The notes under the pieces were generated by a model that worked only from the letters and a program-made list of their open reading frames with translations, was not told where the DNA came from and did no database searches. Shown in pieces: positions 1-64,000 of a DNA stretch of 64,000 bases (its first letter is position 1; the number at the start of each line of letters is the position of its first letter). The position numbers and the translations under genes are program-made. Origin of the DNA: Polytrichum commune (Eukaryota > Streptophyta > Polytrichopsida > Polytrichales > Polytrichaceae); NCBI GenBank assembly GCA_950295325.1, contig OX485803.1:25976001-26040000 (forward strand), written 5' to 3'.

Positions 1-205
1 TTGCCACATGACATGCGATGCCCGTGTCGAAGCCAATCAGTCCTTCCAAAAAATTTGGATGAACTTTAAAAATTCACAAGTCGTTAGTGATGATGGCCGA
101 TGGAAGCGGATGCCACTTTCAGATGATATTAGTGTATATATCCAAACTTCCAAAGCCTTCATATACTTCAACTTACGTATAAGGTAGAGGGTGCTAAAAC
201 CAACA
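1..205. other. intergenic, nothing recognised
   Basis: A/T-rich sequence in which I see no gene or repeat signature. Confidence 0.4.
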
Positions 206-819
206 CCTATAAACAAGGGCGGAGCTAGGGGGGGGGGGGGCTCAGCCCCCTTTGACACCATTAGTAGAAAATTGTGTCAAAACAACTACAGATTTTGTTT
301 TACTATTTTGCGACTGCAATGTCAAAATTTATGGGGTGTGTAATACACTGTTGGAAAGGCGTTTTCAAGACCTTCCCAACGGTGTATTACAAGCCCCCAA
401 ATTCCTAAAATTTTAGTTGGTAAAATCAAAACAATTTGGAGTCGTTTAGCGATTGTAGAGCAGGCTAGTTAAAAAAAACTGCAATGGGAAAACGATTGCG
501 GTTCTTTTTCGCAATGTTTTCTACAAGAGCATTGAAGGAAAGTTGGGCATCTGGCTATTATTTGTGATGTGTATTGGCGATGATTGGATGGTCGATCTGA
601 TGATCATCTATATTGAAAAGACCATTGCGAAAGCTTTGGATATTAACGACATTATCAAAAATATTATGAGGATGTCAGCTCGATGAGTCCAAGTCTCTCA
701 ACAAATAATCAAATTAGGCCACCTATTGAAATTTGAACATAAAATATACATTGGATATTTCCATATTATGAGGTCAACCCCCCTTGGGTCAAAATCATGG
801 TTCTGCCCTTGCCTATAAA
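206..819. mobile_element. non-autonomous hAT-type element with 8-bp TSD
   Basis: A 598-bp element (214-811) has imperfect terminal inverted repeats: CAAGGGCGGAGC at the left and, reading inward on the other strand, CAAGGGCAGAAC at the right. It is flanked on both sides by the same 8 bases, CCTATAAA (206-213 and 812-819). An 8-bp target duplication and a CARGG-type end are typical of the hAT superfamily. There is a poly-G run just inside the left end (229-240) and no coding capacity, so it must be mobilised in trans. Confidence 0.7.
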
Positions 820-1589
820 GGCCTTCCAATTGTCAACACTCTATTATCTTGAATCGTTCCCTATGATGTAGGAGTGTCCATGCCCACAGAGTGATGATTA
901 AGGTGCCATTAGTGTCACCATCTCATACCACCCTCCACTACCTCCATATAGGGTAGGTAACGGGCTCCACTCTATCTCGGGTCCGTTCAAGGTGGCTTTA
1001 GGGTGATATGTCAGTGCCTGTTCTAGCCATTCTATTCATAATGCCAAGTAGGTAGCCCACAAAGCACAAAGGGGGTTGGTTGACAAGATGCAAGCGGGTC
1101 AGTACCTGGGATGCAAGGTGACAGTTTTGTAATTGAACCGGGTGGGATCATGGAGGTGGCCATGTGGCTTTGTGCATCGTTACTACTTGGGCTTTGATCT
1201 AGCTTGAGTCTAGTACCCAACTATGTTGTGTTGGTTCTAGGCAATGAAGGTGGGGTCTTCATCATATGCAAGGTTCTAGGGAGTGGTTCAAGGAAGGTAG
1301 TGGTTTTGACTTTAGATGTTCATCAAATATTCATTTGAGGCTATTTTTACTCTTTCTTTATACCTATGTTTAGCCCAAAGGGTAATGTGATTTTTTTAAT
1401 ATCAACCACATAGCCAAATGTATGTGCAATAGCTTAAAGTGTGGATTTAAGCACCATCTACTTGAGGGCTAGGTTGGGAAGTGAATTCAACTCTTTTCAA
1501 GGTCTGTCTTTGGCAATTGAGTTATCTATAAAGTCTCTCAAAGAGATACATCCAACCACACCAACCTTGCTGTAGTATCGTCACGCATT
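820..1589. other. intergenic, nothing recognised
   Basis: No convincing ORF, repeat or RNA was seen. Decayed upstream sequence of the RING-like pseudogene could lie here, but I cannot show it. Confidence 0.35.
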
Positions 1590-2436
1590 GTGATACCTCT
1601 AGCCATACCAACCTTGTTGTGGCCATGCATCCCTGCGTGGATCAAGGACGGGAGTAATTATGCCATATACGAGAATAGTTGGGGGATCAAAAGTGCATGG
1701 ATCATTGGGTCTTGTGGTCATATGGTCCATCCGAGTTGCTTATTACCTCACATGTTGCAAACAAGTCGTTGTCCTTCATGCAAAGCCCCTCTACATCACA
1801 TGCTATACTAGCAATTTGACGTGCAATAGGGAACACCTTCGGAATTCAAGTACAATATCACCCATAATATACCGCCTTTGGAATACAACAATCCTTCAAT
1901 TTATAGCTAGCAGTCAAAAAAGTATGTCAAGGACCTCCGAGGCTTCTTGACGAATCTCACATCTGAGCAAATCAAAAGGGGGGCACATGAGTCTTACCCT
2001 GGGTCTACTTTGTGATCCATAGGGTAGAGAGCATTTTTGTACTAAGTCAAGGGAGGCCATGCTAGTAATACATGGGAGTCCGTTATGGGTCCACACCCTC
2101 AAGGTTACATTTATGACTCCATTGGCCCGGTAAATCGTTTCAAGCAAGACTGTGACATGGGACATGGCATACATGTTGGAAATTCAACGTTTGGAGGCTG
2201 ATGAAGAAAGGCAACAAGGCGTTGCATAAGAGGTGTCATTCAATGAGGTAAAACTTCAAATCATGTTGAACAAATGGGAATATGTCAACGGCCTTATGGA
2301 CATTTGGGACAGTTCCAATAGCCCCAACACGCAAGATGCACTCTGTCATTCCCGATTGTTGTGGTTGGCCATTATGAACTGCATGCGCATTCATTCAGAA
2401 GTGGTCGTGGAAACTCCAACACAAGAGTATCACTAA
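1590..2436 (+). pseudogene. decayed RING-finger gene related to the one at 53.4 kb
   Basis: From about 1614 the translation begins LLWP and runs through a RING-like block: GSCGHMVHPSCL, then CPSC, then HHMLY. It aligns in order and spacing with the RING ORF at 53.4 kb (LLWP, CAIC, GSCGAQFHPQCL, CPHC, HPRLY). In this copy the first zinc-binding pair CAIC reads YAIY, so both cysteines are replaced by tyrosine and the domain should not bind its first zinc normally. Downstream, coding-like stretches continue in changing frames with stops: about 1923-2030 (one contains LRGFLTNLTSEQIK), 2043-2195, and 2173-2436 with a stop at 2227. This fits frameshift and nonsense decay. The RING family usually acts as an E3 ubiquitin ligase; no activity is expected here. 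The start of the gene was not located. Confidence 0.5.
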
Positions 2437-3656
2437 TGTAGATAATGTGGATATCAAACATTAGTTATCAGCCATTGACAAAAGTAGGCACGAGGCAAGG
2501 TGCCAAATCCTTCGAGCACCAAATTTGAATGGTGGGAGATCGAGTCATGGCCCACCCATGTCCTTGGATAGCAGCTCCAAATTGCAGTATCATTATGGAA
2601 GCATACTATTGATATAGGCCTAGGACTATGATGCACTCTTTTTTATTCAAATACATATAATGTGGAAATTGCATTGTTTGCGTAATAGTGGATTTGTGTT
2701 TGCTATCAATTTTGAGATTATATTATGTCCCACAAACATGTAATGAATTCATGGACTTTACCTTAAATACACATATTGGAGTTTGAGCTTGAATCAAAAT
2801 GTATTACAATGAAGTGGATGTGATAAGTTGGTATGGGGATATTTGATAACAATTAACATACTCAATACAAGCTAAAAAAATGATGATGAAATTGTCAAGT
2901 AATCATATGTTGTATATTAGCTACATAATAATGTAGGTAAGTATATGTCCAAGTATGTTGTAAACATTGAACTCCCACCATATTGGTAGTGCTAGATTTG
3001 TACACTCTATAAATTTAAAAGTTCTTTTGGTGCATAGTGCATCGGCTAAACCCCCAATGGATCCCGGGGGCTAGATTCTTCATTGGAAGCCTAAATGACA
3101 TGCGTGGGTCGCTATGAAATTAAACCCTTTATATACAAGAAGTTTATAAAGAAGAAGAAAAAGTATACTAATGGCAACTTAGAAACTAGACTTATGTATT
3201 TACAATAAGCTTTTCCTTGTAATGCAATAAACACCTCCACTATGTATACAAAATATAAATCTCAAATTAAATAAGAATTTATTACATATAGCACCCACTA
3301 TCACTTTTCAATGAGAAAGTCATTGAACTCTTTTCATCTAGAGCATGTAAGTCAACGATTATATCAAGCAAAGAAGTTCATGGGCTCCCTTAAGTTTGCT
3401 CTTATGCATACTATGTACGGTATGTATATAAGGTCCTTAAATTACAGGGAGGTCAGGTGGGCTCCTCATGGGTATGGCATATGACTTTATATGGCCTTCC
3501 GTGTTTGAGCACTAGGGGTTTAGGGTTTAGCAATTTACCGAATGGTTGACTATTTACGGTAGTCAACTGCCAAACAATAATCGACCAATTGGGCTCATTG
3601 GGAGCTCAATGGTTGCCAAGAGATCTCAAGTGGTGCAAAGAAAAAGCGTTAGCTTA
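2437..3656. other. intergenic, nothing recognised
   Basis: A/T-rich sequence with only short ORFs and no family resemblance that I can support. Confidence 0.35.
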
Positions 3657-3960
3657 AGGCCACTTCACACACGGGATTGAGGGCCCGTGACCATTGCATT
3701 TCAAGCACTCTCATTGGTGGAAAAGGTGGAGCGAGTCCAAGTTTGCTTCACACTACGCTTGAGGGACTAACGGAATAAGTGAATGCAAGATGGATGTAAA
3801 GTTTTCATGGATTCCTACGCACATCAAATGGATCATGTTTCATGGTCACTTGAACTATTTGTAAAAATCACCTCTTGGAGGTAAGCCTAACACAAAACCG
3901 GGAGACCATGGCACCCCGGAATCTCACAACCAATGATTTATTATATTTTATCATGTGTGA
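3657..3960 (-). mobile_element. PIF/Harbinger-like MITE, diverged partial copy
   Basis: It starts GGCCACTTCACACAC and matches the reverse complement of the right half of the element at 10675-11257: the shared GACCATTGCA-type block, CTCTCATTGG, and a TCCAAGT..CTTCACACTA block. The second end was not found with certainty, so the limit near 3960 is approximate. It is non-coding. Confidence 0.5.
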
Positions 3961-6900
3961 GGACTCCGCATGAATAACAAATAGCATTTTTGATGGCATA
4001 GTTGATTGCCATAGTAGTAGTCAATTGATATGTTGATTGCTACCATAAGCAATTGACTTTGTGTTGATGTTGTAAAAATCCATGCTATGGTAAAAAAATG
4101 TTACCACAATAACATCCGTTGGACATCATGCCCAAACGTGACGGCCAAAGGCCACGTCATGTCCATTTGCACATTCCTTTGTAATGCCAATGGATTTTTT
4201 CTTCCAAATTTCATTTCAAGGTCACTAATGCACTTTCAACATTGTTGAATCCTACTCTATCTTCTAGCACATTACCAATTTGCACATTGCTAGCTTTCAA
4301 TGGGTTTATCATCAACTAAATTATGTATTTCATCAAGGATACCTATAATTTTCTCAATAGGTATGTATGGATTGCTTAAATCTAATTCCAGTTCATAATT
4401 GATGAATTCATGTGCATGCTAGTTGGTTTAGTTGCACTCTCTACAAAAGTAAAATACATGATGGACGTAATTCAATTCATCCAAGTTATGAAATTTTATA
4501 ACTTCACTTCATCCAAATTAACACTTATTGAGGTGAATACATTGAAGAGGGGAGCAATTTTTTTATATAAATTATCTTAATAATTAACAATTAATGCTTA
4601 TTAGTGTATCTCTTGGATTTGTTATGAGGAGCGCAATTATCTTTAACACATAGGTGATTTTAACATTTATCGGGGTAACACATATCAAGGGTGGATTGTA
4701 AATGAACAACGACCTTGAACGATTTCTATTGTCACTGCAGGTGTCGCAATTTCTTACCATTGGTTCTCTTCCACTAGTTGGGTTTAAATCCATGACTATG
4801 TATTGGTAGTCTTCTTTTAAAGCAGAGTAACAACCATCATCTCGAAGAGAACTACACTGTTTCAAGGTCACCACTTCTATTTGTCTTGCTTAACACTAAT
4901 TGTAAAGCGCACGTGTATGTGACATACCACCAACATGAAATGTAAACCTAACATTATTTGTCATTCCTTGGTATTGTTTTTGGGCATTATAGATTTACAA
5001 TGTTGCAATTATTGATGCTTACAGAATGATTTTCCACCCGCAAATATTGGTAATAGTATTCAATATAAAGGATGTCTAATTGAGTAACTTAAGTATAAGA
5101 TTTTCTTTTTCAAAGGTGGGATTCAAATGTAATTGGGACAATGTTACAAGTTTTTGTGACTTGGTTTCGACCCATCGTAATGTCCATCATAAAGAAGCAA
5201 CCTAAATTGCATGTACCAAATGTAGAAAATAAGTTAATGAACATAAATCCTTACTTTTTGTGACCAGGAAATAATTGTTTTAAACATGCTTACTTGTTTA
5301 TAATGCCACAAAGGATGCACCTTGTGGGAAGTGCTTGGTCTATAACTTTTGATCATCTTTCAAGAAGATTATTTTATGAAGAGAGCCACAAAGCTCAAGA
5401 GTATCATCATAGGTAGACAAAAGACCTGAAATGCATAGTTTGTAATAAGGCAGGCCCATCCACTTCCATTGAAAACACATCATTGTATGAGGCATGGCAA
5501 TTTTGTGGGGCATCAACGAGTGGTATACCAATTGGCCACAAATTCTCATGAAACTTTGGCAAGAAATACTTGTCATTCCCTCAAGTATCACAATTTGTGA
5601 AAGGGGATTTACAAAAACATAATACTATCAAGAGCCACTTGCAAACTTCATTAAAGTTGGACACTTTGGATGCTTTGATGCGAGTATCATTATGCATGAT
5701 ATTTAAATTAAGCACATTTGAAACATAAATAATAAAACCAAACACGGAGGTATGGGTTGAATTCATATGCTTATAATATCTTAAACAACATTGCGGATGA
5801 ATTCAATCCTTCCACACATAGGTCTAAGCTTGTATTAAAACAAAACGAGTGGGTATGTGTTGAATTCATATCCCTCTTGTACATTAAATAACCTTTGGGA
5901 TTAATTAAATCCTTCCACACCTAGGTCTGAGCTTGTATTATTGCCTATAAGTACCAACAAAATGTTGTTTATATTGGAGTTAATTTCCTACGGTGACATG
6001 TATTGTTGTGTTAAGTACTCAATTATAGAATATCAATATGAGACCTTAAAAACCTTTCATCAAAAGTAAAGGTTTAAAGCAAATGGTTCAATATTGTTCA
6101 AAACATAAATTTGTTAATCTTAAATATTTTGAAGTTGTAATTTTTTTCATATTCCTTGAATTCATTATAAACTTGAGGTCAACATAATTTATTGGTGTAA
6201 TCCATAAATGTGATGTAATGTTTTCGTATTTTAAACAAGTTTGTGTGACAATTCTTCAATGTCACCTACTTTTTCACCTCTTACACCATCTTCTAGTATA
6301 CTTTGTAAACATAAGTTTTCTTGACTTTTGAAATGTTTATGGTTTTATTTTACAAAATTTAAAGTAAGTATATAGTTTTGAATTACTTCCACTTTAGCCT
6401 TGACATGTATCGGGAGTTGTTCACTATACCATGCTTGCACCCCTATGTCCTCATGTTTGTTTAGGGTATAGGTGATTATACCTTGGTCTTAAGTCATTTA
6501 ACACGTATATGTGAAATAAATATAAACCCCAACACCTTGGTCTTAAATCAAAATTAGCCCCGACACCCAGTAATGATACATTGTTTTGCACCATTGCATA
6601 CAAATGTTTTCTTTGATACCACGTACGAACTAATGTGAGTGTAAGAATTGGTATTGTTTGAATCATTACCGTACATAATGTACATGAGGTACTAAAAAAT
6701 GTTTTCTCTCACATATAGTACATAAAGAAGGCTATTAGATTTTTTTTGAAGTAAATGTTGATGTACTCAAGGGGGCCCTAAGTGCTAGAGAGAAAATTGA
6801 CAATATTCATTTTAATTCAACCCATAACTAGGACAATAGATGTGCTACTTTCATGGCGTCTAGGCGCTTAAATTTTGTGTATCTATTAATACAATTATGT

Positions 6901-7481
6901 GTAGGTGTGCATAGGTGGGTAAATTAAACATGTTGGATGGTGGGGTGGTGGTCAATGTAATTGTAATATTAAATGCAAGATGACATGAGATGACATGATA
7001 TTGTAGTGAATATCATTACATTGTATGTAAAACAGTAAAATACTTTCTATTTTAATTTTTGATTATATATATATATATATATAATGTACTATTGTTGTTG
7101 TTGTGGTATTTCAATATTATAAACCACCTCTCAATAATGTATAATGCTCATATATTATTAGCCAATAGATGCCTTTTGCTTTTGTCATTATGTGGACTCA
7201 TGGTCTAGGGATGTTGTCCACCATGAATACACGTTCCATTATAAGGATGGCACATGGAATGTAGTAATCTTAGGTTTTTATTTTAGGACATAGTTGGTGG
7301 ATAGTATTCTATGTCGAAAAACGGATCCAAGGGAAAACGATCACTACTTAAGGGGACATCCCCTCACCAAGGGACTCTTTTTGCATCTCAGATGTGGGCT
7401 GCGCTACCTGGACTCTTGTAGTGTGCTAGGTTTTTATTTTGTGCATGTACAGATCCTATTATGCCGCCGCAAATAACGGAT
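3961..7481. other. A/T-rich intergenic; (AT)n at 7064-7083
   Basis: About 3.5 kb of A/T-rich sequence with no supported gene. The only clear element is a perfect AT microsatellite at 7064-7083. A near-duplicated phrase about the shape of ATTCATAT..CTTATAATATC/CTCTTGTACATT occurs around 5765 and 5868, suggesting a small local duplication. Confidence 0.4.
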
Positions 7482-8625
7482 GTTTACGGACGCACGTCCG
7501 TAAACCTAAACCCTCTTGGTTTATTGAATCTCTATTCTTTTGGGCATTGTAGTTGAGCTAGTAATGAGATACAGAGGTTTACGGACGCGCGTCCGTAAAC
7601 CTATATACCTCTGGTGCCATGGTTTGGTATGGCACCTAAACTGATATCATAACCATGTGCCATGTAGAGTATGGCAACAAGACTGTAGTGTCATGGAAGT
7701 TTACGGACGTGCATCCGTAAACCTCAAACCTCTTGGTGCATTGAATCTCTATTGCTTTGAACATTCAGTTGAGCTAGTAATGAGGTACAGAGGTTTACAG
7801 ACGCGCGTCCGTAAACCTGCATACCTTTGGTGCCATAGTTCAGTATGATACCTAAACTGACATAATGACCATGTGCCATGTAGAGTATGACAATGAGACT
7901 GTAGTGACATGTAAGTTTACGGACTCGCGTCCGTAAATCTTAAACTTCTTGGTGCATTGAACCTCTATTGCTTTGAGCATTGTAGTTGAGCAAGTAATGA
8001 GGTACAAAGGTTTACGGACGTGCGTCCGTAAACCTGCATACCTTTGGTGCTATAGTTTAGTATGGCACCTGAAATGACATCATGACCATGTGCCATGTAG
8101 AGTATAACAAGGAGACTGTAGTGTCATGGAAGTTTACGGAAGCGCGTCCGTAAACCTTAAACCTTTTAGTGAATTGAACCTCTATTGCCTTGAGCATTGT
8201 GTCCCTAAACCTACATCACCTTATGTGTCATAGTAGAAAATTTTGACATTGTTAAAACACAGTAGAAAATGCATATGTTATCCTCTTCAAATTCGTGTTG
8301 TTGTAAGGCCTGGGTATACATGTAAGTGGTGCATGGACCTCTTGGTTCCCTAAACCTCTATGTCTTGGACAACACTGACTTTTGACGTACGGATGTTTAC
8401 GGACACGCATCCGTAAACCTATGTTGTATAGTTTGCCAAAGTTTTTACGCTTGACACTGACCTCTCTGACCACGATGAGATTTACGGATGCGCGTCCATA
8501 AACCTCTAGTGTTTTTGTTGTCTGAACCTTTGTTCCGACTATCAACAGACAGATGTATCTGGATGCGCGTGTGCTTGCACTGATAATGTTGTTACATGGA
8601 GGTATACGGACGCGCGTTCGTATAC
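7482..8625. repeat. tandem array of GTTTACGGACGCGCGTCCGTAAAC-type palindromes
   Basis: About ten copies of a 24-28 bp near-perfect palindrome, left arm GTTTACGGACG and right arm CGTCCGTAAAC, start near 7482, 7575, 7698, 7791, 7914, 8008, 8130, 8395, 8479 and 8600, with half copies near 8203 and 8348. Alternate copies repeat at about 216 bp (7575, 7791, 8008 and 7482, 7698, 7914, 8130). The first part is therefore a tandem repeat of about 216 bp, each unit with two palindromes. The unique sequence between them is also conserved (for example CCATGTGCCATGTAGAGTAT). The array decays rightward and ends about 140 bp before the ATG of the next ORF. The last copy carries compensating changes in both arms (TATAC/GTATA), which suggests selection or conversion on the dyad. 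Confidence 0.85.
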
Positions 8626-8764
8626 CAATATGTCTTTGTTTCCACGCCATGAAAGTCACTATTGCCCACATTGTGTTTCATTGACAATAAGTGTTAGGAC
8701 TATCCATGAAATTATTGAATGGGATATTTTGACATACTCTTCATTTGGTTCTCTTGTAGTGGTC

Positions 8765-9535
8765 ATGGATTCCAACGCTGGTGATAGTGCGTTTGAGTTG
8801 TCTTCGGAAGCGTCAAGCTATGGTAGCGAGTTTGAAGTTGTCATGGAACATGAAACTACAATTATTGTCGCCAATGAAGAGGATGAATTCCTTCTACCAT
8901 GTGAGGGTTATTCACGGGAACATTGGGTTGATCTTGATGTTGTCTTAGTCAATGGTCGTGGCGTTTCCGTGGCCGATGGTGTTTGTAGGAACTCGAATCC
9001 TAAGGATTGTATTGATGTAAATCCCCTTGGGGAGGAAGATGTTGGGGTGTGCATTTTGAATTCTTTGGATCCATTGGAAGTGCCTCGTAGTTGGAGATTC
9101 TGTCTTCGTGTGGCTGCTGATTGCTACGAAGGTTATATGGTCCTCGTACGTCCTAGAAATGAGGAGCACTCTAAACCGATTTGGTTGGTGAAAGCATTGT
9201 CATCACTAAATTTTGTTCCAAGTAGCCTAAATTTTCATCAAATTGAGGTGGAATATTGTCGTCCAAACACCAAAGATCAAAATGTGCTCCGCACATATTT
9301 AGGGTGGGACACCAAAAAATGTTTCAAGTGGACAATGGACTCAGCGTATAAACCGGTTTGGATAAATATAGATACCATACTTTGTGCTTAGAAACCATGC
9401 AAAGGTTCCAAATCAGAGACAATGACCATCCCCCAAAAACATATAGATTTTGTCAAAGACAACTTGACACGTATTGCTGCTGCAGAAAATGATGTCGAGA
9501 ATGGAAATGAAGCTGAAGATGAAGATGGAGAATGA
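8765..9535 (+). pseudogene. unknown acidic ORF broken by one in-frame TAG
   Basis: The most natural start is ATG at 8765 (MDSNAGDSAFELSS). The frame is open for 208 codons to a TAG at 9389-9391. The same frame then continues without a stop for 47 more codons to a TGA at 9533-9535, ending in an acidic tail (NEAEDEDGE). The residues around the TAG (TILCA, stop, KP) suggest that a Trp codon TGG was mutated. Intact length would be about 256 residues. The N-terminal third is acidic and serine-rich. The C-terminal part contains a compact block, about residues 120-208, with PIWLVKAL, VEYCRP and LGWDTKKCFKW; this pattern reminds me of a conserved domain in transposon-associated proteins of seed-free plants, possibly a BAH-like barrel, but that is from memory and weak. 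Translation could stop at the TAG, giving a truncated protein. The palindrome array sits directly upstream. Confidence 0.55.
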
Positions 9536-10671
9536 TATTGACGTAGGTCGGGACCAAAGTTATTTAACATGTGTCTTCGTTTTTCGTGAAATATGTGACA
9601 TTGGGGTCGATACTATATTAGGCACACTTTATAGAAATTTTATAGATTACAATTATATTGCATGATTGTATTACTTTATGGATGTGGAATCCAACTTCCC
9701 ATGCGCTATCAAATGTTTTTTGTATATTTTTTTTACAGATGTGAAATCCAAAACTATATAATATTGCATATGCTAATTTGCAAATTCTTATTAACATTGT
9801 CAAATTATTTAAAGTATTATTGCGTTTGGGATGTGCCGTTCAATTCAACCATAATTGGATAAGACCTTTATGTTTGGGATACGCATCCAAGAGTCTATGA
9901 TATAAAAATAAATGGTTATTTATTGATTCGTTTAAAAATACAAAATAATTGTGAATTTGTGTCATTGAAATATTGTGTTCGGCATAGTTTTGATTATCAT
10001 CTAGATATTTACTATATTTAGAAACATATATATTTATCACATATGGATTTTTAAAACATAATGTTGCCATTGTTCCATATGTTGCCATTGTTCCCGATGA
10101 TCCTGATGTTCCTGATGTTCCCTACGTTCACAATATTCGCATCTGAAACTATGGGTCCAATTTATTTTGAGACTTTCCAAAGTCTCCGATTAACGAATAT
10201 AGTATGATAATATTTCACAGGTAGAAATGTTGGGATGCATAATATGTCAAACTTTGCTTCAATAATTAGCATTCGGATGAACTAAAAGTAAATGGGGACG
10301 ACAATAATTGTAAACTTATGCATGAGAAGTATCATTAGAAAAGTTACACGGTCACATATAGTATCACATGACACTAAATACATCCTAGTTTACTAAATAA
10401 TATGTTTAGTGTAGTGGTAAGGAAATTCAATTCCTGTAGTGTGTCCATATACATATCCAAGTCTGTAATGTCCATAGTTGAAAGACTCAGTCACTTCAAA
10501 GCGATCCAAGAAGGAATAAACTTACAGTTTGGAACTACCTTGAAAGTCCAGACTCCCTCCAACATCAACTCCAATGTATAAACCAAAAGAACAGAGAATG
10601 CCTTGGGCTTGAAATTTACGTCATTATAGAATATCTTCACAATAAACTTATCCGTAAAAGGCAACCGGTAC
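9536..10671. other. intergenic, nothing recognised
   Basis: A/T-rich with only short random ORFs. Confidence 0.35.
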
Positions 10672-11260
10672 TTAGGGCCACTTCACACATGAGCCGTGAC
10701 CTTGTAACGGTGAGGACCCTTGACTCTCATCCAAAGGCCGTACCATGGGTGTTGGGAAAGCCATTTTATGTAGTCTTGGGCCCTCAAGTATAATGTGAAG
10801 CAAGAATGAACCATGTTGCGGGACCATTGCATGTTTTGTCGGCAGAATAAGAGGGGAGGATTTGGTTTAATATAATATGTCTCCAAGTTTATCAATTTAA
10901 GATAATTACTTGGTGGTGTTTGTCTGTCTTGGAATCTATCTTGGAATCTACCATGCAGTCTGTCCTGAAATCTGTCCTCCTGGAAAAAATATTAAAAAAG
11001 TCATGGTCTCCCGGAATTTGCGTCAAGCCCACCTCTTGGAGGTGGGTCTGATGCAAATTCCGGTAGACCATGCACCCTTATCCACAACCAACCATGTAGG
11101 ACTTCATGTAGACTTTTCATCCACGAACTTTTCTTTGGGCCTTTAGGCCCTCACCTCCTAGTGTGAAGTGAACTTGGATGGTCTCCGCCTTTTTAACCAA
11201 TGAGAGCTCTTACATTGCCATGGTCAAGGGCCTTCAGCCTTGTGTGTGAAGTGGCCCTTA
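10672..11260. mobile_element. PIF/Harbinger-like MITE, TSD TTA
   Basis: A 583-bp element (10675-11257) is bounded by inverted repeats GGGCCACTTCACACA at the left and TGTGTGAAGTGGCCC at the right, and flanked by TTA on both sides (10672-10674 and 11258-11260). GGGCC ends with a 3-bp TWA duplication are the signature of PIF/Harbinger (Tourist-like) MITEs. It has no transposase. Related sequence occurs at 3657-3960 and as a short piece at 36463-36512, so it is a family in this genome. A strong hairpin lies inside it at 11002-11072. Confidence 0.75.
11002..11072. repeat. 71-nt near-perfect hairpin inside the MITE
   Basis: Two 34-nt arms, CATGGTCTC..CCCACCTC and GAGGTGGG..AGACCATG, are separated by a 3-nt loop (TTG) with only a few mismatches. 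A half-hairpin relative is seen near 3872-3925. It could be a small-RNA source or a plain fold-back; nothing in the sequence decides. Confidence 0.6.
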
Positions 11261-12894
11261 ACCAGATTCAAATCATGTGTTCAGGAGAGAACCTTTGTTT
11301 GTTGGTTTAGGCGGAAACTCTCAGCGCTTGGGTGGAGGTTATTAATGGTAGATGTTAAAGAATCTTTTATCTACCTCAAGATAGATGGCCATTCTTACTA
11401 CACCATTCATGGTATTTAGTGTCACGTACACTTATTTGCAAAGAGCCTAAACTAGATATCTAGAAGTTTCAAAGTGTTACACCCATCAATTGCCAATAGA
11501 TTCCATTTGTCAGCATAAGTAACTTCTTTTAAGTGAAAATTTATCTACATTATGACATTGAGAGTAGTAAATCAGGATCCTTCAAATGATAGTCTTGCGA
11601 TTCAGTATGCAAGGTGAAGATATATCGACAAGTGTCATGTGTGTACATTTTAGTATGCAAGAGAAAAATATACTTGGACATATTGATGCCAAGTGTCATT
11701 TGTGTATACTTTTTAATCAACTTGTAGAGCATTGTATAGCATAGACATACACCTCATAACATTATTGAACATACTCATGCCTAGGTAGTAGTAAGATTTG
11801 GGCAAACCAACCCATACACTCGTTCCTTGTTGGATGCCTAAACCCTTGCCTCCAAGGAACCAGTGTACGGGTTGGTTCGCCCCAGCCGTAGTAGTCTGCA
11901 CACTTGAACATCAAGTGTCATGACGTGACACTTACGATGAAGTTGTTAATGATCAACGTCACCTAGCATACGCCTCAAAATTGGGTAAGTGGCACTATTA
12001 CACATGTGACACCAAATAACATAAACAATTTGCTCCATTCTAGACCATTATCGGGTTCTACCAATACTCGTACCAGTTCCTAACTTGGGATTCAACCATC
12101 TCTACTGGTGCTTGCTACTTGTTCCAGCCTGTCTATTGGAATGAGGTTGTGTACTGGTCGACCTTAGAAGTATGAATAGGAGACTTATGCCACCTCCCCA
12201 CCTGACTTTACCAAATAACCAAAGTCTTTCCTAAAACCCGGGTAAGCTCCCTCGGTTATAGGGGAGGCATCCGGCTATCCCAATGCACCTACAAGAACTT
12301 GCTCCGGAGATTTTTTAGTAGGTTTTAGTTAAGTAGCTTTCACACATGTTCATGGTTTTATCCTCCAAGCAATGAATGTTGGATAGTTTTTGTCCCATCC
12401 CCAAATGCCTTACTACTCATCCATCTTACCATCGGTTTTTGTTAATGAAGCTCCTCGTACCCTCATAACTAAGACTGAAAAACAACCAATCACAAGGGCG
12501 GGAGGTGACACTTTTAAAAGTCCTATATTCTTGCCTCATGTCTAGGTACCGATGGGAGGGTCAGTGCTTGGGACTTAAAACCTCCACTTCTAAGCCATGC
12601 CACATCATTTGCCAACTAGGCAGGGCACTAGATAATGTCGATGGTGTGGAGGCCGTGTTTTTAAACCAACTTTTAGGCTTTGCTAAAGTCAGGTGGGGAG
12701 GGGGGCATTAACATTCTACCGCATCTTCATGCATACTGCTTGTGTCACCACTTGCAGTAGCTGACATCACTAAGTTATCTTATCTTATCCCAAGGATCTG
12801 CTACTCTGTCCGTGACTTTTAATCGAATATATCACCCTCTGTCAACACCATTCCTTTTGCTACCATGTATCTTACTGCTTCAAATCTATCGTAC
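11261..12894. other. intergenic with a short dispersed repeat
   Basis: No gene is supported. The stretch near 11407-11457 (GGTATTTAGTGTCAC followed by ATTTGCAAAG and GCCTAA) recurs near 49448-49493, so a dispersed repeat end lies here. Confidence 0.35.
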
Positions 12895-13667
12895 TACTGT
12901 TCTCCCTCTTTAGTATGGCACGTTTGGTGAACACAAAAAAGGTCGTATTATCGAGGTGTCGTCTTCTCTTTAATATGACAAATGGTGTAAAGTTGTTGTA
13001 TTAATTGAGGGAATATGAAACCATAAGTAATATGAGCTTCAAAATATATATAACGAGTTAAAGTAATATAGATGGTATGGAATGATAACTTGTAACTCTA
13101 AACAAACACGAATATTTTCAAGAACTCTTGAACTAGGAGTCCAAGGATCTCTAGTGTTGCCTGCCCAAGTTAGCAACTGTCGTCTTATGTAAATTTCATA
13201 CTAACTTTTGAAGACTAATCATTTCATTAACACCAAAATATAAAGAGTTCTCTAATAAGAAACTAGACAACAATGATGCATGACGTTCAGCATCAAGATA
13301 CTAGTGATATTATATCACCCGTGTACAAGACAACATACTAGGCAGGAGGCCACTCTAACCCTAACTATGTCCATTCTACACTAGTAACCCTAATTATCAT
13401 TAAGTTCCCAGTGATAAGTTAAGTTCCCAAGTAGTTCCCAAGTGAAAATGGATGTAGTATTTAGATGTACCTAACATAGATGAAAAGAATTTTAGCATTA
13501 ACTACCTCTTTAATATGACAATACAGAGATTCTAAATGTCACATTATTGAGTGTTGTAGTCGTATAAAAGAGGGAGTTTTGAACTTAAAAGTTTGGTCGC
13601 ACAAAAATATGTCGTAATATCGAGGGTGTCGTATAAAGGAGTGTCGTATTAACGAGGCTGGACTGTA
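12895..13667. mobile_element. pogo/mariner-like MITE, TA target site
   Basis: The right end read inward is CAGTCCAGCCTCGTTAATAC and the left end is CTGTTCTCCCTCTTTAGTAT, an imperfect terminal inverted repeat flanked by TA on each side (element 12897-13665). Subterminal copies of a GTCGTAT..CGAGG phrase lie near both ends (12940-12960 and 13608-13655). CAGT ends with CCTC and a TA site fit plant pogo-like (Lemi-type) elements. The left end is diverged, so the call is moderate. Confidence 0.5.
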
Positions 13668-14030
13668 CATGCCTTCAACTCTTGTCCTCTCATATCCTTT
13701 CTGTGCACCTCGTTACTATTCCTCACTATTATCAACATCTAGATAGATAGAAACTCCAACCCCTTTCAAGCAAGGGGCCGGCGTGAATAAAGTGTCCGTT
13801 CGTAATGCCAATGACCCGATGCCCACTGGACAAGGGGACATTGGGACAAATACTACTCTCCCCTTTCGAGAATGGACACTATAGTGACACACTATACAAG
13901 TTCCTAGCTAGCCACTAGTGCCTTGAAGATACCGGACATGATATCCCCCCAAAGGACTTTGAGGTACCCGTACAACAAGGTCCAAGGACCCCCCACCATA
14001 GTTGGGTGGACTAAGGTGGTGAGCACCACG
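13668..14030. other. intergenic, nothing recognised
   Basis: No ORF or repeat that I can support. Confidence 0.3.
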
Positions 14031-14076
14031 CCGGCATGGGGAATAGAACCCACAACCTCCTCATTGGGGGTCATGA
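14031..14076 (-). mobile_element. tRNA-derived SINE, B-box half
   Basis: On the minus strand a B-box-like GGTTCTATTCC (14040-14050) follows the 17 bases 14060-14076 (plus strand CTCATTGGGGGTCATGA). The same 17 bases occur at 29320-29336 next to an A-box-like TGGCTTGGTGG. Together the two halves make a pol III-type SINE head split by the LINE between them. The alternative is two separate related SINE fragments. Confidence 0.45.
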
Positions 14077-14408
14077 ACTGTAAAGACCTCACCGAGGTTT
14101 AATGAGAAAATCAAAGTACACTCCCCAAAGGGGAAACGGGCGGGCGCCCAAACCGGGGGGGACCCTTTCGGGCCCGATGGCCTACCTACCAAACCAAACC
14201 TACCAAGGGGGGCCCAAAGCGGCAAGGAACAAAGTCAACGAGAGGGAGGGGGGAAACGGTCGCCCGGTGACAGGCGGGAGGGGCGATCCCGAGGGGGAGG
14301 GGGGGAGCCTCGGGGCTCACGGAGTCAAGACCACAGAGCGTCTCGCGTCCGATTTTTGGCGCCACGGCTTCCTTTGCGGTGGGGAGAGGGACGGCCAGTG
14401 GCCGTAGA

Positions 14409-15381
14409 TGTCGCGCACCTCTCCATGAGGAGTGCCCGAAACACCATGGGCACAAGGGGGACCCCGGAGTGACACCCGGGACTTGTGGCGCCGTTGGTGA
14501 GAGGGCCCAAGTGATCCTAGTGTGGGTGAGGGCCCCGGGCGTTGGGAACGCCTCCCACCCACGAAGACTAGGAGGCACAAGGGTAAGGCCATGAGCTATG
14601 CGTAGCTCATGGCGTGGTGATTCTAGAAAGCTCAAGAACACCTCAATCGGAGGTGTGAGCTAGGAGTTATGGCCATTTGAGTGGGGCGCTGTCCCGGGAC
14701 AGCGCCCTGGTACAGCAGTGCCTGGGAGTGATTCCCGGGACTGCCAAGGTTCAAACAGGCATAACTTCCTCACCACTTGCCCGAATGGGGCAAGTGAGGA
14801 GTCCATCGGTATCTACGTGAAGCGTAGATGAAGATGGAGTGGTTGGTTGTTATGATCAGACATCATACAAGGAAGTTATGATGGTCTGAAGCTGCAGGGG
14901 GGGTTCTAGGCCCAGCAGCTAAGGGAAAATGTCCACTTGGCCCCAACTCTTGGTAGAGAGACAAGAGGTTGGTTGACGGTGGGGTAGGGGCCCCGCGTAG
15001 AGTCCTAGAGGCTTATATGGGTGAGGTGGTGTGGCCTCACCCACCCGAGGCCGAACGGCAAGGCCTCCATGGGCTTTGGCCTATTGTGAGGCCATAGTTG
15101 CCTAGTATGGTGCGGGTTGTTGTAGTGTTGCTCCGGCAACGCGATGATCAACATAGGATTGGACTTCCATGGATGGAAGTCCACATTGGGGAAATGGGTT
15201 ACCGATTAAGGGGTGAGTCCCGAAAGCAAAGTAGGAGGGTTGGTTCCCTCCTATGAACTATTGGTCCGGGGTAAGAGGAGCTATCCATTAGCATGGCGGA
15301 ATGCGAAGGGTTAGCGCTCGTAACCTTTGCTAGAAACGAAAATTGGCAAGATTGTTAAGGGACCTAGCAAGGGTTGCGACA
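14409..15381 (+). repeat. 5' LTR
   Basis: 973 bp from TGTCGCGC to TTGCGACA, matching the LTR at 20482-21454. A TATA-like GCTTATATGGG lies near 15022 and could mark the U3 promoter. A solo copy is at 52435-53410. Confidence 0.92.
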
Positions 15382-15383
15382 CT

Positions 15384-15395
15384 TGGTATCAGAGC
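15384..15395 (+). other. primer-binding site, initiator tRNA-Met type
   Basis: TGGTATCAGAGC begins two bases after the 5' LTR. This 12-mer is the usual plant retrotransposon site complementary to the 3' end of initiator tRNA-Met. Confidence 0.9.
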
Positions 15396-16044
15396 AGGGT
15401 TCCAAGTTTTGAGCTCGCACTTTGAGAGAAACATGGCTATCAAAAATGCGGGTTATGATGGTGAGCCCGGGGTTTCCAAAAGGTTGTGAGGCTCAAATTG
15501 GAACAAGGATCATGTGCAAGTGGAATTTTACCATACCATTGGTTCTAATGACAATGGTGGGCATGAGGGTGGATTTGGTAAGGAAAATGGAGGAGTGCTT
15601 TGAAAAGGGCTCCCGCAAACGTCAAAAAACATTTGGGGCCTAGAATACCGAAAGCACCCAAAACCTTGGAGGGCATTAATGTTGGATTGAAATTCCAATT
15701 CGAAATGCTTGGAAGGTATTGATGTTGGAATGAATTTGGTGCTAATGAGGCACCCGGGGCCTCTTAAGGCCTATGTGCGCTATTCAAACGCACAAATGAA
15801 AGATACACCTAAAACGGACGAGCTTTCTAAGAAATGCATCCTTTTAGGTGGGGTTTTAAAAGCGGGTGGTGGATGCCTTGTTTAAGTCCCTAAGGCTTCT
15901 TGAGGACATGGTGGAGACCATCAAGTTTGCAAGAGCATTGAAGCCGATGGTCCCAAAGAGAAGTTTGGCGGCGCATCACCACAAGTGGCTTTAGCCAAAG
16001 TAGGTCCCAAAGAAATGAGTGCAAATTGTTTGGTCCATTTTACT

Positions 16045-16340
16045 TAGGCAAAACATGTTGGTGCCGCGGACGGAATGTTGAAAGGTGGTTTTATGCTTCC
16101 AAAGCAAATCATACTTGTGCCGCGGACGGAATGTTGGGAGGTGGGTTTGTCCTACCAAGGCAATTCATGTTCGTGCCGCGGACGGAGTGTGGGAAGGTGG
16201 CTTTGTGCTACCAAGGCAAAACATGTTTGTTTTGCGGACAAACTATTAGAAATTGGTTTTGTGGCACCAAACCAATTTGTCCCGCGGACAAAATGTTTAA
16301 AGTTGGCTTTGCGGACCAAGCCAAGCCAAGTTGCCGAGGA
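16045..16340 (+). repeat. tandem repeat in the gag region of the chromovirus
   Basis: Four to five degenerate units of about 60-66 bp share GTGCCGCGGACGGAATGTTG followed by GGTGG..TTTG and CCAAGGCAAA. Units start near 16060, 16120, 16175 and 16240; the last ones are diverged. It is open in more than one frame, so coding sense is unclear. Confidence 0.75.
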
Positions 16341-16499
16341 CCGAATGTTAGACGATGGCATTGTGGGCAAGGCTAGAAGCCTTAAGCCAAGGCCAAATCT
16401 TTTGTACCTTGAGGCTCAATGAATGGAAGAAATGTCTCATGTGTTGACAAAGAGGCTACCACTCCTTCTTGAGCCCAAAATTCACAAGGAAGTTGGGGC

Positions 16500-19400
16500 T
16501 TGCCGATTGATAGAGAAATCAAGCCCACCAAGGTGCGGTTTGGAAAGGATGAACCGCATGAAACAAAGGAGGCCGCGATGCATGTAACCTTTCAATGTGG
16601 GACATTGGATTTTTGTCAAAATTTCACAACATGTGAAATAGATGAAATGCATGTCATTGTGAAGGCCGCCTACTTTGAAACTCACATGATATATATGAGG
16701 TGCAAGCCGGTGTGCTTGCGGTGCATTATGATGGGTCATAATGGCAAAGAATTGAAGTTCAAATTGACAAGGACTCCTATGGTAGGAGGACCCAAGTTGA
16801 ATTTGGTCTTAATGAACCAAATGAAAAATAGAAAACATAATGGTCGTGGTTCAATTGGAGCAACTCCAAGGAATGTATGGGGAGGCTAGGAAAGATGGGC
16901 CTCCTCCAAACCACATTGGTGGGATGTTGATGAGATACAAGGATGTATTCACCAATGTGTTGCCCAAAAACAATTACCGCCAAGAAGTGAAAAATAACTT
17001 TGCTCAACGAGAGATTGAGTTCTTGAGGTATGTGGTGACAAAGGAAGTTGGTGGACGAACATGAAAAATGTCAAGGCAATCCAAGAAGAGAATTGGCCCT
17101 TGACTCAAGACAAGGGCTTAGGTCATTTGTTGGCCTAGCCAACTACTACCACCACTTCATTCATGGTTTTTCTAAGGTTGCTAGAACCTTAGTCAACATG
17201 TTGAAAAAAATGGCTATCCCAAGAGTGGGATGAGCCTTGTCACCAAGCCTTTGGGGAGCTCAAGAGTAACTTCTCTTCACAACATGTGGTTAAGTTTCCG
17301 GGTTTTCATGAGCATGTTGAGGTGCACATGAAGGCGAAGGACTTCACCATTGGCGGATGTTGATCCAAGATGGATAACCATTGCTTATAGGAGCATTAAA
17401 CTCCATGGTTGTAGAAGCTTGTCCAACTTGTGCAAGAAATGGCTATCCCAAGAGTGGGATGAGCCTTGCCACCAAGTCTTTGAGGAGCTTAAGACCAAGT
17501 TCCTCTTTACCACCCGTGTTCAAGTTCGCGGAGCTTGAAAAAACCTTTTGAGGTGCATACGGGGGGCGAGGACTTTACCATTGGCGGATGTTAATGCAAG
17601 ATGGATGGCCATTGCATATGAGAGCATGAAGCTCGATGGTTGTCCGACTTGTGAAAGAAATGGCTATCCCAAGAGTGGGACTAGCCTTGTCACCAAGTCT
17701 TTGGGAAGCTTAAGACCAAGTTCTCTTCGCCGCCCGTGCTCAAGTTCGCGGAGCTTGACAAACCTTTTGAGGTGCATACGGGGGTGAGTGCCTTTGCCAA
17801 TGGTGGATTATGTGTAATTGGATGGCCATTGTATATGGGAGCATGAAGCTCGATGGTTGTCAAAGAAGACAACCAACTCATGACAAAGAACTTCTTTGCC
17901 GTAGTGCATTGCTTGAAGATGTGGCAACACTATTTGGGGTCGCACAAAGTAAAGGTCTACAAGGACAATGTGTCCTAAAAGTATTTTGACATACAAGCGC
18001 AAGTGAGCGCCAAGTCATTGCGTTGGCATGATAGCTTGGCGCTTATGAAGGTGGATTTGGTCCACAAACCGGACCGTGGAAATGTGGTGCCGGATGCGCT
18101 AAGTAGACGGGAAGAGTTCCAAGCAATGAGAACCATCCAAACCTTGTGGCTAATGTGTGCCGGCGAAGGAAACTTGTGATGCAAGATACGGGAGGGGTAA
18201 ATTTACTACCCCAAAGCACAAATGTTTTTAGGTGAGCTTCGCAAGAGCAAGGTGCTCAAAGAGGTTAAGTTGGTGGACGAATTGTTCAAGTGTAAACAAA
18301 GTCGGGTGTATGTGCCACAAGGCAAGTTGAGGCTATCGGTTTTGAAGGAAGAATGTGATAGTCCTATTGCCGGCCATAGAGGAGAAAGAAAAAGCCGCCA
18401 TAGAATGGTGTCATGGGGGTACCATTGGCGGTGCATAAAGAAGGATATAACCCACTTTGTGAAGGCTTGGATGAAGTGCCAAGTGAACCGACCCTCTTCC
18501 CAAAAGCAAGGCGGTTTCTTGCAACCGTTGCCTATCCCGTCGGGGCCATGGCATAGTATGTGCATGGACTTGATCACAAGTTTGTCGGAGTCACATGGGT
18601 ATGATGCCATCTTGTTGATGGTAGAGCGGTTTGCCAAGTTGGCACACATGGTGCCAATTGTGGGAACCGCCACCGCGTTGGAGACCGCATAGCCTTTTCT
18701 CAAAGGATGGTTGAGGCACCACGGGTTGCCAAGAGTGATTGTGTGGGATCAAGATCCAAAGTTCACAAGTGCATTTTCAATGCAATTCTCTAAGGAGGTC
18801 GGATGAAACTAAGGTTTACCACGGCCTTGCATTCCCAAATGAATGGGAAAGCGGAGCATGTGAATGTAGTCTTGAAGCAATACTTGAGGAACTTGGTGGG
18901 GGCGGACCAAGGAGATTGGGCGGTCTATGTGGGTCGAGCGGAGTGTAATTGCAATGTAGCCACGCACTTGGCTACCAAGGGGTGGTCTTTGGTGGTGGCT
19001 TATGGAGTGGATGCGCTCCAACCTATTAACCTAGCTCTCGAGGGGGCACATTCAACACTAGAGTTCAACCAAGATGGTGAGGACTTGGCCAAGGATGGTA
19101 AACAAGTCTTGGAGATGACCAAGTTGTTGGTGGAGAAAGCCCGAAGGTGCTACGGAGTGCAAATCAATGCCGGAAGATGCGAAGTGGAGTATGAGGTGGG
19201 CCAATAAGGTGTTGTTGAATGTGGACAACTTCACCTTGCCCAAAGGCCTTACTTCAAAAGTTCATGTCCAAAATTGGAGCTTCGTTTTCCATTGTGGAAC
19301 AAGTGTTCAAGGACATGTATAAGTTGGAATTACCGCCGGAGATCAAAGTGCATCCGACATTTCATGTCTCATTACGAAAGTCATTTAAGGACGACACCTT

Positions 19401-19668
19401 GTGGCCCGATCACAAGCAAGTGATTAGGCCACCTCCCGACCTTGTGGAGGTCATTTGGAACATGAGGTAGGAGGGCACCCTCAAGTGTAGGAAGCCCAAG
19501 TGAAAATGAAAAAATGTACAAAAGAGTACTTGGTGAAATGGTGAGGATACCATGAAAAAGAAACCGTTTGGGTGGCGGCAAGAGACATGGTGAACACCAA
19601 TGAATTGGTGAAGCACTTTGAAGAAACTAAGGCTAAGGATTCCAATAAAATGAAGCGTAGGCATTGAT
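16500..19668 (+). pseudogene. gypsy pol remnant: protease, RNase H, integrase, chromodomain
   Basis: Degenerate pol in shifting frames. Protease-linker remnant at about 16500-16800 (IKPTKVRFGKDEP, NFTTCEIDEM, KLTRTPMVGGPKLNLV). At 16920-17030 the text jumps from the region before RT (YKDVFTNVLPKNN) to its end (QREIEFLRYVVTKE), and no YxDD motif is seen, so the RT palm is deleted. RNase H-proximal sequence follows (FVGLANYYHHFIHGFSKVA) and is triplicated. Integrase is at 18222-19207: zinc-binding region with altered residues (AGHRGERKS; WMKCQVN), first Asp in CMDLITSL, second in VWDQDPKFTS, Glu in NGKAEHVNVVLKQYL. An integrase tail ends HPTFHVSL. A chromodomain (EYLVKW, stop, GYHEKETVWVAARDM) ends at TGA 19666-19668. 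Many stops and frameshifts rule out function. Confidence 0.88.
17210..17860 (+). repeat. triplicated RT/RNase H junction segment
   Basis: Three tandem copies of a 221-229 bp segment start with ATGGCTATCCCAAGAG at 17210, 17439 and 17660. Each encodes the same stretch, recognisable as EWDEPCHQxFxELK, then KFxELxKPFEVHT, DFTIGG, and IAYxSxKL, the connection between RT and RNase H. Copies are diverged and frameshifted against each other. Confidence 0.85.
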
Positions 19669-20469
19669 GAGGACATCAATCTCCTTTAGTGGGGGAGAGA
19701 CGCTAGTAGCACACTTAGCTTCGAGGTTAATTATGCCACAACATGAACTTGTTCTTTGGCTTGAGGGAATAAAGTCCAAACTTTAGTGGTGCAAAGAGAA
19801 AAGTATGAGATGAGGTCCTAGTCTTGTACTTGTGCTTGGTTAATGGAAGAGGGGGAATAGATATGCCAAACTAGGTTGGGTAAGCCGAGTAATTGGGGGC
19901 CATGGCTTGGAGGGGCCTTGGATAAAACCAAGAAACTTCTTCGTTATGGGCTTGCCCGGGCGGGGGCAAGGTGATGGCGCGTGCTCATAAAAGTGCTACC
20001 CGCGAGCTAACGAGAGTTGGCGCATGGGAGTCATGAACCCATGTCTCGAAAGAGCAAAGTGGGAACCGAGTCGGGCGGGACTTGGCATCACCCCCGTGCG
20101 ATCGAGGCGTGGCTTAACAATGGAAAGCCATCTCGGAGTTGCAACCGAGACAACTTAGTGGAAGCGTTGAGGTCTCGCCTAGATGTGTCACGTTAGGCTA
20201 GTGGAGCCTAACGGGGGAGGCCCCAAAGGCGGGGCAACCCATGTGAGTCCCGAAGTAGGTGGGTCTAGTATAGGTTAGGTCTTTGGATGAGAGATCCAAA
20301 GTCGCTAACGGACCACCTAGGAACGACACCTTTGGGACTATGCCAAATTTGAAGATGCATTGTGGGGGTCGCGCCCTAAGGTAAACACAATGCCGCACCA
20401 TAGAGGATGGCAACTTGAGAATTGGTGTGCCGACTACGAGTATAGTCGATGAGGGCATCGACTCCGTTT

Positions 20470-20481
20470 GGTGGGGGTGAG
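20470..20481 (+). other. polypurine tract
   Basis: The purine-rich run GGTGGGGGTGAG, interrupted by two T residues, directly precedes the 3' LTR and is the expected plus-strand primer. Confidence 0.75.
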
Positions 20482-21454
20482 TGTCGCGCACCTCTCCATG
20501 AGGAGTGCCCGAAACACCATGGGCACAAGGGGGACCCCGGAGTGACACCCGGGACTTGTGGCGCCGTTGGTGAGAGGGCCCAAGTGATCCTAGTGTGGGT
20601 GAGGGCCCCGGGCGTTGGGAACGCCTCCCACCCACGAAGACTAGGAGGCACAAGGGTAAGGCCATGAGCTATGCGTAGCTCATGGCGTGGTGATTCTAGA
20701 AAGCTCAAGAACACCTCAATCGGAGGTGTGAGCTAGGAGTTATGGCCATTTGAGTGGGGCGCTGTCCCGGGACAGCGCCCTGGTACAGCAGTGCCTGGGA
20801 GTGATTCCCGGGACTGCCAAGGTTCAAACAGGCATAACTTCCTCACCACTTGCCCGAATGGGGCAAGTGAGGAGTCCATCGGTATCTACGTGAAGCGTAG
20901 ATGAAGATGGAGTGGTTGGTTGTTATGATCAGACATCATACAAGGAAGTTATGATGGTCTGAAGCTGCAGGGGGGGTTCTAGGCCCAGCAGCTAAGGGAA
21001 AATGTCCACTTGGCCCCAACTCTTGGTAGAGAGACAAGAGGTTGGTTGACGGTGGGGTAGGGGCCCCGCGTAGAGTCCTAGAGGCTTATATGGGTGAGGT
21101 GGTGTGGCCTCACCCACCCGAGGCCGAACGGCAAGGCCTCCATGGGCTTTGGCCTATTGTGAGGCCATAGTTGCCTAGTATGGTGCGGGTTGTTGTAGTG
21201 TTGCTCCGGCAACGCGATGATCAACATAGGATTGGACTTCCATGGATGGAAGTCCACATTGGGGAAATGGGTTACCGATTAAGGGGTGAGTCCCGAAAGC
21301 AAAGTAGGAGGGTTGGTTCCCTCCTATGAACTATTGGTCCGGGGTAAGAGGAGCTATCCATTAGCATGGCGGAATGCGAAGGGTTAGCGCTCGTAACCTT
21401 TGCTAGAAACGAAAATTGGCAAGATTGTTAAGGGACCTAGCAAGGGTTGCGACA
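20482..21454 (+). repeat. 3' LTR
   Basis: 973 bp, same ends and same sequence by eye as the 5' LTR. It is followed by the second GTAGA target copy. About 810 bp of non-coding 3' sequence lies between the chromodomain stop and this LTR. Confidence 0.92.
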
Positions 21455-21468
21455 GTAGAGGGGGTTTC

Positions 21469-22674
21469 TCAATCGTAAGCGTCCAGCAAGCTGATGCTCT
21501 GGGGATCCCACTCTATTTCAAAATTGCAGCGAGCTTCGCCTAGGTTTGTTGCCCATCTGTACATGCCCAGGAAGGAGCCGGAGGAGTACTCTTTGCCGCG
21601 GATCATTCGGAGGCACTCCTCCTTCAAAATTGGTCGGGCCGGGGGTTCCTCGTCAAGCCGCGCTGGTGTCGCCTCCCTAGGGTTTTTCCCCTTTTGGATC
21701 TCCTGAAGAAGGTCGTCAACTTCTTGGTCTATTCGTTCTTCAAAGGTGGCCGCAGAGATGCCGAGTTTCTTCTGTATAAATCGGTACGGGTCGGGTCTTG
21801 GTGCCGGAGCGGCGCTGGCCTTGTAATGATCTAAGGGGGTTCGGCTACTGTGCTGAGGCGGTTCCAGTGTAGTCCTCTCTGGCTGGTTGGTGGGTGTCTC
21901 AATCGGGTGGAAATCATTCGGTAGAAAGTTTGCTGAGACGTCCCATCTCCTGGCGGTCCGGTGTGAGGGTCTCTTCGGTGATTCCTGGCGTCCTCCTATC
22001 CGCGGTCCGAATCGGCATCGTATTTTTTGTCGGCTTCTTGGTCTGTGAGGGGGAGGGGCTTCTGCGAGAGGTGGAGCGTCTTCGTTGCTTGTTACAGGTA
22101 TGCTTTCTTGATCTTTTCCTGGGTGTGCAGCTCTTCTGATGCATTTCTTCTTGTTCCTGCTGCGTATTGGTTGCTTTGATGTCCCCGCCCTATTCGTCTC
22201 TCGCTTGTCGTGTGGTGTGAGTTCCCTGTTTGTAAGAGGTTGAAGTGGTGGTCGGTCCTTTGAGGCTGTAGATCTATTGCTTTGAGGTTGGGGGTTGCTA
22301 GGAGGTTGGGTGTTGTGCTGTGTGCGTTGGTTCTGGTCCTCTGTATCTGTGGCTGTGCTACCTGTTCTTCGGGTGGGTGTCGCGATAGGATTGTCCTGAT
22401 TTGGGGATACTGGTTCCTCCCGTGTGTGTGCTGGTCTCCAGTTCTGTGCGATTCCGTTCAGAAATTCGTCTATTCTCTCTTCAAGGTTGGGTTGAGTCAT
22501 GAACTCGGCTTCAGGGTCTGGGGATGGGGAGAGTCGGTTTATTCTGATGGGCGGTACCAGCCATGCCCCGAGTTCTCTTGGGAGGAAGTTCTGGTGGGGT
22601 GTGAGATTCCACCGGATTGTGTCTCCATTTCTCCTCCCAAAGATGTTTTCGCTGTCCACACTGTGAGAAAGCAA
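21469..22674 (-). pseudogene. LINE C-terminal region, shifted -1 relative to ORF2
   Basis: An open frame of 401 codons overlaps the end of the ORF2 frame (22539-22674) and continues to a TAA/TGA-type stop at 21469. Near its start it reads FGRRNGDTIRWNLTPHQ, which looks like the natural continuation of LINE protein, so ORF2 probably ran on into this frame before a single-base change near 22640-22660; an AAAA run lies there. The middle is Pro/Arg/Thr-rich and disordered. The last 100 residues are charged and helical-looking (FEERIDQEVDDLLQEIQK) and end FEIEWDPQSISLLDAYD. A third LINE ORF or programmed -1 frameshifting are alternatives. The stop is only 14 bp from the nested LTR element. Confidence 0.6.
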
Positions 22675-25600
22675 GCGATGGCTTCCTGTCTCTTCTCCTC
22701 GTTTCTCTTATGTCTGGACAATTCTTTGAGTGCTTCCATTGCACAATAGATTGTGCTCCGCCATGCGTTCCATAAGACCGCCCCTAGATGCGGTTGTTCA
22801 TCTCGAAATGCTAAGTCCACCCTCTGGCACCATATTGCCCACAGGGTGTGTGCCCGTAAGATATCCCATGGAGTTTCCATGGTGACTTTGTAGGCTGCTG
22901 CCGTGTCCCATTTAAGTTCCTCCTCCATTACAGGTCCCAGGGGCTCGGTCATGAGCCCTCTACTGATCTCTGTCCATGTGGTGTAGGCCGGTGGGAGCTC
23001 CGTTAGCTGTCTTGTGTTTCGGAAGAGTTGCCAGGCTTTGCTGATCCCGGGGCAGTCATAGAATGCATGTTGTAAGGTTTCTCGGCTCTGGTCCACGCAT
23101 AGCTGACATGCACTCGGGAGGCCCAGCCTTTCTCTCCATGCTCCGACTGGGAGCCCCTCTGTTAGTATCAGCCACTACATGGCTGACACTTTTCTAGGAA
23201 GGTAAGGGTGCCATATTCTGTTAAAGAATTTGGCCCTTTCTTTGCTGTTGTATCCTGCCTCCTCCAATTCGGCGTCTACTCGCATCGTGTGGTTGTTTTG
23301 GCGTAAAGCTACTCTGTAACCTCGCTTGGTAGAGTAGTTGAGTATTGTGGTCTCTGCGAGGATCCCTATACGGCGCCATTGCCACTCCTTTGGGTCCCAC
23401 TCTAGGTTGCGAACCCAATCGTGGCCCCATAGCCATAGGGTGTGTTCAGGTTCTACCTCCCTTGGGTTGAAATCTAGCACCGCTCTTCTGGGACCTCCGC
23501 ATACAACAATTCGTACTTCTTGGAATTGATCATCCGGTGGTGTGTGTTGGTGTTCTATGCATTGTAGTCTCTCTGAGATGTCCTTGCTGTATAGGGGGGC
23601 TTGGAGCGGCTCATTTTGCATGACGTCGAGAACCTGGGTTATAGAGCCGTCTGGAGTCTTAGCCGCCACCCATTGTCCTGGTTCATGTGGCGGTGCAGGA
23701 GATGCGTCCCAAGGTATGCTATTACGAACTCGAGCGTACAGGTTTGGGGTGACGCTGGTTCTGCGTAGAGTCCCCTGTTCTTCGAAGACTTTCCACCCAC
23801 TGCCATCTGCTCTTAGTACATCTTGTAGAGAGGTAATATTTCTTCCTGGCCACCAGCTCATGGTTGTAGTTGGCTCCGTACCCCACTGGATACCGGTATT
23901 GCTGGTGAGCATTCTATTTCCAAAGATTGGTTGGTGCAGGATTTCGGCCCAGCTTGCTGGGTCTTGTTGCTCTAATCCCGATTGTAATGTGCTCCAGGCT
24001 TTCATCACGCCTTGCCACATTGTGGATCCTTGCTTCACTAGTGTCCGCGAGTTCATTATCCAGTTGGCGTGCGCCGGCCATTTCCCTCTACGCGATTGTC
24101 TGGTTTGGGCAACTCTGTACCTTACTAATGCTTTCCAAGGTTCGTATCCTACTGATAGTCCTCTTACGAGTAACTTGACCAGCAGTGCTGAGGTTTGCCA
24201 TTGCGGGTCAAGGATTTTTATGCCCCCCCTCACAATTGGTAATACCGCCGTATCCCATTTGACTCTTGCCCTTGTGTTTGATTCTCTTCTTCCTGACCAC
24301 ATGTAATTTCTCACCATTGCTCGTGCAAGTTTGAGAGCCTTACATGAGAGATCTGAGCAAGAGGCTAGATACCAAATGGATGAAAGCACCACTTGATTTG
24401 AGATCATAATTCTTCCAGCTAGAGATAATTTTTGGCTGGCCCACTTGGCTAAGTGTTTTCGTAGTTGGTTTAACATCTTGTTGTCTTTTTCCTGTTGCGG
24501 TATGTGAAGGCCAAAAGGATATCCTAGGTACCTCGTGACTTCCCCTGGGAGAAGCCATTTCAGCCCCGCTGCCTCCCCCCATTGCCATTCCCGTTCCGTT
24601 GGTGCCACCCATAGGCCCACCGATTTGTGAAGGTTGAGTTTGGCTCCCGATGCTGCTCCAAATCGATCTATCACCGTAAGTGTGCGATCCATATTGTCCC
24701 TATTGCCATCCAGGAATAATAGTGTGTCGTCCGCAAACATTTGGTTGGTGATGGTGGTGTTGTCGGGTAGCCGCAAGCCTTGTACCCTGTTTTCTGGATG
24801 TTGTAGCATTTGTCCAAGAACGTCAACCGTCAGTAAAAATAAGTATGGTGCAAGGGGGCAGCCTTGCCGAACTGATCGTTGAAGGCTAAAGGTTGTTGAT
24901 TGTTCTCCATTGACAATGACTGTCGCTGTTGCATTCATGTTGAGGGACATTACTTGATTGATCCATTTGCTATGAAACCCCATTGTTTCCATTGTTTGCC
25001 GGAGGAAGGTCCAATTAACCCTGTCGTATGCTTTCTCAAAATCTAACAGGAGCATGCTTAAGTTTTGCTTGTTTTCTAATGCCCATTCTATGGCTTCAAA
25101 AGCTAGGAATATGTTATCTAGAATACATCTATTTGGTACGAATCCGGTCTGAGAGGGTAGAATCCAGTGGTGTAGGAGAGGTTTCATCCTATTAGCATAC
25201 ACTTTTGCTACTACTTTGTACAAGGTATTAAGGAGGGAAATCGGCCTATAGTTCTGAACTCTGAGCCGGTCTTCAGATTTTGGTAATAGCGCTATTTTGG
25301 TAATATTTAATTCATCAGCTATTCCTTCTTGACTAATGGACTCCGCTACGAAGTTATGGATATCAAATTCAATCTCCTCCCAAGTTTCCTGGTAAAACTC
25401 GGCTGGAATCGTGTCAGCTCCCGGTGCTTTGCCTGAGGGCAGCTGCTTGACTGCATTGGCGACTTCTTCTTGCGTAATTGGCTTGAGCAGTTCTTCGTTG
25501 TGCTCAGTAGTGACTGTCTTGTTTATGAGCTGCAGGCAGGCTTGCCTTTCTTCTTGATTGTCTTCCACTTGTTCGTCTCTTGTGTACAAGTCTTTGTAAA

Positions 25601-26906
25601 ATGCAAGGATGTGTCGTTCCAGCTCCGCTTGTGTGCTCAACAGGGTGTCTCCCTCCATAAGTTGCTTGATCGTAATTTGGCGTCTTTGTCCCTCATAGTG
25701 CTCAAATAACTCCTTTGTGCACCTATCTCCCACCCTTGCCCACTTGGAGAGTATGGCGCTCTCTTTAAATTGGAATTTTTGCTGCTGTACTTCGTGCAAC
25801 TTGGCTTGGGCATCACTTAGCCGATCCCGAGCTTCTTTGGATCCCCAGTTTCGCTGTAGTTCGTCTTCGGCTTCGATAATGTCCTCAAACTGTTCGAGGT
25901 AAGTAGCCTTCCAACGTTGTTTCTGCTGGCGAGTAAGTTCAGCCGATTTCTTTCTTATTGCGTGGTTGGCAGCCACGACCTTGGCGTTCCAGCTTGGTAA
26001 GGTCGGATCTTCCATGACTTCTCTCCATGTGGCTACTAATGCTGCTTTGCTTTCAGGATGTTTGAGGAGTCCTTTGTTAAAGAAAAATTGTTTGGCTTTT
26101 CGAGGGCCTGCATTGTTGAAGTGCAGAAGGACTCCTGAGTGGTCTGATATGTCAGGCACTTCCGGTAAGATTTCTGTGGTGCCTCCTGTGTTCGCCATTG
26201 GCGGGGGTATGTATATCCTGTCGATTCGGGATTGGACCATTGAGTCATCATTGTGTGCGTTACTCCAAGTGAATGCCTTGGTGGTTTTTCTCCGGAAAGC
26301 GCCTACATGGAATGCATCCCTTACTCCTAGCCTCACTAGGAGTCTGTTCCATGCCTCCATTTCCCGATTGCCAATGTTGGTCTTGCTGGTACCTCCTTGC
26401 TTGTCTCTAATGCTTTCTATGTTGTTGAAATCGCCAGCTAGTACCCATTCCGCCTCTGGGAGGGAGGTCTGGGCAATGTGATTCCATAGCATGGCTCTAG
26501 GGCCGGTGTCGCTAAATCCATATATGTTGATGATTCCCAATTGGAATCTCGGGCTGAGATTAAGGACGACATATTGTGCTCTTCCTGGGAAGAGGATGCC
26601 ATGGTGTGTGATTGTCAATGCTAGTTTTTCCGAGAGGATGATGCCCGTGCCCCCGGTGAATCGGCCCGTTTGGGCGGAGAATGATGTCTCGTTCCAAAGG
26701 CTAGAGCCCCCTCGAAACTCTATAAATCTGGTTTGCTTGAGGCTTGCTTCCTCGGGTAACTTCGTCTCTTGTAATAGTAGCACATCGGCTTTAGGAGTGG
26801 TGTTGTTGAAAATGTCTTGAATCTCTCTGCGCTTCCGTCTTCCGAAGAAGCCCTGACCCAGACCCCGGGTGTTCTGAGTCGCAATCGTGATTTCTTCGCC
26901 TTTCAT
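22539..26906 (-). pseudogene. LINE ORF2: endonuclease and reverse transcriptase
   Basis: ATG at 26904-26906 overlaps the ORF1 stop (ATGA). Residues 1-225 are an APE-like endonuclease (TQNTRGLG at the start, QETKLPEE, AGDFNNIES, SDHSGVLL). RT follows: YRPISLLNTLYKVVAKVYANR, SQTGFVPNRCILDN, LDFEKAYDRVNW, RQGCPLAPYLF, and the catalytic FADDTLLF at about residue 722. The frame is open for 1,243 codons to a TAG at 23175-23177. It then continues in the same frame for 211 more codons with a zf-RVT type block (CQLCVDQSRETLQHAFYDC), so the TAG is a point mutation, probably from CAG. Such proteins nick DNA and copy LINE RNA at the break. EN and RT motifs look intact; the broken C-terminus and ORF1 make the copy inactive. 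Confidence 0.9.
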
Positions 26907-29185
26907 GGAGATTTGCAGAGGGTTTCCGCGCTGGAGGTTGTTACCTCCGTGTTTGATGTCGCGGTGCGATGGTGTGTCGCTTGTAGGGGGGTGCTAGGAT
27001 GGTACTTCTCAATCATCTCCATCCATGGCGGCGTATGTTCAATGTGGTCAATGGTGTCTGCAGTGTGTGCTGTTATTGTTTTTCTGATTCCTGCCTCCAT
27101 TGACTGCCATTTGAAATTCTGCCCTTTTCTCGGTTTTACCTTGGCTTCGATTACTGCTACACTCGCAAAGAGTGTGCAGGTAAACTCCCCTTCCACATCT
27201 TCCTCCCAGCTGGCAAACCACCGCCCTTGCGTCCATTTCTGAAATGGGTTAGATAGGTTGTTATTGAAAATAAGTACCTTGTGCAGTGCTTGCGAGGTTT
27301 TGTTGACCACATGTTGCCTAGCTCTGGTGGATGTCCAAGGTATTCCCGCTAAGAGTTCTGCAATGTGAACAATCGATATTGCCGTGTGAGGTTGTGTCCT
27401 TCCGTTTACCAAGAATTTTGTGTGGTCTGTGAGTTGATTCTTGGCTAGGAGCGGAATGACTTGCAGGGTTTTGCGGGCTGACTGGGGTGTGTTTGGTATG
27501 CCGAGCTCTGTCCAAAAATCCTCCGCAAGACGTCCTGATCTGTACCCTTGGCGTGTGATTGGTGCTGAATCAGGCACTCTGGGAATGCAGGGTTTGGTTT
27601 TCGTTCTTCCCCTGTCAGTTTGCGCTCCTGGTGTGTGTGCGATGTCTTCATTAGGTGGTCTGGTTCGCCAGACGAAAGTTGGAGAGGGTGTTTTCACTTG
27701 CGGGGCGGGTGTGCTTTGGTTATTCTGCTGGGCAGGGGGACTTGTCAGTCCGCGATTTGGAGATTGAAGCTTGGGGAAGTTGATGTCATTGGGGAGTAGC
27801 GATGCCGGTACTTCTTCTGCTTGTCCCAGTGCATTCAGTTCCGTAGATTGCGACCTTTCCTCCGTGGTCTCTGGTGGTGGAATCTGGTCGTTGGGCTCCT
27901 CTGCCTCTACCGCGCCTACAGTGTCTTCGGGTAGGGGCGATGCCGGTGCTTCATCTGCAAGTTGTTGCGGCCTCTCTTCGTTATGTGGGTCTCGTGTCGT
28001 ATCTGATGGCGGATCCGGATTGTTTGGCTCTTTAATCTCTGCTGCACTCTTGGTGGGTAGGTCTTCAGGAGCTGCATTGGTTGGCGCATCGGTTGGCTCA
28101 GCAGATTGGATGGCTTCCTCTGGCTGCATGTGTGGTGGCTGGATGATCGGTGGCGACTCACCTGGTGCTACTTGCGGCCGAAAGTCTCCTCTTCTCGGTC
28201 GTTGTCGTCGCATTTCTCGCCATCTTCCCGGTGGTTCCCTCTTGGGACAGTGTCGCACTTGGTGGTCTCTTGACCGGCAGCGGCCGCATTGGTTGGGAAG
28301 ACCACTGAACTCCAATTCATATTCTGCCACCCCTTCCCCATCTAACCTAGGTATTACTATCATCTGTGGCAATTTGTTAAGGTCTTGCACCAGGAGGCGT
28401 ATGCACGGTCCGAAGAGTTTAGCTTTGTATGCTTCAGATGTATCTATCGATATCATTTGCCCTATTTGCTCCCCTATTGTGCGGAGGAATGTTTCCTCTC
28501 TTAGGACTTGACAAAGGTCGACTATTTGTACCCACACTGGGTAATCAAGTTTCTCTATGGCCTGCGGTGCTCTGGGGTTGAAATGCGGCCGCCAGCTGGA
28601 GAAGAGGATCGTTGCTGCTTCGCACGTCAACTCCGTCTGGTTGAGTGCATGGAGACGGCCTTCTGGGTGATCGAAGGTGACTTCGAACAGGTTGTTCGAT
28701 TTCAGTGACAGAAGTGAGAGGGAGGGATGGAGGGCTTCCTTAGCCCATGTCGTTAGGGTTTTGAGTCCGGGGTGTTTGCCCTGGACTCTTCCAAAAAGGG
28801 AGACTGCTGCTTTGCCTTCACAGCTGGCTCGCAGCTTACTGAGTAGCGCCTCTGGTACATTGATGTTGAGCTTGCGCTTGTGATTCTCCTCTCTGTCCGG
28901 CTCCTTAATTGGTGTATGCTCCTGGGTACTGTTGGTTTGTGTTGCTGGCGGCGTGGAAGTGTTAGTCTCAGATGAGTTCTATGACCTAGCTGCTGGCTCC
29001 GAAGGGCGTTGCTCTTCTACTTGCGCAGGTGGTCTACTACTCTGATTGTTATGCTTCTCGGGTGCGCGCTCCTCGGCATCGATTCGTCTCCAGATTTGTC
29101 AGTTTGTGGTCCGCGTAGTCTCCTGGCGGCGTGTTCCAGCTTGGGCGATCGTTCCTTGTTGCGCTTGTTCGTGAGCAGACGCCAT
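26903..29185 (-). pseudogene. LINE ORF1: DUF4283-like and CCHC zinc knuckle protein
   Basis: The best start is ATG at 29183-29185 (MASAHEQAQQG). The frame runs about 760 codons to a TGA at 26903-26905, interrupted by TGA at 29099-29101 and TAG at 28979-28981. The first 100 residues are polar and disordered. A DUF4283-like block follows (NLFEVTFDHPEGRLHALN, then SSWRPHFNPRAP, DYPVWVQI). At about residue 296 there is a CCHC knuckle (QCGRCRSRDHQVRHC), and after it a long Pro/Glu/Thr-rich tail. ORF1 proteins bind the LINE RNA. Both nonsense codons are explained by C to T changes. The stop overlaps the ORF2 start by four bases. Confidence 0.82.
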
Positions 29186-29319
29186 TGTAGCTATGTCAAT
29201 CCTTGATTAGTTGCTATGTTAGATGTTGACCATTGTTGCGTTCTTCCTGAGGCACCGGATCTCACCCGGTCCTCCGCCGCCCGACGCGCTACCAGCAGGT
29301 TCCGGGAGGGTGCTATGAT

Positions 29320-29371
29320 CTCATTGGGGGTCATGAGCCCTAACCACCAAGCCAAGGCCCGTGGTGCCTTA
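29320..29371 (-). mobile_element. tRNA-derived SINE, A-box half
   Basis: The minus strand reads TGGCTTGGTGG (29344-29354), a good A box, then 17 bases identical to 14060-14076. No B box follows on this side, whereas one does at 14040-14050, as expected if the LINE split one SINE. Confidence 0.45.
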
Positions 29372-30120
29372 TCAACATCTAATTATACCAAAGGTTCCTT
29401 CTCCTCTGCACAACCCATGCTTTATTTATTACCTCCTCTCGGAAGGTCTCTCGTTAACATTCTTTGGTAATACTTATTTGCCTAAGTAAGATCTTTGTAC
29501 TACCACACAATCATCCCCTCCTAATTGTTCAACATGCCACTAATATATTTAGTCCTCAATTCTATTATTGAAGATTCAACCTAAAACTTTTGCATCCTCA
29601 TACAATCTCTAGATGTCCTAGTAGAGACTAATAGAAACCGGCCTTGGCTTCATACATTTCATGACAAAACATTTATACAATCTTTACGCAATCCTATCAT
29701 AACTATATCCCTTCTTCATACACCCCACACTTAATCAAAATGGTCACACCAAAAATTCATTGATCCCTACTTAGATAGTCTTCTAAGCACGATCTTATCT
29801 TTCTTAATCTCATCATCTTCTTAACCACTCATTCATTTATGTGGTTTTTTCTTAACATAACCTTTTATCTTATCCTTCCTACCTTATCCTGGGGATACTT
29901 AGGGTAAAATCCTACTTGCTCGGTTCTACCAATCTTTTCTACTATGGTAAAACTTGTTTGAATTTTTAATAGTAGAGCTAGTCATTGCCATGTGGGTTGT
30001 AGCTAGCCTAGGGTTAACAACTCATTTTATATGCATGGTTCATTTTGCGGGGTGTGAACATAGACCCATGACCTTGGTGTGAATGGAGACTCCAAACATG
30101 TGCTTGTTTTCTTGGCAAAA
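29372..30120. other. intergenic, nothing recognised
   Basis: A/T-rich with no supported gene. The first part may be the SINE tail. Confidence 0.3.
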
Positions 30121-30665
30121 TGGACTAGGGGCTCTTTGCACAGTCTTCAGACACTCTTGTCAATGCCATTTAGTCTTTGTGCAATTAACCTGCCAATGCC
30201 AAATGCTGGTTTCAAAATGGACTTTGGTAAACCAAGGGAAAAGAACATCAGCCTTGACATGTGCCTAACTTTGAGGACGTTGGTTTTTATTTTATTTTTA
30301 TGGACTAGGGGCTCTTTGCACAATCTTCAAACACTCTTGCCAATCCCATTCAGTCTTTGTGCAATTAATCTACTAATGCCAAATGCCGGTTTCAAAATGG
30401 AGTTTGGTAAACCAAGGGAAAAGAATATCAACCTTGACATGTGCCTAGCTTTGAGGAGTTTGGTTTCGTTTGGTTTTCTTGGTTTTTTTGGTTTGTTTGG
30501 TAAGATTGTCCAATTCCAACTTTGATCAGAAACGGAGATTTTAAGGCCTCGCAAAAGCATTGTCTTGATCAAAGTTGAAGGGGAGGTCACACTTTAAAAA
30601 AAAGTTGGTTTCAAAACGGAGTTTGGTAAGCCAAAGTAAAATAATTTCAGCCTTGATATGTGCCT
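30121..30665. repeat. 180-bp tandem repeat, two full units plus a partial one
   Basis: TGGACTAGGGGCTCTTTGCA starts at 30121 and again at 30301, exactly 180 bp apart, and both units share GGTTTCAAAATGGA and CCTTGACATGTGCCTA. A partial third unit is at 30607-30665. Sequence resembling the spacer (GGAGATTTTAAGGCCT at 30533) resumes after the CACTA element at 38630, so the CACTA element split this repeat region. Confidence 0.75.
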
Positions 30666-32920
30666 AAAATAACTTCAAGAAGTTTGGTTTCAAGGGTGGT
30701 CCACTACTACAAAACACGTCTTTTACAACTGGGTTTTCCAACTCATACAAGTGAGAAAACTAGGACTTTACTGACGTGGAAAACGACCAGTCGCTCCGGA
30801 CAAGCAGTAAAGGAATATCGGACAGGACGTTCCCAATGGCAGTGAAGTTGGACTTGCGACGCGTGCCTTATTTCATAGAGTCATGTCCTATTTCACTATG
30901 TTTTGGCAATATAAGTAAGATACGACACACGTCCATATAACTCAACGAAGTGATACAATATCACGGGCACTAGTCATGTAAGGTTTTGTTTACTTCACTG
31001 AACAAAGTAATACAATGAAAAATGCGTATACATACATTCTAAATTACTAGTGAACGATAAGAACGTGGTTGAAACAAATATGTAACCACGTGGCTAAGAT
31101 TAATTGAATTAATTTTCACACATTACTTATTCCAGTAATCGCGGACAACCAAGTGGGTAGTCAATAACGTTGCGTAGTTAGCTTCTTTGACTTTAGGTAG
31201 TAAATACATACAACAACTGCATATTTTCTTACTTCACGTCGTCATGTAAACATCACTGTCTGGAGTGATGTTTACCTCAACCAGTGGTTTATGATCTACG
31301 TTGTTAGGTCATGTGGTTCACGAATGTTTTTTTTGTGTATTACTAGCAGTGAAGTATACATGATATTGCCAAGTGTATGTGTAACTGTATGTAGTAAGTG
31401 TCTGTGACTACCAAGAGTGAATACATATTTAGATGGCATATATTTCTTACTTGAAGTCGTGATATCTATATTACTATGTAACGTAATGTAGACAACAAAT
31501 TCTGGTATTTTGTTGTACGTTGTGAGGTTATGTGGTCTTCACATGTCTTTAGTGTATATTACTGGTACTGCAGTGAATATCGACTGCGCTAAGTGGCATG
31601 ATTAGGCTGCAACTGTGCGCATTTACTGCAACTAGTAACATGCGGCTGACTCAACATAGTCATAAATTTATGGCATTAACAATATATTGATATTTATCAT
31701 ACGAGGATCATCGCAAACATGATCATTTAGTTCAAAAACCAAATCATATTGATCCAATAGTGTCATGAATGTTTCACAAATTACTTCTAACAATGGTAAA
31801 CACTGAATTCCAAATGTCTGCAAATCAACCTAGGTCTACAAATCCACTCCACACTCACGTAGCCGCACATAAATTTACACATTCGCTTAACCAAAGAATG
31901 TAATGGCCCTTCGCTTTGCCAATAGTAGTCACTGGAGGGTCGTCTCCAGTGAGAGGTTCGAGCAAAGGATAGTCGTCTTCAAGTGACTCCGTGACGGCCA
32001 ATGATACATAACCATTGCCAATCACCTTCTCATGCAGCATCCCACCTGCTACATTTTGAACTACACCCTTCCCAATGGTTTTCGTTTTCGAATCCGGAGA
32101 ATCATAGCCACGCAGGTAAACCAAGTCCCCCGTAGTCTGCACAATTCCCACGTACATATGTTACTGTTCCAAATTTTGAATACGAATCACATTATTTTGC
32201 TGGTGTTGATATTTGCAGATCAAAGAAATATTCAATCCAAAGTACTAAAGTTACATTGTCGTCATATCTACTTTGCTATGTCAGTTTTTCTTTACTATGT
32301 CAAGTAATGTTTACTATGACATGTCCAGTAGTGTTTACTATGTGCAGTAATGTTTACTATGTGCAGTAATGTTTTTGATGGGCTAGACCTCAATTTCTAT
32401 GCAATGTTTATTCAACCATTTTAGCCTTACATTGATTAATGCATTGTAAACCAATGTAGAGAAGGACATTAATGTTAGTTCTACCGAACATGGCCGAAAA
32501 TTTTAGAATTTCCTAGTTTTAGAATTTCCTACAGCTGGTTCTTAGTATGCACCACTTCTTACATAAATGTATATCTCTTGAAATCCATCTCTAATGTCTA
32601 AACACTCCACGGCTTTATGGCTATCACATTACTGCTTCTAGTAATATAGGACAACTATGTTGCAGGCCAATAACTATACGTAGTAAGCGTTAGTGACTAC
32701 GGGTAGTAAAAAAATACGACAATGGCCATTATTGTATACTGGCTACAATGATACTTCACCATGTGGAGTTATGTTTACATAAAAATATAACTTAGCATAA
32801 ACACTCAGAATAATGCAACTCCCCTTCGTGAGAACGTAACCTTTCTGCAGCATTGCACCGGCCTCCAAAATTAATTTCTCGTCTTCACTCAGACGTATAC
32901 GCTTTGATTTAGGTCCCCTC

Positions 32921-33236
32921 TTTCACACACACACACACACACACACATTTTCATTCATACAAATATACACATACCTTTGTCAATACATTTGGTGAAGACA
33001 TTAGGTTATACATTCCAAACCCTAACATTTGGATTATTTCTCATATCCACACTAACAATCTTATCATTACATTCACATATATATTCACACACACACACAT
33101 TTTTATTCATACAAATATACACATACCTTTGTCAATGCATGTGGTGAAGACATTAGGTTACACATTCCAAATCCTAACCTTTGGATTATTTCTCATATCT
33201 ATACTAACAATCTTATCATTACACTTATATATATAT

Positions 33237-33272
<36 letters not shown>

Positions 33273-33570
33273 TTTCATTCATACAAATATACACATACCT
33301 TTGTCAATGCATTTGGTGAAGACATTAGGATACACATTCCAAACCCTAACCTTTGGATTATTTCTCATATCCACACTAACATTCTTATATTACACTCACA
33401 CATATATTCACACACACATACACATTTCCATTCACACAAATATATAAACATACCTTTGTCATTGGATTTGGTGAAGATATGGGGTTGCATACTCCAAGTT
33501 CTTCGCTTTTGATTTATCTCTTATATCCACACTAGCACTCTCATAGTCATACATACATTTTCATTTATTT
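32921..33570. repeat. about 155-165 bp tandem repeats with embedded (CA)n
   Basis: Four to five units each contain an (AC)n run, CATTCATACAAATATACACA, a TTTGGTGAAGACATTAGG block, CCAAACCCTAAC and CTCATATCCACACTA. The longest CA run is at 33239-33270. Copies diverge to the right. Open frames here are products of the repeat and not genes. Confidence 0.8.
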
Positions 33571-36462
33571 CCTCACACATTTATGGTAAACCCTAATATT
33601 GTAAATATTGGGTTCCACACTCTAAGTTTCTCACTTTTGGCTTGTCTCTCATATCCACACTTACACTTGTTGAGTAACAACATTATAAGAGAGAAAAGAG
33701 GCACAATGGAGAAGCCAACGACAACATACATCACCAAGAGGAGAAAAGAATCACCACCGAAACGAAGAATGAGCACCGAAGACAAGAGGAACTCGGAGAG
33801 CCCTCGGCCACGGTTTTAGGCCCCCTTTCCACGGATATATAAGGAAGTCGCGCGGTTATAGGGCCCCTTACCCACGGCAATGGGTCCCCAGCAGCCTAGT
33901 GAAGGAAACTTAGAACTTAGAGATAGAAGATCACTATGTAAGTATGAAAGGTCTTATATGAGGAATATATAGGAGTATATAGGGATATTAGAAAGTATAT
34001 AGGACTAGGATTACATTCCATTAGTATGAGTATACGAGATTTTGTTCAAGGACAATTATGAAAGAAAAATATTTAAGCAATTACGAGGAGTATATAAGTA
34101 TTAAGGAGTATATAGGAATATGGTACATTCTACTAGTATGATCATTGGAATTTAAATCAATCAATATGAAGATTTGATGGATTCTTAAAAATGATTTGGA
34201 ATGTAGCCACGACAAAGATATAGTGGAATCTTAGAAAGACGAACATTAGAGTGGTAAAACGGTTATAACCGTTTATAATAGATATCATCTACCTATGTCG
34301 GAGATAGGTAGTTATCTAGGAAAGTGGAGTTAACAATCATTTTAAATATAGATTTTGGGTTAGGAAGAAAAGACTATATAAAATGAACACTTTTAGGAGA
34401 CTACACTTTATTTTCAATACGACGAAGCTATCTTAAATTTGAGTGTCAAAAACACTTGAGTTCCTTTTGTATCTCTCCTCTCAGAGTACTTTTGCAATAT
34501 ATTATCTTTTCCACAAATATGTGTGATCTATCTCTCTCTCTCAATTGGACTTACAAGTTGTTAAGCGATACTTGGAACTTAAGTGATTAAGCAACCGAGA
34601 GAAGAGTGGACTCTTTTGAGCAAGAACTCAAAAGATTAGTGTGTGAGGGTAAGAACAAAGCGCTCAAGGATATTCGGAGAATCAATGGAATTTTGAGAGA
34701 TGTTGTTATGATGAAGCAAACGTCAATTCATACAACGTGAATGAAGGAAACAAAATTGTCTCTTAAAAGTGGAAGTTATCATTGAACTCCTCAAAAGGGA
34801 ATTATCCAAATATAAAGTGATAGAGTGATTAAGATTGAGTTGATAAGACTTGCATGTATATTTCAATTAAATTGAGAGTAAGACTTCTTAAATATTACTA
34901 AGAAAGAGATACAATTAATTGAGATAAACTTCTCAATATAAACTACCTATATATATTATGTGACTTATGGATGATAGTTAACTTACTCATATTCAATTCT
35001 TTAAGTAAATTGTAAGGATAGTAACAAATATTTTATTGATACTAACAAAGATTGATTGATTAACTACTCACAACAATTGTTATTGAAACTTCTTACCTTT
35101 AAGATTCTTGTGAGTTGTTGGATGTCATTATAAGTGAACAATTAACTATCAAAGAGAAGAGTTCTCTCTCTTGAGCAAAACTCAAGAGAGTTATAATTAC
35201 TCTCGTCATCAAGAAACACTTTGAAGTAAAAACGTGACATTGCAAAACAATCAATGGTGTTTTGGATATAAGGTTATAACCAATATATGTTACACATATC
35301 AAAGTTACAATACTATAAGTAGTAACATGTGAGTCCAAAGCGGTGCCCACATTTAGTCTTAGCGTTAGAAAATATTAGTTGGTGTGCGTTGAAGTGGTGT
35401 ATCACTTCACAAAAATATAAAAAGAGTGAAATGTTAGCCTTAGAAGTACAATGTTGTAAGAGGCTAGCATGTGAGTGGTTATTGTATTTTTACCTTAGAA
35501 AATGATTGGAGTGAAGTAGGGTAGATAGGAAAGGCTTAAATCAAATAGTTAGTGAGTAGGCTAGTACAATGGATGGAGACAACCAAGGTGACTCAAGAAG
35601 CAAGTGCATTCGAATTGGGATGAATGGAGGATCACATTGAGCGCACAAGTGGACCACCTCATCGTGGCCACTTAATGGGGAAGGTCCAAGGAAGAATGCA
35701 AGATGGAGGATAAGCAAATTCTAAAAGCACCAATCAAATTACGATGTAAGCATCGTGGTTTGAATTAAAGTGGTGAGTGACAATTTGGGAAGGTAAGGGG
35801 AGAAAGTTATGGCGGCGGAAAGTGGAGGAGGCTAAGTTTGGGTTGAGCACTCCCAAGGGGGTCCGAGGTAAGGTGGGGGATTGCTCTCATTCTCGCTCTC
35901 TCTTGTTGATGTTAGGAAGTGAAGCTCTTAGAGCTCATGAGGAGGATGTGACTTAGTTAGTAGGAAAAACTCTTGTACTTAGAGGCAATGTGTGGGAAAT
36001 TAGTGGGGTGAATTAGTGTAGTTAGTTAGTCTCTCTCTCTTGGTTCTCTTTTCTTCTTGCCCTCTTGGCACCTCATGTGGTGTGTGTGGGTGTGTGTGGA
36101 GCAAGAAGGGTGCACGTGTGGTGCAAGGTTCTAGGTAGAGAACCGAGGCAAACTAGTTTTTAGATTGGTTTTGCATTGCTTAGATATAGTATTTGACTTA
36201 AGGCATTTAGTGATAGTGTTTAGTTCATAGTGTTCACCTCATAGCATTTAGTTTATGGAGCTTAGTTTGAACCATTAAATTGGCGCACTCAATTGGTATT
36301 AGATGATGGTACTTATTTTGAATGGTTTAATATTTGGCCAAAGGCCTGAATTGTTGAAGAAGGAGCAGGACTTTTGGAGAAGGTGCTGGGAGTCCGAGAC
36401 TGGGTAAGCTGTAAGCTGGGATTAGCTCTGCAGCTGGGCCTAGTTAGCTGCAGTTGCTGGTC

Positions 36463-36512
36463 AGGGCCACTTCACACATGAGCCAAGAGCCGTGACCTTG
36501 TAATGTTGAGCC
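36463..36512 (+). mobile_element. terminal fragment of the PIF/Harbinger MITE
   Basis: AGGGCCACTTCACACATGAG and the following GCCGTGACCTTGTAA match the left end of the element at 10675, inside the CACTA element. No partner end was found. Confidence 0.55.
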
Positions 36513-38587
36513 GAGACTGTTGGTGGCAACTGAAGCCGAGACTGGGAACTGCATTAATTAAATCAAGGGAGCTGCACTAACCAAGCTGAGATCAAAGGAA
36601 TCACCAGACGGCAGCTAATTAGGGGAAGGTGGCTATGATCGGGGAGAACCGGCAGTTGGTTACAAATTGTTTAAAGGACATATAGGCCAATCATGAGCCA
36701 TGCTAATTAGGAGATAGGCTAATTGCGAGTTGAGCTAACTAAGGAGCTAGCAAATTAGAAGCCGGACTATTTGAAGTTAGGCCAGAGAGGAGCTAGCTAC
36801 GTAGGAGCTGGCTAATCAAGGCCAAGCAAATCAGGAGCTAGCTACCGTACTTAGGAGCAGCTTAATTAAGGGCCGAGCAAAGCAGGAGCTAGCTAATTCG
36901 AAGCTAGCCTAACTAGAGGAGGGCTAACAAGGAGCTGGTCTCTGTCTGCGGGGAACAGGTGCCTCAAGGAAGAAAGTGACGGGCGATGACGGGCGGAACA
37001 ATTGGAGAACAGCGCAAAATTACACCCAGAGATTTGAGACTGAGACCTCGGGAAGGGTCTTGTTGGAGACTGCCGGGGTTCTTCTATGGGGGAATCTACT
37101 CACCTTAAATGAAAAAAATGGAGGAAGATAGAAAAATGAGGATTTGGTGATTGTGATGGACCAAGAGCCACATTCCTAAGTTTTTGAGGTTGGGGTGGTT
37201 GTGTTTAAGTGATTGGTAGGGTAGGAAGCTTGAGGAGTAGACTCGTTGGGCTTGATGCTTTGATTGTGAGACAATAAGCCTTGGAGAAAAGTATTTCTTA
37301 ATACTATTCACTTGGATTGTCAAATAAAGATTTGTGTGTTTGGATGCTTCCATACCATGCATGGTGTATTGAATTATTAAGTAGAGGTTAAAAAGTTGAT
37401 CCTTGCACTATGGACTCAACAACCAAACCTAGTGAGGAGCTCAAGGACCCTAAAGAAGTGAAGGTAACCATTGGTAAAAGGAAGAAGGGAATATCCGCTT
37501 GGGCTTGCGCGTACAAGGCAAGGAATTGGACACTTGAGTCATCAAAGGACACATCCAAGCCTAAGGCCAATGCCACGGAGGAATGTGAGCCCAAACCCAC
37601 TACTCGGACTACGAACGCTTAAGGGTGGGGGGTTTGGCCTCACATAACACTTGAGCTTAAAAACGAAGATTCAATAACACAATATCTTTCTTATTATTAT
37701 AAGTTATAGAGCAATATTATAAAGTATGTGATTGACGTTTATGAACTACGAACTTAACTCCTTGAAGACTTATATAACCTATTGAAAATTATATTGTTAT
37801 CAACGATATTGTTATACCTCTTGAAACCTTCTCTAATCTAATTGTTCTTATTATCAATGATGCCTTACATTGAGAGTGAGAATATATGATAATGAGAATA
37901 TGTTCACTCCAATAATTATATTCATATCACAAGGAGAAGAGAGAGATTACTAATTCGAGACCGAGCATATTAATGAGACACGGTAGTTCTCAAGCGAATA
38001 TAAATTTACATGATGTCTCATCGTGAGTCTTCTTAGCTAATTACAAAGGAACGACCTACGGCGTCCATCAACACTTTCATTCTCACACTCACAACTACAT
38101 TTTCACTCCTACCCACATACACATTCTTACTCACATTCTTACACTAACACACACATTGTCACATATTCTCATTCACACTCTCACACTCTCATACTCACAC
38201 ACATACATTGTCATTCACACTCTCAAACACATTCTCATTCATACTTTTATATACTTCCTCACACTCACACACACTAACAGGTCATTTTTTGTGAGTATTC
38301 TGTCTAAACCCCTGAAACACATGACAATTGGACTTAACATTCTCTCCATGTGGACCATTTCACTACCCACAGTCATGCACATTCTACTGGACGTTCCCAA
38401 ACACGTTTACAAGAGCGTTCCCAACTGAATTGTTGTCACACTTCACTACTATGACTCCACAAAGTTAATTCGGACATCAAATGAGCCCATGTGGATTTCT
38501 ATAATTCCTCCAATCACTGTTTATAGTAGTAAAAGACATGTAGTGAAGTAGGTGTTGGAATAAAATACGTGTTTTGTAGTAGTGGTC

Positions 38588-40306
38588 TCTTTCATTTTGG
38601 GTTAACCCGTCCATTTACAACTCCAATTGGAAATGGAGGATTTAAGCCTTGCAAAATGTTGTCTTGGATTTATTTATTTATTTTTAATTGGGTCCTCTCC
38701 TGTTTCGTAAGGCAACACCACTTGCATTCTAATGCTCTTGACTTTGTGCCCATAGTTCCTCATTATATTTAAAGATGTTTCTTATGATGTTTGAAGTGAA
38801 CCTTTTGAAAGTCATGTTAATGGAATGGTATGTTTTTGCCCTTGTCTTGTTGGAGTGGATGATGTGGATGTGCTTGTCTCATATATCCTTTAGATGGTTG
38901 TCTTCAAATCTCATTGCAAACTTCCACCCTATGCTTGTGCTATGCTTCCAACTTTGGCATGCTCTACACCTAAATGGAACATTGTCATAAGCAATCAACA
39001 CATTATGAGCTTGGAGGATACCTTCCTCAAAGTTAAGAGCAATGTCAGTTATCCAACCCTTGCTGACCTTAAAATTAGCACAAAACCTTGGGTTTTTTGT
39101 TGTTTCATTTGAGGTACTTATTCCAATGATTTTCCCTAGGGATTTTGCTATAGCATAACTTGATTATGATGCTCATAAGACAAGTTTCTAAGTGATACTC
39201 CCTTGGGGAAGAATAGGTTGTTGGGGTTAGGGAGCAAGCACGGTCAAGTACACAACTTCATTACCTTGCATAGGTTTAAGTGCAAGTGATTCAAAAATAC
39301 ATACTAACTTTGAATTTTGTGAAGTAAAAAGTCGTAAACATTTGAAAAACATATTGATGTACAAAGCCAAATAATTTATGTTGAAGAATTCATTTTCAAG
39401 AAAAGTCTACATATTTTAGAAGACAGTGCAAGTAGTGTGCAAAATAGATATATTGAGCATATAATTGTCTAAAAAATATTTTTAAAAGGATAAAATTAAA
39501 TAAAATTATTATCTTTTGCAATTTTTGTGATGGTGCCCTCAAGATTATAATGAATTCAAGGAATATGGAAAACATCCAACTTTAAAATATTTGAGGCCAT
39601 GAAATCTACATCCAAAACCAAATTTAGCCATTACTTTTGAGTAGTACTTTTCATGATCGGTTTTGAAAGTCTCATCTTCATATTTTATATTTGCGTGACT
39701 AACATAACAGTAGAGGGTGCCATGAAAAAAATTCCAATTTAAACAACACTTTGCTACTACTTTTACGTGTTTGACAAAAAAAAATTATGGTTTTAGTATA
39801 CTAGAGCAATTTTTCTGTATACTTGATTGTGATTGCTCCCGTTATGAGGATTGAAGTATTGTACCAAACTTTGTAGCATGCATGCCACCTATTTTGATTT
39901 TAATGGAAATAACAACAATAAAATCCAATGTTCTCCTTGCTAGACTATATATATATATATCCTTTGCCAACATTCCTACAAGCCCTAAAGAACTACCTCT
40001 CAGTTTGTGATTTAGGGGTTGAAATCAAATGTCCCAAGCTTTATGTTGGCCTCTGCGACAAGACTTAACTTTTAAATCACTTAATGCCTGCAATCATTAC
40101 TTGCATCAACCATTCACATCCCCTTTGATCAACCTCCACAAAGAAGGGTGGTCCATTCCTCTCACAACCCTGAGCAAGAAGGGGCCTTGTTATCAGCTCA
40201 ACTACCCCTTCCAGAACCCCAATATTGCATCTTCCAATCATACATGGATGAGATAAGGAAGTGAGAAAATTATTCATCCTAGTATCATCCAATTATTTAT
40301 GTATAA
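38588..40306. other. intergenic; continuation of the 180-bp repeat region then A/T-rich
   Basis: 38588-38680 resembles the repeat spacer left of the CACTA element. The rest is A/T-rich without a supported gene. A short (AT)n run is at 39945-39960. Confidence 0.35.
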
Positions 40307-40500
40307 AATAAAATCTAGTGACTCTACCATACAAGTACAAGTGTCATATATTCTCTAGAGGTCCTTCATATGTGTACATAAATATGAGGTAGAATTTGTA
40401 TAGCATATGTATATGTAGTCCGGAAGAATTCAATTAATCCCCCTTTTGTGCACTCATGTATAGTCATACATGCTAGGAAAGGTGCACCCCCCCCCCCAAG
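40307..40500 (+). repeat. dispersed repeat, copy 1
   Basis: It shares ACTCTACCATACAAG, TTTTGTGCACTCA and GTGCACCCCCCCCC in the same order with 47440-47640. Copy 2 lies inside the large hAT element, so the repeat moved or was copied. Superfamily not determined. Confidence 0.6.
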
Positions 40501-41857
40501 GGTACGTATACATTTTTTTCTTCTCTACAAACTTCTTGTATGTATGATATAGAAACCAAATGAGATGAATGATCACTATTAGTGCACTAGACTAGGGGTA
40601 GCACATTTCTTGTGTGAACCCAAAAGTGGTGGCCCAAAAGGGATGCAGTGATTGGTTGAATAGGTGTTGTTTCACACCACTTGCAATCACCTTTGGGTGT
40701 CATTGAGTTAACCGTTTTGGGTGCCATTGAGTTAATTGTTTTGTGTGCATTTTTGTGTAGAGTAGAATATATTGATGCTAAAATTAGGGAGACTCTACTA
40801 TACAAGTAGGGGGTTTGACTTTTTTTATCTCGTTGGGAAAGTGTCACTAATTATTTACATAAAACTAAATTATGAAACAACTTGCATTCCTCATCATTTC
40901 CTCTACTCCATCTTTGAAAAATGTTAAAAGAAATTTCAAGCCACTCAATTTGGCCAAATCAACTTATTTCCATCATTTTCTGTATATCTACATTAACTTG
41001 GCTTTAAATACCCTCACCACTGCATGTGTTATTAATTCGACACCCTAGCCAATCAATCATAGCAACGGAGTAATAAGGAACTTTCTTGTTCTTAAAACCA
41101 AGCCTACCTTGTCATATTTAGAGAGATTGCATTTTTATTTTCGGTACTAGCCTCTCCCATGTGAGTGCTTCTAAATTGCCTTCGTGGAGATGGGCTCCAC
41201 CTAACCAATGTCCAAGGATATTTTTGGAAATAATTAGTTGAGATCCTAGTGTTTCCAAGTCCAACCAGTTAATATATTGACATCTTTCAAGTTTTCTTTA
41301 TTGATTGGAGGTACATTCTTTAAATTCCTTTAAAACGATGGATAATTTTCTTGAAGTCTTGAATTTCAACATGTTTTTTTCAAACTCAACCAATTCATTT
41401 GTAAGTAATGGTCAGGCCCCCCCCCCTCCCTCCCCTGTCCATGCACTGAACTCCGACACCTCCCCTCCCTCATTAGTTGAGTCATAAATTAGTCTCAATA
41501 ATCAATTTATTGATTTGATTGATTTGATTGATTTGACATTCATGATTTGTGTAAAAAGTGGTGCACAAATGTTACGTTTGCCAATACTGTAAGTGTAATA
41601 TTATTGCATTGCAACCCTTGGGAAACCCTAGGGCCCTATTTTTAAAATTTGTTCCCTAAAGCTCGACAAAAGGGCACCTCCTCGATAATAGGACAACATA
41701 CCTTTCAACCAATTTTTTGGATGGATGTTCATATTTTTTGGCATACATTTGATGTGTGACGGGTATTGACATGCGCAAAATTGAACCTAGCGTCTTTCTT
41801 CATGCCCTGCCCCAACCCCAAGAATTATGCAGTTTGTATGGTGGCTTGGCACCCCTA
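40501..41857. other. intergenic, nothing recognised
   Basis: A/T-rich. There is a C-rich run near 41417-41435 and a short GATTGATTT microsatellite near 41505-41535. Confidence 0.35.
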
Positions 41858-42185
41858 CACTAAATATTGTATTTAGTGTCACATGGTATTTTTTTTTGTC
41901 TTTGTGGTAACTTCTCTAATGTCGCTTCTCATGAATAAGTTTACAAGTACGATCATGGATGATTAGAACTTGGATGAGATTCATGCCAATTTATGAAACA
42001 AAGTTTGGTCAATTTTGCATATTAACATTTCTATAATGAATTATTGTTATGGATGATTGAAATTTGGATGAAAAACCACTTAGTAAATGACAATAATTGC
42101 AACATTGTAAAATTTGAATGCCCAATTTTGTATACAAAGCATGACAAATAATGTTAGGTTTACATGTAGTGTTGGTGACCAGGGT

Positions 42186-42280
42186 TGTCTATCGCGACGT
42201 CATGACGGTGTCGTGCCGTCATGTCAGGTCGTGTCGTGACGGACCCCTCCGTCACGACACAATAGGGTCCACGTAGGGTC
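42186..42280. repeat. left subterminal GTCGTGACGG inverted repeats of the hAT element
   Basis: Several overlapping copies of GTCGTGACGG, GACGTCATGACGG and the inverted CCGTCACGAC occur within 100 bp of the left end. One forms a perfect hairpin, GTGTCGTGACGGA with TCCGTCACGACAC. The right end (54700-54775) has the same motifs. These resemble subterminal transposase-binding repeats of hAT elements. Confidence 0.65.
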
Positions 42281-42447
42281 AACATAGGGGGAATGGACTA
42301 GGGTGGGTAAAATACTTACCTTCTTGCCAAGGTGGCGTCCTATGTGGCAGAAAACGCCGACGTGGATGTGCATATTTCCCTTGCCAAGTAAACCATTTTG
42401 CCATTGTGTTTAGGGTTCTGTTAAAATCAAAGTAGAAAAATATGACT

Positions 42448-43095
42448 AAGGAGGGTGTGGGGCGGACGGTGGGGCGGACGGGAGAGGGGGGTGGTGCGGA
42501 CGGCGGAGGGGGGTGGTGCGGACGGCGGAGGGGGGTGGAGAGGACGGACGGGGGGTGGTGCGGACGGGGGAGGGGGGTGGTGCGGACGGACGGGGGGTGG
42601 AGCGGACGGGGGAGGGGGGTGGTGCGGACGGACGGGGGGTGGAGCGGATGGGGGAGGGGGGTGGAGCGGACGGGGGTGGGGCGGACGGACGGGGGTGGAG
42701 CGGACGGGGGTGGGGCGGACGGGGGTGGGGCGGACGGACGGGGGTGGAGCGGACGGGGGTGGGGCGGACGGGGGTGGGGCGGACGGGGGTGGGGCGGACG
42801 GACGGGGGTGGAGCGGACGGGGGAGGGGGGTGGTGCGGACGGACGGGGGGTGGAGCGGATGGGGGAGGGGGGTGGAGCGGACGGGGGTGGGGCGGACGGA
42901 GGGGGGTGGAGCGGACGGGGGTGGGGCGGACGGACGGGGGTGGAGCGGACGGACGGGGGTGGAGCGGACGGGGGTGGGGGTTGAGCGGACGGGGGTGGGG
43001 CGGAAGGGGGTTGGGAACGGGGGGGAGAACGCTGGAGCGGACGGGGGAACGCGGGGGCGGACGGGGGAACGCGGGGGCGGACGGGGGGAACGCGG
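42448..43095 (+). repeat. G-rich GCGGACGGGGGTGGA array
   Basis: About 650 bp of imperfect 14-19 bp units built on GCGGACGGGGGTGG(A/G). G richness is on the plus strand and potential G-quadruplex tracts are abundant. All long ORFs through it, on both strands, are Pro/Arg/Gly low-complexity artefacts. Confidence 0.9.
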
Positions 43096-43495
43096 AGGGC
43101 TCCGTCCGCCCCAAGTTCCCTCACGTCCGCCCCACATTCCCCCGCCGTGCGTTCACGTTCCCACACGTTTCCTAACGTCCGCACCCGTTCCCTACCGCGT
43201 TCCCCCCAGTCCGCACCCGTTCCCTCCCGTCCGCGCCCGTTCCCCCCCAGTCCGCACCCGTTCCCTTCCCGTCCGCCCACGTTCCCTCCCGTCCGCCCCA
43301 CGTTCCCTCCCGTCCGCCCCATGTTCCCTCCCGTCCGCGCTACGTTCCCCTCCCGTCCGCCCACGTTCCCTCCCGTCCGCCCCACGTTCCCGTACGTTCC
43401 CTCCCGTCCGCGCTCCGTTCCCTTCCGTCCGCCCGAGTTCCCCTACGTCCGCCCCCTCGTTCCCACGTTCCCCATACGTCCTTTTCGTGCCCCAT
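43096..43495 (-). repeat. inverted C-rich CGTTCCCTCCCGTCCGCC array upstream of kinase-like gene
   Basis: It carries the same CGGACGGG core as the neighbouring array but on the other strand, with units like CGTTCCCTCCCGTCCGCCC of about 18-25 bp. The strand switch at about 43100 makes a large inverted-repeat arrangement. The array stops about 45-50 bp before a TATA box at 43541. Confidence 0.88.
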
Positions 43496-43540
43496 GTCAA
43501 ATCCGACCGGGATCCCATAATGATTGTGCTCCCCTTTGCC

Positions 43541-43549
43541 TATATAAAG
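43541..43549 (+). promoter_or_regulatory. TATA box of the kinase-like gene
   Basis: TATATAAAG lies just after the GC-rich array and 225 bp before the proposed ATG at 43774. It is followed by a C/T-rich leader (TCACTTTCCTCTCCTCCC), a normal plant core-promoter arrangement. Confidence 0.6.
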
Positions 43550-43773
43550 CCGTGGGGTTTTAGTTCCCCTCACTTTCCTCTCCTCCCACCACAAAGGGAC
43601 CCGAGACCTTGTTGCCGTCCCAAAGACAGCGGCACCGCGCGGGTCTCAGGGGGTTTGGGAGGGCAGGGCAAATTGTGGGGGAACCCTCGCAATTTTTTTT
43701 CCAGATTCACGCACTCATTTCTACATTCACTCACTCCTTTTTACATTCACTCACTCACGCGGTTTTTTTCACG

Positions 43774-45689
43774 ATGGAGGGGGAGGACATTGCTCCTTAC
43801 CAAGACGAGGATACGAGGCTGCACCGTGCTTGGCTCCAAAGCACTCCACTTGCGCATACTGGAGAGGGTACAGGAAGCGAGGCCGGAAGTGGAAGCACTG
43901 CAGCACGTCCCCCACGTCCAGTCCTTTTCGGTTTGACGAAGAGTTCTTTGCAGTTGGCCATTCAGGAGGCAACCAAACACGTGGAAGCCGTGGAACACGT
44001 GGGAGTCGGGGAAACAGTGGACATAGAGGGAGAACAGGAAGGGGACCAAGCTCAGGCAGTTCCACCGATATAAATACAGCCACTCATGGAGAGTCCGTGC
44101 CACCACGATCTCCGACACGGCGGACATCAAGACCGGAGAGCCCTGCACGTGATGTACCTCAGGGTTCGGAACATGGTGAAAGACGGGGACAAAAACGCCC
44201 AGCAATTTCGGAAGGGACGGAGGAGGGGTCCGGGGTTTCAGGTTCGCAATCGAGGAAAAGGAAAAATAGAGGCAAACACGACCCGCGGATCGATGAGGCT
44301 CGAAACCATTGTAGGGTCGTGCTATTGGAGTGGTTTAGAAATAACAACATGGTTTATTTGGAAAAAAAATACCTCAATGATGGTACAAAGGGGTTGGATT
44401 TGGTGAGGAACGATTTGATTCTTATTCTCACGGAAGCCACGGCTGGAGCGGAGTTTGAAGATGCTAGGGGCATGAGCGATTGGGGCACCTGGATTGAACA
44501 ACAAGCCGTGGAAGCAATCTACAATCCAACAATGGCATATGATGCTGTGCATCCTAGCGAGGGAAGTAGTAGTGGCAGGAAGTCCGAGCTGTACATGAAG
44601 CTAGAGAATTGGAAAAGAGGCGTAATAGCAGCAAAAGGAACATCCGCCCGCAACCTTCCCATTTTTATTGACAGGCAGATGGCAGACAACATTGCCACTC
44701 AGGGCCGGCAGGGTGTCATATGGTTGCCTAGGAATGCGGAGATCAAAGCCTTGGATAAGGAAATCTTCCAAGGGACCTTCGGAGTGGTGCGGAGAGTCGC
44801 AATTCATGGAGCATCATTCATGCCTAGCTGGATAGAGTGGGCTGGGAAGACCATGAAGGCCACGAATAGTTTGGAGAATCGAAAGGAACGTTCAGTTGAA
44901 GCATTGGCGTGTCCAGTAGATCATCCTGGGGTAATCAAGCTACAATACCTCAATATGAAAACATACGAATCCTATTCGATGTGGTGGAATGGAGGCTCCT
45001 TGAAAAACATGAGGATCTATGACTTCAGCGTTCCGGAAACCCACGAGCGCACAATCCTTCACGTGCCTGGGGCAGACTTTGAAGCACGGAAACAGTTGGT
45101 TGTATATCGAAGGCATCGAGCTTATTTGGCATGGGCTCTAATGTGCATTGTGGATGTAGTGCACAAGCATGACGTGTTGCACAATGACCTAAATCCCAAC
45201 AATGTCATGCTGCATTTCCCACAAGACCGTGAGAACACGGTTTACATTGGTGTGTGTGATTGGGGCATGGCATCCTGGGGAGGTGAAGACGCACCCTCCA
45301 ACTATGGAAAAGATTCAGTGGATGAGATGAACAAGCACAAAGCAAAATACAACTGTGCTGGTCCAAAATTATTCCATGTACGAGGGCAGCGTGGAACATC
45401 CACCTCTCCGGTGAGGATGGCTCGGAAACATAGGCACACGTTTCTATCGGAGTCCTTCTCAGTGGGTGCTTTGGCAAAGAAGATTTATGCCAGGGATGCG
45501 ACTTCCCCCTTGTTTCAGCTAAACAGTGATCCAAATGGCTTGAATATGCGGTTTGAGTTAGCATTGGATTCATTGACGAAGACCAATCCAGCGGAAAGGT
45601 CAACCATCACACACGTAGTGAACATTTTGAAGTCCCCTCCATACAACATGGTTAACCCGACAATGTGCTTCCGTGACACTGCAAAATAG
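43774..45689 (+). CDS. protein-kinase-like protein carried by the hAT element
   Basis: The main frame encodes about 100 disordered Arg/Gly/Ser-rich residues and then a protein-kinase-like fold. Visible motifs: glycine loop FQGTFGVVRRV, a lysine in AGKTMKA, catalytic loop VLHNDLNPNNVML (HND instead of HRD; Asp and Asn present), and a metal-binding CDWGMASW (DWG instead of DFG). An Asp-Asn loop plus DWG suggests a divergent but possibly active kinase. The kinase frame has no ATG near its start. A plausible model is ATG at 43774 (MEGEDIAPYQDED), an 86-nt intron 43868-43953 (GTACAG..TTTGCAG) that restores phase, and a stop at 45687-45689, about 609 residues. TATA box upstream and AATAAA downstream. 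I cannot name its family. Confidence 0.7.
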
Positions 45690-45752
45690 ATTTTTTTTGT
45701 TTTTTTTGCAACAATTTTGAATCATACCAATTTTGTAACCGTTGGAGATGTA

Positions 45753-45758
45753 AATAAA
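45753..45758 (+). terminator. AATAAA poly(A) signal after the kinase-like gene
   Basis: AATAAA lies 64 nt after the stop codon in a T-rich 3' region, supporting the gene's 3' end. Confidence 0.45.
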
Positions 45759-45759
45759 G

Positions 45760-46540
45760 CCATCATTTTTTCATACAAAACTTGTATATTGTATGAGGTT
45801 TATGGATCTTAGTGCAATGTTCATACTACTCCATGAGGCCTTTGCTCCATAATCGAGAAGAAGTCTATGAGAGGCTAACCAAGGTTCTCGCCTCTCATGA
45901 GGCCACATCCTTCTTTCACATCGTTGTTATCACATCCATGTGCTAAGTTCAAGTTAACTATAGTTGTTTGTGATATGTCTTGAAAAAATGCAGTTACCTA
46001 TATTTATTCTAATTTTGGTATGCCACAAAATGTAGTCAACTATAGTTATATCTAGTTAACTAAAGTTGAGCACAATATTGCAATAGTTATATCGGTTGTA
46101 CACGTGATCCAAAACATCTCTAAATGTTATCTTTCTTCTACTCCCCACATATTGCACACTATAAATGTTAAACGTGTTAACAGTTAACAAAATGGTACTC
46201 CCTTCTTTGTAAATCTGACTCTATAAACGTTAACGGATGAAATATAACCATAATATGGATGATAAAAACTACACATCCAGTTACATTGATTCATATTCAC
46301 TCGTGATTTGTAAACTTGATATTGAATAAAGTTTTGATTGGGTGTGCAATTTTATGAATGGTATTCTCTCACAAGGAATCTTCACAATTGCTTATATTTA
46401 TATTTATATAATTCACAATCACTTTTTTTTGGAAGTTTGGACATATTCTTGGCCGTCCAAGTTGAGAGGCCGTGCGATTGAGTGGCCCAACTTTGTTGAT
46501 AGTCCAAAGAAATGAACTGAAAATAGCCAAGAAAATATAG
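45760..46540. other. non-coding interior of the hAT element
   Basis: A/T-rich with repeated AGTTAACTATAGTT-like phrases (45955-46065). No gene. Confidence 0.35.
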
Positions 46541-47025
46541 TAAGGGTAGCCTTAGTTGGGCATAGTGTGAAGCCTCTAAAGGCCAAGCGCAAAGTCCAAA
46601 CCTTTGGCCATGAACTCCCACGGCCTCTCGGCTTGGATGGCCAAAGTGTGAAGCCTCCAAAGGCCAATCCCAAAGTCCAAACTCAAAGGAGCATGCCACT
46701 TTATTCCTTGCTCAAAATAACCCCTCCAATCTAACGGCCAAGATCTTGTCAATGATTGATTATTTTAATGAAAAAAAAGTTCGGCCTCTCGACGGAAGTT
46801 TGGGTTGAGCATTTTGCTATACCCAATCTTTGCTCGAGAGGCCGAACTCTTGGCGCCATAACTTCCTAAAAGTGTTGCCACCTAGGCTCTTTTGGAGGCC
46901 ACGTCCTTTGGACTTCGGCCTCTAGTGTGAAGGCCGAAAGGACGGACTTTGGGCATTTCAGCATTTTCATTGGTCCAAATGTTGAACCTCTCAAAGTTTG
47001 GCCATATTGTGAACCGGCCCTTATA
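46541..47025. repeat. MITE-like segment with internal repeats
   Basis: AGTGTGAAGCCTC(T/C)AAAGGCCAA occurs twice (46564 and 46648), each followed by an AAAGTCCAAAC block, with inverted counterparts (TTTGGACTTCGGCCTC) near 46910. The right edge reads TGTGAACCGGCCCTTA, like a PIF/Harbinger end; the left edge is uncertain (TAAGGG at about 46540). Confidence 0.4.
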
Positions 47026-47319
47026 TTTGCAATACATGTCTTATTTTTTTTTTGGCACAAATTGAAAATTCAAATTGAAAATACAACCAACCCAGCCGAA
47101 ACAGCGCAGCCTAAGTGGAAATCTAGAAATAATGCTCATTTGAGGCCTATCCTTCCAAGTAGGGACTAAGTTGCTACGGGTCACAATAAGACCTTTGACC
47201 CCCCAAATCAAATCAAATTTGTTAAGAATGTCATGGTAGACCACGTCCGGGGCTTTTTCCAAGTCCCTAAGCATCTGTTTCCATTCAATCCTCCCATACT
47301 CTGATTTGTAATACATGTC
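47026..47319 (-). mobile_element. 5'-truncated retroposed copy with poly(A) and target duplication
   Basis: On the minus strand a 264-bp body (47304 to 47041) ends in a poly(A) run (10-11 A, 47044-47054). It is flanked by near-identical 15-mers: TTTGCAATACATGTC (47026-47040) and TTTGTAATACATGTC (47305-47319). This is target-primed retroposition. The body is open in one frame (HDILNKFDLIWGVKGL and RLRCFGWVG), but the source gene or LINE tail is not recognised. Confidence 0.55.
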
Positions 47320-47439
47320 ATAAAAGCTAATGCAATTATTGTTTTGAAGTCTACCATCAAATGATATGTAAGATCGTATGTTCACTTGTGGTTGGTTCTT
47401 TTTATGTACCAGTTTAAGCCAATACTAAAATAAAATAAA

Positions 47440-47640
47440 TCTTATTCTATAAAATCTAATGACACTACCATACAAGTTAGTAGAGATGTTGTATATTTTT
47501 TAAAATTATTCTATATATTTACATAACTACAACTTATAATTTTGTGAAGAATAATACATAATACAACAAAGTTCAAATCAATACCTTTTTTGTGCACTCA
47601 CATATACTCATACGGATTTAGTATAGTGCACCCCCCCCAA
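47440..47640 (+). repeat. dispersed repeat, copy 2
   Basis: Same ordered blocks as 40307-40500: CACTACCATACAAG, TTTTGTGCACTCA and GTGCACCCCCCCC. Confidence 0.6.
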
Positions 47641-48072
47641 ATGATCACTAATGTGGGCCACATTAAATTTAAGCCCACACCAAATCCCTAGTTTAATATC
47701 AATGTGGACCATATTAATATGCTTTTCTAGAATGTTCTAATTTGTGTAAGGTGTTGGTAAGATATCTTTATGAAGCCTATAAGAACTCGGGGGATGCACT
47801 CTACATTATGTTTGAGAATCACGTGCGTTCATGACCCCTTCTAAAAACCCCAATGTATACCATAAGTTATATGTCTAAGTAGAGATTGTGCCAACTTGAA
47901 GTAGTCATCGCGATTTGCGAACGTTTAACTTTCGTTGTAGGCATCGTAAAAAAAAGCGGGTGGGTTCGTTGGAAAGCTGGGAACCTAAACCCTCAAACCA
48001 TGTATGGAAACACTTCTACATGAATGAGAGAACAAAACAACGGCACATATGTGGTAGCAATTTGGAATAACG

Positions 48073-48118
48073 TAGGGTTTAGGGTTTAGGGTTTAGGGGC
48101 TTAGGGTTTAGGGTTTAT
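48073..48118 (+). repeat. interstitial plant telomere repeat (TTTAGGG)n
   Basis: Five to six TTTAGGG units, one with an extra GC, end exactly where the 82-bp tandem repeat starts. Confidence 0.8.
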
Positions 48119-48410
48119 GAACCACAAAGGTTGAAGCACAAATATGTGAATTGTCGAATGAAAGGGCAAGGGGATGCGTGTGGGTTGTGAAACCATACGA
48201 ACCACTAAGGTTGAAGCTCAAATATGTGAATTGTTGAATGAAGATGGCATTCGGATGCCTAATATGCGTTGTGAAACCATATGGACCACAAAGGTTGAAG
48301 CACAAATATGTACTTTGTTGAATTAATATGACATTCGAATGCGTGTGGGTTGTGAAACTATACGAACCACTAAGGTTGAAGCTCAAATATGTGAATTGTT
48401 GAATGAAAGG
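48118..48410. repeat. 82-bp tandem repeat, 3.6 units
   Basis: Units begin GAACCAC(A/T)AAGGTTGAAG near 48118, 48198, 48280 and 48363. Each contains CAAATATGTGAATTGTTGAA and GGTTGTGAAACCATA. Direct contact with telomere-type repeats suggests a repair or replication-slippage product. Confidence 0.8.
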
Positions 48411-48663
48411 ACAACCCATCAAATATAGAAGCTTCAAAGAGGTTTCCAATGCGGGTGTCGGGGGACTTTTTCAAAAAGTGCAACTACCTTTTTTACTTCA
48501 CCAACTTTCTTTTTATTCCTATTGTGTTGTCTTTATCCTACCAACGAGAATTGGATCCTCTACATCTTGGATTACATCAAATATTGTATATTTCATAAAG
48601 TCCTTTGAGCTCAATATATAAGTAGAGCATTTAGACTCATACATATAACGAGGGTAGAGTATC

Positions 48664-49224
48664 ATGGATAGGATGGGAGAGAAGAGAGACATGTTTGAGG
48701 GTCTAGGATGTGATGAGGAGATAGAAAATTTAGGTGAACCCGATATTCCATTCAATCCATCAACCGAGCGTGAGAGAGATGAGAGATGTGCTAGGGATCG
48801 ATTTCGTGATGAGTATGTCATGACTCCCTTCTCACAATCTACACAAGCTTGGAGGATGAGGGCGGAGGAAGACCTACGACGATATGCGGACAACTTTGAG
48901 ATCGATGCGGTGGAAAATGACAACACACAATGCGTGGGTGGAGATCTAAATGATCTGATTGATTTGTGTGCGGATATTTTGGAGAAGCCCGGGGATGTGG
49001 ATGTGGAGGAGACTTCAATCGACATTGAAGATGTCAAGGTAGCGGGAGAATCTTCAAGGACTTTGCCTTTTCGTAAGAAGAGGAGAGGATTATCGCCTCA
49101 TCGGCTACCATTGAAGGAACGGATGAAAGACCGAACGATTAGCTATGTTGATTTACTTCGACCGAATCCTCTCCCAAAAATGGACCCTCGACGGAAGCCA
49201 CAAGCATCTACGAGGTTGCCATGA
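48664..49224 (+). CDS. unknown acidic protein, last exon or small gene
   Basis: ATG at 48664 opens 186 codons. The product is highly charged: acidic to about residue 140 (DEEIENLGEPD, DVDVEETSIDIEDV), then a basic stretch with KKRRGLSPHRLPLK that could be a nuclear localisation signal, ending KDRTISYVDLLRPNP. No domain is recognised. A possible AATAAA signal lies 97 nt downstream (49321-49326), which supports a real transcript end. It may be the final exon of a longer gene, since the sequence before the ATG is non-coding by eye and includes a pyrimidine-rich stretch that could be an intron. The acidic pattern is reminiscent of tails after hAT dimerisation domains, but this is weak. It lies inside the 12.6-kb hAT-like element between the kinase-like and RING genes, on the same strand. 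Confidence 0.45.
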   Translation: MDRMGEKRDMFEGLGCDEEIENLGEPDIPFNPSTERERDERCARDRFRDEYVMTPFSQSTQAWRMRAEEDLRRYADNFEIDAVENDNTQCVGGDLNDLIDLCADILEKPGDVDVEETSIDIEDVKVAGESSRTLPFRKKRRGLSPHRLPLKERMKDRTISYVDLLRPNPLPKMDPRRKPQASTRLP

Positions 49225-49689
49225 CGGAAGTCAAATTGACGGAATGAAGTGGAATATTAAATCGTGCATGGTTTGTTCATGTATGTGATTTATAAAGGGC
49301 ATTTGTACCGTCGTCGCAATAATAAAGTCATTACTTGTACATCGTTGTCTCCATAGGGGTGATAATTTGTTGGTCATCATACTACATTGGTTACTTTGTT
49401 GCTTGAGGGATCCTTCATTAGTTTTGTGTGGATAAGTACACCGGTAATGATATTTAGTGTCACATATATTATTTGCAAAGGGCCTAAGTTAGATGGGGTG
49501 CGGATGGGGGGACGCGGGAATGTGCAGTAGAAATATTATTGCATATTCATGTAGAGGACTTCATTACCTATCCATGGATACCAAGAAATCATTTTTTGGA
49601 CTTCATATGAATTTTTGAGAGCCAAAAAACCGAGACTATGTCCAAACTTCCAAAAAAAGTTAAAAAGTGCAGATTCAAAGGAACTCGGG

Positions 49690-50540
49690 AGCGGACGCAG
49701 GGGAACTCTAAAGCGGACGTAGGGGAACATGGGGCGGACTTATAGGAACGTTGGAGCGGACGTAAGGGAACATGGAGCGGACGGGGGGGAGCGGAAGGGG
49801 CGGGGGGCGGGTTGGAGCGGACGGGGGGAACGCGGGAGCGGACTGAGGGGAGCGGACGTAGGGAACGAGGGGGCGGACGTAGGGAACGAGGGAGCGGACT
49901 GAGGGGAGCGGACGTAGGGAACGAGGGGGCGGACGTTTGGGAACGGGTGCGGACGGAGGCGGGAACGGATGCGGACTGGGGGGAACGGGCGCGGACGGGA
50001 GGGAACGGGTGCGGACTGGGGGGAACGCGGGGAGCGGACGTAGGGGACGTTTGGGAACGGATGCGGACTGGGGGGAACGCGGGGGGCGGACGTAGGGGAA
50101 CGGGTGCGGACTGGGGGGGAACGGGCGCGGACGGGAGGGAACGGGTGCGGACTGGGGGGAACGCGGGGGGCGGACGTAGGGGAACGGGTGCGGACTGGCG
50201 GGAACGGGCGCGGACGGGAGGGAACAGGTGCGGACTGGGGGGAACGCGGGCGCGGACGTAGGGGAACGGGCGCGGACTGGTAGGGAACGGGTGCGGACTG
50301 GAGGGGAACGCGGGGGGCGGACGTAGGGGAACGAGTGCGGACGGGGGCGGGAACGGGCGCGGACTGGGAGGGGAACGGGCGCGGACTGGGAGGGGAACGG
50401 GCGCGGACTGGGAGGGGAACGGGCGCGGACTGGGAGGGGAACGGGCGCGGACTGGAAGGGGAACGGGCGCGGACTGGGAGGGAACGGGCGCGGACGGGAG
50501 GGAACGGGTGCGAACAGGGTGGGAACGGGGAGCGGATGGA
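49690..50540 (+). repeat. GC-rich GGGAACGGGCGCGGACTGGGA array upstream of the RING gene
   Basis: About 850 bp of units of 20-25 bp with a GCGGAC core: the left half uses GAGCGGACGTAGGGAACG, the right half GGGAACGGGCGCGGACTGGG. The array ends abruptly at a TATA box. Long ORFs on either strand are low-complexity artefacts. Confidence 0.9.
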
Positions 50541-50544
50541 GGGG

Positions 50545-50552
50545 TATATAAG
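50545..50552 (+). promoter_or_regulatory. TATA box of the coiled-coil/RING gene
   Basis: TATATAAG directly abuts the GC-rich array. A pyrimidine-rich start region (ACCCCACTCCACTCC) follows about 25 bp downstream, the expected spacing for transcription initiation. The ATG is at 51020; a 5' intron between is likely because A/T-rich sequence intervenes. Confidence 0.6.
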
Positions 50553-51019
50553 TGGAGGGGACCACTTACATACCCCACTCCACTCCTTGTGGGCGCCCGG
50601 ACGACCCTCCTCTACTACAGAGTGCGGGGTTTAGCAGGGTGCTCGGAGGAGTTAAGGATCCCTTTTTTGGGATCCTTTTATACTTTTTTTACTGACCTGT
50701 TCGTGGGTGTGATCCACGTGGACCCGTTCCCTTGTGACGTGGCATATTGCCTTTTTGGCATATTCCTTGTGACGCGCCCAGTCAACTGGCCTCTGCGTGA
50801 GCGCTGGTAGCGGGGTGCTCGAAGGGTGTGCTGAATTTTTGTACTTTAATTTTTAACGACATTTTTGAACTAATTCCACAGCAACACTATTTTAAAGTGT
50901 ATGCTTGGATGTTTTGTAGCACTATTATGAAGTGCAATTAGTAATTTAAAAATTAGAGTTCTAGATTAGAATTAGAAACTACAATTTGGGTGGATCCGGC
51001 AAGTGAAGGATTTCCAGAC

Positions 51020-53878
51020 ATGGCAAGTGGAGGATCTGGAGACATGGCAAGTGGGGGATCAGGTTGTCACAGATCACATGTACGCAAGGCCGCTGGGTTG
51101 GAGTGGGATGTTTATGATGACAACACCCAAAAAGCCAGGGCAGGTTGGGAGAATGTACCACAACCGTGGTCAGTGAAGACTGCAATGCAGTACGTGGGCT
51201 TCCCTCACTTTGATCGGTTGTGGCCAAGACCTTGTCACGAGCGACACTGCAAGGCCATCAGTGCGAATTATATGCAGCTTGATGACGTGGAGGCAAAATG
51301 GAGATTCCTAACGATACTTAGAAGTATCTCCAATTTGGATAGATGGCCCAAGAGTGCAATTCCAAAGTCGGTGGCGTGTATGATGTATGCGGAGCACGTG
51401 TTGCGAGTTAGGGTGGATTGGTCAAGTTTGGCTATCCTGCATAGTCAAAAATTTGGGGGTATTGGAATTGTATTCACTAAATGCACAGTTCCAGATATTC
51501 CATACACTCCCGTTCCGGAGTGGTTCAGGAGGAATCCTCAACTAGTGGACGAGCCTGGGGCCCCAATTCCAGAGGGTCGGGAACCAAAAAAGCCACGTAA
51601 TCGTAAACGACTAGCCAATGACGTGGAGATGGCCATCGAGGAGGCATTTGAGCATATGGATGAGGGCATGGAGGCAAATGTCGAGGTCAACAACCTGATC
51701 AACGACGTGGTTAACGAGGTCCTAGACGAGGTAAACCTTGGTGAACATGGAGCGGACCCGACGGAGAGCAGAATGGAGGAATTGCGTAAGCAACATGCGT
51801 TGGAAATTCGTGAGTATAAAACGATGATTTTCGAGTTGGAAAATCGAGTTGCAACACTTACGATGGGGGAGGCTAGCAGTTCAAGTAGTACACCAATTAA
51901 CCTTCAGTCTTTGGAAGCAGAGAAGGACGCAGCTTTACAGGAGGCCAAGATTGCAAAGTCACAAGCTCTGGAGGTATGTATGAGGAATGAAGTAATGCGA
52001 GGAAAGATGGAGGCTTTGCAAAAGGAGGTGGAGGACATGCAACAACAACTTCAAGTGGTCAATGAAGTGGTTGTTGATCACGAAGCCAAGATTGGCGGAC
52101 TGGAGGAGCAGAATGCAAGGTTGAAGAAATTTCTGTTGGATGCGATTGTGGAGCGCAAAAATATGAGGACAAGCACATTGCTTGCTATGGCCAAGGCTCA
52201 TCAATTTGAAGCTGAGTTTGAGAGCATCCAGAAAGAATGGAACCGCAATCAGAGAATGCGGAATATGATGCTCATGTCATGGCCAGAAGATGAGCAGATG
52301 TACCCTAGTAGGTGGGATAAGGATAATGAGTGGACATTGCCAAGCGGGAGCATCGATTGGCGTCAAGTGACCGACCCAGATCACCATTGGGATGTGACCC
52401 AAGTGCATGAATATCCATTCCGCATGAGGGGTGATGTCGCGCACCTCTCCATGAGGAGTGCCCGAAACACCATGGGCACAAGGGGGACCCCGGAGTGACA
52501 CCCGGGACTTGTGGCGCCATTGGTGAGAGGGCCCAAGTGATCCTAGTGTGGGTGAGGGCCCCGGGCGTTGGGAACGCCTCCCACCCACGGAGACTAGGAG
52601 GCATGAGGGTAAGGCCATGAGCTTTGCGTAGCTCATGGCGTGGTGATTCTAGAATGCTCAAGATCACCTCAATCGGAGGTGTGAGCTAGGAGTTATGGCC
52701 ATTTGAGTGGGGCGCTGTCCCGGGACAGCGCCCTGGTACAGCAGTGCCTGGGAGGGATTCCCGGGACTGCCAAGGTTCAAACAGGCATAACTTCCTCAAG
52801 ACTTGCTCGAATGGAGCAAGTGAGGAGTCCATCGGCATCTACGTGAAGCGTAGATGAGGATGGCGTGGTTGGTTGTTATGATCAGACATCATACCAGGAA
52901 GTTATGATGGTCTGAAGCTGCTGGGGCGTTCTAGGCCCAGCAGCTAAAGGAAAATGTCCACTTGGCCCCAACTCTTGGTAGAGAGACAAGAGGTTGGTTG
53001 ACGGTGGGGTAGGGGCCCCGCGTGAAGTCCTAGAGGCTTATATGGGTGAGGTGGTGTGGCCTCACCCACCCGAGGCCGAACGGCAAGGCCTCCATGGGCT
53101 TTGGCCTATTGTGAGGCCATAGTTGCCTAGTATGGTTCGGGTTGTTGTAGTGTTGCTCCGGCAACGCGATGATCAACATAGGAGTGGACTTCCATGGATG
53201 GAAGTCCACATTGGGGAAATGGGTTACCGATTAAGGGGTGAGTTCCGAAAGCAAAGTAGGAGGGTTGGTTCCCTCCTATGAACTATTGGTCCGGGGTTAG
53301 AGGAGCTAACCATTAGCATGGCGGTATGCGAAGGGTTAGCCACTCGTAACCTTTGCTAGAATTGAAAATTGGCAAGATGGTCAAGGGGGGGCCTAGCAAG
53401 GGTTGCGACAGGTGAGTTGTTATGGCCAAATCCACATACAATGGTCTTCGACGGAACCGCATGTGCGATTTGCCAATGTCCATTTGGCCCAGAGGGATGC
53501 TATCAAGTTGGATCATGTGGGGCCCAATTCCATCCACAATGTCTAATAGGGAATATGATCAAGAAACGCCAATGTCCTCATTGCAGATCACCCTTCCACC
53601 CTCGTTTGTACCTCCAATTTGGCCTTCGGGATTACATGCCTAACGACTGGGTATTAAAGCCATGGGACTTTCCCTTCGATCTTCAAGAGTTTGATGGGAA
53701 GAATGTTGAGTGGAGTTGGTTATACAATTGTGCCAAGGTTGAGCTATGGCACGAGAGTAGAGATGGCGACTGGACACGGAATGCACGTCAAATTTTGTAT
53801 GTTGCACCGGAGAGTCCTCATTTACAATGCCTACATGTAAGGGCACAATGCCTCCGCAATGTTCAAACAAGACCCTAA
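51020..53878 (+). pseudogene. coiled-coil RING-finger gene split by a solo LTR
   Basis: The first in-frame ATG is at 51020 (MASGGSGDMASGG). The N-terminal 170 residues form an unrecognised domain (AGLEWDVYDDN, WRFLTILRSISNLDRWP). A Pro/Lys-rich linker follows (EGREPKKPRNRKR), then a long coiled coil from about 240 to 430 (heptad-like Leu/Glu/Lys runs). At 52435 the frame enters a solo LTR and stops at 52496-52498. After the LTR the same frame resumes at 53411 with LLWP, then a RING: CAIC, GSCGAQFHPQCL, CPHC, then a conserved tail (WVLKPWDFPFDL), stop at 53876-53878. If the 976-bp LTR and one 5-bp duplicate are ignored, the two parts join in phase, about 630 residues. RING proteins usually are E3 ubiquitin ligases. 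A downstream product could start at the Met in HTMVFDG. Confidence 0.78.
52430..53415 (+). mobile_element. solo LTR of the 14.4-kb chromovirus family, TSD GGTGA
   Basis: A 976-bp LTR (52435-53410), with the same TGTCGCGC and TTGCGACA ends, is clearly homologous along its length to the LTRs at 14409 and 20482, differing at scattered positions. GGTGA flanks both sides (52430-52434 and 53411-53415), so it is an LTR-LTR recombination product of one insertion event. It lies within the RING gene. Confidence 0.93.
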
Positions 53879-54080
53879 TATGCGGGGGTACCATCCTACA
53901 TGTGGAAACATCACAAGCACCCCCTACAGGAGGTCTATAACCAAGGTGGGCCAACATTCTATTTCCTCGGTAAGATATGACGAACGGGCAAAACCTACAT
54001 TTAACCTGCCTTTGTGATTTACCGGGAACCATCCCCTTATCCTCGTACCAATGATCCCATGCATCATTTCGGCGTGGCAT
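53640..54080 (-). pseudogene. BED zinc-finger ORF, N-terminus of a hAT-type transposase
   Basis: ATG at 54078-54080 (minus strand) begins MPRRNDAWDHWYEDKG. A BED-like finger follows: VKCRFC, twelve residues, MLAHLGY, then CDVSTCRMVPPHIRVLF, matching the usual hAT pattern of CxxC, LxxHL and VxxCxxVPxxV. A splice-acceptor-like TTTGTATTTGCAG lies 14 nt upstream of the ATG. BED fingers bind the transposon ends. The supported part is about residues 1-75; farther on (below about 53850) the frame overlaps the 3' end of the convergent RING gene and may be meaningless. The catalytic RNase-H-like core and hATC domain are missing, so this is a remnant or a first exon whose partner exons were lost. Confidence 0.6.
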
Positions 54081-54284
54081 GACTTCAACAAAACCTGCAA
54101 ATACAAACAAGTTAGAGCAAGTAACTTTGATCGCATACTAGGTCCTGTTCAAGAGTGCCACAAGGGCAACCCTAATTCACAGTCACTAGATTGGACAAAG
54201 TATCCTCTGCATTCGGGTCTCACGCATTCAATCCTCACTCCTCAAAGGAGAATCAAAAGACTTGAGACACACTATGTCAGTGGA

Positions 54285-54555
54285 GGCGGACGGGGGAGGG
54301 GGGACGGGGGAGGGGGGACGGGGGAGGGGGGGGGGGGCGGACGGGGGAGGGCGGACGGGGGAGGGGGGGGGGGGGCGGATGGGGGAGCGGACGGACGGGG
54401 GGGCGGACGGGAGAGGGGGGAGCGGACGGGGTTGGGAACGGGAGCGGACGGGGGGGAACGGTGGCGAACGGGGATTGTGAACGGGAGCGGACGGGGGGGA
54501 ACGGGGGCGAACGGGGGTTGGGAACGGAGGCGGACGGGGGGGCGGACGGGCTCTA
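54285..54555 (+). repeat. right subterminal GGCGGACGGGGGAGGGG array
   Basis: About 270 bp of G-rich units with the same GCGGACGGGGG core as the arrays at 42448-43495 and 49690-50540, located 230 bp from the right end of the hAT element. Confidence 0.88.
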
Positions 54556-54864
54556 GTAAATTTTTCCCCACTTTACCTTTACTTTGCTGACATGTCATCA
54601 CACGTGGACATTGTAAATCCTACGTGTCAGAAATGGGTTAATGTAATTACACAAAAAAATCGGTAAAATTCAAGTCCGTCAGGATAAAGACAGCATCCGG
54701 CATAATGTCGTGATGGATACGTGTCGTGACGGCACGACATTATGTCAGGATTACCCTTCGTCACGACACAATAGACAACCCTGTTGGTGACACTACATGA
54801 ACGGTTTACGATTAATGTTGAGCAAGACAAATAGAATTGGTGACACTAAATACAATATTTAGTG

Positions 54865-56540
54865 CAGCTTTTGATACGGTGGCTTTTACAAAATCCCACC
54901 ATTGAAGGAATTACTAAAGGAAAAAAAAATTAAAAAAATACACCGATGTTAATGTGATGTTATTGAAACTAATACATATTTTGGGATTGTAGAATTCGGA
55001 TAAGTCTTGGAACTTTACCATTGGGATCATCAATAGTCTCAAGGCCAAACCTAACCAAAAGGACTTTGGAGGCCGCTTGACTGGCATAATGGTTTTTTTG
55101 GGAGAAAATGCCCGTCTTACCTCAACAAATTTGCTTGTATTTGGCGTCTTCTCAGAAGGATCATTCTTTGGACTATTTGAATTGAAAGAGATGACTTAAC
55201 CTTTAACAACACAAAATGGGATGAGAAGAAAGTGAAATAATCCATTTGATGAGGATTTTTGGAGTACTGTAGGTTGATAGCCAGTTTGACATAACTGTGT
55301 CGTATAATTATTTACAGTGTCAAAAGTTGGTCCAACACTTCAATTTAATAATTAAAAGAATTATGACACTAACTTTCCTATGGCTTTCTCACAATTTCGG
55401 CTACTTCACATATACCCAACTAATAAGTATAAGGTATTGACATTACACATCGTATTATCAATATGTTTTGGTATAGAAGTCCTTCCCATGAGGTGTTCAC
55501 AATCCATGTGGATATGTAAACTTGAGAGATGAGCACCGGTACTCCTCTTGTATGTATTTGTCCATATCTTTTGTATAAAAACTTCAAATTACACTTTTGT
55601 GTGTTGGCGGTGGTACTATGTTTCAATGTCTAAGTTCTCTTAGTTTGACACAACTCAAAAAAAGGCTTTCTTCTTAGCACAATCAAAGCTCCAAAAATGT
55701 GTTCATAACACGTTTTCTCTTCAAACCTCCTCACTTCTTGAAAATGCTTGTTGAAATTTGTTTATATCTTTTGCACAAAATTTTCAGATCACAAAGTTAT
55801 TCTTGAATGTAGTACTTTGTATCATGTACCAACTTTCTCTAGTTGGATACAATTCCGAATAAGTGCATCTTTCTATGCTAAATTGAGGTCCAAAAATTTA
55901 TGAAGGACATAGACCAAGTTCTTAGTACTTAGTCTTGCAATTTCATGATAACCCATATTCTAGGTGATGACTAAGGACAACTTGGAATATAATGCAAACC
56001 CCCTCCTCTATGCAATACCTTACGATGGATTATCAACACTACATAAGCTTGTGTAGAGTGAAAATTTATCATGTTCCAGGGAAAAACGTAAGGTGAAATA
56101 AAGTAATTCTTACAAATTGTGTCTATTATTTTCAAAACACTCCAACAATTGTTTGTAGATTTATTTTGTGTTGGACCGGCTATCAACCTATGGTATGTAA
56201 GAATAGCATGGACTAAGCCCATCAAGGTGAGAGAGGTGGTTTTTTGTTGTGAAGAAATCTAAACCCATTTTGACACTTTGTGGGGGGGCTAACAACTTTG
56301 TTCTACATACGTTCTAGCTCAAAATTTTATTGGAACGTCAAAACTTCTATTGTTAATTTAGTTAGACATGCTTAGGTATTGTTTCATCCTTTGGGGATTG
56401 TGTGGTTCCACTAGGTGCACCCAAGAGAGTTGCCATTATCTCTTTTTTGGGTCCTTGGTGGCCTTGTTTGTTTTCAACAGTTCATTTGATTGGTGTCAAG
56501 TCCCCCCTCCCCTCAAATGAACAGGGGGATTAGACCACTA
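54865..56540. other. intergenic, nothing recognised
   Basis: A/T-rich; no gene or repeat that I can support. Confidence 0.35.
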
Positions 56541-56895
56541 CACTAAATAGGTAGATTAGTGTTGGAAATACTAATAGTCGACGAAAACTCTAAATGTAAA
56601 TTGTCACTATAGTGTTAGAACACTAAATGTCAACTCTAACACTATTTGTACCAAGTAGTAACTTTAAATATTTACATGAGCGCATTTAGTGTTAGATGAT
56701 ATTTTGTAAATCTTGGAATGAAGAATTGAAGGAAGAAGAATATGAGAACCTCGTAAAAGGTATAATTTGTTCAAACCCTATTCAAACACTAATTGTAATA
56801 TCAATTGAAAATTAGTGTTTTAGGTAACTATTGCATCTAACACTAATCTTCATCTAACACTAATCTTCATCTAACACTAATCTACCTATTTAGTG
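56541..56895. mobile_element. CACTAAAT-family MITE
   Basis: Inverted ends CACTAAATAGGTAGATTAGT and ACTAATCTACCTATTTAGTG are identical for 20 bases, with subterminal AACACTAATCTTCATCT direct repeats at the right. It is non-coding, about 355 bp. Preceding CTA and following TAG may extend the inverted repeat. No clear target duplication. Confidence 0.65.
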
Positions 56896-57479
56896 TAGTT
56901 ATAGATTGGCTAAATGACTTTGAAAAATAACCGGTTCAAGTTCAAGAAATTAGGCCAATGGTTGATCATTTTAGAGGGATCCATAGAATATACTTCAAAT
57001 GAATAAGAAAAACCCAAAAGAAATCAACATGACAATACTAACCTCCTTGGCTATGTTTCATGGTACCAAATATCAAATGAGCATAATTCTCTTTTGATTA
57101 TGAGGGTTCCTTGTTCATGGGGAGCACTCAAATTGTGTACTGTGAATTTTTTTACTAGTAATTATAAATTATAAATTTTTTAAAATTGCAACCTCTTTCT
57201 TTGGAAAGGCCCAAGAAACCATCATCTAGCTGCTTAGTAATGTTATGAACATGTAAGCAGTTGGACTTGGAAACAATACGATCTTGATAAAATTTCCCAA
57301 AATCTCCCTGTTCACTGGGACCCCCTACTGTAGTGGATGAACTAAAAGGATTGGGTATATATAATGTGGCTTGACCTGAGCAGTCAAAGCAGGACTCAGT
57401 TCTTCAATTCTGCTAAGGAATTATGTGTCATGATAAATGTCACATAAAGTGGGCCAGAGTAGTGTTGGTTATGTCAGCA
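56896..57479. other. intergenic, nothing recognised
   Basis: No supported feature. Confidence 0.3.
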
Positions 57480-57718
57480 GCCCAATACACTGTTTTGTCT
57501 AATTAGTGTGGGTTACCATTAGGAGTTACGTGTTGCTGGAACTTTTTACCGACATTATCATTTCTTATCAACTGAGTCATATCATATCATATTCTTCAGT
57601 GTGCATACTAACTAATGCAATTTCGGTAGAAAATGATACCCGCAGTAGAAAGTTATAGCAGCACATAACTCCAAATGATAACTCACACTAATTAGACAAA
57701 ATAGTGTAGTATTTGTGT
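57480..57718. repeat. long inverted-repeat MITE-like element
   Basis: The left arm 57485-57565 (ACACTGTTTTGTCTAATTAG onward, then GTTACCATTAGGAGTTACGTG) matches the inverted right arm 57610-57715 (CTAATTAGACAAAATAGTGT) over about 80 bp with several mismatches. It is about 240 bp, non-coding, 0.5 kb beyond the 3' end of the PKS gene. Confidence 0.6.
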
Positions 57719-58231
57719 GTTGCAGGGCCAGGGGCCTGTTTATTGCAGCTATAATAACTCTTGGCGCCTCATCACATATTCCGTGTAACTTTCGCCCTTT
57801 ATGAATACAAAGCACTAAGTTAATGGTTTAGGATACTGTGTCTCTGAATCCATCAGAGACAGCCTTCTTGTCAGCCTTCTTGTCAGTTAGATTTAATGCA
57901 TCCGAATTTGTTCGATCTTATAAGGACAAAATGTATCAATTTCAGTACAATGCACAATAGGGTTGCCTGACTAACTTTTCTTTAGCTGCAGCCAGAACAG
58001 GAGTATTTACATGGCCAACTTGAGATCAGGATGATACTCTACTTACTACTCTGCCCAGCCTGCTTGGGCTTTCTCTAGTGGCTCCCTGCAATTAGCTGAA
58101 ACCCTCTGATTTGTGTTATTTCGGCACCAGACAAAACAATGTGTGGTACACATACAATTGGGTAACTGAACTTAGGATTTCTTTCTAGGCAGAGGACAAT
58201 AGAGATAGAGAGAGTGATATGCTGTTCTATT
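57719..58231 (-). other. 3' flank of the PKS gene
   Basis: Likely 3' untranslated region and downstream sequence of the PKS gene. No clear poly(A) signal chosen. Confidence 0.35.
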
Positions 58232-61200
58232 TTAGTGGTGATAAACATTGCGAAGAATCGCGCCTTCCATGGAAATGCCTGGCCCAAATCCCAAGGCTAC
58301 TGTCCAGTCGCGTCCTTCAATCCTCTCCTGCTTCTTGAACTCGTCCAGTACAAAAAATAGACTTGCTGAGCCCATGTTTCCCATATTTTCCAGTACACTC
58401 CTGCAATTCCACAACGGAAAATAAAAATCTGGCAACAACAGTTGGAAAATGCTGGCTTCTATTGTACTTTTCTCTGCAATTGATGACTAGAAATACTGAC
58501 CATAATTTCCTGTTGTCTGTGCTCTCATGAAGTCAGTACAGTGCCCTTGGACTATGTTCAGGATACCAGATTGAAAGATAGGATAGAAACTTTGCGTAAA
58601 CTCCATATCTTCATGTACTCCAGTGCAGATTCCATTGTGACCCAATAAATGTAACATTAGATGAGGCTCAATGCTCATCATGAAAACTTTCAGTAGTGTC
58701 TGAATAGAGTTGATCAGTTCTTATGATGTTTTGCACATTCATAGCCGTACATGGTGCTAATTATAAACTCTGAGTGGTACCTATATGTAGTACTACTGCC
58801 TACACGAAGATCAGTACAGTACAGATAGAAAAGTAGGGTACTTCAAAGAGATTGATCAATAAAGAAACCTACTTTTGGGAGATACCCATGTCACGGGGAT
58901 TTCACATTTATTCACATTTGGATATTCAAGTGATATTATTATTCAAGTGTATGGATTAAATTACAATAAGTATTCAACTATTTCACTATAAAGGAGGCAA
59001 CTCAATGTTTCTAAAAGGTAAGACTTTGATGAAAATGGTTGAGAAATATAGCAAGTAGATGTAAGTATTTAAGTGAATATGTCTTATAATTATATTATAT
59101 TGAAATCAGTGTCCATGAATAAAACCAGGACACAAACTTTATGAAACACTTCATAATAATATCATTCTGTGAATTAATTAGCTCATTAATAATTTAGATG
59201 TCTGGTGGATCTTACTCACATATCATTAACTATTAAGACAGTTTGACATTCTACCAATTCAGAAAAATAGGAAATCAAAAACCAAAAAGATTCAACCTAT
59301 GTTTTCCCAGTGTAAAATTTGCGAAGACTGCACTAAATATTGTATTTAGTGTCACTTGCTATTTGGGATTATGCAATGCTATAACTATTTATTGTACATC
59401 TCATTTTTTGTCATCAAAGATTGAATTGGTTGTTTAGACATTATAGAACATTAACATCTTTCCCTCATAAAAAACTCATATCAATAGTAAAAAGATACAA
59501 CATTTTGTAATTCCAAATAGTAAGTGACCCTAAATACAATATTTAGTGTAGTGATTCTCTAGTATTACCCAGAACGACCTTAAGGTCGACAGATAGGTCG
59601 ACTGTGGATTCTTGTTGCATAGATTCACTTTCTTAAGTTTTAGGAATTTGTAGTTCAAGAAGTTTCTGAAAAGAAATATACGCCACAGTTTTTAAGGCTC
59701 TTGACTTGAAACCAAAAAAAAAATTATTTGAGTTTAGATATCAACTCGTGTACCAGTCCTATGATTTACCAGAACTTGACATCCCTGGGCTACATGGAGG
59801 TCATCAATTTGTACTATCCATTATACAATTGAAAACAGTGTCCAGGGAGATTTTTAGACATAATTGGTTGAGATCGTAGTGTTTCCAAGGTCAACTGGTT
59901 ACATTTTGACATCTTCCCCCCTTTTTATGATTAAATTGGGGAATATTCTGTAGATTCCACTAAATGGGCTGGTAATCTTCCTGAAGTCTCAACAATGAAC
60001 TGGTTATTTTGTAAACTCGACCAGTATATCTGTAACTAACAGTCGGTTCCTAACTTTATTTAGATCCATACCAGTGTTCTGAAGGGCTGTCAGTATTCTG
60101 CAGAATATTCTTTGTATTTAGTATGAATGCAGAGAATATTCTATAAATTATTGTGAGTCACACGGAACATTGGTATGGTTCTAAATAATGTTATGTTCTT
60201 CCCATTCATTGAATTGAAAAAACAAGAAGTAATGACACTTCACTAAAAAAGATAATTAGTGTATGATACACTAAATATGAACGCATACACTAAATGTCAA
60301 TAACGCTATGAAAGTAAGTAACATTAAATGTAAACTCATACACTAAATATCAACTATGATAATATGTGGAAGTTACATGTTTGAAATTAGTGTTAAGGAT
60401 ATGAAAAATAAAATAACAATGATAAAAGGAGAATTTCAGCATATCTTCTAGCTTTCCAACCTAACACTAATTGTCAAGGGATTGAAAATTAGCGTTGAAT
60501 AGGGTAGGGTGGTAACAACATTGAATATAATCAAACACTAAATATCCTTTTTAGTGTACAGATTTTGAAACTAAAGATTATGTAAACATCCGTTGCCATT
60601 CATGTACGTAGAGAGACCTTGGATATATTTTAGATTCAAAAGGACTCCAGATTTTCACTCTACAACTCAGTAAAACGATACCAGGTCACTCTATAACTCT
60701 GGTTGTTAAACAAAACTCTGCCGATCTGAGGATGTTCATTTGCCTCAAGAGATTCTTAGGTCAAATATGACTCTACACGTTTCCCCATTAAATTAGGCTT
60801 TTAGCAAATCAGGATATAACTTGGATTGAAATAGAAGACTGAGTAAGTCTAGAAGTCTAGTAACTATGTACAATACTAGCGTCATTGCGAGTGGCAATTC
60901 AATTCAGGTTATAACTGTTGTCGATTCTAGGTCGTAAAATGAAATGAGGCCAAAGATTCAAGAAATTATCTTAATATTGATTGTGGCACACGAGGAACTT
61001 TGGGCAATTTACCATGTAGGCAAAGCGGGCCAGATGATATCGTATTGCCCAAGGTTCCTTGCGTGGAGCGGGAGAGATTAGAATCAGTACTGATCAGGTC
61101 CGCCCGTTGTTGGTTACCACAAATCATGATTCTATAAGCAGGTCATGTGAGCACTTAAGATCATTGAAATGATCACGACTATACTTATCTACGACTATCT

Positions 61201-63017
61201 GGCATGAAAACAATGACGATGGAGCTCGGATCAGCCTACAAAGTGAGGAATCAGAAAGCACAGTGAACGAGGGGGAAGAACGAAAGATCGATCGAGTGTC
61301 GCCGAAAGATGTCTCCGACTCTTTGAAAATTACATGCATGCAAAGTGCAGCCATGACTGAGCTCGGATCATCCTACAGGGTGAGGATTCGGCATGAGGGA
61401 GAAGTGAATCGAGTCTTGAATCTTCACATTTTAAACTCTTCCATCAACGCATGCAAGCGGTGGTGAAGGACGAGAGACGATGGTCTGAGATTCTGACCTA
61501 CTGCATCAGAACTGGTCCGGCAGGAGGAGCACTTAGGAGGACACGGGCTCTACACGATCATCTAAGAAAAAAGAAGAATCTTCACGATTTTCTCCGAAAC
61601 TTATGAGTAAAAAGGCTGTTCGTCTCGTCCTAAGCGAGTATCTGAAATTCTCGGAGAAGTGAGACTTGTTGGGAAAAGTGCTCGATAAACGCCGACTCAC
61701 CCCGTGGTTGGAAACTATCTGTAGCACCGTCTTTCATTAAGAAGCGTTAAATGTAAGCTACTTTCGGATCATTAGCATTTTTAAGGACTACAAATTCTCG
61801 AAAAGTTTCTAGATTTTCTTAGAATTGGAAATCAACACCTATGGGGTCTGGACGGCGACCCTGCTTTTTTTTACTGCTTATATTAAATTCGAAAACTGAC
61901 ATTTGAAAGTGAAAGCCTTTCCTAACTTAGGCACAGATCATATTGAAGGATTCTTTTCAATGCTCTTTGTAATCATGTTTCTCCTCTTTGTGAAAGAACG
62001 AATCATCAACTCATTAGAAGTATTAGTAGTGATTTAGAACAACTGTTCTAAAAGGGAGAGTTGCCAACTTAGGACACCGACTCGCCCCTTACTCTCGATT
62101 ACCACTTGAATACTACTCTTTAATGTCAAATGCATGCAAACGGAGGACATTATTAGGGATGATGAGAGACGATGAATGATCTGAGATTATTCTGACTGAC
62201 CTGCTGCATTGGAGCTGATCTGGCAGGAGGCCGCACTTCTTCTCGATGGCGTCTAGGATGGGTTTACCTCCAGGGTGAACAGCCCAGCCCACAGAGTCGT
62301 AATCCAGGTTGAAAGGCTCCAGGAGTTCACTCACAAAAGGCCCACTATGACCACCAACAAGTTTGGGCACATCCTTCTCAAGGTTAGCGTCCAGACCCGC
62401 CTCGGTGATAGAAGCAGTAATGCTCATGACCGAGTCAGGAATGACCATGGACTTAAGACCGTGTAACTCAAACAACGGAGCATTCTCCCCTTGCCCAGCG
62501 TCCTTAGGCTGCCCAATGACAACTGCAGACGCACCGTCGCCAAATATCGTCAACGTGACCACATTGTTCAAGCGAGTGAATCCCGGGTCGATATTCTGGG
62601 CTTGCGCGGAGTTAATTTCGACGCACACCACGAGCACCCTGTGCTTGGGGTCCGCAAGGGCGATCTCGGCGGCAGTGCGAAGACCAAGCATACCAGAGTG
62701 GCAACCTAGGAAGGAGATCGCTTGGTGCTTCACTGTCTTGGGCAGGTCCAGCAGCTTTATCAGGCGAGCGTCGATGTGTGGCTTTAGGAATCCTGTGGTG
62801 GAGTAGGCGAGCAGGTGAGTTATGTCTGCGCGGTTGCCTCCCCACTCTTCCAGTGCTTTGGTGGCCGCCACCTCGGCTATGCGCATGCCCTCCCCTGCGA
62901 ACAGCTTGAACCGATCGTTCAGTGATGGGGCACCGAACGTGTAGATGTTGGGGTGGTTGTCGTGGATGAATTCTGCCGTCACTGCTGTGTACTTCTTCTT
63001 GATCCCGGAGATCTTGC
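58232..63017 (-). CDS. type III polyketide synthase (chalcone synthase superfamily), exons 2 and 3
   Basis: The minus-strand gene joins exon 2 (63017-62201) to exon 3 (58400-58232, stop TAA). Exon 2 starts right after ATTAATG..GTGTAG with GC, so a T from exon 1 would complete a Cys codon: the conserved intron position of plant chalcone synthases. Exon 2 ends AGCAG before GTCAGT and exon 3 starts GAGTGT after TTGCAG, in phase. Catalytic residues are present: Cys in [10 protein letters not shown], His in [12 protein letters not shown], Asn in NMGNMGSAS; the GFGPG loop is in [11 protein letters not shown]. About 328 residues are visible of a usual 390-400. Such enzymes condense a starter CoA with malonyl-CoA units in the cytosol or ER surface to make chalcones, pyrones, resorcinols or sporopollenin precursors. 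GCHSG instead of GCFAG means the product is not predictable. Exon 1 is outside the window. Confidence 0.92.
59331..59548. mobile_element. CACTAAAT-family MITE, 218 bp
   Basis: Inverted ends match for about 36 bp with two mismatches (CACTAAATATTGTATTTAG, then GTCACTTGCTATTTGG). The first 20 bases are themselves a palindrome. Same family as the ends at 41858 and 54864. Located in the PKS intron. Confidence 0.7.
60241..60556. mobile_element. CACTAAA-ended MITE, 316 bp
   Basis: Ends CACTAAAAAAGATAATTAGT and the inverted CACTAAAAAGGATATTTAGT, with internal ATACACTAAAT repeats. Related to 56541 and 59331. In the PKS intron. Confidence 0.55.
61447..61535. repeat. duplicated copy of the exon 2/intron 2 border
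   Basis: It aligns in the same orientation with 62131-62235: CATGCAA(A/G)CGG, GAGAGACGATG, TCTGAGATT, CTGCAT, and GG(T/A)..CGGCAGGAGG. In the copy the splice-site neighbourhood is altered. Confidence 0.6.
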
Positions 63018-64000
63018 CTACACAAACATTTAATCAAAGGTCCACAACATTCAACCACCAACTTGTAAAATTCCTAGAACAAGACTTGCGCGAACCGGTG
63101 TTAACCCAAGCCTCCATTTATTGAGTTTTTGAAGAGGTTGAGTGACAACGGGTGGGAACCCTGCAACACATATTGGATGTGTTGAAGGTCTCTTTATGTA
63201 CTTCGGAATCTGACCTCGACCGACATGCTATCAGCTATGTCTATGACATCCAGAAACCGGAAAAAGAAACTAGATGAATGACTCCCTCCATGAGCTGATC
63301 TGGTAGGAGAGGTTGAGTCGTAACCCAATTTCTGGGACATGAACCAGTACCCTGTATTTATGAGGGGCTCATGAGTCGAAGCTCATCTACACCTGCCAGG
63401 TGAAGATGATCTCTTCCATGCTATGCTCTCCTCTCATCTCATCTCATCTCATCTCCTGTATACTTAGAAACAGACAGACCACAAGAACGGAGTACTACCG
63501 CCTACGACTATGACTATGATATCCTGAAGTTGAGAAGAAAGAATTTTCTTTTTGCAACACAGTCCTCGATGCTTGTGCTGAATATCCAACACTGCATCCA
63601 GCCATGAAGACCCAACCACACAAGGAAGGCTGGTGGGCCAAGGCAACAGAATTTGGACTCTTGCATGCACCTAAACTAACTTGGCATGAGAAGCTTGAAC
63701 TTGGGGATCGAACTTGAACGACCGAACTTGTTGATGGTGGTCAAGTTCCCCTGTTTCAGGCAGTACTAAGGGTCCAATTTCTTTTGACCTTGGCCCACCA
63801 ACCCAAAGTTTTGTGCAAGGGCATGCAGAGTAGACACGGACCCCAAAGCTCCACAGAGATGACTCTCGTCGTAAGAAAACGAAAAACAACGAAATGCTTG
63901 AAAAAGTCCCTGTCATGTGACGTAGTTATTCGAGAATATTACAGAAAATATTCTATATACAGAGAAACAGTGGACTCAATCACTAAACATGCAGGTTACC
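63018..64000 (-). other. intron 1 of the PKS gene (to window end)
   Basis: No first exon with a chalcone-synthase-like N-terminus was found on the minus strand here, so intron 1 is at least 0.98 kb and the gene start lies beyond the window. An (ATCTC)n microsatellite is at 63431-63455. Confidence 0.6.

Follow-up and report, generated by a model that had tools for sequence, protein, structure and literature searches.

Ends, target site and genes of the element in the window

The window analyzed in this study, a stretch of 64,000 bp from Polytrichum commune, harbors a hAT-like element extending from position 42172 to 54791 including its 8-bp target site duplications (TSDs). The left TSD (TTGGTGAC) is located at positions 42172–42179 and its exact duplicate at positions 54784–54791. 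The 13-bp terminal inverted repeats (TIRs) CAGGGTTGTCTAT, located at positions 42180–42192 on the plus strand and 54771–54783 on the minus strand, are likewise exact and start with CAGGG. These results confirmed the identical 13-bp ends and the exact 8-bp target duplication described in the original prediction. When the whole window was searched for CAGGGTTGTCTAT with up to two mismatches, two matches were obtained, both exact and corresponding to the element ends; this count is at chance level (1.84 expected) and by itself proves nothing. A perfect palindrome with the 12-bp stem TGTCGTGACGGA is present next to the left end (about 42232–42259; DNA fold z −4.8), and a palindrome with GTGTCGTGACG arms next to the right end (about 54721–54769; z −2.3). 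The predicted match between these subterminal hairpins holds for the arm sequence but less so for the shape, as the right one has an 11-bp stem around a long loop.

The insertion itself was traced by means of an empty site, a check that had been proposed along with the prediction. The flanks of the element, joined with one copy of the 8-bp sequence, aligned across the junction to positions 4867–5014 of the window on the minus strand (79%, 149 columns, E 2e-28). The score was 144, and none of 200 single-base shuffles scored above 33. The target is thus a copy of a dispersed repeat of which an unoccupied paralogue is present elsewhere in the window, and the insertion is thereby independently supported.

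The first gene of the element, on the plus strand at positions 43774–45689, encodes a protein kinase, as judged from homologue comparison and the predicted fold. It is broken in the window copy due to a single frame change at about 43911–43929 relative to the homologues P0001 and P0002; in other copies of the element it comprises 635–638 aa. For the kinase-like frame 43548–45689, 61 homologues were found in the protein collection, the best being 88% identical over 98% of the length. The predicted structure was good across the kinase domain. In a Foldseek search with the model, every one of the 50 listed matches was a protein kinase (best E 5e-9), with rmsd values of 7–12 Å which do not allow the kinase class to be named. 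The lysine motif GKxxK was present in 57 of the 61 homologues, H.D in 45 and CDWG in 47, fragments included, and the kinase of the element has the HND, DWG and lysine motifs. Pfam Pkinase matched the window frame with an E value of 5e-6, which is under the curated cut-off. Kinase fold and catalytic motifs together assign the protein to the protein kinases, in agreement with the kinase-like gene of the original prediction. A search with the kinase alignment against viral, bacterial and archaeal contigs gave no relative. One homologue, P0004, consists of a transposase tail fused to a kinase body and may have arisen by a deletion in a copy with an inverted kinase gene.

Downstream of the kinase gene, an ORF of 186 aa is located on the plus strand at positions 48664–49224, for which no match was found in Pfam. 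It is followed by a gene for a coiled-coil-RING protein, whose first part (51020–52434, plus strand) is 92% and whose second part (53411–53806, plus strand), including the RING finger, is 96% identical to the intact homologue P0062 (769 aa). The two parts are separated by a solo LTR (52430–53415, the LTR proper 52435–53410) with a 5-bp duplication (GGTGA) on both sides, which is 96% identical to two other LTRs in the window at positions 14407–15381 and 20474–21455. What had been taken for separate "unknown" and "RING" genes is therefore a single gene interrupted by a solo LTR, as P0062 matches both parts. Its C-terminal end is lost at a deletion junction described below. The window frame matched zf-RING_2 with an E value of 7e-6, slightly under the cut-off; a match to the RING of RNF38 had an E value of 6e-4. 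In seven of the eight readable members (of 28), one of the usual zinc-ligand positions is not occupied by histidine, the exception being P0073; ligase activity is for this reason uncertain, and the protein may instead be a scaffold that is not a ligase. Structure prediction for the coiled-coil-RING protein gave a poor model (pLDDT 45), which was set aside. No relative was found in viral contigs with P0062 as query.

At the right end of the element, positions 53798–54086 on the minus strand encode the N-terminal, BED-like part of a hAT transposase. The stretch from 54086 to 53802 matched five proteins, three of which are hAT transposases of 961–1,027 aa with DUF659 and Dimer_Tnp_hAT domains. 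The zf-BED match of the window frame (E 0.041) is under the cut-off, and the domain was not among the matches listed for the full protein at E values up to 0.5.

Three GC-rich arrays, whose units are related, are present in the non-coding parts of the element. Array 1 (42450–43480), a tandem array composed of GCGGAC and GGGAACG units, is located 5′ of the kinase gene, in plus orientation until about 43100 and inverted thereafter, and is separated from the gene by a TATA-like box on the plus strand (43541–43547). Array 2 (49680–50545, plus strand) lies 5′ of the coiled-coil-RING gene, with a TATA-like box at 50545, and array 3 (54285–54550, plus strand) between the transposase start and the right end. 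Of all GCGGACG sites in the window, 59 of 62 on the plus strand and 13 of 14 on the minus strand fall within the element. By analogy, the arrays might represent shared cis sites for proteins of the element.

Full-size copies in the genome and origin of the window copy

The genome from which the window derives comprises 407.8 Mb in 64 contigs, seven of which account for 406 Mb. The exact 29-bp left end of the element occurs 215 times genome-wide (108 times forward and 107 times reverse), compared to zero occurrences of the reversed control sequence. There were 603 left and 595 right end candidates, of which the 40 best on either side were scored (99–100% identity for left, 97–100% for right ends). 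Within 32 kb, 24 of the 40 scored left ends were paired with a right end on the same strand, the random mean being 0.06. The lengths defined by these pairs ranged from 1.0 to 31.7 kb, with ten pairs at 15.0–16.3 kb. Ten copies (among them E01–E03, E06, E07, E09, and E10) were read, which had been picked by their size of 15.0–16.3 kb and not by content.

All ten full-size copies have exact TIRs and the same first 110 nt, and nine of them a perfect 8-bp TSD, which is lacking in E01. Gene content, order and orientation are also common to all ten: the kinase gene, the 186-aa ORF and the coiled-coil-RING gene on the plus strand and a transposase gene on the minus strand. Some of the genes are broken, with stops or frame shifts in several frames. 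In E02 the 186-aa ORF is cut, in E06, E07, and E10 it is split or shifted, and the transposase gene of E03 lacks one stretch. The longest open frames comprise 638 aa for the kinase, 186 aa for the ORF, 767 aa for the RING protein and 1,065 aa for the transposase. In E10, kinase (635 aa), RING protein (767 aa) and transposase (1,065 aa) are all encoded by open frames, and the 186-aa ORF shifts frame near its end; in E02 the RING gene is open over 757 aa. The arrays occupy identical places in E06, E09, and E10, where TATA-like boxes recur 5′ of the kinase gene, between it and array 1, and 5′ of the RING gene. In two further copies, which are only 1,029 and 1,077 bp long, all genes have been lost; they consist only of both ends, with exact 13-bp TIRs and perfect 8-bp TSDs, and of the outer arrays. 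When the ten copies and the window copy were compared with their majority sequence, they differed by 0.1–1.6% per gene, except for 2.2% in one piece of 45 codons. We read this low divergence as the trace of a recent, star-like burst of amplification.

The transposase of E10 matched DUF659 (3e-35) and Dimer_Tnp_hAT (9e-11), both above the cut-off. In a comparison with the PDB, Hermes was matched only at an E value of 0.5. The transposase sequences contain the stretches CDGWDN, CTDNAP, and CERNWS, which are candidates for the catalytic D, D, E triad. The C-terminal tail is long, acidic and serine-rich as judged by eye. The transposase alignment gave no relative in viral contigs; homologues of the kinase, RING and transposase genes are also present in public contigs from other sources. 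Among the longer of these contigs (22 for the kinase, 15 for the RING protein and 3 for the transposase), four coincidences in length had given a first hint that the genes are linked, for which the copies read directly are now the better evidence. With 8-bp TSDs, short TIRs and, in E10, a transposase with the hAT dimerization domain, the element has the marks of the hAT superfamily. The full copy is a four-gene hAT of 15–16 kb that was recently amplified in a plant genome.

The window copy is collinear with E09 and E10 except for the solo LTR, the array lengths and an internal deletion of 4.08 kb. At the junction of this deletion (53798–53806, 9-bp microhomology), the RING gene directly meets the beginning of the transposase gene, most of which is removed, and an intact transposase as the mark of an autonomous element is therefore lacking. 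The window copy is a non-autonomous, Ds-like, internally deleted derivative of the four-gene element. Ac/Ds elements are known for internally deleted copies that are moved by the transposase of the full element, and the window copy could be mobilized in trans in the same way by the transposase of the full copies. The original prediction had overlooked the minus-strand remnant at the right end; the element is not one that lacks a transposase by nature. Its proposal of a true mobile unit with kinase and RING genes was borne out by the other copies with both ends and these genes (ten of the ten read). The description has to be revised to a full form with four genes, 15–16 kb in length, including a complete hAT transposase gene and the conserved 186-aa ORF. 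That the element might regulate its host or its own movement, as proposed there, is plausible.

Selection on the kinase and RING genes and their linkage

To measure selection, dN/dS was determined between E10 and diverged relatives from the same genome, and deviation from neutrality was assessed by chi-square with one degree of freedom. For the kinase gene, values of 0.52, 0.51, and 0.51 were obtained at three loci of about 89% identity (chi-square 16–18), two of which have no stop. The RING gene gave 0.50, 0.47, 0.55, and 0.55 at four loci with 84–85% DNA identity and 3–9 stops each (chi-square 28 and 20 for the two loci tested), and the transposase gene 0.44 and 0.47 at two loci with 94% identity (chi-square 27 and 23). 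A closer copy with inverted kinase gene showed a dN/dS of 0.73, which was not significant. Within the recent burst, singleton changes gave dN/dS values of 0.6–0.8 and shared changes were few (in the transposase gene eight, seven of them non-synonymous and one synonymous), so that this comparison is uninformative on selection. Judged by these codon substitutions, the kinase and RING genes are under purifying selection about as strong as that on the transposase gene, and they look like working genes of the element rather than chance cargo. The constraint is probably stronger than a dN/dS of about 0.5 indicates, because the copies also decayed after insertion.

Linkage of the two genes was analyzed with 56 scored RING loci out of 261 candidates and 69 scored kinase loci out of 267. 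A scored kinase locus was present within 25 kb of 41 of the 56 RING loci, compared to a random mean of 0.52 and a maximum of 4 in 2,000 trials; conversely, 42 of the 69 kinase loci had a scored RING locus within this distance. No scored partner was present within 25 kb of 15 RING loci and 27 kinase loci, the scored loci being a subset of the candidates. In the 41 linked RING loci, the nearest kinase gene was located upstream in the same direction in 28 cases, upstream in the opposite direction in 12 cases and downstream in one case. The kinase gene has thus been turned or moved in some copies and is yet retained. Internal stops were absent from 41 of the 69 scored kinase matches.

In two diverged loci, the transposase gene adjoins the RING gene and is itself preceded by an array; a kinase match follows farther on. 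No kinase gene was found at the diverged loci L038 and L039 at the position used by the subfamily of the window. The kinase match beyond the transposase gene is located 8.6 kb from the RING gene in locus L033 and about 11 kb from it in L031, where a second kinase gene 10 kb upstream is slightly nearer to the RING gene. Within L038 there is also a left end that belongs to another copy, of the kind found in the window. The stretches fetched around the diverged relatives contained no matching element end; from the closeness of the genes we infer that the diverged kinase, RING and transposase genes form one element.

Possible functions of the accessory genes and comparison with known systems

Taking these results together, we lean slightly towards a model in which the kinase and the RING protein jointly control the activity of the transposase and silencing by the host, the window copy is moved in trans and the arrays serve as cis sites. 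The RING protein, oligomeric via its long coiled coil, would tag a protein bound to the transposase or to chromatin so that it is removed. Either the transposase or this target of the RING protein would be phosphorylated by the kinase. The arrays as common cis sites could focus these proteins on the promoters and ends of the element. An action on the transposase and an action on host silencing appear about equally probable. Rather tentatively, we also consider that a one-gene hAT became a self-regulating four-gene unit, in which kinase and RING protein act as a signalling pair that switches the transposase and lifts host silencing via the promoter arrays.

Alternatively, kinase and RING protein might act solely on the transposase, i.e., on its timing or dosage, on its entry into the nucleus or on its turnover, for example by limiting overproduction. 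The constraint on both genes, similar to that on the transposase gene, and the acidic, serine-rich C-terminal tail of the transposase, a plausible kinase substrate, agree with this explanation, whereas the presence of arrays 5′ of each of the three genes is equally compatible with a role in expression or one targeted to DNA, and we regard it as possible but doubtful. A purely chance neighborhood of the genes between two unrelated hAT-like ends, which the original prediction had named as its alternative, is refuted by the empty site, the pairing of 24 of the 40 left ends, the TSDs in nine and the common gene set in ten of the ten copies, and has practically no probability left. There is also hardly more than a slim chance that the two genes serve the host, for which the element would then distribute useful cargo. 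Plant signalling makes frequent use of kinases and RING ligases, and a separate host copy may exist among the 27 kinase loci without a scored RING partner, but both genes sit together with the transposase gene in the full copies and decay after insertion like the remaining element. Another explanation, in our opinion a very improbable one, is that a host kinase gene and a host RING gene were captured once and are carried without benefit like Pack-type cargo. Although plant DNA transposons are well known to capture genes (PMC13317346, available text), passengers would hardly be expected to show a dN/dS of about 0.5 towards diverged relatives, close to the transposase value, to be kept in all ten full copies, to persist as an inverted kinase gene at 12 of the 41 paired RING loci or to have homologues that are still long at 30–45% identity.

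The preferred model, a joint action on transposase and silencing, has to be viewed against other DNA transposons with additional genes. A usual hAT, the textbook cut-and-paste transposon, is a few kb long and has one gene. The element described here shares with Ac/Ds-type hATs the 8-bp TSD, the short CAGGG TIRs, a transposase with DUF659 and Dimer_Tnp_hAT and a BED-like start (below the cut-off in our case), and the occurrence of internally deleted copies. It differs from them by its size of 15–16 kb, its four genes and its three GC-rich arrays. Pack-TYPE transposons consist of captured host sequence without a transposase. According to the available text of PMC13317346, they likewise have genes between the TIRs of a DNA transposon. 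In contrast to these, the element from P. commune has full-length genes under selection (dN/dS about 0.5) beside its transposase gene. Alpha-kinases form a kinase class other than that of the element. In fungi, genes for TET/JBP dioxygenases are described for many DNA transposons including hAT7, and the TET-positive IS3EU families have an alpha-kinase gene that is oriented opposite to the transposase gene (PMC12730594). Thus, hAT and other DNA transposons with additional enzyme genes occur there as well, but these are fungal, hAT7 has a TSD of 7 bp and TET/JBP cargo, and the term "RING" is absent from the text available (PMC12730594).

A literature search by title or abstract opening, with subscription papers and most preprints outside its scope, revealed no hAT that has both a kinase and a RING gene. 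DNA transposons with accessory genes are known, and a selected pair of kinase and coiled-coil-RING genes on a hAT was not found in that literature. A recent high-copy hAT that keeps these genes under selection would point to phosphorylation, and perhaps ubiquitination, in the management of the element itself or of its host. This idea is directly testable, as a single genome offers an empty site, 1-kb copies devoid of genes and copies in which the kinase, RING and transposase frames are open.

The Ulp1 protease belongs to a ubiquitin-like pathway. In Arabidopsis, the VANDAL/KIU group of Mutator-like elements has accessory genes beside the transposase gene, and KIU-type (Kaonashi-Ulp1) elements carry Ulp1 (PMC13317346). 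The targets of the VANC proteins of VANDALs are densely spaced tandem motifs in non-coding DNA of the element (PMC5735166). Accessory genes on a DNA transposon and short tandem motifs in its non-coding DNA are common to VANDAL/KIU elements and the element described here (PMC5735166; PMC13317346). The VANDAL/KIU elements differ by a Mutator-type instead of a hAT transposase with 8-bp TSD, and in the available descriptions they are not reported to contain kinase or RING genes (PMC5735166; PMC13317346). Anti-silencing is shown for VANDAL/KIU in these descriptions and presumed for the element from P. commune. If the element were indeed self-regulating, its kinase and RING protein would have a role comparable to that of VANC, but one built from phosphorylation and ubiquitination.

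Possible kinase rearrangement and duplication of the element

In the protein collection, one homologue matched in the searches (P0004) carries the body of the kinase joined in frame to the C-terminal tail of the transposase. A deletion within a hAT element whose kinase is inverted could account for this fusion. Three kinase/RING copies of the element, located in the genome of the window at C1:21869206, C1:21920621, and C1:21954447 with a spacing of about 34–51 kb, share identical stops and obtained near-equal scores. They are perhaps the result of a segmental duplication comprising the element plus its surroundings.

Repeats and retroelements

Within the hAT element (42172–54791), a short stretch of TTTAGGG units resembling plant telomeres (48073–48117) is followed by an 84-bp tandem repeat. 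The inverted repeat at 46778–46851, situated in an intergenic part of the element, is possibly an old nested MITE. Outside the hAT element, an LTR element was found at 14407–21455. Each of its two LTRs shares 96% identity with the solo LTR splitting the coiled-coil-RING gene of the hAT element (52435–53410), and coding remains are present between them at 18201–18692. This LTR element is directly adjoined by long frames on the minus strand (21469–28978) that, as judged by eye, are LINE-like (endonuclease and reverse transcriptase). Another tandem repeat (7478–8200) has a 217-bp unit with palindromic TTTACGGACGCGCGTCCGTAAA cores.

RING-finger relic and polyketide synthase gene

The relic at 1602–1847 (plus strand) is distantly related to the RING finger stretch (33–39% identity, best E-value about 1e-12) and shows the usual CGH..H..C pattern. 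It represents a further, older lineage of the RING gene in the genome. At 62113–63033, the minus strand carries a gene, indicative of a plant host, for a chalcone-synthase-like type III polyketide synthase, with a best E-value of 4e-51 among solved structures.
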